64,000 bases of DNA from Hysterium pulicare CBS 123377 (Eukaryota; Ascomycota; Dothideomycetes; Hysteriales; Hysteriaceae). Below the pieces are notes generated by a model. That model did not search any database. It had not been told where the DNA came from and saw only the letters and a program-made list of their open reading frames with translations. Below are positions 1 through 64,000 of this stretch, one piece after another. The position numbers and the translations under genes are program-made. Every line of letters begins with the position of its first letter. The stretch's first letter is position 1. The DNA is taken from NCBI GenBank assembly GCA_000467715.1, contig AJFK01001090.1:186001-250000 (forward strand), given 5' to 3'.

Positions 1-11753: not shown

Positions 11754-12746
11754 TCATACGAGCTCCGATAGCTCAGCAACAGCCGACACTTCCTTGCGAA
11801 GCACAGCAACGATCTCATTCCAAACTTGTTCCGCAACCTTCTCATTCTCTGCCCCGCTCAAAGTAGGTGCATCCGGCCAAATCTTATCCTGCTGCCAGAA
11901 TCTGCCATGAGCCTTGTTTCCCAACGTCACTCCACTGACAAGAGATCTGGAACCTCCCTCTGCAGTCCGGAATATCAAAGCGAAGAGAATGGCTTTACCG
12001 AGTTTCATGGGAACGCTAGAATAGTCCCTACTAAGGTCTGTCGCACACAGTCCCGGGCACACGGAGGTAATAATGACTTTCGAATTATCGATTTGCGATG
12101 CCAGCCGTCGAATAACGAACATGATGAATAGCTTCGAGATGCTATATTGCCCTGTAGGAGTGTAAGTTTCGCCATCATTGTATGACTCCAGAATATTCGA
12201 GGCATTTTGGTGCTCGGCCGTAATCTGAACAGTCTTATGTAATCCGGAGCTGACAATTTCGAGAACCGGAGTGTGTTGTGAAACAGCCTTCGATTCCTTG
12301 AGCTTCGGAAGCAAGAGGAGAGCAAGGAGCGTAGTAGAAATAGTGTTGACTTGGAGCGTTTCTTCCCACCCATAGGGTGAAACCGTGTACTTCGCCTTCT
12401 GCACCCCAGCGTTGAGAATTACTACGTCGAGATGCTGAAGTTCCCTCGAAGCACGGTCGGCAAACTTTTGGATGCTGTCATACGAGTTCATGTCTAGTTG
12501 CCAGACCTCGATCTGATTGGTTGTTTTCGTGCGAGCCTCGATGGCGGCCTTCGCTTCTTCGCCCTTTTTCGGGTCCCGTACGCCGAGAATGAGCTTTGCT
12601 GCCCCTAATGCGGAGATTTTGACGGCTGCTTCGAAACCTATGCCTGAGTTTGCGCCTGTGACAATCACATTTCGACCCTGAAATGACTCTTTGGGGTCGA
12701 TGGGCAGGAACCATTTTTGTTTTATGAGTGTCAATATGCCTGCCAT
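11754..12746 (-). CDS. Short-chain dehydrogenase/reductase (retinol dehydrogenase-like)
   Basis: An intronless frame of 330 residues. The Rossmann nucleotide motif TGANSGIG lies near residue 30, an NAGVQ segment follows, and the catalytic YxxxK is seen as YSISK with an upstream serine in the IVSSG segment. These features put it in the classical/extended SDR group that interconverts alcohols and ketones with NAD(P)H. Fungal members of this RDH/WWOX-like type usually have no known substrate. There is no signal peptide. It is transcribed away from LSM1, with about 810 bp between the starts, so the two may share a promoter region. Confidence 0.9.
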   Translation of the reverse strand: MAGILTLIKQKWFLPIDPKESFQGRNVIVTGANSGIGFEAAVKISALGAAKLILGVRDPKKGEEAKAAIEARTKTTNQIEVWQLDMNSYDSIQKFADRASRELQHLDVVILNAGVQKAKYTVSPYGWEETLQVNTISTTLLALLLLPKLKESKAVSQHTPVLEIVSSGLHKTVQITAEHQNASNILESYNDGETYTPTGQYSISKLFIMFVIRRLASQIDNSKVIITSVCPGLCATDLSRDYSSVPMKLGKAILFALIFRTAEGGSRSLVSGVTLGNKAHGRFWQQDKIWPDAPTLSGAENEKVAEQVWNEIVAVLRKEVSAVAELSELV

Positions 12747-13558
12747 GGTTGCGTTGGGGGTGCCAAGCGTGGTGAGATATGTGGTTCCCTGGAACCTTGG
12801 AGCGGTGTGACGAGTGGAATCGGTCTTGCTCTAATGTAGATTTTTACGATGACCGGAGACTGAAGTACTAGAGTGCTGAGAACAGAGAAGTGACTTCCGG
12901 AATTAGTACTCTACCATGTGGAGGGACATTACAAACTGCCAGGGAAGGAAAGTACCTTAAGAATTGACTATGTGCAATTGCTTGGGACCAGACCAAAGCG
13001 TGTACTCGATATAAACCGTGCGTCTGTCAGAATTAGCCAGAGGTAAAAGAATTGATATTTGGATTGATTGCTCTTACTTCCATCAACTACGGTTCAATTG
13101 GACAAACCTGTTCGCATACTTATAGTTCAGAGCTACGGGTAGAGATAGCACTAACGATATTATCAAGCGCTACTTCGGACAAAAAAATTCGGGAACCTAT
13201 CAGCGAGATTCGTAAGCTTTGGGAAAACGAAAGAATGAACAGTTTCCATTGTCCGACTTTAGTTGTCGACAAGATCAAACGAGGTATCTACACATGACAA
13301 GTTCGCTTCCTACCTAGGTACGGATGGAATAAAAGATGATGTGTAAGAATTCTTGCAGGAATACGACCTCGGAAATGGTCAAACATTATTCCTAGCGCAA
13401 CCCTGATGAATTGATATCCGATGTTAGTCCGAACCTTCAATCGTCAATTTCAGAATATTCGCAGTCGAATTACGAGTCACTTCTTTGAAATGGGCTGGCT
13501 TGCCTTTTCGATACCTTGAAAAATCCCTTTCACCCCGCACGGTACATGAGCTTCCGTC
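12747..13558. other. Bidirectional intergenic region, SDR / LSM1
   Basis: Divergent promoter space between the SDR gene (minus) and LSM1 (plus). Only short, motif-free frames occur here. Confidence 0.6.
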
Positions 13559-14485
13559 ATGGAGAACCGCCCGCCAATTCCAAACGATCCTTCTGCGAGC
13601 CGCGGTAGTTATCAAGGTGCGCAAAGCGCGACTCTTGATTTCGAGCGTTTGTCAATGAACCCTGGACAATTTCCTCAAAGTTCGAGCGAAGGTGTTCGAC
13701 CGATAGCATCTACATCTAGTACGCGATGAAAAACGTTCAGCAATGCTTACGTCTCACTGATTCGACCTTCAGGCCCATACCAAGATGTATACGTTCCAGG
13801 GCCTCAACCTCCAACAGCATTGGGTGCGGCCGGTACACCGAAGCCCCAGCCTATCCTCCCCGTTGAACTACCTCCACAAGCATTTATCACCTCGGCTATG
13901 ACAATAGACTTCATAGACAGTATGGATAACCCTCCACGAACAGAGCTGGTTGGATGAAAGAAAGGCTGACCAACGCAACCCTCTTAGAGAAGGTCGTTGT
14001 TTGCCTGAGAGATAACAAAGGATTCGTCGGTGTTTTACGCTTATATGACCAGTTCGGTACGGCTATACTCAGAAATATTGTCTTAGACTTAAGCTAACAT
14101 CGCTGTCGTAGCGAATCTCACTTTGTGTGACGCAGTGGAGCGAATATTTGTCCAGGATCCCGATGAACCAAAGGGTCATTGGCTCTGGTGCGAATTGCCT
14201 GTTGGCATTATCACATTTCGAGGAGAGAACGTGTCTGTCGTTGCAGAAATTGTACGGACTCCCTGACCTTACTTTTCCAGTACCAAGGTCGACCAAAACT
14301 AACAACACATTGAGCAGGATCTCGATAAGGAGGACGAGCCGATGCCAAACTGCACGCGCGCACCTACCGAGCAAGTACTCAGCTTGCAAAAGGGCGAGAA
14401 GGCGAGGAAGAAAGCTTTCACTACTAAAAAGGAAAATATAATGAAGGACTTGGGATTCGAGCCAGAGCAAGGGATAGAGGCTTAA
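13559..14485 (+). CDS. LSM1: U6 snRNA-associated Sm-like protein LSm1 (mRNA decapping activator)
   Basis: Five exons, all short: 13559-13718, 13773-13919, 13988-14056, 14112-14251, 14318-14485, giving 227 residues. The introns are 54, 68, 55 and 66 nt. The spliced protein has a proline-rich N-terminal arm (about 95 residues, including LPPQAF just before the fold). The Sm1 motif follows, running from IDFIDKK through VCLRDNKGFVGVLRLYDQF. The Sm2 motif ITFRGENVSVVAEI comes next, then the acidic DLDKEDEP segment typical of LSm1. LSm1 forms the cytoplasmic LSm1-7 ring with Pat1 that binds oligoadenylated 3' ends and promotes decapping. The 68-nt second intron restores the conserved DKK-VVVCLRD join. 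It is longer than yeast Lsm1 (172 residues) because of the N-terminal arm. Confidence 0.92.
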
Positions 14486-15249
14486 AAGGGCATATGCGCT
14501 TGGTGCCCAAGGTTTGGAATAAACTTGGTCAGATTGCAATAGCATTCTGCACCCTTAGCATGAGATCAATGATACCAGGGTGACAACAAAAGCCATCCAC
14601 ATGATGTTAAATTCCAATTACTGATTCCATATCGATCGTCACAGTTTCCTTCAAACCTATATTTGCCAAGGCTGATTATCTGCTAACCATGTGGCAATGA
14701 ATTCCGCCAACGGAATTATGGAACTTCTACGCCTATCGTATCTACCTCACCATCGTCACGTGATCAGTCGTAAGTCTGACATGATACCTTTAATACCTAT
14801 AATAGGTTTCAGCCTTTGTTCATACTGGATAAGTATATTTTCAATGTCTGAAGCGAGTATCTGTCTTGTTCCTACTTCATATGACGAGAGTTATAGGTGT
14901 TAGAGATGGACTTAGCCTAGACTCTTCAGCCACCAAGCCACATCACTTCCCTAGACCTCTTTTGGATCAAGTAGTGCTCAACTCTGAGAGTCTTGATTTC
15001 GGCATTCCTGCTTCGCCTATCATCACTCCGCGCGGGGATTTCGAGGCGGTTCAGCCGCAAATGCAGAGCCCTGACCAGGAATTCTCTGAACCTTAAATGC
15101 ACAACAGATCCCGCGTTTCTGTGGGTCTCCGGGACATTTGACAAGGTGCCTCTGTTCTGAGATGGAATCGCAATATTACCAGCAAGACAAGGCAATACCT
15201 GCCGTGAGTACGTATAACAGTCGTGTTCCTGAAATGAGCCACGAGGTCC
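14486..15249. other. Intergenic / 5' leader of the DUF3433 gene
   Basis: An open plus frame at 14866-15096 (76 codons, no ATG needed if it is an exon) is Pro/Ser-rich and could be an unjoined upstream exon, but I found no frame-correct splice. A 33-codon ATG frame at 15162-15263 ends inside the first codons of the DUF3433 coding region (see findings). Confidence 0.4.
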
Positions 15250-17386
15250 ATGAGTTCTACTGATGCTGACGATTCTGGAGATTATAATTTCGTGCCAACC
15301 ACACCGAACCTCAAATACTTTAGACCGTGGATAATTCATAAGCGAGTATTGGGTGTGCTTTTGCTTATCACTCTTGCACTAATCGGACTTGTCGAATACG
15401 CATGCCATGAGCTGCCGCTCGTGGACAGTGGCGGGACATTCAGCTCACTCGTGAATGAAACCTCACAAATCTATAAGAGAGAGGATTCAGAGACGTCAAC
15501 ATACATTACAGAGTAGGTCTAGTCATCCTTCTCTATGCGGCGGCATAAGCTGCAAATGGTCGAAAGGAGACTTACAAATTTAATAGGGTTCATGGAATCA
15601 CAGAAACTCTAATCGTCTCATACGGTTGGGGTTCTGCAACAGCATCCGAGACATGCATCGGGACATGTGCGCCGAATCTATCCGAATGGCTTGCTCTGGG
15701 TACCGTGACTGTTGGTGGTCATCCTGCTGAATCTACTGAAAACCCGTCGACATCGATCGAGCCCGTATTGACCCAGTCTACATTTGCACCAGCTCCCACC
15801 GTCTTTCTGAACCCTGCGACAACGAAACCACCAACTGCACCGCCTCCCAACGTCTTTCTAAACCCTACAACAACACCTGTTTATGCTTTTAATACGGGCC
15901 AATTCTTTCTGGGAGCATTTCTCCCAACCATCATAGCAGTTCTTTTCGCGATTCCGTGGCTGCTGCTGGACAATACGATGAAGAAAATGGAACCATTCCA
16001 CCAGCTAGCAAAGCCTAGAGGGCCCGCCGGAAAAAGTAGCATTGCACTAGATTATTCCTCGCCAATATCACTTTTCGCTCCTATCACAGCGATTTCATGT
16101 CGTCATTGGACAGTATTCATCACCTCTATTCTGACAATTCTCTGTCTCATCATCGCGCCCCTAGCACCGGAAACAGTCTTCATCCACTTGACCGGTTTTT
16201 GCGATGCTGAAACCGCAGGATGCACACCTAGTCTTGGACTGTTCCTCCCAGCCGCGAGAGTCATTCAAGGGGTGCTGTCGATTATAGCTTTTTTGGTGGT
16301 CGTTCTCATGATACTACTGCGCAAGAAGCGTACCGGAGTGTACTCCGATCCCAGAAGCATAGCTGGCGTAGCAGTCCTTTTCGAAAATCCTGAAGTCCGA
16401 TGGCAGTTCAGCAGTATTATGGGCCAGCCAACAGATCGAAGGCTCAAGGAGGCCATGAGAGCTTACTCTCACAAAATGGACCACTTTGCTCGGCCAGATG
16501 GTTCCAGAGCATATGGCCTAGTTCGCGGGCCACAAGGAGAAGTCAGTTATTCAGCAAATGTATCACATCAGTCTGAGTACTCTGCGCTCCGGTGGCAACT
16601 CAAGATGGTTCATGGTCACCGCATCGCGGCCACCGCATTAGCTTTCTTTCTTAGCGCACTGGTAGCGCTTATAATTACTTATAGGTTTAACCACACAAAG
16701 AATGGGTTTGAACGCTTCATGGACAGCCAAGGCTTTGGTGTCAGGTTCCTCTTCACCGCGATTGGCGTGTTGATCAAGTTGTATTGGAGAAAAGTATATC
16801 AGGGTAACCATGTGCATCCCAAGCCATTTGCACCTCTATACTAACTCTTTCGCTAGACATCTCGCTATTATCACCCTATCGCTGCCTGGCCCTGCGCAAT
16901 AGCCCAGCGCAAGAATCTCTCCTCGTTCCCACGAGCTCCCACCCTATCACCGCCATCACCACTTCCTTCCGCCACGGACATCACGTTGTCGCACTCGTGG
17001 CATTCACTACTGTTCTTGCAGAAGTCCTCACAATGGCTCTCTCTAACGTCCCATTCAATAATGCAAATTCCTGGACCTCATTCTTAGTTTCCACATGGCT
17101 AAGCATATCTATCCTCGCAACAATGCTCTTGACTCTCATAGTTCTCTTCTTCTACCCCGAGCCGAATTTACCAGTGAGTCCGAAAACAATTGCGGGCACG
17201 CTTTATTATCTTTGCGGGTCACATGTGCCGGACACTTTTAGGGACATGAGTACGTTGAATACTAAAGAACGTGATAAGAGAATTAAGGAACTGGGGTTCA
17301 GATACTCGTTCGGGTTGTCGCCTTGTATGGATGGAGTGTCGAGGGTGGGAATTGATTTTGAGGAGTTCGTTTACAGAGATGGGTAA
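15250..17386 (+). CDS. DUF3433-family polytopic membrane protein
   Basis: Three exons (15250-15512, 15587-16803, 16857-17386) give 669 residues. Hydrophobic helices are visible near residue 40, in the GAFLPTIIAVLFAIPWLLL segment that is the DUF3433 hallmark, and in several later segments. The second exon junction produces the RKVYQ-DISLLSPYR join that begins the second DUF3433-like unit. Between helices lies a Thr/Pro-rich linker with a repeated TVFLNPATT / NVFLNPTTT element and scattered N-glycosylation sites. The family is expanded in filamentous ascomycetes and has no established function. Members are usually over 1000 residues with a longer proline-rich N-terminus, so the true start may lie in an upstream exon; the ATG at 15250 is the first one in frame. 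Confidence 0.85.
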
Positions 17387-18203
17387 CTGAAGAAGACGAG
17401 GTTTCTTGATTCGCGAATAGTACGTCCTGGACGTCTTGAGTGCCACTAAAGAAGGGACGATGTTACCGTATAATTTTGGATCACCTTCCCCAGTAACGAT
17501 AAGCCCCCCTATATAAGGCCCACACACGAGCCACATAGTGATCTCTTCAAAGGGAAAAGTCACGTGGAGGGATAATCCCGAGTGCAACCTTCCCTCTATA
17601 AGCCCCGAGCGTAGCGATCCAAGTTATACGGTAGGCTTGCTGCCGATCGGTTAATTTTAGAAACTGGAATGTTGCCGGCTAAATGGACCCAAACCCTTCA
17701 ACCTCATTTTATCGACGCTTTCTCTTCATTTTTTAATCTAATAGGATTACGGCCGAAACAGAAAACAAGTTTTGAACATTAGCAGTCTTTACTAAAAATC
17801 GTTTCAACAGATCAGTGTTTATTGAGCTTGGGGCAGACTATGAACAAGGACAAGCGGTGGCGGCGCTGACTCGGTACTCGTATAGGACTTCCTAGTTTTT
17901 CAGAACGAATCCATAGAGACCGTATGGTCATACCTTGGATGCCGTCAGACGCATTGTTATGTTACACAGAAGATGAGATTTCCGATAAACGAAGAGAACT
18001 TTCTAAGCCCCCTTACACCTACTCGGTGCTGCATAGTCTCGACATCCAATGCCCGTATCTGTACCATTTTCTCTGATCAGGCGGACATGTAAGATAGTTG
18101 GCAGACGAGTATAAAGGCAGCTTGAACAGCCACGTACCGTTCCAGTACCATTCCTCATCCTTCCAAAATTCTCAACGCTATCATCAATATCAATCTCGCT
18201 ATA
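17387..18203. other. Intergenic, upstream of the small secreted protein gene
   Basis: No supported gene or repeat. A pyrimidine/AC-rich leader precedes the ATG at 18204. Confidence 0.6.
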
Positions 18204-18687
18204 ATGCATTTCTCAGGTCCCCTCTCTGTTATATTCCTCCTCACTTTCAATCCCGTATCTGGAATACCCCAAAACCCAACCACAACTCCAACCCCAACGC
18301 AAACTCTCACCCGAGCATGTGAAACATCCACACGCCCAGGCTTCCCAGAACCCAGCTGCCCCACAGTAAGCTCCCTTCCCCGAACAAAACTTCCTTCAAT
18401 CTTCATCTAGACGCCGTACTTACTAGCTCGATAGACGTGCGAAGTTGCGCCTGGAGAATGGTACGACCAGGCATGTCTAGTCTGCCGCGATGGAGGAGCG
18501 TTCTGCGACTACGAACCCTGTGCCTCAGGTTACCCGGTGAGTGAATGAAGAGAAGATCATGCGTCCCTGTATTGAAGACCGGAATGGAGAATAGATAGCT
18601 AACAAGAGGTCGGTTGGGGGTTTGTAGTGCTCTAAGTCGGGCAATGCATGCGCCTATCTCGCTGAAGGGGGGATTTACTGCTCTTGA
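18204..18687 (+). CDS. Small secreted cysteine-rich protein (effector-like), three exons
   Basis: Exons 18204-18365, 18435-18536 and 18628-18687 join in phase 0 to encode 107 residues. The introns are 69 and 91 nt with GTAAGC and GTGAGT donors. The N-terminus is a signal peptide (MHFSGPLSVIFLLTF then NPVSG). A Thr/Pro linker with PTTTPTPTQT follows, and then a compact domain with ten cysteines, including motifs CEVAPGEWYD, ACLVC and YPCSKSGNACAY. An even cysteine count suggests five disulphides. It belongs to no family I can name. The layout matches secreted fungal proteins acting in the apoplast or as antimicrobials, but that role is inferred only. The middle and last exons are too short to be noticed without splicing. 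Confidence 0.8.
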
Positions 18688-18884
18688 AATCTAGTCCTAT
18701 ACGGAATACAAGGCGGGAGAGCCTCGGACTAGGTTGGGTGCGGAGTAACGTGGAGGAAGTCTAGTGACCACCGTGGAGATAGTAGGGCTTCGCTTTTTCG
18801 GTGGATCATGGTGGTGGCGGTTGAGTGGGAGGCTTCAGTTGGTAGTACGTCGTTGCAGGTGCTGGTAACTTGAAGGTCAATGCA

Positions 18885-21800
18885 CTACTCTTGTTGCAAA
18901 TTCCGCATAGCGTCTCTGAAGTCTAAAATAGCACAAGCAACTGCCTTCATTCGAGGATCGGACGAGGTTTTTCCTGTAGCGAGAAGAAGGCGAAATATGC
19001 TGTCATGCACCGTGCCCCCTGTGTTTGTATCTGTTGTTGTCATCCATTGCACCAATCGATTGGCAACGTTTTCGTGGGGAGCAATTGATTCGATGTCGAA
19101 GTCGTCGCGCATACTCGAATTTTGGTATTGTTCTAGAAATCCAGTGGCGAGCGCTTGTGATTCATACTGGAGGTCTTCAACGGTCCGAGATTCTACAGTA
19201 TATCTTAAGTTGCTGCTCTCAATGCTTTGATGATTAGGTAGGTCAAATGATCGCTGGTCAGCCTGGATGACGGCTGGTAAATGCGTATCTGCCTCAGCTG
19301 ACATGCCATACCAGGGTTTTGCCGCCTTATTCAAAACAACCTGAAGACTTTCATTCATACTTTCAGTGGCCTTCAATGCAACATCAACTGGCTCATCGCT
19401 CGCCCAGCTAGGCAGCTTGAAGAGCTCATGGGTACTTTCGACATTCTGTCCTTTCTTCTGAAATTGAACTAGAATGCTATTGTCACGGACGAATGCATGC
19501 GCTCCCTCAGAGCTATGTTGGTTGAGAGCGTTCATTGGCGAATCTTTCTGCATGATTGCTAACTCAGAAGGCGTGGAGGGCCTCCAATAAGTGCTTTTAG
19601 CCCACGAAACACCTCTTGAGTCGGGAGATGGAGAAATCCGGCCTGATCGTATAGCTAGATTCTGAGACTGGTGGAAGGGCGGTTGGCCTTTACTGGACAT
19701 GTCCGGCAATACCTGAGTTGACCTTAAGGCAAGGTGCTGAGATTGGATAAAATGATGAGGTATAGGCCGCTTTATTCGGCGCTTCTGCAGAGGTTCCGAG
19801 AAGACCACGTATTTGCCGCATTTGGAAAAGGCAACATCAGGATTTGGATGAATGGAGCATAAGGATGAAGGCTTTGCCGCAACTACATTGGACATAAGCA
19901 ACTTTACCAGCTTAGGCGTTCAACTAAACGTAATACTTACGGTTCCTATAAGCCCAAAGATAAAGTTGACCAGCAAAAGAAAACCCAAGTAGTGGGGCCA
20001 GAGGATGATAGATAAACTTGACCTGGTTGAACTCCCTGGACCACTCAGGATGTCTTTGGAGATTGTGCTCCGCGTTGAGCTGCGCACGATTGAGTATCGG
20101 CGTGGCTTGCTTAGATGGATTCTGAATTTTATGAACAGTAGCAAAACTTGGCGCTTGTAGATCCTGCCCCACGAACAAGACTGAGCGATCATCCGGATGG
20201 AATGAGAACCAGTATAGAAAGAGATCACCTCTTTCAAAACGTTCATCCATATCAAGATAGCTTCGTTCAATGGACTGGTCTAAGCTCGTAAGCCCATAGT
20301 CTGGGACCCAGTGAGTAGGTAACTTTCCATCGATTTCCATACTGAGAACTGTTGATGTAAGTGTCAGGCCTGGTGCTGAAATTGCGGGCTCCAGGTAGAA
20401 TAATGTGCGCAGCACCGTAAACATTCTTACGTCGTTACTAATAGCCATTGGGAACTGCATGCCCCAGCCGCTGGAATGCTCGGATTGTACATCTTCACAC
20501 ATGGATTGCCTCATCTGTAGCCACACTTCGGTGCTTGGAAGAGGAGACATGTGATTCACAATCCGGGTTGGAATCCCTGCCGCTAGGGAGTAGGCCTCGT
20601 ATCTGGCGATCCAGCCAGAGGAAAGAGAGCGAAGTGTTGCAAGGGAAATGGTTTGACGCCGTCGTTGCGTAAATTCTTGGTACTCCCTGGAAGATCTTAG
20701 TAAAACTTTATGCCATATGATGGAACCACATAATATGTTGAAGTAAGAATAGCGAGATAAGCAAATGTTCGTTATATGTTCTCATAAGTCCGAGTCCGTA
20801 CCTAGCTTTTGCTCTTATATACGAACGTACGCGAGGGGGAGATTTTGTTTAGCCAGGTAGCAAGAGGAAACGATCAAAAGTACCTTGACGGCCAAATAGA
20901 AAGAACACTGACCAGCAGTCCGTTCGGGCTGGATCGCGAAATTTTACAGAGACATTTGGTGCTTGAATAATCACTCATAGGCTCCTCAGATATGAGGGTG
21001 TGGACTTTGACAGCCTTAGTTTGGGCAAGAAGCCGACAAGGCGTAAATGCCGTCACTTCTTCCCATATACATTCGGGACTGGACCTTAATTTGCTACCCC
21101 AGTAACCGTCAAGGTCTCTGAGGTAATGGCCCAATTCGACCAGATCATCACAAAGCTTCGGGACATCCACGGCCTGGGACAACGGAAGGTGTCTAGCCCA
21201 GTTTGACCAAGTTTTCAGCTCCTCGAATTGGGGTGTATGGCCACATACGTAATTGGCCTCTATCCAAGACATGAGCACAAATTTTTGCGTGACAAAATTA
21301 AGTAAAGATGAAATTAAATGGTCAACTTGGTCTTGCGTCGCAGCGTCTTGACGTGTGGGGCGCCTTAAAATTTCAAGTCTGGAAAGGTGAAGATGCTCAA
21401 TCCAATTTAAAGCTGCATAACTGCAGAATGGAAAAGACTGCATAAATGAGTCGTGAAAAGCACCACTGCCGAGGCTTCCCCCTAGTGGTTGTGCGGGTAG
21501 GCCGTAAGTCAATGCATCCAGACACTTTTGTGCCATCTCGGGATGCGAATTCTGCGCAGTTATCAGAAATGAACCATTGTTGAGTGAAAGAGGTAAGTCT
21601 TCCTGTTGGGAGAAATAGTCGTGGGCTGAAAGATGGATAAAACGCAGAAACGTAGCCATACGTCCGTGTATCGGGCTGTAGATCTGTTCAGGTTCGACTA
21701 GACCTGCACAGCTCATCACCACTGCTTGTACAAACTCTTCCTCGCTGGTTTCAGAAAGAGCTTCTTTCAGCCCGTCCGAGACAAGGACTTCTCTGAGTTC

Positions 21801-23896
21801 TCGAACAGTGAGCCTGCGCTTGCTAAAGGTGAGCCACATGATAGCTCGCCTGGCCAAATCTCGCTCGACTTGGTATCCTTCTCCTATCAAGTTGGAGATC
21901 CGATCATACATAGACTCCAGTCCTTCCGGCATGGTGACGTTCTCGATGACTTGTATCCTTTGGCTACGGGTGAGAGCCGCGGAATTTAAGTAAGTGATCA
22001 TCAAGCGAGCCCAAAGAAACATCCCATCTGATCCGGTGTCCAGATGTTTAACAAGTCCTTCAGCATTTGCATGGAGAGGAAAGAGCCCTTGTGCTCGCAA
22101 ACGATTCAATTCCAGTGTTAAGTAATGATGGATATCCTTCGAAGTCTGCCTGCCTATCATCAGCGTTTGGTTTTTGGGAACTGTCCGAGAAAGAGGGAGG
22201 ACGGTTGGCCTCCCAAATAAAAGAAGCTTGATCGCAGATCCTTGTTTGAGCTTCAATAATTCCTCGATGAGTACGGAATGGTCCTCGCACTCGTCGATTC
22301 CGTCTAAAACGATGAAACACCCTTCACAGTACTTGGCGTACACACGAAGGAGTTCGCAAAGATGGGTTTGAGAAGCCGTCATCTGGCCACCGGATGCTTC
22401 CATCATCGAAAACAGAAACTTATCGGTCACACTGTCATCTTCTCGATGAAGCTGCAGGATTTGTGCGAGGATGGATCGAAGTGCAGCAAGCGTCGAGTTC
22501 ATGGTTGAGGTTGTGGACCTAAAGAAGAAGTACAGAACGTCAACTTTGACGTCACTAAGCATCGCGTCCTTCAGGTCCGCCACAACAGTAGCAGCCAGAA
22601 CCGTTTTACCGAAGCCAGGATTCCCTTCGCTATGTCAGCCTATGTCAATCAGTCTCGACAAGCAACCCGCTTACCTTGAATCCACAAACACTCCTGGCCA
22701 AACATTCTAGAATCCGAGCTCTCGGAACGGGATTCTTTCCATTCATTAAATGTCGGATCATCAAAGATCCAATCTGCTGTGCCATTTACACGAGAGTCAC
22801 GTGCTTTTTCATACTCTTCCTGGAATTCGGGCGGTGAAAGCCAATTTCGGAGATGTACAGTAGTGTCGACTAAGCAAGGTGGGATGAGCAGGGAATCTCG
22901 CAATAATTTGAATGACTGTCGTGCTTACCATTACGGCCTTGAGTTATCTCAGACTTCATTTCTTCCATACTCTGCCCTCTGCGATTTGTCTCGTCCATCT
23001 CCTCATTGAGCTTAATAAACTTTGCTTTCATTTCTTCATAGCGTTCTTCGTCCATGGCTTGCTTAAACTCATAATGTTGTCGTCGGGTCTCCTCGAATCC
23101 TTGCCGTTCGGTTTTGGCATCAGCGAGACCTTCCAGTACTCGCTTGTTGTCTTCCATTTCAATACGGATATGATCTAGCTGAACTATCTCAAGCAGTACA
23201 TTGCGATGCAACTCTATCTGCTTAAGAATGTCTTCGAAACGCACATCAAAGGGTTTCCATGCCAGACTAGCCATGACCATTGGTCGATGTTTTGGCTCTA
23301 AAAACTAAGATTAAACTTATGATGGGTTCGTGAGAAGTAATGACTCACTCCCATTTTTTAAGGTGAAAACCCGAGCTACGCTATGTAAGAACTCAAAGAG
23401 ATCTACATAAACATTGCACAAAGTCTTTTTGACCTGATCCGCGAAGTCTTCCTTGTGGCGACTCTTCGATATGCGTTCTATCAGATCATTCTGAGGAAGT
23501 CGGAGTGCAAGACATTCTAACATTCGAGTGAGCTTATCGAAAAAACCCGTATAGTTGCTGGCCAGCTGAGCGATGTCTTAGCACAGATGAACAGTTTGGT
23601 AGTGTCTAGATGAGATGAACAACCTGCAAGACCAGCCGGATTGCACCCCACGCGAGGGCTGCATACTCCGGATTGGACTGAACGGTGATACTGATAACTT
23701 CAAAATACGGCGCGAGTCTATCACTCAACTGCTTGAGCCGTGAAATGAGTCCCCGACCACGTACGCGGTCTTGAGAAACTGCCTGAAGTGTTTGGGCTTC
23801 TTTCAGGAGTTGGTCAGCGGAGGAGCACGCAGAGTAAAGAGAGTTTTCATCGGGCGAAAGTGAGTCCAGAAACCGTTTGTGCGCTTCTTTAAACAC
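18885..23896 (-). CDS. NACHT-domain NLR (STAND protein) with DUF7708-like N-terminus and WD-like C-terminus
   Basis: A large multi-exon gene. The N-terminal exon (23896-23606) carries a DUF7708-like domain with the AALAWGAIRLVLQ signature. A coiled, charged region follows (about 23280-22929). Exons 22869-22675 and 22624-20884 join to form the P-loop GNPGFGKT. Further on are the Walker B-like segment FIVLDGIDECE and the LLFGRPTV sensor region of a NACHT ATPase, then winged-helix-like and helical repeats. The C-terminal exons (about 20755-19941 and 19882-18885) contain WD-like segments such as GFSFAGQLYLWAY. Fungal NLRs oligomerise on ligand binding and trigger heterokaryon incompatibility or antimicrobial cell death. 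The first exon (start probably in 23897-24035) and the joins near 23550, 23300 and 20800 are not resolved. Splitting into two genes at 20.8 kb is possible but less likely. Confidence 0.75.
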
Positions 23897-24033
23897 TTCG
23901 TTCGCAGGAGATGGAGCCCCGGAAAGGTGAGGACGCCCAGTGTCTCGCTCGACGACGGCACGAATTCGTCTTGTTTCTTACGGAGAATACGCCATTGGAC
24001 AGAGGAGAGTGTGTCTGAATGGAAAAAATGCAA

Positions 24034-24672
24034 AATTCGACAGGCGAAAATCCAATAGAGCTTTATAGAGACTGCCAGAGCTCTGCGTTGTGGAAGGGTG
24101 ATCGTGAAGATGCAGTCCTCGGGCGGCTGCGAGGCTGGGCGTCAACTTTTTAATTCATACTAAACCTTTTCAAGCTGCAACCCTTTATGCGCAGACATCA
24201 GTCGACCATCGATCTGATCAGCTATCCCGGCCCTCCTAGCTCGGACTGAAAGAAATCATACAATATTCAGTATTCGTTGCCAGTCACCCACCTGGGCACG
24301 CAACTATTAATGGCAGACAGCATATGTACACTAAAACATTCATCTAATGGAAAGGCCATATAGTCTTTTCTGCAATCCACCAACATATCACCTAAAAGAA
24401 TGCAACTTTAAACAAGACGCAACTGCTAATCGACTCTATCAGAAGACTGGTTGTTTAAGTAATAGGGATTGCGTTTGCCTACCATCTTTTCCGCTAACGC
24501 TCCTCTTTTTCGCTGTAACTATTGGCCCCCAAACACATAACTGTTGGCCCCCCAAATATAACTTTTGGCCCCCAACTCTTGGCCCCCAAAAACAAAAGGA
24601 CTTAAGATGGACCTCCCGCACGATCCGGTTTACTGATGTTCGCATCAGACGAAGAGCTCCAAGGGAACCAAA
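24034..24672. promoter_or_regulatory. Divergent intergenic region between the NLR and a membrane glycoprotein gene
   Basis: About 640 bp separates the NLR start (minus) from the gene at 24673 (plus). Its right end carries the four-copy TTGGCCCCCAA array described separately. No gene was recognised; two frames here are open on both strands across the array, but they are repeat-driven. Confidence 0.55.
24522..24590. repeat. Four-copy TTGGCCCCCAA array
   Basis: Copies lie at 24522-24533, 24544-24556, 24565-24575 and 24579-24590, starting 22, 21 and 14 nt apart. Each is a short inverted repeat (TTGG / CCAA) around a C-run. The spacers differ in sequence while the core is constant, which is unusual for simple slippage. 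It lies 83-151 bp upstream of the ATG at 24673. Confidence 0.85.
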
Positions 24673-26676
24673 ATGGCCGAAAACATAGCTTCGCATAGTG
24701 CACCGGGAGAGAAATCTACTGCGCAAGCGACAACGGCCTCTCAGCCTGATCGCGACACGCTACTGGACGCCCACCAGACTGATCACGAAAAGACTAGTTC
24801 TTCTCATCCAGTTCGCAAGATTCTATCGTTACGAACTCTAGGCCAAGGTGCAGTTGATATTATCATTGCTATAGGTTCTCTTTATTTCGTGGTTTTCGCC
24901 ATTCTAGTGAAGAGACACGAAGGACAGCCTGCCGACTGGTCATTCAACGTCTCGCTGCTTGAAGCTGCCAAATATGTGAGTTTCTCAAGATCTTACCCTG
25001 CATTTGGCCCTCTCCTAACAGCTCGCAAGGGGCCCACACTATTCCCAATTGTGTTTGCAGCAATTGTTGCGAAATTCCTGCGAAGTCTTGCAGCTGTCAA
25101 GCTTGAAAATGGTGCCGCCGTCCTTGCCCTGGAGTACCTTCTGAACAGCCGCACAGTCTTCAGCGCATTTGTTGCTCCACTAAGCCTTAAGGCACTACAT
25201 ATCTCGATGCCATTACTGATGGTGCTCTGGGCTCTGTCACCCCTCGGTAGCCAGGCGAGTTTGCGGGTCATTTCCACAGAACCAGGTTATACCGTCACGC
25301 CGAATAACTTCAGCTATCTCGCATTTGCGTCACCCTTTATAAACGAGGGACAGAATTCTGCGTCTGCAGAGCCTCTCATCCCAGCCGACGCAACTTTCAC
25401 AGCTGCTCTGATCAGCTCCGCCAACTCCAAGGTCTCGCACCAAGACCCGTATGGCAACATTAGGGTTCCGATCTACGATTCTCTACCTCGAACCTCATCG
25501 TCGAACACAACGGATTGGCGTGAGGTACCCGACACTGGAGTGGTATGGAGTTCACTTGTAGGTATACCATTATATGGGCTACCGTCAACTGGTGTATCAA
25601 ACTTTACTTTGAACACTGGATACATGACTAGTCAATGTCAAGTATCAGGGCAAGGCCCCTCGTTTCTCTGGTTCCGCGAATTGGATGGTTTCAATTACAC
25701 TTCAGCGAATGGAGGATGGAGCGGCGCAAACTTCGTAGTCGAAGCGGTGGTTGGCGAGCTTTTCTCAACGCCCGCGAGTTTTGTGTTCCGAGCGGTTGCA
25801 CCGGATGCCTACCAAACTAACAAGACGTTGACGGTTGCAAACTGCACGATTTATATGAAGTATGTCGAAGTCCAAGTGCAATGCAACAGCTCCACTTGTC
25901 GCTCTCTGGCAGCTCGGCCGGCCACTGATCCAGCATCGCACATTGGAGCTAGTTTTCTGGCATACCCGTCAACCCTTCCAAATGCCACAATCTGGACCCC
26001 ATTCAACGGGCTCGCCCAAACCGGCAACCAAGTCGCATTCTTTTGGAAGGATTTTGTCAACGCCACAAATCCTTATATCGGCTGCGATACAACATCCTGC
26101 CCCCCGAGCCTTGTCGAAGGCTACCTCCTCGATCCCAACAATACAGTGAACCCTGGCGGTATCCCTTTGATCTACGAACGAGGCAGCGATCTCATCTCAC
26201 AAAGACTCACTCAACTCATCAATACGTACTGGGTCGTCAGCATCGCACCGTATGACATCACGGGCAACTTTACGGGACAAGGGGGTGCAAGCTTCGGTTA
26301 CAACGTAGACAGCAACATGGGATCGGTCCAGATAGAGGGAGATGTGATCAAGTGCAATGATGCGTGGTTGGCCATCCTGCTGCTCTGCTCCTTGGCCATG
26401 TTCCTCTGCGGTATCGCTGGCGCGGTCCTGGGTTTGCTGCGTAGAGGCCCGGATATCCTGGACCGGTTCGGCTCACTTTTGAGAGGTAGCCCTTACGTGC
26501 GTGACTCGCAGTACTCATCGATGGACGATGCCGTGGATCAGTCTAGGCGATTGCGGGACGTCAAGGTCCGCCTCGGAGATGTAAGTCCAGAGGAAGATAC
26601 GGGATATGTAGCTATTGCGGCCTTGGAGGGTGACGCAGTAGTTAAGAGATTAAGCACGAGACGAATGTATAGATAA
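24673..26676 (+). CDS. Large fungal membrane glycoprotein of unknown function
   Basis: Two exons (24673-24975 and 25030-26676) give 649 residues. An Asp/Ser/Thr-rich cytosolic tail comes first. A helix follows (IIIAIGSLYFVVFAILV), then two more helices separated by the LLNSRTVF segment and a conserved LLMVLWALSPLGSQASLR segment. A long extracellular region has many N-x-S/T sites and paired cysteines. The last helix is near residue 570 (LAILLLCSLAMFLCGIAGAVL), with a short cytosolic tail after it. This architecture is common in Pezizomycotina and is usually annotated only as hypothetical. The 54-nt intron is inferred because removing it gives the conserved AAKY-GPTLFP join. Its length is a multiple of three and it has no stop, so the unspliced frame also stays open. 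Confidence 0.85.
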   Translation: MAENIASHSAPGEKSTAQATTASQPDRDTLLDAHQTDHEKTSSSHPVRKILSLRTLGQGAVDIIIAIGSLYFVVFAILVKRHEGQPADWSFNVSLLEAAKYVSFSRSYPAFGPLLTARKGPTLFPIVFAAIVAKFLRSLAAVKLENGAAVLALEYLLNSRTVFSAFVAPLSLKALHISMPLLMVLWALSPLGSQASLRVISTEPGYTVTPNNFSYLAFASPFINEGQNSASAEPLIPADATFTAALISSANSKVSHQDPYGNIRVPIYDSLPRTSSSNTTDWREVPDTGVVWSSLVGIPLYGLPSTGVSNFTLNTGYMTSQCQVSGQGPSFLWFRELDGFNYTSANGGWSGANFVVEAVVGELFSTPASFVFRAVAPDAYQTNKTLTVANCTIYMKYVEVQVQCNSSTCRSLAARPATDPASHIGASFLAYPSTLPNATIWTPFNGLAQTGNQVAFFWKDFVNATNPYIGCDTTSCPPSLVEGYLLDPNNTVNPGGIPLIYERGSDLISQRLTQLINTYWVVSIAPYDITGNFTGQGGASFGYNVDSNMGSVQIEGDVIKCNDAWLAILLLCSLAMFLCGIAGAVLGLLRRGPDILDRFGSLLRGSPYVRDSQYSSMDDAVDQSRRLRDVKVRLGDVSPEEDTGYVAIAALEGDAVVKRLSTRRMYR

Positions 26677-26702
26677 TATGGATGATATAGATGATTTGAA
26701 TA

Positions 26703-26761
26703 CACCTGAGCCCGCGAAGCTCCACCTGAGCCTGCAATGCTCACCTGGAGCCTGCAAAGCT
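26703..26761. repeat. Three-unit tandem repeat of about 20 bp
   Basis: Units of 20, 19 and 20 bp with consensus CACCTGAGCCTGCAAAGCT lie just after the stop of the membrane glycoprotein gene (26676). The units differ by one to three bases and one indel. Probably a minisatellite in the 3' untranslated region. Confidence 0.8.
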
Positions 26762-26896
26762 GTATTCAGGGTTTTCTGGCACGCAGGGAGGGACGTTAAA
26801 AGTCAAAGTTCACGTGAGTGTTCTAACAGCTGAGGCTGCTAAAGTATTCTAAGTAACCTTGCCTCTCTCAACTCTGCACCTGTCTCTCCACGCCCA

Positions 26897-27813
26897 TCAT
26901 TTAGGAACACCAAGTCCTTTCAGAACACGGCTGCATCCTAGCTTCATCCACTCATCCACAACAGTTCTGTCGGAAACCCAGAGTGAGCCCATCATGCCCC
27001 CAGCATTTGCGCTGGCTCCTTCGAACACGCCGCTTCGCCTGGGTATCACAATGATCCAGTCTTTCCAGAGGACCACATTGTGACCGCAGATATCTGTCTT
27101 TGCTAGGGCCAATGCACCTCTTGCCTGATCAAGGAGAACCTCATAAATTCCTAGCAAGTTGACTCCCGACGTCGCCGTAAACCCTTCCGGGATATGCTGG
27201 GCGAAAAACTGAAACGGAATCTTTGACTTCCTTTCATCCCCACCGATGAAAGACTCAAACGCTTTCGGTGGTCCTCGCAAGCCCTGGATATGCTTGTGTA
27301 CTCGACTACATCCGCCTGCTTCGGTGCAGTTGTAGATGACATAGATCGAGTCTAGCGAGCGCAACATAGCCAGCGAAGCTTCAAAGTCGTCAAGATCCAA
27401 AGGCTCATGCTGCCGGCGGTAGGAGTCCAAAGTCAGTAACAGCAACTGTGGCCTATCGACGCAGAACAGGTTCAAAGCTAGATCATGGGTTCCGTTAAGT
27501 TTCGTGATTTTCAGACGATCGTCGAAGCAGTACATATCGCTACCCGGTCCCCATTTTCGGCTGGTGTCGGTGTCGTACGAAGAGGGTAAATGTTCACCAA
27601 CTCTGTTAGGCTTTTTGGACAAGAAAGGGCAGACTCGAAATTCGATCTACGTTCAGCAAATGTTAGCGGGTTTTCGTATCAGCGTCAATACTTACTTACA
27701 GGATATCCTTCGCTTTGCTCTTCAATCACCTCATATGGACCGTACGCTATAATGCCATCAGATACCAATTTGTCGAAAGTAGCGACGATTTCGTCTTCCG
27801 AGATCAGCTCCAT
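26897..27813 (-). CDS. Ap4A phosphorylase (ATP adenylyltransferase, APA1/APA2 type)
   Basis: Two exons (27813-27700 and 27646-26897) give 287 residues. The N-terminal domain contains an IEFRVCPFLSKKP segment across the junction. The catalytic histidine motif appears as HKHIQGL (the HxHxQ form used by Ap4A phosphorylases rather than HIT hydrolases), preceded by a YNCTEAGGC segment. The C-terminal ATP-adenylyltransferase domain includes YEVLLDQAR and the VLWKDWIIVIPR strand. The enzyme phosphorolyses diadenosine tetraphosphate to ADP and ATP in the cytosol. The length is slightly below yeast Apa1 (321 residues). The ATG at 27813 is the first in frame, and the 53-nt intron has GTAAGT and CTGAACGTAG sites. 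Confidence 0.9.
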
Positions 27814-28197
27814 GGCGCTACAAGCGCAATCGGATGGGTTGCGATCTCAGATTCGAGATGCGCCCGTGGCTTGACCTTGGTCCATTCTCGTTGTTGCCTG
27901 GTTGCCTTGCAAGCCGACGGGGCTTCCTGTACTAATTCCCGTTCTATTGTGGCGGTCTGCTAAAGCTTGACATTTCAACAATCAACGTACCTCGCGCGCC
28001 ACAAACATAATTAATAAACTTGACGCTATTTCGGTCCAAAATGTGGAAATGAAGAGGTAGATTCACACTATCCACTCTCATGAGAAGTCACGAGACTAAC
28101 AATAGATATCTTTGGAGCTAGCAGGCTTGCGCAGTCTCTCTCTATATATACATGACGCCAATGCTATAGTCGAACAGAAAAAGATCAAACATTAGAT
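27814..28197. other. Intergenic, APA-type gene start / MFS gene end
   Basis: Promoter side of the Ap4A phosphorylase gene and 3' flank of the transporter gene. No further feature seen. Confidence 0.6.
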
Positions 28198-30217
28198 CTA
28201 CCGAGCCGTAAAGCTGCTCTTAAGCAGCTTGTCCATACTGAACTTCTTAATAAACGCACTAGCCACCAACCCACTCGCAGCAATCGCAGTCATCATAATA
28301 AAGACACTCCTAAATCCATGAACATAAGCTTCAAGCACACCCAGACGCGCAGGATCATCCAGCTCCATCGTTCGCAAAACAGCAACGTAAGCTTCAGACT
28401 CATGCGCGATAGACACGGGGAGTCCAAGACTACTCAGCTTCGAACTCATGGCGTTTTGGAAGATTGTGCTGGAGAGTGCGACGCCCAACGGCATCCCCAA
28501 ACTCCGCATGAACCCGTACATACTCGCCGCCATAGCGCTATCCTCGATCTTCGAGATAGCTTGGATACCGAAGTTCGTGCTCGATAATACCATGCCGCTT
28601 CCGATACCGAAGATAGCGAGCACGACGGCATGGACGACCTGTTTCGTGTGCAAATCGAGCAGGAGAAGGAGACCCGAGCCGATGGTTGTGATGGCGTAGC
28701 CGATCCAGATGGCCCAGCGGAATCGGCCGATTCGGGTTGTGACGAGTGAAACGACGACGCTTCCAGGGAGGAGGAAGAATAGTGCGGGGAAGAGATCGAT
28801 GCCGCTGCGGGATGGAGATGCGGATTTGACGGACATGAAGTAGAAGGGCATGTAGTAGACGCCGGTGAAAAGCTGTAAATATATAATTAGGTCCAAGCTC
28901 CATAGGTAAGTACGTTGGTATGAAGAGAAGAACTTACCAAAAGGCCATTGCCCATGGCACAGTAGAAGGCAGCAAATGAGGAAGGACAGTAAAAGAGTGA
29001 CAAGGGTATGAGTGAGTGTGGAGAAGCTTTCATTTGCCACAGCACAAAAGCAGCGACGGTCGCAAGACCAATACAGATTGGAGCCAAAGTCTGGACACTC
29101 GTCCAAGGGTGCTGAATGCCGCCCCAAGAGAGTCCCATGAGAAAGACCGTTGAACCTCCGATGAAGAGGAAAGCACCAAGCCAGTCCGTTTGCTTTAGCT
29201 TTTCCGTAAAAGAGAGTTTCTCGACGGCGCTCAATTTGAAGAAAAATCCGACCAGGATAAATCCGACGAAGCAGAACGGGAAGTTGAGGTAGAAGATCCA
29301 TCTCCAATTGAGGTGTTGACATAGGGCTCCGCCCACCACTGGTCCGATGATCGAGCCTGGTCACGTAGTGAGTCGAGTTATTCGGCGTTGAGGTATGAGG
29401 CAAAGGTACTACTCACCAATTGACCAGGCACCCAGAACAATGGAGAAGTACTGCGGACGCTGCCTTAGTGGCACAATGTCACAAAAGATGACCTGAGATA
29501 GGGTGATGATTCCTCCGCCGCCGATGCCTTGGATGCTTCTCCCAACTAGGAGAACCGTGAAATTATTCGCTACGCAACATATTATAGTGCCGACGGTGAA
29601 GAACATAAGGGAAAGGAGGAGTAAGTATCGCCGTCCGAAGAGCTGGGAGATGGAGGCCACGACAGGTTGGAAGACGGCACTCGACAGCAGGTAAGATGTG
29701 CCGGCCCAGAATGCATCGGTAGATGTTCCATGCAGTGCTGTTGCGATCGACTATGAAGACGTGGGTTAGGATCGGTTGATACGAAGACATGAACCTCGAA
29801 GACGCGAGCTTAACTTACAGGAAGGACCGTGACTAGTATAGTAGCATCGAGGGCAACCATCAATGAGATGGTCGACAAGCTGAGCATGATGACCCATTCT
29901 GCCCTTTGAGGTTTCCATTCTTGAGGCGTTTCCAATTCTCCCTTCGCTTCAGTATCGACAAATGAATCTGGTTCCGCTGATGATTCTTTTGTGTCTGGGT
30001 CGAAGAGATTTCGCACACTACAGAATTCAATGGATTTTCCGTCCACTGAATCTTCCTGTACTGATACTGTTGTGTCTGACTTGAAGGAGAAATGCTTCTC
30101 CTTCATAGACGTCTCGGTTCGGGTTTCCATTTCTGTGCTTTGTACTAATGTGGGTAGTATGGGATGCATGGAGATTGACTTGGCACATTCAGGAACAGTC
30201 ATTTCGGTATTGAGCAT
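28198..30217 (-). CDS. Major facilitator superfamily drug:H+ antiporter, DHA2 (14-helix) type
   Basis: Four exons (30217-29819, 29750-29417, 29356-28938, 28872-28198) give 608 residues. A charged cytosolic tail of about 105 residues precedes helix 1 (WVIMLSLSTISLMVALDATI, with the D of DHA2 motif D1). The motif A region reads SQLFGRRYLLL, motif B reads VGRSIQGIGGGG, and motif C reads GSIIGPVVGGAL across intron 2. Fourteen hydrophobic segments are consistent with the DHA2 group, which exports toxins, mycotoxins and fungicides from the plasma membrane. The nearest gene that could be a partner is the TMEM53-like hydrolase 1.75 kb away on the other strand, but no cluster is evident. Substrate unknown. 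Confidence 0.92.
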
Positions 30218-31969
30218 AAGAGAGAGACAAGCCAGATCAAAGAAGAAGAGAAAGAAGAATTAATTTGTGAAAATACAACCAGAAGACCCCTTCAAAAGCC
30301 ATCGTTATGATAGCGAGACTGTTCATTTATCCCTCGACAGAGCGGTCGGTCTGGCCCTATGCCCAAAGATCCTTTACCGTGCAGCAACAGTACGTAGACC
30401 CTGGCGCAGCAACGCGCTTCTCTTAGTTCCAGCATTCTGGTGATAGCATAAATGCGGTTTATCAGGACAAGGCCGGCACCTAATAAGGATTTCAAGGGAA
30501 CTCCGAGCGCCATGGCGTTCAGCCACAATTGCCGTATTAGGACTGGCTCTAACCCGAGCCGGGCTGTGACAGCCCTGGCAGCTGAATGCAACGACGTGGC
30601 GGCCCACGTGCGGGTTCCAGAACCAGTCTTGTAGCGCTGTGCTCCATCGGCATTTAGACGACCCGACTTTAACCTAGATGCAATCCGTCTTAGCAGCAAC
30701 TATTATCTGTAGCTAAAGACTCGCTCTTCAGCCTCTACTAGCTGTCTTCCAGAATCCAGTGTTTGAATATTCAGATCAGGCAGAAGAAGGATGAACAAGT
30801 GGGAACGAGGTAATAAGAAGCGAAGTCCATTTCAAAATGCCACGAACACAGACAAACAATTGGCAGTGAGAGACGATGAAAACCATCGTGAAACCGATGA
30901 GGCTGAAGGATGGAATGTGGCTCAAGTGTGGCTGGCTCATTCACCCTCGCTTAGAGCTGAAGGCTTGTTTCCTCGCCAGCGTCTTGTCAGCCGGCTGCAT
31001 TCGTCTCAACAAACCCTCCACCCTTCCTTATTTGGGCCGGCAATCCATCTGACCGCCTGTGGGAGAATGATATCCACCCCGCCGTAGCCGACATTCGCTA
31101 CTTAGCGGGGCGCCCATTAGCCTTGCCATTAGTCTCGTCGAGGCTGGCTATGCAGACCACCTTGACCCTTTGGTTTTGTGGTTGTCCAGGTGTATGGGAC
31201 ACGCGGCACCGTAGCGCTCAATAATCTACCAGCCTCTTGTTCCCGACGAGAGGATTAGCTTGTGTAGTGCACGGTTCCTTCAGCCTTGTCCTCCCTGTGG
31301 AGATCAGAGATACGCACTGGCCAAGGGTTGAAGCTCCAGTATTCGACTTTGTTTACTCTGTACAAAGGATTTCTCTATCAACAAGCACGTAAACGAAATT
31401 CTGGAATTACATGTTTTATTCTATAAAGAGGGTCTACAAAAGTTTCAGAGAATTGCCTTACCTTTGACGGTCAGAAGCCCTTCGATGCATTGGGTTTAAG
31501 GCCGCCGCGCTAAAAATGCGTGCACGCTGCGTTGGAAAGACGAATAAAGGGATAGCCCTGGACCTTTGACAGCCTTAGTTTAGCAGGGTCTTTGTTAGCA
31601 TGGAAGGTTGTCTGGTCGATAATGGATAGCAGTCTAGTCTCGCACATGTCCGATTGCGTATTTCCACATGATACAGTGGTCTGAGGGCATACGTACCGCA
31701 CTCCAGCTTAATTCATATCTTCAGCTTTAATACTTCAGCCTCGTGGCGGCGGCTCCGCTACTGGCACTATGCTAGTCCTGTCCAGATTGATCAAAGTCGA
31801 TTTGTTATCGTCAGGGTCTCTATACCGGTGTCCATTATATATTCTCTTGTCATGTTTATCATTGCCTGTCTCGGCTCACTCAAATCTATCAATAGCATTT
31901 TACCATCTTCTCAAGGCATATAGCCTTTCGTTACATTCTATTCAACCCTATCTTTATATTCCCACCACA
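30218..31969. other. Intergenic, 1.75 kb, no supported gene
   Basis: Divergent promoter space between the MFS gene (minus) and the TMEM53-like gene (plus). A 135-codon minus frame at 30292-30699 sits in a GC-richer patch but has no motif. I looked for transposon ends, terminal repeats and RNA genes and saw none. Confidence 0.5.
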
Positions 31970-32893
31970 ATGGCCCCCTCAAAACACCCTTTCATTCCAG
32001 GCTTCACGCGCGTTGCCCCTACAACTTGGGAATACATCCCCGACCGAGCCTTCGATGAAAACTCCACAATAGACTCCACAATCTCCACCTCGCCCGACCT
32101 AATCCTCCTCTTCTCTTGGACAGGTGCCAACGGCCGCCATGTGTCCAAATACACCTCGACCTACCAAACCCTCTTCCCCAACACGGCCATAATCGTCATA
32201 ACCACCACCATCAAAGACCTCTGCTTCCGCTCCAGCACCACAAAGCAAAATACACTTCAGCCAGCACTCCAACACATACACTCGACCTACGGCAAACTTT
32301 CCAGCGTCCTCCTGCACTGCTTCTCCGAAGGCGGCTCCAACAAAGCCGTAGAATTCACCGAAGCATACTACGCCTCCTGCGGCTCTATACTCCCCGTCAT
32401 GGCTATGTGCCTCGACAGCACGCCCGGGACCCCACGGTACAAGAATCTCTGCTCCGCCTTCTACAAGACGCTTCCGCGAAACATAATTTTTCGTGGCACG
32501 GGCCTCGTCATCGGCGGCGTCGTGCTCGGCGGTTGCTGGATCCTCTATGGCTGCTTCAAGGGGTATGAGAATAATATAATTTCGAAGACTAGACGCAGGA
32601 TTGAAGATGAGCGGTTCTGGGATCTGAGCAGGCCGAGGTGCTATATGTATTCGAAGGCGGATAATTTAATTAGTTGGGAGGATGTTCAGCAGCATGTGGT
32701 TGAGGCGGCGTACAAGGGTGTGCCGGTGTATGATGTGTGTTTTGAGGAGTCCGGGCATTGTAATCATGTCAAGGAAGATGGGGATAGGTATTGGGATACG
32801 GTGACGGCGGCTTGGAAGAGCGCGATTCTGGATGAGAAGATGAAGATTGAAGGGCAGTTCCTTTATGCTTCTACTATTGGTTTGGCGTTCTGA
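31970..32893 (+). CDS. TMEM53/DUF829 (PaxU-like) alpha/beta-hydrolase
   Basis: A single exon of 307 residues from the ATG at 31970, which has a good context (CCACAATGG). The frame is open 67 codons further upstream, but that part looks non-coding. The fold is recognisable by the LILLFSWTGANGRHVSKY opening, the nucleophile motif CFSEGGSN, the acid in YSKADNLI and the histidine in ESGHCNHV. The family includes PaxU, encoded in the paxilline cluster, and nuclear-envelope TMEM53. A hydrophobic stretch at about residues 180-200 could be a membrane anchor. The biochemical reaction is not established for the family. Neighbours do not make an indole-diterpene cluster, so a specialised role is not supported. 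Confidence 0.88.
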   Translation: MAPSKHPFIPGFTRVAPTTWEYIPDRAFDENSTIDSTISTSPDLILLFSWTGANGRHVSKYTSTYQTLFPNTAIIVITTTIKDLCFRSSTTKQNTLQPALQHIHSTYGKLSSVLLHCFSEGGSNKAVEFTEAYYASCGSILPVMAMCLDSTPGTPRYKNLCSAFYKTLPRNIIFRGTGLVIGGVVLGGCWILYGCFKGYENNIISKTRRRIEDERFWDLSRPRCYMYSKADNLISWEDVQQHVVEAAYKGVPVYDVCFEESGHCNHVKEDGDRYWDTVTAAWKSAILDEKMKIEGQFLYASTIGLAF

Positions 32894-34803
32894 GCAGTTG
32901 TTGGCCTCCACGGCCTTTCCTTTGTTATTATATACCCTAGATCGAAATGTTAGCATGTATCACGTGTATGAATAGATCAGGTGACTGAGGTTATGTAGTT
33001 AGGAGTTATCCAGCGCGGTCCGACAGCGATTCGCTTCCTTATAATATATACTGTTTGTCTCGAATCAAACCTAGCTTATTTCCGTGAAGTAGGGAGGTAT
33101 TTGATGTCCTAGTGTAAATTAATATCCTTCGAGTAATCGAATAGACTTCACAGCCTTCCATTCAGCAGCATGACTTTCACAATCTCTTGAGATTTGGAGG
33201 AACTGCATGCATATGTGTGGATATGTCGCGAGCACGACATCTGGGTGATGACGTGGGCCGGAAACGACCAGGAAGCTTCACTAAGCACCGATTACGAGCT
33301 TAATTCATCATTAGAATGCCGCCGTCCAGTGGAATGCGACCGTTCCACTTTTCGTATCCCAGCGTCAAGTGTCGCGAAACGTGGAGGTGGGGTAGCCAAA
33401 TGACTTCTATTCGACAAGTTCGCAATTGATATGTACCTGGAAGCCGTGGAGCAGCCGAATAAGACCCGTTCGCGTCCTGAATCTGAAGCTGCGCAGTGAG
33501 AGTGGATTGATGGGTTTCAGATAAAGACCGGGCATTAAGAGCTTTTTGCGTGCGATTTGAAGGTTTCGCGGGCTCTGAGAGAGTGAGGGCATATTGTGCC
33601 TGTAAAGGGTAGCGGTGGTCCATGGAGGACTCTTCAGCATGTATGCTTCTCGTCAACTTTGGGATACATTACCCCTCGGTTGTACCTAACCTATCAACCC
33701 CTTAGATATCGAGCTCTGGCATTCTGTTGCCTGTGAGTCCCACAAGGTGCGCCGTGCCTTCGGATCGCATGAACATCATTAAAAACCTTAAAAGCAAGCG
33801 TAGCGCCCGTACAATCACTTGATCAAAGTTGCCGTCTCAATAATCCGATACATGGGATGAAGAAGCTGTGGATGCGGTGGTTGAGGAGTGATGATGTAGT
33901 GGCATAGCACAGTATCACACTCAGTACGTCGGAAGGAGACTCTGAAACAAGCGCTCTCGACCAATCGCTTACCACTCCGTCACGGGGTTCCACCCCAAAC
34001 CGCCGCCAAGAAATTGTCTCCTACAATTGAGGGATCTGATTGGTTAGACGGGTCAAGGCGGATTTTGAGAGCAGTGGAGATTACAGGAGCAGAAAGATTA
34101 TTCATTAGACGCCTTGAGCTACATTATGCCCATGAGGTACCCATCATCGTTCGGAATCATCCAGCTTCATCATGCGAAGCGTCCGTGGCGTTTCCATATC
34201 CAAAGTTTAATACCTCTATTACTCTATCCATCCCGACAGGGATTCAGCCCACCATACGTCTTGTGTTCCAGCGCCACTGGTCCTCAGGTTTCATGCCCCC
34301 CACCCTGTTGCTTCATCATTATGCTCCTCCTCTGTTCCTTGAGTCCTCTCATAAATGTATATGGGCTGTGTCAAGCCATATGCCCGACCGCAGTAATCGC
34401 ATTGGTCGCGCAGACGGCGCCATTCGTTTAAGACCTGATTTTTGGGTTTTTAAGACACGAGTGTCACCCACCGGAGGGATTCCAAGGCTTGTATCCAGAT
34501 GAGTCCATGGCTTTGAGATTCGGGCAGTCGTAGGAGTAAGCGCTCGTGGGGAAAAATTCGACTTGAAGGGTGGCCGATGTTTCGCAGCATCGCACAAACT
34601 CGTCGTTTGAATCGATAAAGGCTTGGTTCGCCCCTGCCCATTCATGGCTACCCTACCCTGGGAACCTCGCAGAACTATTCCTCGTCCAACATTTAATCCA
34701 CGTCTCTTGTCTTTTTCTGGCTGTGCCAAAGAATTTCTTCTTTCGTTCGTCACCGGTAACACTTCGTGATATCCGTTCCTTTCATCCACGTACAATCGAC
34801 AAA
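32894..34803. other. Intergenic, 1.9 kb with doubtful frames
   Basis: A minus frame at 33300-33656 (118 codons) with an internal methionine at MDHRYP is mildly Ser/Leu-rich and could be a small gene, but I recognise nothing in it. A plus frame at 34014-34502 lacks an ATG start and looks like chance. The right end is the promoter of the repeat precursor gene. Confidence 0.4.
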
Positions 34804-35174
34804 ATGTATCGACGCGCTATTCTCTTCGTTGCCGCTTTCGCTCTCTCCACCTTGGCTGCTCCTATCCCAATAGCTTCTTCTACTAGCTTGAGTACCAGTT
34901 CAGTCATCAATAGACATTATGCAAGGACCGCCACCCACGCTGGGGTACGTTGTTCATATCGTCGTAATATGCCTTCATCCGTTAACAATGGTTGCAGCTT
35001 ACCGCTCGGAATATTGAGGACATCAATTCTGAAGATGGAGACACTCTTGATACCACTGAAATTAGTTCGAAAAAGAGGAATGAGGAAGAATTTGCTCGGG
35101 GTATTGTGGACATCAATTCTGAAGATGGAGACACTCTTGATACACCCGTGATTAGTTCCGAAAAGAGATCATAG
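34804..35174 (+). CDS. Secreted repeat precursor with Kex2-type KR sites (KEP/RiPP-like)
   Basis: Two exons (34804-34944 and 34998-35174; 53-nt intron with GTACGT and GTTGCAG sites) give 105 residues. A signal peptide (MYRRAILFVAAFALSTLAAP) is followed by a Ser/Thr-rich spacer with a possible R/K processing site. Two copies of a 30-residue unit come next, each starting with AR, containing the identical 11-residue core DINSEDGDTLD, and ending in a dibasic KR (ISSKKR and ISSEKR). The second KR is two codons from the stop. Such signal-repeat-KR layouts are those of Kex2-processed repeat proteins, which include precursors of fungal ribosomal peptides and pheromone-like peptides. The core is acidic and lacks Tyr, unlike ustiloxin-type cores. 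No UstY-type gene is seen nearby, so modification is not implied. Confidence 0.8.
35019..35169 (+). repeat. 90-bp period internal repeat within the precursor gene
   Basis: Two units of about 63 bp start 90 bp apart (near 35019 and 35109). Their first 36 or so bases are identical and the rest differ at a few sites. The DNA is more conserved than codon constraint requires, which points to recent duplication or gene conversion. Confidence 0.8.
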
Positions 35175-35549
35175 AGGCGAGTAGGTGGGATCTCGATTCG
35201 CCGAACTTCTCATCGAGAGAAGATGTGGATGGGCCTAATAGTGTTTAAGACTTCCAATCATGCTGGCAAGATCGGAAGGGGACGTTGTTTTTTAATCCGT
35301 CTTATACGCAGACATGGTTCTTAGGTGCAGCGCTTTATAGGCAAAAAATGGTCCATCTTCTTTCTGCGAATGCTCTCTGTAGGCAGACAATACTGTCTTT
35401 GTAGTACATTGTAGTGGATGTGTATCTGATGCCCACAAATTTTGTGTTGACTGAAGTTTGTTGGATTGGCCATCCCTGATTCGGATGACGACTTGGATGG
35501 GCGAATACTGTAGTAAAAGAGACGTTCCAAATGCTGTATCGGTCGAGCA
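35175..35549. other. Intergenic, 3' flanks of two convergent genes
   Basis: Space between the precursor gene (plus) and the DUF3176 gene (minus). Two short overlapping minus frames show no motif. Confidence 0.6.
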
Positions 35550-38106
35550 TTAGATCCAACCAGGCGGAGGCCGATTTTGTCGAATGTTGGATTCCCTTGG
35601 GGAAAGCAGATTTTCGGAAACCCAGCAGCCTTTGTTCGGCAGCAACTTGACCCTCAGCTCCTTTGCTTTAGCTCGCGGCGTACCCGCAGATGTTGAGGCA
35701 GTGATCTTTTTCTGCATGTCGTCTGGGAGGCCGTAGAGAAGGGTTGCGATGGCCGAAGTTTTCCAAACGCCTACTTGGTCTTTTTCTCTTGACGTTCTGA
35801 TGATCGTAGCAACGAGGAAGACTAGGCTAATAAAGAGGAGGCCGAGAGGCAAGGAAAGCCATTCCCAACGGACTAAGACAAACGTCTCTTTGCCAAAGGC
35901 CGTGCCGGGAACCATTTCATTGCTGGATGATGATCGAATCACGTTCGTCATTGCTGTAGCCAGTCTTTCCATGTGGAGAGAAACGTTGTTCGGGGGTATC
36001 CATGGGTTGAAATCGAAGGTGCGAAGCATAGGGGAGCCATTTTTCACAGCAACTTTAAATCTCAACCAAGAAACCGCGGAGGAATTAGCAACTGTAGCGA
36101 ATGAGGGGAACATTTCGTCGAAAAGGAGATTGGTTTGAAGTGCTGTGACGTTAGACACCCCAAAACTAGAAGCATTATAACCATTGGAAGAAGCGTCGAC
36201 AGTGATATTCTGAAGATAATGTGTGTCAGTGCCGCCGTTCACTGGGGTAGCCTGCCATGGATAAGGTCCCGAGGTAGTATTTAAGAATGTATCTATCACT
36301 TCTTCTGCATATTCCGCCCAGTAGTAAGATGATTCGAATGTCTTGACACACCAGGAGAGCACGCATTCGTGTGCAACGGGAGTCTCGTTTCGATAAACGC
36401 TTGCAGGCCCATTTGCAGCGCCAACAATCAAAAAATCACTAATGGGATTGCGGAAGTGTTTGAAGTTGATTGTACCACCAAATAACGGCTGCCTCAGTGG
36501 ATTGGTAATAAGTGGCAAAGCGCGCATCATTAGAGCTTCCCCTGCTGAAGACTTGACAGGACCCACTCTGTACCCTGACATAAGTACTGGGGCGTTGCTC
36601 GTAGCATTGAGGAAATATCCGCACACGGTTCCATTCGGATACGTAGATTCGGTGCCGAGTCCGGTCAAGTTGGCGAGCCAATCAATGCGTGTCGTGAGGC
36701 ACGTAAATGTGAGGAGTTGGGAAATATCAGCGCAGGCGCTGCATATTCCGAGGGTTTCGTACGGCAGCCACGTGCAATTACTGGTAGGGCAGGAGAGAGG
36801 TATATCCGGCCTTGTTCCATTGCCAAATGGCACTGGTTGGGTACCATTTTCGTAGAAAAACTTTTGCACTATAGGTTGGATTTCTTGATCTTGCTGGAGT
36901 ATCCTCTGTCCGGCACTAAACATGGTACCATAGTGAGGCTCATAGCGGGTGACTTTGGGAATCGAACTATTTCCTTGCAGCGTCCAACGCTCCGGGAAAG
37001 CGACGACCTGCTGAAAGAAAGGATCGAGAGCGAGCGAAAGCAAAGTCACGGAGGCTCCAAGTGCTGCTAAAGTCCTGAAAATGATGTATTTAGTATTAGT
37101 CCTTGTCGCGTAGTTAACATTCGAATCAACAAAGGGATACATACTTGCACTTCGTGCGGATTAAGAGTAAAAAGCAACCCCACGGTCCCCGAGAAGCATT
37201 ATCGAATATCTCAAAATCCCACATTTTCTTTGGGGCACCTTGGAACCAACTCCATTTCAGTTGACCGAGAGCCTCGGACGTGGGGAGAACGAGGGCGGCA
37301 GAGGCGACCTTGGAAAGGATGGCAATGTACGCGTTTAATGTAAGGCCAATTGGCCACTTAGGTAATCGTTCATCTCTGAGGCACAAAAGGACTCCAACAA
37401 TGGTACTCATGCATAGAGCACTAATCACCCAGCTGATGATTTCAAGCAGCCATTGTTTGACAACGTTCCGGGATGAGTTGTAACGCCATAGCCTTTTCTC
37501 GATTCGTTGGGCAATGTTTGGTGAAGATCCGTCCTCTTTACCCATTTTCGATTCAATTGTGAAAGAGGGCAGATTCAATGGAGCATTTGTGATCCCAAGG
37601 CCAGCATCGAGGCAATGTTCAGGTTCTGAGTCGGGTTTCTCCGCGTTCTGGGGAGGGCATCCATCAGTGCGAGTCTGCGGTCTCTCTGGAAACCGTTGAT
37701 TTGCAGCAGAATCCGGCTCTCTAGGTAGGTTGCTACCCACAACTAACTCTCTTCTTATCTGAGATCCAGTCTGGTTAGGAGCCCGCTTGGTCAATGTTCC
37801 AAGTACATTGCTACCCTGACTGTCGTCGGCAGGAGGAACATAACGTATAACGGGGCGACGCGGCCGTCTCTGAGGTGTGGCTTGCGTTACTGATTTTGGG
37901 TTCTGAGCATTCATAACAGTTTTAGGTGATGAAACTGTAATGTAGTGGATGGCTCGTCCGCCAGGAGCGGCTTGCGTCGGAGGGATGTGGAGTGTTTTCT
38001 TAGTAGCTTTAAGGGCCGTTGGCGTTCTGCGCTCACCATGAGCTTCTCGGTATAGAGAGATAGATGGATATTGTGGCCATGAAGGTAGCTGTGATGGGAT
38101 TGACAT
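35550..38106 (-). CDS. DUF3176-family membrane protein
   Basis: Two exons (38106-37145 and 37074-35550) give 828 residues. A long, basic, proline-rich N-terminal tail of about 225 residues leads to the DUF3176 core: WLLEIISWVISALCM, then ILSKVASAALVLPTSEALGQLKWSWF, then the junction to LAALGASVTLLSLALDPFFQQVV. A long extracellular segment with many N-x-S/T sites and the CPTSNCTWLPYETLGICSAC cysteine motif follows. A last helix (LGLLFISLVFLVATII) and a short tail complete it. This four-helix layout with a large glycosylated loop is the standard one for the family, which is abundant in filamentous ascomycetes and has no assigned function. The splice is phase 2 with a 70-nt intron. Confidence 0.9.
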
Positions 38107-40053
38107 TTGAGGGAATTTGAATAAATATTGGTCTTGCTAGAAGAGCCAACCGCCCGATTCTCCTCTAAATTTTCGAAAAAGAAAATGCTCTCTCCATGAG
38201 GATTATAGTGAAAAGATAATGCCGGGTTAGACGGTCCCCAAAATGGAGAGCTATGATCGAAATGTTGACGCACGTGGAGAGAAAGCCGTGTTTTCGTTGT
38301 CTGCTTTGCTTTGCCTGCAACTACCACTAAATTTGGGGCTGATATGTCTTTGAATGAGCTATGATTATCGATGTAAGAACCAAAGGCGCGACATCAAGTC
38401 GAAATCTTTCGCTGGCGTGAGCAGTATAAACGAGAAGGTGCCGTAGGGGTGGGGCCAGGTAACCATAAACAAATCTTGCCGCTTGAAGGTTACCGAGATC
38501 GGTTTCAAGCAAGGGTAGGCAAGAGTGAAAACGATTGGTAGCTGCATGAAACACCATAAGATGTTGTAATGTGGAGCGTGCGTGGCATAATCTGGATTAA
38601 ACGCATTGCTAATGCCGAATTCCGGTCAGCGTGAGTCTAAACGCAGGAGCTTGCCTAAAAACAAGCCAAGGGATAAGGCTGAAGCTTGTTTTGTCAAAGC
38701 TGGGTGAGGCAAAGGGCGTCGGATCTCTTCAGACCGGGACAATTGACCTAACTCAGCCCTACCGAGACGAAATTAAGCGCTGGGAGCTAGAGTGACCCAT
38801 AATGCGCAAGGTATAGGCGCCAGAGTATACATTTTTATCTATCTATATCCTGCGTTAGCTCGTTGTTGAGTCGGATTGATGATGAAATTGTGGCACAGCA
38901 TGTGGGCGGCTACATCTCGTCATGCATACTGAAACCATCTCGGGAAAGCCACTGTAAGAAACGAAAGATGCGAGAAGAGAGTTGTCGAATGGATGTAATG
39001 ATATAGTATGTTGACCAACACGGGAAGAAATGACTATTTGTCTCCAGTGAATGGATGTCGGGATGATGTTTTAGCTTCGAGCTTTAGCCTTGGAAAGTGG
39101 TTAGTCGCGCTACGTAAGCGAGGATCTAACTATTTTTGGAACATATCTCGGGTGTCCTGCCATCGATGTATGCATCAATCATTTCTTCTAGAAGTCCGTA
39201 ACTATCGTTGTATACTCTATTGGGACAATATTGATCACAACTGCCCTCAGTTGTGAAGCCAGAGCAGTTGCGTTTCGGAGATACCCCGCGTACATAAGCA
39301 ATTTGTACCCAAATATATCCATGGCCCCCACGTGAATCTGTGAACGTCACTATGCAGGCTGGCGCTTATAACAGCTGAAAAGTTAATAATATAAGGGATC
39401 GACAGCAAGCGCGTAGCAGGCTTCCATGTTCTCTGCCAGAGCCGCACTCAATCTAATCGCCTACTAGAACATTTGCTGAACGGTGTACAGATTTGCAGGG
39501 TAGTCCATGAAAACGTTCGAAGGGACTTCTTTTCTTCTATAAACGGCACACTGGGGCTGTTATGCTCGCTATTACTTCTAAGAATTAGGAGGACGTGAGG
39601 AGTACTTTTGTGTGAATTAAGTAGGCAACTTGAAGAAGAGTTTGGTAAAGTTCAACGACGCGTAAGCGGCGATTATCTTTAAAGATCTCGTTTACGTTCT
39701 GATTTATTCTATATTATGACGGTGTTCTTTTTGATTTCTCTTCCGTTTTCCCTTTGGTTGGGGTTCTCCCTGGTTTGGGTAGGTAACGTCAACCCTTAGT
39801 TTCATAAACGTTGCAGATTGTCTTATATGATCCGATGTCGACTATCCTTGCTACGTCTTGACGAACGGTGAGTTGGAACATATTTAGACTATAAATAGAC
39901 ATCCGATGTGTTTGATTTCGAATAGGTAGTCCACAAAACGTCTAATGCCCAAGTAGGAAATCATTATATCATTTATCATTTATTCATCGACGTTATGTTG
40001 CGATTACAGGTGAGAAGTAGGTATTCGTAATCCCAAATATCATTCCAAATAAG
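38107..40053. other. Intergenic, about 1.95 kb
   Basis: No supported gene. Minus frames at 38327-38557 and 39126-39447 are short and motif-free. The region contains mildly AT-rich patches (39.5-40.0 kb) but no repeat family or terminal repeats that I can recognise. Confidence 0.5.
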
Positions 40054-41257
40054 TCAGGCTTTCTCCAAATCCACCGCAGAGTCCGTCGTGCTACGATTCA
40101 GCCCGCCAACCAAATTAATAGTATCAAGAGGATACATCTGATCCACCGGGTCCGACAACTTCCTGAAATTCTTATTGTCGACTTTATTCGGACTTGAGAT
40201 GACGGGCTGCCAATGTATTCCACCAGAGTTTTCGGATGAACTTCCCGTCTGGTGCGTCCGAAAGCCCCGGATGGAGTTCCGTACCCATTGATACGCCGAA
40301 GATTTTAGGCCGAGGCGGATGACCGGGCGCATTACTGGAAGACATGCGTTGACGACTCCTAAGAGAGGCTCGACGATAGACCACATGCCCAAGTCGGCGT
40401 AGGAATACGAAAAGTCCTGAAAGTCCATCCGGATGATGTAAATAACTCGGAGAAGTGAAACCACGCAGATGCTACGGATCTTTAGCTTCTTGAACAGGTG
40501 ATCCTTAAGGTATGACGTTGAAACACTTACACTGCTCCCAGGCTGAACATCGCGATAACTCCGAATTTCTTTGCCGATGGCATTCGCAGCTGAAACAACA
40601 TGGGCATCGGCATTATAACAATGAAGACGTCAATGATGAGGTTCAGAGCGCCGGCGATGACGTAAGTCTCCTGCGCATGCTTGTCGCAGGTGCCTCTAAT
40701 CGCCTTGTCCCAATTGAATTGTACAGGTTTGCATATTAGGAACGTCTCCAAGAGGACTGAGATAAAGTAACACATCGAAACGGCCATGGCCCCAAAACAC
40801 ACTCTCCGAAAGCGTTCATCCGGAAAGATCGTAAGATAGAGATGGAGAATGGAGAACTTCACAGAGGTATTTGCTGCTCCCCAGACTGGCTGTCCGGCAG
40901 TGAAAGCGACGAAGACTCGGCTTCGGTATCTTGGATCAATATCGCGCATGTGATAGCCCTTGCCGGACCAAAGCGATGCTGCCAAATGAAAATACCTGTC
41001 AGTTTTTTCGCTACTCATCCACACCGTTCTCGGAGTCAACACTTACACGTTAATGCAATGGCAAATAGGCTGGTGCAGAAAAACAGTGCCACCAGAATCG
41101 CGTAGTCATTGAACGCAAGTCGCTTTCTCTTCACTGAGCGCGCCCATAAGCGCAGCCAGACAGCTATTATCGCGAAAATTTCCAAAATGCCAACTAGTAT
41201 AGTCTCTTTCAAAGCAGGGTTGGACACGCGAGAGGATGGGAACTTGTATGAAGCCAT
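40054..41257 (-). CDS. PTH11-like/rhodopsin-domain seven-helix membrane protein
   Basis: Three exons (41257-41047, 40978-40531, 40471-40054) give 358 residues. Seven hydrophobic segments can be traced. The first (LVGILEIFAIIAVWLRLWAR) carries the typical WLRLWAR ending. The third contains KFSILHLYLTIFP. A later one begins with the TYVIAGALNLIIDVFIVIMPMPML segment, the N/D-x-x-D-x-x-I-x-x-x-P hallmark of this family, followed by MWSIVEPLLGVVNACLP. No CFEM domain precedes the helices. Fungal members are putative receptors or integral membrane proteins of unknown ligand, some linked to host surface sensing. The C-terminal tail is disordered and Ser-rich. It is transcribed away from the GMC gene with a 0.9 kb shared upstream region. 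Confidence 0.88.
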
Positions 41258-42162
41258 TGCAATGATCGACAGGCACAAGGTTTATTGGGTATAGGAACAG
41301 CTTGAATTGATTAGGTTTAAGGGTTGAGTCGGGACCCACTCTCGTCTTATAGAGACAGGGAAGACTACGCACATAACATTTAAGATGGTTAATGGGGGTC
41401 GCACTGCTTACATCCTGTTTCTTGATATTCATGAGTAGGGTGCAACAAATGTTTGCCGACGGCTTGAACAATGTCTTTCTGCTCCAATCGTGTAGAGATG
41501 GGCGACGTGAATGTTGGCGGAGGATTCTGCGTGTCAGCAGAAGATATGCCATAAGGCAGTCCATCTGCGAGCTTCAACTACAAGGATAAGCGAGTCTGAC
41601 ACCCACGGCCTACTCCTGGCGAGGTCGACCATACAGTTGAATGTCAAGGGTAGCGAATTGAGTCGGAATCTCGGCGTGTATGCGCTCGCACTTGCAACTT
41701 TTACTTTTGCGTCCATAGTCAACGCAACAATCGCTTTGTAGCGGAAGGGTATGGTGTCCAAATGGTGGAATGAGGCTTGAAGGCGTTGTTTGGGGGCGGC
41801 ATCGTCTTATGATAGCACACTTGCATATAAGCAACAGGTGGGCATGTATTGCTTTTGATCCGGAAAGTCCGGAGTTGTTGTGGGTCGCTGGACCGGCCCG
41901 TATTGCGGAGATCTGTATATGATCACCAAGCACTTGCATGATGTGGAGTGAAGTAGTTGTGTGTCGGTGTCCGTGTTGATGCACAACACACTCCAATGAG
42001 GCGCGGACCACTCCGCCTCCTCTAAGCGCAGTCCTTCTCGCGTATACTTGCATGCTGCGCAATCGAACGTATCTTGTCAATTTCAACGATTCACTTTTCA
42101 AGTACTTTGTTTTCCCAACTGTTGACTCCACTCAGCTTATTCTCTCCAAGACTGGGAAGCTA
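41258..42162. other. Divergent intergenic region, PTH11-like / GMC genes
   Basis: Shared upstream region of two divergent genes. Minus frames at 41389-41577 and 41610-42131 are open but overlap each other on the same strand, have no motif and are not supported as exons. The GMC frame itself is open back to an ATG at 42052. Confidence 0.5.
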
Positions 42163-44025
42163 ATGGCGGATAAGCGGTACGACTTCATCATCGTAGGCGG
42201 AGGTACAGCGGGACTTGTACTTGCCAATAGGCTCTCCCAAGACGACAATGTCTCTGTGCTAGTAGTAGAAGCGGGTGGTAACGGTGATGAAGACCCAAGA
42301 GTTATGGTTCCCGGCCTTTTCAGGACAAACGCTAACACCGAAAACGATTGGGCTTTCACTACTGTTCCTCAGGTAGGTCCCCAAAATGGCGGTGCTCTCG
42401 CGTGAATACTCATGATTCTATAGAAACATCTGAATGGAAGAGTCATCAACCATATGCAAGGGAAACTGCTTGGGGGCACAAGCAGCATCAATGCTCAAGC
42501 TTTGATTCTGCCATCGGCATCCGACCTGAATGCTTGGGAGAAGCTCGGAAACACCAACTGGAACTGGGAGACTATGGAGCCTTACCTGAAAACATTCTTC
42601 ACTCTTAGCGAGCCAGAGGAATCCACCTCTGAGCGTCTGAACCTCGCTTGGTCGAAGGATTCTTGGTCAGAGGGGGATACCTCCACTCTTGGAGGTCCGG
42701 TCAAAGCTTCATTTACCGATGTTCAGGAGGAAGGTGCCTTAGGAGCCGCCTGGGTTCAAACCTTCAATAACCTTGGATACCCATTGATGCATAGTCCTTT
42801 CGACGGCGCTTCAACTGGACCGTACAATGGCGCGTCTACGATTGATCCAGTTACCAAAACGCGGGTCTCCTCGAGTAATGCGTACTACCATCCAGTGAAG
42901 AACCGGAAGAATCTCGAGGTTCTGACAGGTTGCACCGTTGAAAAGGTTCTTCTTGAGCAGAACGGAGTCAACGGCTACACTGCAATCGGTATTCAATGCA
43001 CCCAAGGGGAAGAGCGACTCATAATCAATGCAAAGAAAGAAGTGATTCTGTGCGCTGGTGTCTTTCAATCCCCAAAACTACTCGAATTATCCGGTATTGG
43101 CGACCCTGACGTCCTAAGCGGCCACGGTATCGATGTTAAAGTCGCCAATCCTTATGTGGGAACTAACCTGCAAGACCATCTGATGCACTCTATCAGTTTC
43201 GAGACCCAGGACGGATTCCCTACAAGAGATAACCTGCTCCGTCGAGATCCGGCTGCCATTCAAGCTGCGATGGGTGCCTACAAATCGAATAAGCTTGGAC
43301 CTTTCTGTAGCAGTGCCGTCACGAGCTTTGCGTACCTTCCCCTAGACGACTTCAAGAAGGATTTTCAGCAGCGGGACTCCTTCCTGGACCAGGTTTCGGT
43401 AAGTAGCACGAAGCATCCGCTCGATCATCACCGCCTTTCTGTGCTTAAAACCCTCATGCAAAACCAGAAGGAAGGCACTGCACAGTACTTTCCGTATGCT
43501 GCTCAAGCGACTCTAGCGCAAGGTTCCATGCAGCCAGGAAATTTCATCACTTTTGTTGTTGCCCTTTCCCATCCCCTTTCAAGCGGCACAGTCCATATTT
43601 CCTCTGCTGATCCTTCGGTAAAACCAACGATTGATCATCAGTACCTTTCTCATCCCCTGGACATAGAGCTCCAGGCCCGGCATGTCCGCTATATCGAGAA
43701 AATCGCAGCAACGGAGCCGCTATCAACTCTCCTTAAGCCTAACGGACTACGAAACCATCCTGCGGCCTTTATCAGGAACGATCTCGAAAAGGCCAAAGAG
43801 TACGTACGGCTTGCTGGAACTACCAATTGGCATTCCGTTGGAACGTGTGCCATGGCTCCGAGGGAATCTGGAGGGGTAGTCGATCCGGAGTTACGCGTTT
43901 ACGGTGTCGGCAATTTACGGGTTGTAGACGCGAGCGTCATGCCTCTCATTCCCCAGTCCAATACCCAGAGCATGGTGTATGCTATTGCGGAAAGGGCCGC
44001 CGATATCATTCGAATCAGAAACTGA
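42163..44025 (+). CDS. GMC-family FAD-dependent oxidoreductase
   Basis: Two exons (42163-42372 and 42424-44025) give 603 residues. The FAD-binding Rossmann motif IIVGGGTAGLVLANRL is at the N-terminus. The GMC signature 1 region reads GKLLGGTSSINAQA. The catalytic pair appears as H540 in NWHSVGTCAM and N583 in QSNTQSMVY, the His-Asn form. The family oxidises alcohols (glucose, aryl alcohol, choline and others) with O2 or quinone as acceptor. There is no signal peptide, so an intracellular role is likely. The ATG at 42163 places the Rossmann motif at the usual distance; the in-frame ATG at 42052 would add 37 unconserved residues. The intron is 51 nt. A GTAAGT inside exon 2 near 43398 is not used in this model because the frame stays conserved through it. 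Confidence 0.92.
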
Positions 44026-44928
44026 AAGATATCAGCTGATGGTTATATCATCCTGCCTACCTCTAGCAGAGGAAAGTTTCGTTGCTCTGAACATTAATCA
44101 TTCATGCTACGGTAGAGGCTTCATGCATCTTTATCTTTTTCGTACAGCCTTCTACTTGATGCCAAATCCCGAGGAAGAGATTACATGCACCTTTAAACAA
44201 TTACGATCTCGGTCTTCTTGAATTCTCCTGGCGAAAAAGGAGCGGACGGAAGCGGGGTGTAAATATGGGAAAAGGTGTGCCTCAACCATGTGAGGCCTAG
44301 GTCGAGCGCTGGTTGACTGGAAGAATAGATTTCTGCATGGCTCACAGAATTGATCATAATGAAGCTGTTCGATCGTTTCCACTCCTTCTGCTTGTGCTTT
44401 CAAGAATCAGTCATCCAAGGTGCCTCTGAAATGCCGCCAGGAATCCACGTATTTCTGAACACAAGCCGGCCATAATAACTCCCGAGAGAATGTCTCAATA
44501 GTGAAACTGCGGACGATGACTCAGACTGGGAGGATCTATAACAAATGTTGGTGAGAACTGTGGACGCGTTGGACAAGGACACGGACTTGAGGCTCTAACC
44601 TTGTAGGCTTCTAGCGGACCCAGATACAGCAAAATTCGCCTTGGCAGGGGTTAAGTCGCTCACGTGATTTCGCGAACCGGTATCCACGGATTCCGCACTA
44701 TTTATATCGAAAGTTGAATAGGTACAGCTGCGTTACCTTGTCAATAGACATTTAAGACTGGCCGCTCCCGCGTTCTCCTTCCTTTATCACTCATCTATAC
44801 CTACAAGTGCTCCCATTTCATTACCGAGCAGACATATCTGCAACAAACCCAAATCCAGACTCAAAAAACCAACTTTCAACACTCATATCTCTAAAACATT
44901 CTCCTAAATAACTCCCTTTAAGTCAACA
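44026..44928. other. Intergenic, GMC gene end to DUF7704 gene
   Basis: No supported gene. The last 150 bp before 44929 are CT-rich with a typical fungal leader. A TGACTCA heptamer lies at 44517-44523; several such heptamers are expected by chance in 64 kb. Confidence 0.5.
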
Positions 44929-45390
44929 ATGTCTCAACACTCCATCCCCCCAATCTACCGCTTCAGCTTCACAATCCTCGACCCCCTCATCGCTCTCACC
45001 GGCGCCACAGTCGTCTTCTTCTCCCCGTCAACCGTAATGTCCTCGTTCCTCCCCACCGCCTCTCCCGCCAGCATCCCCCGCGATCAACTCTTCATGTACC
45101 AACAACACGCCTCCGGGCTCTGGACCATCGCCTTCCTCATGGCCTTTTAACTGAGGTATACGAGTGACATCGGGGTGTGGAAATTACTACAGGCGGCCGT
45201 GAGTATTACGGATATTGCCGCGCTTTGGAGTATTTGGCATACGCTGGACGCGCAGGGCAGAGGCAGTATTGAGGCAGTTTTGGGGGCCGAGTGGGGGAGT
45301 ATCGTGGTGTATGTCCTCATCCTGGTTTTGAGATTGAGCTTTGTTGCGGGCGTTGGGTTAGGTGGGGGTAAGAGGACCAAGAGTGCTTGA
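44929..45390 (+). pseudogene. DUF7704-like membrane protein gene with an in-frame stop
   Basis: A 153-codon frame that is intact except for one TAA at 45148-45150. Before it come a PPIYRFSFTILDPLIALTG start and a second hydrophobic segment ending IAFLMAF. After it the same frame continues directly with LRYTSDIGVWKLLQAA and then two more helices (DIAALWSIWHTL, and IVVYVLILVLRLSFVAGVGLG). Together these make the four-helix DUF7704 layout known in fungi. The residue at the stop is usually Leu or Val, so TTA-to-TAA is the simplest change. Because the downstream half keeps its helices and glycine pattern, the loss is recent, or the stop is read through, or the base call is wrong. Function of the family is unknown. 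Confidence 0.75.
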
Positions 45391-45674
45391 TATTGAGGTT
45401 AAGATGAAAGAGATACCTTCATAAAGGTCTCGAGATCGAGCGTTTCTTGGAGCAGTTGAGAGCGAGTGGAGGTTGAACTGAGTGGAGGGATGGCCAATGT
45501 ACATGGATTTGATGGAGGGTTAGAAGGAGATCGGAAATGTGACGATTGCATGTGTTGCTAGGTTCGAGAAGAAGAGAACATGCGTGATCTTTGAGTTACA
45601 AAGAACAGTGGCATCTTACATTGCTGTACCGCATCTATAGTAGTCCCGGATTTTATCTATCCTTTCCCTTTTTA

Positions 45675-48600
45675 TCATGCAACGCCTCTTCTCCCACCAA
45701 CCTTCTTCATACCCTCTCTCATTTCTTCCGTCACTTTGATAGATGGTAGTTCAATCTCTCCCTTTTCATCGGGCTTGGGCATGAAGCCAAGCTCGATCAG
45801 ATACGCGACATAAATTCCAATCTCACGCTCAGTTACCGCGCCGCCAGCACTACGGTCTTCACCGGTCCAAGCAGCATCTAGCTTGAGCGCTTTTGTAGCG
45901 TTGTCGTCATCCAGCTCTGGAGCCCTGGTATCGGCGGGTAGGGATCCAGTTACGAAGTGGTATAGGGGAAGTAATGCGTGCTCCTCTCCATCCCCTTGGT
46001 ATGCGACATAGTTTTCCATTGACTTTCTCCATTCGTCATAATCGACCATTGGCACATTGTATCCGTATTTCTCCAGAGCGCCAACAAACTCATTGAAGGT
46101 GATGCGCGGATGCGAGGTAATCTGTGCAACGCCGAGAGGCTCTACAGGAGCATTCAAAGAGGCAGCGACGACAACTCGAGCAACGTGCGTGACTGGGACC
46201 ATGTTGATCGTGTTCGTGATATTGGGTCGGCTGTGGAGCTGGATGCAGCCCTTCAGCATTCGAATCAGAAAGTCATCCGTGTTGGTTGCTGATGAAAATA
46301 TTAGTTATAGTTCGCATGTGAACTGACAAGCGGCCACTTACTTCCGGCTTCTGGATCACCAGTCACATATCCGGGCCTGATGATACACCCATTCAATCCC
46401 TTCTCTCCTGCTTGGCGCACTAGATATTCAGCAGCCCATTTACTCTGGCCATATCCCGTCCCAAGACCTTTCCTTGAGCCTTCTAAATCATCCGCCTCGC
46501 TAACGCCATGACCACCTTTTGCCAAGCTTTCCTCCGAGGCTTTGACATAGTGTTCGTTGTCCAAGACTGAAGTTGAGCTTACAAATCCTAAGCTTTTAGG
46601 CTTGCCAACAGTACATAGTGACAGTGCTGTCATGGTGCTGAGGACATTGGGACCGCGTAGTCGAGAGTAAGGCAACACCCAGTGAACTAATGCGCCGTTG
46701 TGAACGATGACATCCACTGTGTCGGCCAACCTATTCCAAAGGTCCGGCGACAGGCCGAAATTTGGTTGTTCTAGATCGCCGACAACACACTCAAGACGTG
46801 AGCTCCATTGGTCTTTCCAGATTCCGTAGGCCTGACATGTCTGCTGAATTCTGCTGGTGGCGGCTTGTGAGTCTTTGGCTCGCACTAGAATGATCACATT
46901 GCCGGATGAGCGTGACAACAGATCTCGTAATATGTATGCGCCAAGAAAACCAGTACCACCTGTTAAGAGTGTTGTTATCTTCTCCCCTGGTTTAATGGGA
47001 TCCCTCTTAGCAAATGAAGTTAGCTGCTTAGCAAGGTCTCGTGCATCAGCGGAATAATCTTCATCCTCCGGTATTTCATCCGGCTGCTCAGCAGAATCCA
47101 ATCTTAGTCCTATAGGGTCTAGAGCTTGGTCGATGCTGGCCGAGAAGCCCCGAAGGGAGGGATGTTGGAAGATGGTATTCATGGGTACGTCAACCCCTGT
47201 CCACTTTTGTCTGACCTTCAATAGCATCTGCTGAGCAATGATACTGTGGCCGCCCAGGTCAAAGAAGGAGTCTCTACCGCTGATGCTGTCCGCGTCTACG
47301 CCACGAATGAGACCACCCCAGATTTCTGCCACGGACTTTTCTGTAAACGTAAGAGTCTTCCCAAGTTGTGAGGGCCTTCTTGTTCCGGCTGCTGCTAATT
47401 CCTGGGGCTCGGGGAAAGGTAGCGCGGGGCGATCAATCTTTCCATTGGGGTTTAAAGGAAATCGGCTGAGTGGAACGAGAACAGATGGGACTGCATAAGC
47501 AGGTAGTTTCTTTTTGAGATGCTCTCGCACGTCGTCTCGCAGGTATCGGAAGCGCTTCAGCATCCCCACCATACTTGTGTCAGTTGAGCTATCTGTCACT
47601 CCTCTTTCTTCTAGCCATTGCTGCCATCGTTTCATTTCAGGAACAATGTAGCCTTGGAAAATTAGTCTACGTGCTGAAAACCATGATATGGATGTTTACT
47701 TACTGACAAGATTTGGTTCTTCGTAAGCGTCGCGTTTGAGTAAAGTGACGTTTTCGCGAACCAACGGATGTGCAGCCAAATGAGAGTCAATTTCTCCTAG
47801 TTCAATTCGAAACCCGCGTATCTTTACTTGATTGTCGACTCGGCCTGTGCAGTGAACGTTGCCATCTGGGCCGTAATGACCTAAGTCACCAGATCTATAG
47901 AGCCTGTCTCGAGGACCTTTCCAGTATTGCCGCCACGGTTCGGGTTTCCCTTGGCTCTCTACCTTTTTGTTGTCTTCGTCAACCCATTTCTTAGGGTCCA
48001 CGAACCAATTCTCAACGAACTTCGTCGCCGTCAGATCTGGGAGGCCTAGATATTCTTCTGCCAAACCTCCAGCCCGGACATATATTTCGCCGCTCTGACC
48101 AACGTCGCAAGTTTTATTTCGGTCCTCTCGATCCACAACTAACAATTGAACATTGTTCATTCCTTTTCCAGCTGGAATGACCTCACCTAGACCATCAAGG
48201 AAATCCGACGCTTCATTCCGGCTAGGTAGCTCGTAGTAACTCACGGCTCTTTGAGTCTCCGTAGTGCCATACATATTCACAATTCGGACATTGGGCGCAA
48301 GATCCTGGAGCCTCCTGCAATCTCTTTTAATCAGTAAGTCACCAACGAAAAATGAATGATGTAGGCTTTCAAATATCGCAGAAGCCCCTCCCACCAGGAT
48401 CTGACCCATGGCTGGAGTAAGATGAGTCACGGTAGCTCCATATTTGCGCATCCACTCCGCAAGTTTCTCATGCTGGATGTCTTCCTTGGTCGGAACCAGT
48501 AATTGCGCACCAAGGAATAGCGGTGTGAAGATATCTCTTTGTATAGGATCATGTGCAATGCCCGATAACATCGTGAATTTATCTTTGTCCGATAACCCGA

Positions 48601-49363
48601 ATGTCTCGGCCATCCATGGGAAGTAATGGGTCAGGGAGAAGTGTCGCCCTTTGACACCTTTGGGTCTTCCCTCAGATCCAGACGTAAATGATAGCGTTGG
48701 TGTGGAGTCAGGTCCCACAAGAACTCCAGGAAGCTCTGCTTTCGATTTTTGCTGGTCTGCCAGGCAGTCGTGGCCATTCATGCTCCCACCGATGATTGTC
48801 CCATCGTCCTGTAACTGTAATCCTGGAACTTCGGTCCGCAGATTTAGGTGTTCCGAAATATATAATCGAACCTGCTCTGATAGGGGGCCGGCTTCCTGGG
48901 TGGTCTTGTCGATAACGACGAGCGCGCGAGGCTGAGAGACTTCAAGGTAAATGCATTGACGGTCTGGAGGATATCTGAAGAGTAGAGATTAGATCGTAAT
49001 TGATTGTATTTGGAAGTCAGGAGCTCACAATGGATCCAAAACCGAGAACGTAGCCCCTGCCGCAAGCACAGCGATGATAGCTACTACAAGATCTACGCCT
49101 CGATGTGCAAATATCATAACCACTTCTCCACGTTGTATGCCATTCTGAACGAAGTGGTGGGCCAATATCGCTGAAGCCTCGAAGATTTGTCCGTAGGTGA
49201 ATTTACGCTCCGGCGTCGTGCTTGAGGCTGTTTCCACGACGCATGGTCGATCTGGATGCTTTTTAGCATTTGCGGCGAAAATTTCGTGAATTGGTCCTTT
49301 GAAATCAGCCCAATGGAGGTCCGCTGTGGGATCCGGAAGAAGAGGCTGCTCTACTGAGCCCAT
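45675..49363 (-). CDS. LYS2: L-2-aminoadipate reductase (alpha-aminoadipate-semialdehyde dehydrogenase)
   Basis: Four exons (49363-49029, 48974-47704, 47652-46342, 46288-45675) give 1176 residues, within the usual fungal range. Domain order is adenylation, carrier, reductase. Visible motifs: [18 protein letters not shown] (A3, near residue 207), NMYGTTETQ (A5), YRSGDLG (A7), [20 protein letters not shown] (A8), [11 protein letters not shown] (A10), the phosphopantetheine site FFDLGGHSI (Ser near 670), and the NADPH motif [12 protein letters not shown] with YGQSK in the reductase. The enzyme activates, tethers and reduces 2-aminoadipate to the semialdehyde in fungal lysine synthesis and needs Lys5-type pantetheinylation. 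The first in-frame ATG is 49363; the frame opens slightly upstream without one. A TGAGTCA box lies 220 bp upstream. Confidence 0.96.
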
Positions 49364-50001
49364 GATGACGGTCAATTGAATTTATATGCAGGTCGCACAG
49401 CTATCGATAGTGTGGCATGTCCACTGTGGGGGAAGGAACAAGAGTTGGCTTTGATGGAAATACAATGTTATTCTCCCAATTGACTAAGGATTGAAAGATG
49501 ATCACTTATAACACCAAAAAGTCGAGATATGCCTCCAGGAGATGAAGTTTTCTAGATCAAATGACGCAGCAAATGCTAGAATTGAGTCAGTGCGAAATCG
49601 GAAGTCTAGAAAATAATCTGGGGAAATGGGAAAAACACTTTCTCCGCTTTTCCGAGCCGCCAGAACAGACAAGGGTCCAAAAATGTTCCCGGAACTGAGG
49701 CTCAACATGTGAAGACAATTCAGCCGTCTCCAATTGTTCCCGTCGATAGCTGCATCTTTCGAGACGCCTAACTCATGTTTCTTCTTCTTCGTTTTTAGTT
49801 GTCCTTCTTTCGAAGCCTTCGAACTTTCATCCCTTTTTGAACGCTATCTCGCGACTGGGTAAGCCGCGTCACGATTATCAGGGGCGGTATTCACCCCATT
49901 ACGCACTCCTTTAGCTGTCTTCTCATCGAGTGGGGAGCACCTCCAATGCCACGATAATCATTCATCATCTGCTTTTCCAGTGCACTTATCAAATCTCAAA
50001 C
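49364..50001. other. Divergent intergenic region, LYS2 / unknown membrane protein
   Basis: 638 bp shared upstream region. It holds one TGAGTCA heptamer at 49583-49589 (annotated separately). No other gene seen. Confidence 0.6.
49583..49589. promoter_or_regulatory. Candidate CPC1/Gcn4-type TGAGTCA element upstream of LYS2
   Basis: A perfect TGA[C/G]TCA heptamer lies 220 bp upstream of the LYS2 start. In filamentous ascomycetes CPC1/CpcA binds this sequence and induces amino-acid biosynthesis genes under starvation. Chance occurrence is possible at about one per 8 kb. Confidence 0.45.
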
Positions 50002-51897
50002 ATGCCGGTCCAACGAACCTGCTTCGGACGTCCCATCCGCCTCCAAATGCCACCTCGACGATTCCAAGTCCTCTTTTCCATTCTAATTTGGATAATATTT
50101 TCCCTCCTTCTATTTGGGCCTCCAACCCGTGCCGACATTCCCACTTATGAAGATATTAAAGATACCATCAAAAACCCAAAGCTCCCCGAGCTACCGACCG
50201 TCCATAATCCATTCGGACCCGCTGCCCACAAACCCCCGGTGCAGGCAAATAGCTCAAGCGGAGACGCGAAGTGGTATAATGACTGGAAATGGCGGAATCC
50301 TTTTTCATCTTCCGTTACTTTGGATGAGAACCGGGCTGTGCTGCCTCCATTGAAGGAACGACCACCGATTTACACCTTTTACGACGCGGGGAAGAAACAG
50401 GATAAAGCAGAGACGGAATCAGAGAATAAGCTTTTACTTGCATGGAGAAGGGCTTGGTGGGCGCAAGGTTTCAAGCCGCAGGTCCTGTCCAGAGCTGAGG
50501 CACAGAAGAATCCTCTCTATGAACCCTTCCAACGACTAAAACTCGACCACAAGTTGGAATTTGAGTTTATAAGATGGTTAGCATGGGGACATATGGGGAC
50601 GGGTATTCTGGCAAACTGGCTGGCCTTACCGATGGCTCCATATGAAAACCCTCTACTATCTTACCTTCGCAGAGGCGAATATCCAAAACTGACCCGGATA
50701 GAGTCGCTACAGAATGGTGTTTTCTTTGGAGAGAAGCAAGCTATCAACGATGCGCTGAAGTTTGTTCTGGACCATCCTTATTTCAAGAACATGACTACGA
50801 ACAAAGACAAGCTAGAGTCCCTAGCCAAAAAGGAGGGCGGTGCTATGGTCAACCTCATGAATAAGGATATAATCGATATTGATGAAAAGGGCGATGGCGT
50901 GGCCTATTATTCCACCGACACCATCGCCTCTAAATACAAAGCTGTTCAAGAAAAGCTCAACTCCAACACCACCCAGGTCGAAGGTCTCAACATGCTCGCT
51001 GAGCTCATCAATTCCCACCTCCACATCACCTGGCAGAACACATTTCCGGACGGCATTGCGATTCTCAAACCATTACCAGACCACACCACAGCTCTGACCC
51101 ACGAAGCTATCGACATCGCCCGAAACCTTACGCAATGCCCTAGCTCCCCAATGATGTCCACCTGCCCACCCAACCGTCCTAAATGCAAACCCTGCGTCTC
51201 CGCACAACCCCTAAAGCTCCAACTCCTCCCTCATTTCAGGAACACCTCAACCCTCTACACCATCGGCACGGTTCCGCATCCTTATACCCTCGCCACTCTC
51301 CACTACACCCGCGACAATATTGACGCGGCTTTCCTCCGCCGCCACACAGACCGCGACCCATGGGTCCTCGCCGCAACACAAGAACTCCTCGGGACCGCCT
51401 CGTCCGGCCAAACCCGCGTCGTCCGCTTCAAGGAAGCCGTCGCCTCTGCACGCACTGGCTCCCACTCCCTCTGGCTAACCGCCGAACGCGAAAGCCAAGT
51501 CGATCTCGACTGGATCTTCGGCTTCAGCCTCCCTCACAAGTCCTGGGACGGCACCTCCGAAACACCAGTCCCAGGTCCTGAGCGTCGTCCACCGCCTCCG
51601 CCGCCCCTAGAGGGCATCCACAAGCCAAATGATAATGAAATTCAGCTTGAGCGGAATAGGGTTACGAAGGCGAGAGCGGCTATTAAATCCAAGGATAGAA
51701 GGATGCAGGAGCTTGTTGATGCGACGGAGAAATGGAATCTGGCGGATACGGAGGCTTGGAGATTTGCTAGGGCTTGGAGTGCGAGGAGGAGGATTGAGAG
51801 GAGGAAGTGGGAGGAGGAAGAAGATGATTTTGCGGGGGCGGAGAGGAAGGCTGGTGGTGGTGGGGCGGGAGGTAGGTGGAGTGATAAAAGGAATTAA
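50002..51897 (+). CDS. Type II membrane protein of unknown function
   Basis: An uninterrupted frame of 631 residues from the ATG at 50002; a GTG-opened extension to 49930 is unlikely. One hydrophobic segment at about residues 22-42 (VLFSILIWIIFSLLLFGPP) follows a basic N-terminus. The rest would then be lumenal or extracellular. The central part is alpha/beta in character with segments such as FIRWLAWGHMGTGILANWLALP and a cysteine group (CPSSPMMSTCPPNRPKCKPC) that could bind metal or form disulphides. A SGQTRVVRFKEAV segment and a poly-proline run (near 560) follow, and the C-terminal 90 residues are strongly charged and likely coiled. I do not recognise the family. It shares a divergent upstream region with LYS2 and ends 600 bp before MGS1. 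Confidence 0.8.
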   Translation: MPVQRTCFGRPIRLQMPPRRFQVLFSILIWIIFSLLLFGPPTRADIPTYEDIKDTIKNPKLPELPTVHNPFGPAAHKPPVQANSSSGDAKWYNDWKWRNPFSSSVTLDENRAVLPPLKERPPIYTFYDAGKKQDKAETESENKLLLAWRRAWWAQGFKPQVLSRAEAQKNPLYEPFQRLKLDHKLEFEFIRWLAWGHMGTGILANWLALPMAPYENPLLSYLRRGEYPKLTRIESLQNGVFFGEKQAINDALKFVLDHPYFKNMTTNKDKLESLAKKEGGAMVNLMNKDIIDIDEKGDGVAYYSTDTIASKYKAVQEKLNSNTTQVEGLNMLAELINSHLHITWQNTFPDGIAILKPLPDHTTALTHEAIDIARNLTQCPSSPMMSTCPPNRPKCKPCVSAQPLKLQLLPHFRNTSTLYTIGTVPHPYTLATLHYTRDNIDAAFLRRHTDRDPWVLAATQELLGTASSGQTRVVRFKEAVASARTGSHSLWLTAERESQVDLDWIFGFSLPHKSWDGTSETPVPGPERRPPPPPPLEGIHKPNDNEIQLERNRVTKARAAIKSKDRRMQELVDATEKWNLADTEAWRFARAWSARRRIERRKWEEEEDDFAGAERKAGGGGAGGRWSDKRN

Positions 51898-52497
51898 AAA
51901 AACGTGGAAGAGATGGCCTTTGGGAAGTGTTTGCATTGGTGGTGTTCTTGGTGATTAAGGCGCTTGCTTTTGGGTTGGAGTCTTGATTTTCTTCTGCGAT
52001 ATCTACCGCACTATTCGCAAAGAGGAGGTTTTGTATATTTAGGATGTGCGGATCAGGAACGGATGGAACACATAAAACTAGATTATTTAGAACATTCGGG
52101 ATCGGCGTTACTGTAAACAACTATCACCTTCTATTAGTATTTTAGATCTTTGTCGGGGTCTAATAATGTGATAAGTAAGCACGATACTGAAGTCGTACTC
52201 CCACGTATAATTTGAAGCTACGAATGGTTTGAGGGAGCTCATGCATCATGTCTTGCAACCGATCAAAGTCAAGGGAAACGTAAACTCTCTATTTGTAAAG
52301 TTGATCTCCATGTGCATAGTGAAAAGCTATTATATATAAAATGGGTATCTTTCGATTTGAATATGCTTTCAAGTCCATACAAAATCCCAATTCTCCTTTC
52401 CAAGCATTCTTAATCCCAAATACCTTCCAACGCCAGAGCCTATGTCCAAGAGATTGAAACCCCTCCCCTCCAACCCTCTACCATCCAAACTCAAGTC
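51898..52497. other. Intergenic, convergent 3' flanks
   Basis: Between the type II membrane protein gene (plus) and MGS1 (minus). No gene or repeat seen. Confidence 0.6.
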
Positions 52498-54120
52498 TCA
52501 ACCATCCACCTCAGGCACCAACCCATCATCCTCCCCCTCCCTCAAAGAATCCCCATCAACCCTACTCCCAAAATCCGCCTCTTCTAGGAACCGTCTCCCT
52601 CTAATCTTTTCCGGCAAATACTCCTGCACCACCTTCCCGTCCACAAAGTCCGGATTATATTTATACTCCTTCCCATACCCCATCTCCTTCATCAGCCGCG
52701 TCGGCGCATTCCGTAAATGGACCGGCACAGGCAATCCCGCTATCCCCGGTTCATCGAGCGCATCCATTGCGTTCGATAAGGCGCGGTAGGAGCGTGTCGA
52801 TTTGGGGGATAGGCAGAGGGCGATGACGCAGTGGGCGAGGTTGATTCGACATTCCGGCATCCCGATTTTTTCGCATGCCGTGTATGTTGCTGTGGCTAGG
52901 GGGAGCATGCTGTTGTCTGCTAGGCCGACGTCTTCGGATGCTACGACTATGAGGCGGCGGGCGATGTAGAGAGGGTCTTCTCCTGATTGTAGCATTCGTG
53001 CGAGGTAGTAGAGAGAGGCGTCGGGGTCTGAGCCTCGGATGGATTTGTGCAGGGCGGAGATGTTGTCGTAGTGTTGGTCGCCATTGCGATCGTAGACGAG
53101 GGTGCGGGTTAGTTCGCGCTTTATGTCTTCGGCGGTGACAGAAGCCTTTTTGGAGAGGTTCATGGCGAGGTCGAGGAGGTTGAGAGCGGTGCGGGCGTCG
53201 CCGTCGGAGAAAGATGCGAAGTATTTCAACATCGCGGTGTCTAACAGCTCCGAAGTGCATTGTTCAGCTTCCATGGCTCGCTCCAATATAGTTACTATGT
53301 CCTTGTCGCTAAGTTTTGCGAGTGTGAAGGTCCGACAGCGGGAGAGAAGCGCATTTATGACCTTGAAAGATGGGTTCTCGGTCGTCGCTGCTATGAGTGT
53401 TACCTGTCCAGCTTCCACGGGGCCCAGAAAGACATCTTGTTGTGATTTGCTGAACCTATGTATCTCGTCGCAGAAGATTATCGTCTTTCGTCCAGTCAGG
53501 TTCAACTCTTTCAATGCTTCTGCGAATATCTTCTTCACTTCGCCTACGCCTGTACTCGTACTATTTATCTCCACGAATCGAGATCCCGAGGTATTGGCTA
53601 TGAGACGGGCGATTGTGGTCTTCCCCGTCCCTGGCCCGCCCCAGAGAACCATGGAGGGAATCGTATTGGATTCAACCATGCCGCGCAAAAGGCCATTGGG
53701 ACCGACGAGGGACTGCCCGTATACTTGGTCCAAGGAGGTCGGGCGCATGCGCTCTGCTAGTGGCGCGACCTTTTGTAAAGCACTTAGCTTGGTCCGTTTT
53801 GGAAGGGTTGGAGATTTCGGTTCTCCATCTGTAGGGATATCTATCGTCTCGCCAAAGCATCGTTTCGTTCCCGCTGAGGGGGATTTAGGGAGCTCTACAT
53901 GCTTCGTTTCCGTCGAAGGAGCTGGAGCAGGCGATGAAGCTATTCCATTCTTCGAGCTAGTGCCCCGTTTCGCAGCTGGAGTGGAGAAGAAACTGTGGGT
54001 TTTCTGGGTGCTAGATGGGTCGTTTTGCAGTTCGATGAGGTGAGATTGGCATCCATCATCGATGTGTTCGTTAATAAACGATTCCTTGACTTCCTTGTTG
54101 CATAGTGGACAGAGGACCAT
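52498..54120 (-). CDS. MGS1: AAA+ ATPase Mgs1/WRNIP1 (RarA family) with UBZ finger
   Basis: A single exon of 540 residues. The N-terminal UBZ-type zinc finger reads CPLCNKEVKESFINEHIDDG followed by its last cysteine. A disordered Ser/Pro/Thr region follows. The clamp-loader-like ATPase starts near residue 115 with LAERMRPTSLDQVYGQ, Walker A is GGPGTGKTTIARL (near 160), Walker B is IIFCDEIHRFSKSQQD, and sensor and arginine-finger regions include TENPSFKVINALLSRCR. The C-terminal MgsA/tetramerisation part includes SEDVGLADNSMLP and a VPVHLRNAPT segment. In yeast Mgs1 binds ubiquitinated PCNA and maintains replication forks. The upstream DNA contains an ACGCGT box (54171-54176), and a degenerate copy of this 5' segment lies at 55457-55577. 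Confidence 0.95.
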   Translation of the reverse strand: MVLCPLCNKEVKESFINEHIDDGCQSHLIELQNDPSSTQKTHSFFSTPAAKRGTSSKNGIASSPAPAPSTETKHVELPKSPSAGTKRCFGETIDIPTDGEPKSPTLPKRTKLSALQKVAPLAERMRPTSLDQVYGQSLVGPNGLLRGMVESNTIPSMVLWGGPGTGKTTIARLIANTSGSRFVEINSTSTGVGEVKKIFAEALKELNLTGRKTIIFCDEIHRFSKSQQDVFLGPVEAGQVTLIAATTENPSFKVINALLSRCRTFTLAKLSDKDIVTILERAMEAEQCTSELLDTAMLKYFASFSDGDARTALNLLDLAMNLSKKASVTAEDIKRELTRTLVYDRNGDQHYDNISALHKSIRGSDPDASLYYLARMLQSGEDPLYIARRLIVVASEDVGLADNSMLPLATATYTACEKIGMPECRINLAHCVIALCLSPKSTRSYRALSNAMDALDEPGIAGLPVPVHLRNAPTRLMKEMGYGKEYKYNPDFVDGKVVQEYLPEKIRGRRFLEEADFGSRVDGDSLREGEDDGLVPEVDG

Positions 54121-55456
54121 TGCTCAGTCGATGAATGGATGAAGTTGTCGCGTAAATTAATCTGTTGCAAACGCGTGGGAATGTGACTCCGATCCCGATG
54201 TCGGTCTTACTTGTTGACCACTTTTCTTCACAAAACCACCAAATCAAGAATATTAATCCAACCACGCCCTAGAATTTTATAATTCTCTGTAGCATAGAAG
54301 ACCTATATATAAGGAGTGATTAGGCTAAGACTTATAAAACTCTGGGGTTTGCTTAGATTGAGATTCTTGATTTGGCGGTTTTGCATATAAATTAAAGTCC
54401 GCTCTCAGTGGACAGTAGCACATATCCATTGGCACGATTATCTTTCGGCGATGACGGTTCATGGACTTCTACACAGTAAACACGGGAGCACGACGGCAGG
54501 CTCGTACTCCCCAGCACCGTCTTTTATACCCAACCACACTGGGGTGTGCTCCACCCTTGAACCTCACTGCCAGGTGCATCACAACAACATTCTCGGCGAT
54601 TCGGCTCGTCCGGTCACAGTCATGTCCCCTTCCTCGCCATCTCCCTGCTCTTCGCTATTATCCTCTCCTCCTCCCAGTCTTTCCTCTACCTAGATAACAT
54701 CGCTCGCCATACTCAGAACAGACGACTCACATGGGCCCGTGGTATAGGATGCAATCTTTGAATCGGTAACATTATCCTTGAACCAAGTCTGAAAGGGCCC
54801 TTCAACCCACGCGGCAACTACACAAAGTACATGCAGCAAGCGGAAGCTGTTTTCCATCTTATAAGTGCCCCCAACGCAGGCCATCCGCCACAGCGTCATT
54901 CTGTGCCTGCTCCTCGTATTGGGCATACTTGATATGCTCCTTCATCTCTTCTTGCTTGCCGTCCCCGTTCCAGGGAAGGTATCATACCCAGCATTCCTAC
55001 TACCGCTCCCAGTACCTGTTCTCTTCCCCTCGTAACTGCCTTCATCCGCTCCTCTCTTGCGGCTCCCCATTCCCCGCATACTGCTGCTGCTTTCGCTTGG
55101 CCGGCTGCCGTTCCCAATTACACCGAGAGACTTTGGGTAGGGTCATCGCTTGTAGGGCCGTAAGGGACGCGCTTTCGCCATACGTCGATTACTTCTCTGG
55201 TATACCCATCCAGCTGGTAAACTAGGCGTTAAGTTGGGGAAAGCGACGGGCCGGTGTTATTGAGATAGCCGTCTAGAGCGGCATTTCAAAAGGGGCCAAT
55301 CGACCTTGCGGTTTGGGGTCGCGGGTTGACGGAGAGTGTAGGTAGGCAGTGGTTTGTTCGTGTTGGGTTCATAGAATCTTGGCCCTCACCAGGTAAAGTT
55401 GATGTTCGTCATCGGCAAGGCATCACGTGATGCATTGAAAAGCATAGGTATCACCT
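54121..55456. other. Intergenic, MGS1 promoter and an unexplained tract
   Basis: Contains the MGS1 promoter, then about 1 kb with short Ser/Pro-rich plus frames at 54451-54697 and small minus frames at 54690-54926, 54896-55117 and 55118-55219. The last has a coding-like, charged composition and is preceded by a TAACGCCTAG-type acceptor. I could not join these in one frame, so at most they are relics. Confidence 0.35.
54171..54176. promoter_or_regulatory. ACGCGT (MCB-type) element upstream of MGS1
   Basis: The hexamer ACGCGT lies 51 bp upstream of the MGS1 start codon. In yeast this MluI cell-cycle box is bound by MBF (Mbp1-Swi6) at S-phase replication genes, and MBF components are conserved in filamentous fungi. 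The function fits; the binding is inferred. Confidence 0.45.
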
Positions 55457-55577
55457 CATACCATCAATGTGTTCGTGGACAAATGATTCCTTGACTTGCT
55501 GCTCAGTTGATGGATGGATTGTCGCGTAGATTCATCGAACGCGTGGGAATGTGACCCCGATCCCGATGTCGGTCTTG
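55457..55577 (-). repeat. Degenerate partial duplicate of the MGS1 5' region
   Basis: Bases 55457-55577 match 54050-54211 in the same orientation. The matched part of the source covers the first codons, the 5' leader and the proximal promoter of MGS1. The copy has lost about 30 bp that include the MGS1 start codon, and a further ten or so bases near the ACGCGT box. The remaining parts are close to identical; the last 39 bases differ at one site. The copy keeps an ACGCGT at 55539-55544 and lies 183-303 bp upstream of the BNA3-type start. Confidence 0.85.
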
Positions 55578-55759
55578 GCCAAGTCCAAAAGGTCCGGGAG
55601 CTACGAAGTATGACGGCAGCCACGGATATTGCAGGGGACGGATTGTAGAGCCATACTGAGAAAAGAGAAGCACGCAATCACCACCATGCAATAGCTGCTG
55701 GCTCAACTTCTATCCATCTTGCCTATTCACTCTTTAACAACCCACAACCAACTTAGGAA

Positions 55760-57434
55760 ATGCGAAGCTTGCCACGTTCATTCTCTAGATTGTCATTATC
55801 CACCATACATAAAGCCGAAATCTCCCCACTATCTCACCTCAAGAGCCCCTCCATCAACCTCAGAGCTATGTCTGCAACTGCACAACGCGGCAAAGACATC
55901 AAGCCGGCAAGCAGAGTCGCCGGACAGAATCAAGATGTTTGGTGAGTTTCTACGGAGAATCCGCGTTTCAACAGCAAAGCGACTGATGATTCTAGGTCCA
56001 TCGTCAACGAAGCTGCCGCCGCATCGCCTGTCCAACCCATTGTGAACATGGGACAAGGCTTCTTCGGATACAACCCTCCTCAATTCGTCCTAGATGCTGC
56101 GAAGCAAGCCCTAGACCGGGTTGAGTGCAATCAGTACTCTCCTACGAAGGTACTCAACCGTCGCTAGTCATTCCACCGATCCTCCGAGTACTGATATGAA
56201 ATAGGGTCGCCCAAGATTAAAGAAAGCAATCGCAGACGCGTATTCCCCATTTTTCGGTCGAACCATAGACCCTGAAAAGGAAGTCACAATCACGACAGGA
56301 GCCAATGAAGGTGTGGAATCATGAGCTCTGGGAGAGAGCAAGCGGAGTGCTGACCAATACTCTCCCAGGCATGCTGAGCGCCTTCATGGGCTTTCTTGAG
56401 CCAGGCGATGAGGCTATCGTATTCGAGCCTTTCTTTGACCAGTGAGAGCTTCTCCTGATTGTTGGGGCTGAGTTGCAAACCGGAAGCTAAATGAAGAACA
56501 GGTATATCAGCAACATCGAGATGCCGGGTGGGAAAGTTGTATATGTTCCCATGCACCCCCCTCCAAATGGAGCCACAAAGACATCATCCGCCGCAGAATG
56601 GAAAATAGACATGGCCGAATTCGAGAAAGCTATTACACCGCGTACACGAATGGTGGTCCTGAACTCTCCACACAATCCCATCGGCAAGGTCTTCTCAAAA
56701 GCAGAGCTCCAGGCAGTCGGTGACGTTTGCGTGAAACATAACATCATAATTCTCTCCGATGAGGTCTACGATCGATTGTACTATGTCCCCTTCACGCGCG
56801 TCGCTACACTATCTCCAGAGATTGCTCGACTTACAATCACAGTGGGGTCCGGCGGGAAGAATTTCTATGCGACCGGTTGGCGGGTAGGTTGGCTGATCGG
56901 CCCAGAACATCTCATCAAATACGTCAGTGCAGCACATACACGCATCTGCTATAGCAGTGTAAGTCCACTACAGGAAGCCACGGCTATTGGGTTCGAAGAG
57001 GCGGATAAGTATAATTTTTGGGAGGAGAGCAAGAAAGAGATGAAAGGAAAGATGGACAAGTTCAACAAAATTTGGGATGAACTAGGTCTGCCCGTAAGTG
57101 CCGTAGTCCCTTCAATATTGTTACGTATTCTCAATTCGTGCAGTACTCCGACCCAGAAGGCGGTTACTTCGTCCTCGTCAATATGGCCAAAGTCCGCCTC
57201 CCTGATGACTACGACTTCCCACCTCACGTCGCTAGTCGCCCACGTGACTTCAAACTGTCATGGTTCTTAATCAAGGAGATCGGGGTCGCCGCTATCCCGC
57301 CGACTGAGTTCTTCACGCCCAAGAATGCACATATCGTCGAAGATTGGCTCCGCTTTGCCGTCTGCAAAGATGATGGTGTGCTGGAGAGTGCAATGGAGAG
57401 GTTAAGAGGGCTGAAGAAGTATATCAAGGAGTGA
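55760..57434 (+). CDS. BNA3: Kynurenine aminotransferase / cysteine conjugate beta-lyase (Bna3 type)
   Basis: Six exons (55760-55941, 55996-56149, 56205-56310, 56369-56441, 56502-57093, 57144-57434) give 465 residues. The first 35 residues (MRSLPRSFSRLSLSTIHKAE and on) are basic and hydroxylated and look like a mitochondrial targeting signal. The class I aminotransferase core shows NMGQGFFGYNPP, TGANEGMLSAF across intron 3, NSPHNPIGKVFS, LSDEVYDRLYY, and the PLP-binding K291 in GGKNFYATGWRVGW. The C-terminal substrate region reads DPEGGYFVLV and ends with VEDWLRFAVCKDD. The enzyme transaminates kynurenine to kynurenic acid and acts on glutamine and related acids. Short introns of 54-60 nt interrupt motifs but keep frame. 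Confidence 0.94.
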
Positions 57435-58038
57435 TCGGGTACTGAGTGGCACAGCAAATATCGGCAGACTTCGGGATGGAACTGGGGAGTTGAAAGATGG
57501 ATCCAATTGCCTCGTTATGTGGAGGCATAGCTGGGGCCTACTTAGATGACGCAGAGTTGACCAGCATGGACATACTAGGAGGATAATGTCTGGGGCAAGT
57601 CTTCACATATTCTGAAGAAATAACTACAGGTCCACCGGACTCAAGCATCCAATAGAACGTAGATCCTACAAATCTCAGTCAGTACGAAATTAATGATGCC
57701 CGGGGAACCGAAGTGAACTCCATAAAGGATCTCACATCACTCTTTGTCCACGGATTTTGAACAAAGAGCTCGACAACGACAATTCTTGGGTCTCCTTGGT
57801 TCTTTGTGAAAACAAAGATAGATGATAATCGGAGAGGCCCTATTGAAGAAGAACAAGCACCAAAGCACAATGATGCTCAAAAAGCATATAGAGTTACCCT
57901 TGTACGTACAATCACATATTCCAACACTAAACGACTCATACACCGTTTCTAAGGAAACACACACATATATATGATAAGTCCAGACACGGCCTGGGGAAAC
58001 TACACATACTCAAGCACAAATTGCTGTCCGCATTACTC
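57435..58038. other. Intergenic
   Basis: Between the aminotransferase gene and the secreted protein gene. Minus frames at 57679-57964 overlap each other and have no motif. Confidence 0.6.
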
Positions 58039-58509
58039 ATGATGCTCACCACATACCTGTTCACCGCCCTAACCACCCTCACCACTCTCACCACAGCCTC
58101 CTACCCAGACATAAACCGCACAAACCCAAACCACCCCCCTCCAACCTACCAAACCTACAACACCACCCACCCAACCTACCCCCCCTCCTCATCCACCTCC
58201 CTCCTCCCCCGCGGCGCCCCCGGCGGCCACTACTACTGCTACGACGCCGACTTCAAAGGCGAATGCGGCTACTCGTGCTGCATGCGGAGTTTCTGCCTCA
58301 ACTACATGCCTGAGAGCTTCAAGCAGATTAGCAGCGTGGGGCCAGATAAGGGGACTGTGTGTTGGTTTTTCGATCGGGAGGAGTGTTATGGGCGGCATAT
58401 CGAGGTTCGGTATCCGGGGATTAGGGATTTGAAGACGGTGGGGTTTGATGATGTTATTAGGAGTTGGACTTGTTGGGATGATTGGGATGCGGCGAAGGAG
58501 GGGCATTGA
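58039..58509 (+). CDS. Secreted cysteine-rich protein, beta/gamma-crystallin-like
   Basis: An intronless frame of 156 residues from the ATG at 58039. A signal peptide (MMLTTYLFTALTTLTTLTTA) precedes a Pro/Thr/Asn-rich spacer. The mature domain begins near residue 63 with GGHYYCYDADFKGECGYSC, then ISSVGPDKGTVCWFF and ECYGRHIEVRYPG and a final SWTCW. The paired aromatic-cysteine strands and the SSxGPD/GxxCxxF pattern resemble the Greek-key crystallin-like small secreted proteins of plant-associated fungi. Eight cysteines are present in the mature part. Function unknown; members are secreted, some with calcium-binding folds. The 5' half is strongly C-rich in codon third positions and the 3' half is G/T-rich, a compositional switch inside one short gene. 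Confidence 0.75.
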   Translation: MMLTTYLFTALTTLTTLTTASYPDINRTNPNHPPPTYQTYNTTHPTYPPSSSTSLLPRGAPGGHYYCYDADFKGECGYSCCMRSFCLNYMPESFKQISSVGPDKGTVCWFFDREECYGRHIEVRYPGIRDLKTVGFDDVIRSWTCWDDWDAAKEGH

Positions 58510-58924
58510 TTTTGTGGGGGATGGGAAATTCGTTTTCGTTACTTTCTTCTCCTCCTGCTTCTTTTTTTTGTGCTCTTTTAATAATCTTAGGTACCAAGTC
58601 CTGGTCGAGGAAGTCGAAGAACTTTTTGGTTGGCCACTATCTCGATTTTTAGCAAGGGCTGTAGCTCGGTCTTTTTTTGGTTAATACATACAAATGATAT
58701 ACTTCGTGATATCATATAAATCCTGTTTTAGATCCTTTATGTCTCTCAATATTGTTGTCATCATCGCGATCTGCTTCGAGAGGCTCAAACAGCCTTAACC
58801 GATTTCATGGAGATGTACAAGGACCAGAAATAACGATGTGAGAGTATGGGCACGATCAGATGTGATGGATCACGCAGAGGATACTCTGCGCCTCCAACAT
58901 GATAATATTGAACAAATGGAATAA
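58510..58924. other. Intergenic, convergent 3' flanks
   Basis: Between the secreted protein gene (plus) and RRG9 (minus). No feature seen beyond T-rich 3' flank DNA. Confidence 0.6.
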
Positions 58925-59788
58925 TTAGATAATACGTTCCGTAATTGATGTCCTCTGCCACCCTAGAGGCTCTGGCTGCTTTGGCCCGTCATCCACAATT
59001 GGAATTATGTCATCGCTCACGCTGTCGTTCACAGCGACTCTATTCCTCCATCTTGTCTTCCACTTCGGCACGTCCCCATATTGCGCCTTCCCGACACCCA
59101 TTTCCCTCCATTTCTTCGGCGGCTTGACGCCAAGCTCAACCAAATTCGCCCATATTTTCTCCCCTCGTTTGTCCCATCTCTTCAGTCTCTCGTCTTGTTC
59201 TTCATCACTAGGTCTCCACTTGCTCTTGAGAATCCTTCGGATTGCCTCTGGCGAGACCTTGAAATGCTCGGCTAATATAGGCGTGGTGAATCTGTCTGGG
59301 AGTGTCTTATGAAGATGGCGGATGCCTTCCATTGCGTCCGGCGACAGTTTTTTCCTAGGGCTCCATCCTTCTCCTCCGAATTTCTCCTTCAATGCAGCCT
59401 TCTGGATCTGCCAGTACTCCCTTTGCGCTACTGTCCCCTTCGATTCTGCCGGTGGAGGTTTGGGTCCTAACGATTCGGCTTTTTGGAAATCTTGAGGGGT
59501 CCTCTCCTTCCAATCCTTCTTCTGTTTCGAGGCTGGCCAGTCTACATTTGCCTCTGAGCTTGTAGACCGTGTTGCTTGATTGTTTCGAGGTTTGTAATTC
59601 TCTACAGAGCGTTTCGATTTAGTGCTCTGTCTAATCTCATCCTGACGTAGGTTGAGAGCTGTACTGAAATAACGAGGGTTTTGGGGAATACGAAGAGAGG
59701 TCGTTCGCAGGGGCGGGACTTGATTTATTCCAGAGACAGCTTTAATAAAGGAATGAAGGGTCAGTCTTGAGCAGGCAGAACATGCCAT
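58925..59788 (-). CDS. RRG9: Neugrin/Rrg9-family mitochondrial protein
   Basis: An intronless frame of 287 residues from the ATG at 59788. A second ATG at 59848 would add 20 residues. The N-terminus is rich in Arg/Ser without acids, consistent with mitochondrial import. The conserved Rrg9/neugrin block follows: [39 protein letters not shown], then [20 protein letters not shown] and [12 protein letters not shown]. In yeast Rrg9 is needed for respiratory growth and mitochondrial genome maintenance; human neugrin acts in 16S rRNA biogenesis. The C-terminus is acidic and variable. Its start is 427 bp from the oppositely oriented mpaB-type gene, so a shared promoter is likely. Confidence 0.9.
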
Positions 59789-60214
59789 TGCTCTGTTGTC
59801 GAAAACACAATGTGTAAAGGGGTTGTAGATTTGAAGCTCGAGTCGCATGTCCAAAATTTAGGATTGGAGGCATCACGGACCACACAGATGCCAAGATTAA
59901 ACGCCACAGCGCCACGACAAATCCGTATTCTCGCCAAAACGGTGCACGACTTCAACTTACTTAAAGCATTACAAGAAATGGAGTCGTAACATCTGATAAC
60001 ATTCGATATGCCATTCCGCTGTCACTTATGTCAAATATCACGGGTAAAAGTGGGCTTCCGTAGCTGGTCAAAGCGCCTCGGTATCATATGACGCTTCTAT
60101 ACCCGGTAGTCTGAAACCATCAGTGTGAAAGACTTCTATTGATCTCTCTGCCTTTCACTAACCTAACCTGTATCTGGTTTGTGTAATATATTCCGAACTG
60201 AAAGGGAAGCGAGT
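59789..60214. other. Divergent intergenic region, RRG9 / mpaB-type gene
   Basis: 426 bp shared upstream region. Contains the upstream extension of the RRG9 frame (to 59854). No other feature seen. Confidence 0.6.
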
Positions 60215-61765
60215 ATGGCATTTCCAAATCCGTTCAGACGGAAGACAGAGAATACGCGGTAGTAAGTACCTTAGAAGTATTTCCTTCTCAGGGATTTCTT
60301 GCATAAATCTGACTTGAGGAAGTTGCTGGGGCTATACAATGGAGTGGACGGAAGATCATATATCTCCTGAAGAAACAGAGCGATTGAAGCATTCGTACGA
60401 TGTCCTAGGAGAAGAATGCCTTGATCGCCTCAACGCAATATCGCCACCCGAGAAAGACGCTCTACCAAGGAGCTATAGCCAAGATACACCTCAGATCAAG
60501 GGGACGGAGTCCGAGAAGAAAGAAGGGTTAGCATTGCCTGAAAGAGATCTATACGACCTTCTACGGGATCACCATGTGTCCGACCCGAAGCTCTCCCAAC
60601 TATGGGAAGAAGTGAACACCATACCACCGTGGGTTGACTGGGACCAGATTGAACGAGGTCAAGATGTATTCTATCGCTATGGTGGACCAGCCCTAACCGG
60701 TCTGACTTATCAATCCCTTCTAGGGGGTATGGGGGCTGCCCGAGTGGTGGAGACTCTGGCACGCACTGGCGGATTTTCCACCAAAGTGGCCCGTAGGAGA
60801 TTATTCGAAACAACGCAACATATCCTCCAATGCACCAAGTCATTAGATTCGATAAAGCCCGGAGGAGCTGGTCATGCATCATCGATACGAGTACGACTTT
60901 TACATGCCGCAGTGCGCCAGCGAATCATGAAGCTCGCGAAGCAACGACCAAGCTACTACAACGTCGAAGAATGGGGCATTCCCGTAAATGATCTCGATCA
61001 AATCGCCACCATTGGCACTTTCTGCGCAACACTCATATGGATAAGTTTCCCTCGCCAAGGCCTATTCCTCCGGGAACAAGAAAAAGCTGTGAGTTCTAGC
61101 AATTCAATGACTATTGTAAAGTACTGACTTTACATTAGGACTACGTTGCTGTATGGCGATATATCGGCTATCTCCTAGGCACACCGCATCAGTATTTCGA
61201 AACAACGGCTAAAGCAAAAGCTGTAATGGAAACGCTCCTTCACAATGAAGTCAATCCATCGGAAATGTCGAAAATCTTAGCCAACAACATCATCAGAAGT
61301 CTAGAGAAACAACCGCCTACCTACGTATCCCCAGACATGTTAATAGCTAGTGCTCGGTGGCTCAACGGCAACGAGCTCTGTGACCGCTTAGGTCTGCCTC
61401 GAGTCTCGATCTACTACTGGGCTTTGATGACTGGGCAATGTCTGTTCTTCATGGCACTATGTTACAGCTACCGTTCTATCCCGTGGCTCGATCGACGGCA
61501 TATTGCAAGTTTAAAGAGGATTTTCTACGCAGTTATCGTGGAGAGTAAATATGGTCTCGCTGGTACAGAAACCGTATTCGACTTTAAGTACGTCCCCGAG
61601 TACGAAACTGTGACTGAAATGGGCACGCCGAGTGAGATCAAGCTCTCGAATTCAAGTGTTGAAATGCGGAATCTTCGAGCACTAGGTATTTTTGTAAGCG
61701 TCCTTAGTGTTGGTGCTTGGGCTTCTATGAAAGTTGCATCTGCTATTGTCGGTAGGCTCTTGTAG
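60215..61765 (+). CDS. ER-bound oxygenase, mpaB'/rubber oxygenase (Lcp, DUF2236) family
   Basis: Three exons (60215-60261, 60323-61088, 61139-61765) give 479 residues. The first exon is only 47 nt (MAFPNPFRRKTENTR). Splicing to 60323 gives the YCWGYTMEWTEDHISPEE start that relatives share. The heme-oxygenase fold region includes FYRYGGPALTGLTYQSLL near residue 125 and, further on, DLDQIATIGTFCATLIW. The next exon starts DYVAVWRYIGYLLGTPHQYF with the conserved Arg and His. A C-terminal helix near residue 455 (LGIFVSVLSVGAWASMKVA) suggests membrane anchoring. The family includes MpaB' of mycophenolic acid biosynthesis, which cleaves a prenyl chain, and Lcp latex-clearing proteins. No cluster partners are next to it, so the substrate stays open. 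Confidence 0.85.
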
Positions 61766-62074
61766 GCAGCGCTTTTTGCTCAGTTGCTTAATGTATTATG
61801 TATTCAGCGACTACATCCATTTAGTACATAGGCTTTGGTTCTTCTTCTCCAATTAAGTCTTAGAATGTCTGTTTTACTTGCTGTTTACTCAAAAATTGAT
61901 CCACCCATGATCAAGCCCTAACTCAGCGTACAATTACTTTCCTAAAACTCTCACATCGCATCCGTATATCAACCATCATAACCTCATCCACTCACAATAA
62001 CCTCACCTCAGACCTCTTTCCAAACCGACCCCTTCCAATCTTTCATACCCAGCCTCACTCCAATTCCACTCATC
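61766..62074. other. Intergenic
   Basis: Only 309 bp between stop and next start, with an AC/CT-rich leader before 62075. No feature seen. Confidence 0.6.
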
Positions 62075-63334
62075 ATGCACTCCGAGTACCAAACGAAAGA
62101 ATCAAAACCCTACAACGCCACCTACCTCTTCTCCCTCCACGGCGGCGTCTGCGGCTGTCGTGAATGGTGGGGTCTATCACCCATTCAGCCTCCTCCACCG
62201 CTAAAACCAGACACAATGCTACTGGAGTCGCGTGACCGCATTATACCTCTAAATAATGACACCTCATTTACCACACTACCTTCGTCACTCGAACTTATTC
62301 ATACTCCGATTAATACAGCAACTTCACCATCCAAGCCAAATACAGCAATTCCATCTCCAGACGCGGATAAATCCGATTCCATCCGCGAAACCTGCTTCTT
62401 CTGGTACCACAACGGCAGCTGCAGACGTTTCCGCGAATTGCGAACTTGTAAATTCGAGCACGAGACCAGACCTACGTGGCCAATACCTCCGCCGCCCGGA
62501 TACGTGCATCGCCAACCCTGCCATCTCCCACTCTGTCCACTAAAAGAAGGAATGCCAAAAGCAATTGAAGAAAAAGAAGAAGAAGACGGAACCTCGACCT
62601 CGACAACAACCTCCGGCTCCGCAACACCTGTCTCCAAGACTACGCCCACAACGGCAAAACTTAGCATCACGCCTCCGTTGAAGCGGACCCGGGAAACGCG
62701 AGGCCGAGCCCAAGGTGAATTTCTGCCTCCAATGGCTCCGAGTAGCAATCGTAAGATCTGCTTCTTTTGGTATCATCACGGCGATTGCAGGACTAGGAGT
62801 GGGAGGCAGTGCCCTTATATCCATCGTCTGGAGTATGGAGTGAGGGAGGTGAGTAAACCGTACTGTGTCCGCTGGCATAAGGATTGTGATTTGCCGCTTT
62901 GTCCATTCGTGAAGCGCGGTCCATATCTCAGTGATAATGCAACTGGATTTAAGGGGAGTGGGCAGGTCAAAGAGAACAGGGAAAGGGAGAAGGAGGGCAG
63001 TGGACTTGAGGAGAGGGTTAAGAAAGTGGAGGATTCAAGGATGGAGATGGAGAAGCAGAGAAAGAGGGAGAAGTGGAAGAGATTGAAGGCTAGAAATCAG
63101 GAGAGGAAGAAGATGGTTAAGGAAGGGAGGGTTCTGGGTATTGAGCCTGTTTCTGAGCCAATGGCCTCTTCGGTCGTCATTGGGGCGCCGAAACCAAAAT
63201 GGAATAGGAGAAAGCGAAATGGAGGTGATATTCAGCCGTTGGTCTCATTGCATGGAAGACGTGAGAGACCGGTGGAGCTCGTAGAGAGGGGTGAGGGAAT
63301 GAGCGATGATGGTGAAGTTGCGAAGGGTGGTTAG
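62075..63334 (+). CDS. Fungal CCCH zinc-finger protein with two duplicated finger units
   Basis: A 419-residue frame with two related finger units. Unit 1 reads ETCFFWYHNGSCRR then CKFEH; unit 2 reads ICFFWYHHGDCRT then CPYIH. Each is followed by a DLPLCP or HLPLCP segment with a histidine-rich lead (PCHLPLCP, KDCDLPLCP). These have the C-x8-C-x5-C-x3-H-like spacing of RNA-binding CCCH fingers, in modified form. The spacer is Thr/Ser-rich and the C-terminus is a basic, likely coiled region (KREKWKRLKARNQERKK). It is presumably nuclear and may bind RNA. The frame stops at 63334, but the next frame continues with coding-like sequence to 63512 (see findings), suggesting that the C-terminus is cut short by a frame break. 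Confidence 0.8.
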   Translation: MHSEYQTKESKPYNATYLFSLHGGVCGCREWWGLSPIQPPPPLKPDTMLLESRDRIIPLNNDTSFTTLPSSLELIHTPINTATSPSKPNTAIPSPDADKSDSIRETCFFWYHNGSCRRFRELRTCKFEHETRPTWPIPPPPGYVHRQPCHLPLCPLKEGMPKAIEEKEEEDGTSTSTTTSGSATPVSKTTPTTAKLSITPPLKRTRETRGRAQGEFLPPMAPSSNRKICFFWYHHGDCRTRSGRQCPYIHRLEYGVREVSKPYCVRWHKDCDLPLCPFVKRGPYLSDNATGFKGSGQVKENREREKEGSGLEERVKKVEDSRMEMEKQRKREKWKRLKARNQERKKMVKEGRVLGIEPVSEPMASSVVIGAPKPKWNRRKRNGGDIQPLVSLHGRRERPVELVERGEGMSDDGEVAKGG

Positions 63335-63512
63335 AGGGGATATGGGTGACTGGTGGTTAGAGGGGTTTCCAGATGCCAAGGCTTCTGGAGAAGATAGCGG
63401 AAAGATAGGTGGAGTCCAAAGCGGAAAGAGGGCCGAGGGAATGAAAGTTGAGGATGAGGAGAGAGCGGAATGGGATACCGATGAGTTGAGGAAAGCTTTC
63501 GGAGAGATATGA
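63335..63512 (+). other. Out-of-frame continuation of the CCCH gene
   Basis: In the frame shifted by one base, an open stretch overlapping the end of the CCCH gene runs to 63512. It contains DWWLEGFPDAKASGEDSGK and ends with WDTDELRKAFGEI. Its acidic, conserved-looking composition fits the tail of the same protein. No GT-AG intron that restores the frame was found in the 30 bp around 63310-63340. Confidence 0.55.
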
Positions 63513-64000
63513 AGGGAGGTGATCGGATTTGTGATGAGTATTATGGGGACACTGCCCGATCATGGAGATGGCCTTCAGGCGTCTGGCATTTGAAGTTGTT
63601 TACACGAGTTCATTTTTTATTGAGAAACCGTGTCGATAGAGGTTATCTAATGCTTGATATTGACAGGATAATTGACCAAAAAAATTGATCTGGACGATGG
63701 GTGCTATCTAATAAAAGTGGGTATAATATCAAACCAAGATTATGTAGATGGGTGTCATGTACCACGCTCTTGACTAATCCTGGGTTAGCATAAGTGCCTG
63801 TGCGAAGAACCTGTGGCGAAATTCTTGAATAGGCCGTAAGGTTGCGAGATTTGACGCCCTCAAATAAAGCTGTGGAGCTAGTGCATGGCTTCGGTGCTCA
63901 TGAAAGACGGACCGTCGGCATGTTGAAGTGGTAGACTCTAGGAAACCTCGTTTCTGTTGGAGTTCGCTACCATAAGTAAGGTTGATTTTGATAAGTCCAG
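63513..64000. other. Window end, no gene seen
   Basis: No open frame of substance and no repeat was seen in these 488 bases. Confidence 0.6.

What the first reader, a model, noticed from the sequence alone, without database searches (positions are those of the whole stretch)
34804..35174. Small secreted repeat precursor with dibasic KR sites (possible undescribed peptide hormone or RiPP precursor)
Seen: signal peptide, two 30-residue units with an identical acidic 11-residue core (DINSEDGDTLD), each unit ending in KR, and the second KR two codons from the stop. Known: Kex2-processed repeat proteins and dikaritin precursors have this design. Inference: the secretory pathway would release one or two acidic peptides. 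The core lacks Tyr/Trp and resembles no ustiloxin, asperipin or epichloecyclin core that I know, so it may be a new type.
Basis: partly seen in the sequence, partly recalled or inferred. Interest (0 to 1): 0.75.

Follow-up and report, generated by a model that had tools for sequence, protein, structure and literature searches.

The report
Two-copy fungal secreted peptide precursor
A small fungal gene encodes a probably secreted protein carrying two copies of an acidic peptide next to protease cutting sites, so it likely releases short peptides; this is a common fungal design with a sequence we could not match, and its job is unknown.

Summary
Exons 34804-34944 and 34998-35174 (53-nt GT-AG intron) encode 105 residues: a signal-peptide-like N-terminus, then two copies of a 25-residue unit, AR-x-I-x-DINSEDGDTLDT-xx-ISS-x-KR, at a 30-residue period. 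Codon usage supports the spliced frame of exon 2. The repeat is the top-scoring tandem array in the window.

Linear acidic peptide(s) cut out by Kex2 is the best reading; a kexin gene is present. The dikaritin/RiPP reading fails: none of 43 UstYa-matching stretches in the genome lies on this 412-kb contig, and the units lack Tyr and Trp. Two UstYa-adjacent repeat precursors elsewhere in this genome carry 5 and at least 8 Tyr-bearing units. The KEP screens I read ask for three similar units; this has two, so it works like a KEP but fails that test. Only copy 2 lies between two dibasic sites; AR precedes both cores. The core is unchanged at synonymous sites too, so its identity partly reflects recent DNA duplication or homogenisation. 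No relative was found, but orphan KEPs are usual and no close genome seems to be held.

The parts
34804..34944 (+). Exon 1: start codon, signal peptide, Ser/Thr-rich pro-segment (47 codons)
   Evidence: the two upstream ATG of the open frame's span are out of frame
34804..34857 (+). Predicted signal peptide MYRRAILFVAAFALSTLA, likely cut before APIPIASS
   Evidence: 11-residue Kyte-Doolittle mean 2.57 at residues 5-15, highest of the first 25 windows printed; -3/-1 rule (recalled) met at LSTLA|APIP, and at four other places; no SignalP available
34945..34997 (+). 53-nt intron, GTACGT donor, TTAAC branch-like site, TGCAG acceptor
   Evidence: no transcript evidence; branch consensus recalled
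34998..35174 (+). Exon 2: both repeat units and stop
   Evidence: codon-usage frame tests
35004..35078 (+). Repeat unit 1: ARNIEDINSEDGDTLDTTEISSKKR
   Evidence: 64 of 75 nt identical to unit 2
35094..35168 (+). Repeat unit 2: ARGIVDINSEDGDTLDTPVISSEKR
35018..35053 (+). 36-nt stretch identical to 35108-35143 (core DINSEDGDTLD and edges)
35073..35078 (+). Dibasic site 1 (KR, in KKR)
35163..35168 (+). Dibasic site 2 (KR), one residue before the stop
35004..35009 (+). AR at the start of unit 1 (LTAR, fits LxxR); possible single-Arg Kex2 site
   Evidence: LxxR as expanded Kex2 motif in PMC8528282 (passages)
35094..35099 (+). AR at the start of unit 2 (EFAR); possible single-Arg site, does not fit LxxR

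Best explanation
A Kex2-type secreted peptide precursor with two units. Shown from sequence: signal-like N-terminus, two tandem units with C-terminal KR, a coding frame that fits splicing, a kexin-like gene in the same genome. Inferred: the precursor enters the ER, loses its signal peptide, is cut after KKR (residue 74) and KR (residue 104) in the Golgi by kexin, and basic residues are trimmed by a carboxypeptidase. This frees NEEEFARGIVDINSEDGDTLDTPVISSE and a longer N-terminal piece holding copy 1. If the Arg of the shared AR is also cut, two matched peptides of 20-21 residues result (NIEDINSEDGDTLDTTEISS and GIVDINSEDGDTLDTPVISSE). The peptides would be linear, acidic and without cysteine, acting outside the cell as a signal or in contact with other organisms.
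For: Gene structure; frame tests; tandem array of highest score in the window; of 863 stop-to-stop frames of 40 or more residues in the window, the only one giving two similar fragments in my dibasic-cut scan, a scan that also picked up repeat precursors in 2 of the 20 UstYa loci fetched; kexin-like frame with Peptidase_S8 and P-domain and one DPPIV_N match; no Pfam family over its cut-off; no confident fold for exon 2 (mean pLDDT 56.6, single sequence, so weak). Literature: KEPs were detected in 1345 of 1461 strains and 2560 of 7878 had no homologue (PMC7329392 abstract); products that appear to be cut after a single Arg were seen for three C. cinerea KEPs made in Pichia (PMC9769878 section 6).
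Against: Only two units, while the screens I read ask for three similar fragments. Only one unit lies between two dibasic sites. No STE13 signature (XA/XP) right after either KR. No orthologue, transcript or peptide. The identical core may be recent DNA homogenisation: zero synonymous changes over 6.7 synonymous sites, P about 0.013 given the flank rate. Exon 1 gives no codon-usage support.
Confidence: 0.52

Rival explanations
1. A small secreted, disordered acidic protein that works uncut (or only has its N-terminal pro-part removed); the 90-nt duplication is a recent slippage event without function and the KR pairs are incidental or mark pro-domain removal.
For: Only two copies; lack of synonymous change in the core points to DNA-level copying; two or more KR arise in about 1% of shuffles, which is uncommon but not negligible, and the second KR came with the duplication; LTAR and KKR could serve pro-domain removal (motifs in PMC8528282 passages).
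Against: Both KR and both AR are kept while 11 of 75 nt of the unit differ; cutting at the first KKR would leave a mature part of only 31 residues.
Confidence: 0.3
2. Not a functional gene: a decaying or spurious reading frame with no transcript.
For: No homologue; no expression data; exon 1 codon score near zero.
Against: Exon 2 codon score about 3 sd above wrong frames as a whole, 2.8 and 1.9 sd for each copy alone, and the spliced frame preferred over the unspliced one; signal-like N-terminus, splice signals and CAAAATG context.
Confidence: 0.13
3. Dikaritin-type RiPP precursor cyclised by UstYa proteins.
For: Signal peptide plus KR-ended repeats is the shared precursor layout.
Against: None of 43 UstYa-matching stretches in the genome lies on the contig of the window; no Tyr or Trp in the units; two precursors beside UstYa matches in this genome have 5 and at least 8 Tyr-bearing units.
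Confidence: 0.03
4. Alpha-type sexual pheromone precursor.
For: Kex2 layout; PMC6339444 section 24 says some alpha-pheromone precursors have fewer than the four repeats usual in KEPs.
Against: No Cys or Trp in the protein, both typical of filamentous ascomycete alpha pheromones (recalled); no XA/XP right after KR.
Confidence: 0.02

Closest known systems
KEX2-processed repeat proteins (KEPs; Le Marquer 2019 PMC6339444, Umemura 2020 PMC7329392, Vogt 2022 PMC9769878)
   Same: Signal-like N-terminus, short precursor, similar units each ending in a dibasic site, orphan sequence
   Different: Two units instead of at least three; first unit has no dibasic site right before it; core differs from the conserved Pezizomycotina cores listed in PMC6339444 section 10 (DADAATXYV[A/V]D, YVW[G/A][G/S], SPPHKT, QKLKVD, EDYXI). 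The surveys' tables of all KEPs were not seen
Dikaritin (ustiloxin/phomopsin-type) RiPP precursors
   Same: Precursor layout
   Different: No UstYa match on the contig, no Tyr in the units
Ascomycete alpha-pheromone precursors
   Same: Kex2 layout, may have few copies
   Different: No Cys or Trp, no STE13 dipeptides right after KR
Kex2 pro-domain-processed (K2PP) secreted effectors (PMC8528282)
   Same: Disorder-prone N-terminal part before KR or LxxR
   Different: Nothing suggests a folded mature part: no cysteine, no confident fold (single-sequence model)

Membership tests
KEP | N-terminal signal peptide | tested here: inconclusive
   Hydrophobic run and -3/-1 rule met; SignalP not available
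KEP | At least three similar units between dibasic sites | tested here: not met
   Two units; thresholds read (a second screen in PMC9769878 picked proteins by eye, without a stated number)
KEP | Units delimited by KR/RR/KK | tested here: inconclusive
   Unit 2 on both sides; unit 1 only at its C-terminal end
KEP | Kex2 cleavage releases the peptides | not testable with these tools
   Kexin-like gene present; no peptide data
Dikaritin RiPP | UstYa (DUF3328) gene close by | tested here: not met
   0 of 43 UstYa-matching stretches on contig C596, 412,304 bp
Dikaritin RiPP | Tyr in the core for cyclisation | tested here: not met
   2 Tyr and 0 Trp in the protein, at residues 2 and 39, both before the units (sequence); Tyr called mandatory for ustiloxins, phomopsin and asperipin-2a in PMC7329392 section 9
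Alpha pheromone | Cys/Trp-bearing core and XA/XP after KR | tested here: not met
   0 Cys, 0 Trp; NE and S follow the two KR; core signature recalled; STE13 signature read
K2PP effector | Folded mature domain after a Kex2 site | tested here: inconclusive
   Exon 2 product, AlphaFold2 from one sequence, mean pLDDT 56.6, no helix or strand of reportable length
EF-hand protein | EF-hand loop pattern in the acidic core | tested here: not met
   PS00018-like pattern (recalled) gives no match; no EF-hand family listed by Pfam at E 1 or below

The most novel reading that the evidence does not exclude
The founding member of an undescribed family of linear acidic fungal peptide signals made as a pair: each unit is freed by an N-terminal single-Arg cut (AR|) and a C-terminal KR cut, giving two peptides with a common DINSEDGDTLDT core and different ends, the core kept alike by gene conversion.
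Probability: 0.15. Interest if true: 0.5.

Novelty: new member of a known kind. Interest (0 to 1): 0.25.

Why it matters
If the peptides are released, this adds an acidic, Tyr-free sequence type to the secreted fungal peptides, whose functions are largely unknown (PMC9769878 abstract), and it shows that surveys requiring three units would pass over two-unit precursors of the same layout. The layout itself is common in fungi, so the general interest is modest without evidence of conservation or activity.

Tried and rejected
Homologue searches: full precursor (4 candidates, none at E 10 or below; only proteins of about 58-183 residues are candidates), exon 2 product alone (no candidate; about 32-101 residues), viral contigs (39 pattern matches, no relative), prokaryote genomes (118 pattern matches, no relative), own genome by protein and DNA: self only. 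An artificial 24-residue query matched nothing, not even the gene itself.

Rejected: dikaritin, alpha pheromone, EF-hand, CaaX pheromone (no Cys at all), unspliced product. Weak Pfam lines for the precursor (CIF E 0.049, Transglut_prok 0.13, DUF7155 0.2; all below their cut-offs) are taken as chance. A 5.8S rRNA search meant to place the species gave nothing. Rfam gave nothing at gathering scores, ARAGORN no tRNA. A literature search for three pieces of the core string found no paper, a weak test because sequences are rarely in running text. Two further literature searches listed nothing that I judged closer from titles and abstract starts; I opened none of those papers beyond the ones named. 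Papers: PMC6339444 outline and sections 6, 9, 10, 24; PMC7329392 outline, sections 9 and 13 and part 1 of 2 of section 6; PMC9769878 outline and sections 6 and 14; PMC8528282 passages only.

Full report
What is there. The gene lies between a DUF829 open frame (31712-32890 +) and a convergent pair of open frames (35553-37160 - and 37129-38136 -), of which the second has a DUF3176 domain and the first no Pfam match. Splicing 34804-34944 to 34998-35174 gives 105 residues: MYRRAILFVAAFALSTLA|APIPIASSTSLSTSSVINRHYARTATHAGLTARNIEDINSEDGDTLDTTEISSKKRNEEEFARGIVDINSEDGDTLDTPVISSEKRS. The bar is my best guess for signal cleavage by the recalled -3/-1 rule, which four other positions among those checked also meet. 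The intron has a GTACGT donor and a single AG, at its end. Codon usage trained on eight open frames of the window (4229 codons) gives exon 2 +0.177 bits per codon in the spliced frame and -0.094 in the unspliced frame; wrong-frame stretches average -0.050 (sd 0.070), true-frame stretches +0.084 (sd 0.063). Scored alone, so that the repeated core counts once, the two copies give +0.222 and +0.129, against -0.050 (sd 0.096) for wrong-frame stretches of 30 codons. Exon 1 is neutral (+0.011) and adds no support.

The repeat. Two 75-nt units at a 90-nt period differ at 11 of 75 sites, with a 36-nt identical run over the core. TRF ranks it first by score of five rows in the window. Placing 11 mismatches at random gives a run this long in 0.4% of trials, so the core is more alike than its flanks. 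Both kinds of change are absent from the 11 core codons: 0 synonymous over 6.7 sites and 0 nonsynonymous over 26.3 sites, while the 14 other codons show 5.0 over 10.4 and 6.0 over 31.6 (chance of none given the flank rates 0.013 and 0.004). Selection on the peptide explains only the second; local homogenisation of DNA or chance is needed for the first. These are two copies in one genome and the core was picked for being identical, so the test is weak.

Processing sites. KR occurs at residues 73-74 (within KKR) and 103-104; both units begin with AR (residues 50-51 and 80-81). Only unit 2 lies between two dibasic sites. Unit 1 is freed as a separate short peptide only if a single Arg is cut: LTAR fits the LxxR motif that PMC8528282 gives as the expanded Kex2 motif (passages); EFAR does not. 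PMC9769878 reports products that appear to be cut after single arginines for three C. cinerea KEPs made in Pichia (section 6), so such a cut is possible. The genome has one P-domain match, in a kexin-like open frame that also has Peptidase_S8 (827 residues of it in the locus), and one DPPIV_N match, which may be Ste13-like or another dipeptidyl peptidase. No Ste13 dipeptide follows either KR; the N-terminus after signal cleavage, APIPIA, would be such a ladder, a point not tested further.

Relatives. Own genome: one place only. In 5.8 billion proteins: none. Control: the neighbouring DUF829 frame finds 77 proteins at E 0.001 or below; 23 of the 77 rows bear an organism name, by my recall all filamentous ascomycetes, such as Polyplosphaeria fusca, Clohesyomyces aquaticus and Lophiotrema nucula; the highest identity is 60%. 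So fungi are held, but no near relative of this genome shows up for that gene, and a short fast-changing protein could be missed. The placing in Dothideomycetes, probably near Pleosporales, rests on those names and recalled taxonomy. Orphan status is ordinary for this kind of protein: 2560 of 7878 KEPs had no homologue (PMC7329392 abstract).

Against a RiPP. The UstYa search of the whole genome gave 43 matched stretches (exon by exon, so fewer genes), none on contig C596 (412,304 bp; the gene lies at 220,804-221,174). My dibasic-cut scan over the window and 24 loci found, besides this gene (also in L001 and L024), two precursors, both in UstYa loci (2 of the 20 UstYa loci fetched, each held with about 1.5 kb on either side of the match): L002 with five units of the type NFEADxMLQVDxxxSSYAxKR separated by four KR, and L009 with at least eight units around NWYADSASGVA (the frame runs off the locus); of its seven linkers five hold a dibasic pair and two only a single Arg. 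These precursors have more units, each with Tyr; the given gene has neither mark. PMC7329392 says 22% of KEP genes are accompanied by DUF3328 genes (abstract), so lack of one fits a linear peptide and is not unusual.

Membership. The screens I read require at least three similar fragments (PMC6339444 section 24; PMC7329392 section 13; PMC9769878 section 14, first method). Two units fail that. [quoted passage not shown] I therefore say that it works like a KEP with probability about one half, and do not file it as one; 'new member of a known kind' refers to the wider kind of Kex2-type secreted peptide precursors.

Surroundings. Within about 15 kb: MFS transporter pieces (28201-29412 -, below the Pfam cut-off, and 29412-29750 -, above it), DUF829, this gene, DUF3176, a fungal rhodopsin-domain protein (40057-41042 -, two frames), a GMC oxidoreductase (42424-44022 +) and an AMP-binding/PP-binding/NAD_binding_4 reductase (45678-48988 -, three frames). 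No peptidase, methyltransferase or UstYa family was listed for the 29 open frames of the window scanned with Pfam, out of 117 of 100 or more residues. A link with the neighbouring genes is not shown.

Verdict. A real, probably coding, two-unit secreted precursor of a common fungal layout, orphan in sequence, function open. The hormone claim is possible but without support beyond layout.

Noticed in passing
L002 (G000:C307:37243-40740), 3067-3411 +: Repeat precursor frame with five units (NFEADxMLQVD...SSYAxKR) about 1.1 kb from the best UstYa match of the genome (1501-1998 in the locus); likely dikaritin-type locus.
   Followed up: partly
L009 (G000:C37:26677-30519), 1-606 -: Repeat precursor frame with at least eight units around NWYADSASGVA, about 0.9 kb from a UstYa match (1501-2343); five of seven linkers hold a dibasic pair, two only a single Arg.
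   Followed up: partly
G000:C552:35707-43955 (L005, L011, L012): Three UstYa matches within about 8 kb on one contig.
   Followed up: no
window 40057-48988: GMC oxidoreductase (42424-44022 +) next to an AMP-binding/PP-binding/NAD_binding_4 reductase in three frames (NRPS-like, 45678-48988 -), with a fungal rhodopsin-domain protein at 40057-41042; possible small metabolite cluster.
   Followed up: no
window 20877-22634 -: NACHT/NPHP3_N domain protein, NLR-like.
   Followed up: no
window 34858-34875: After the likely signal cleavage the precursor begins APIPIA, three successive XP/XA dipeptides that a Ste13-type peptidase could remove.
   Followed up: no
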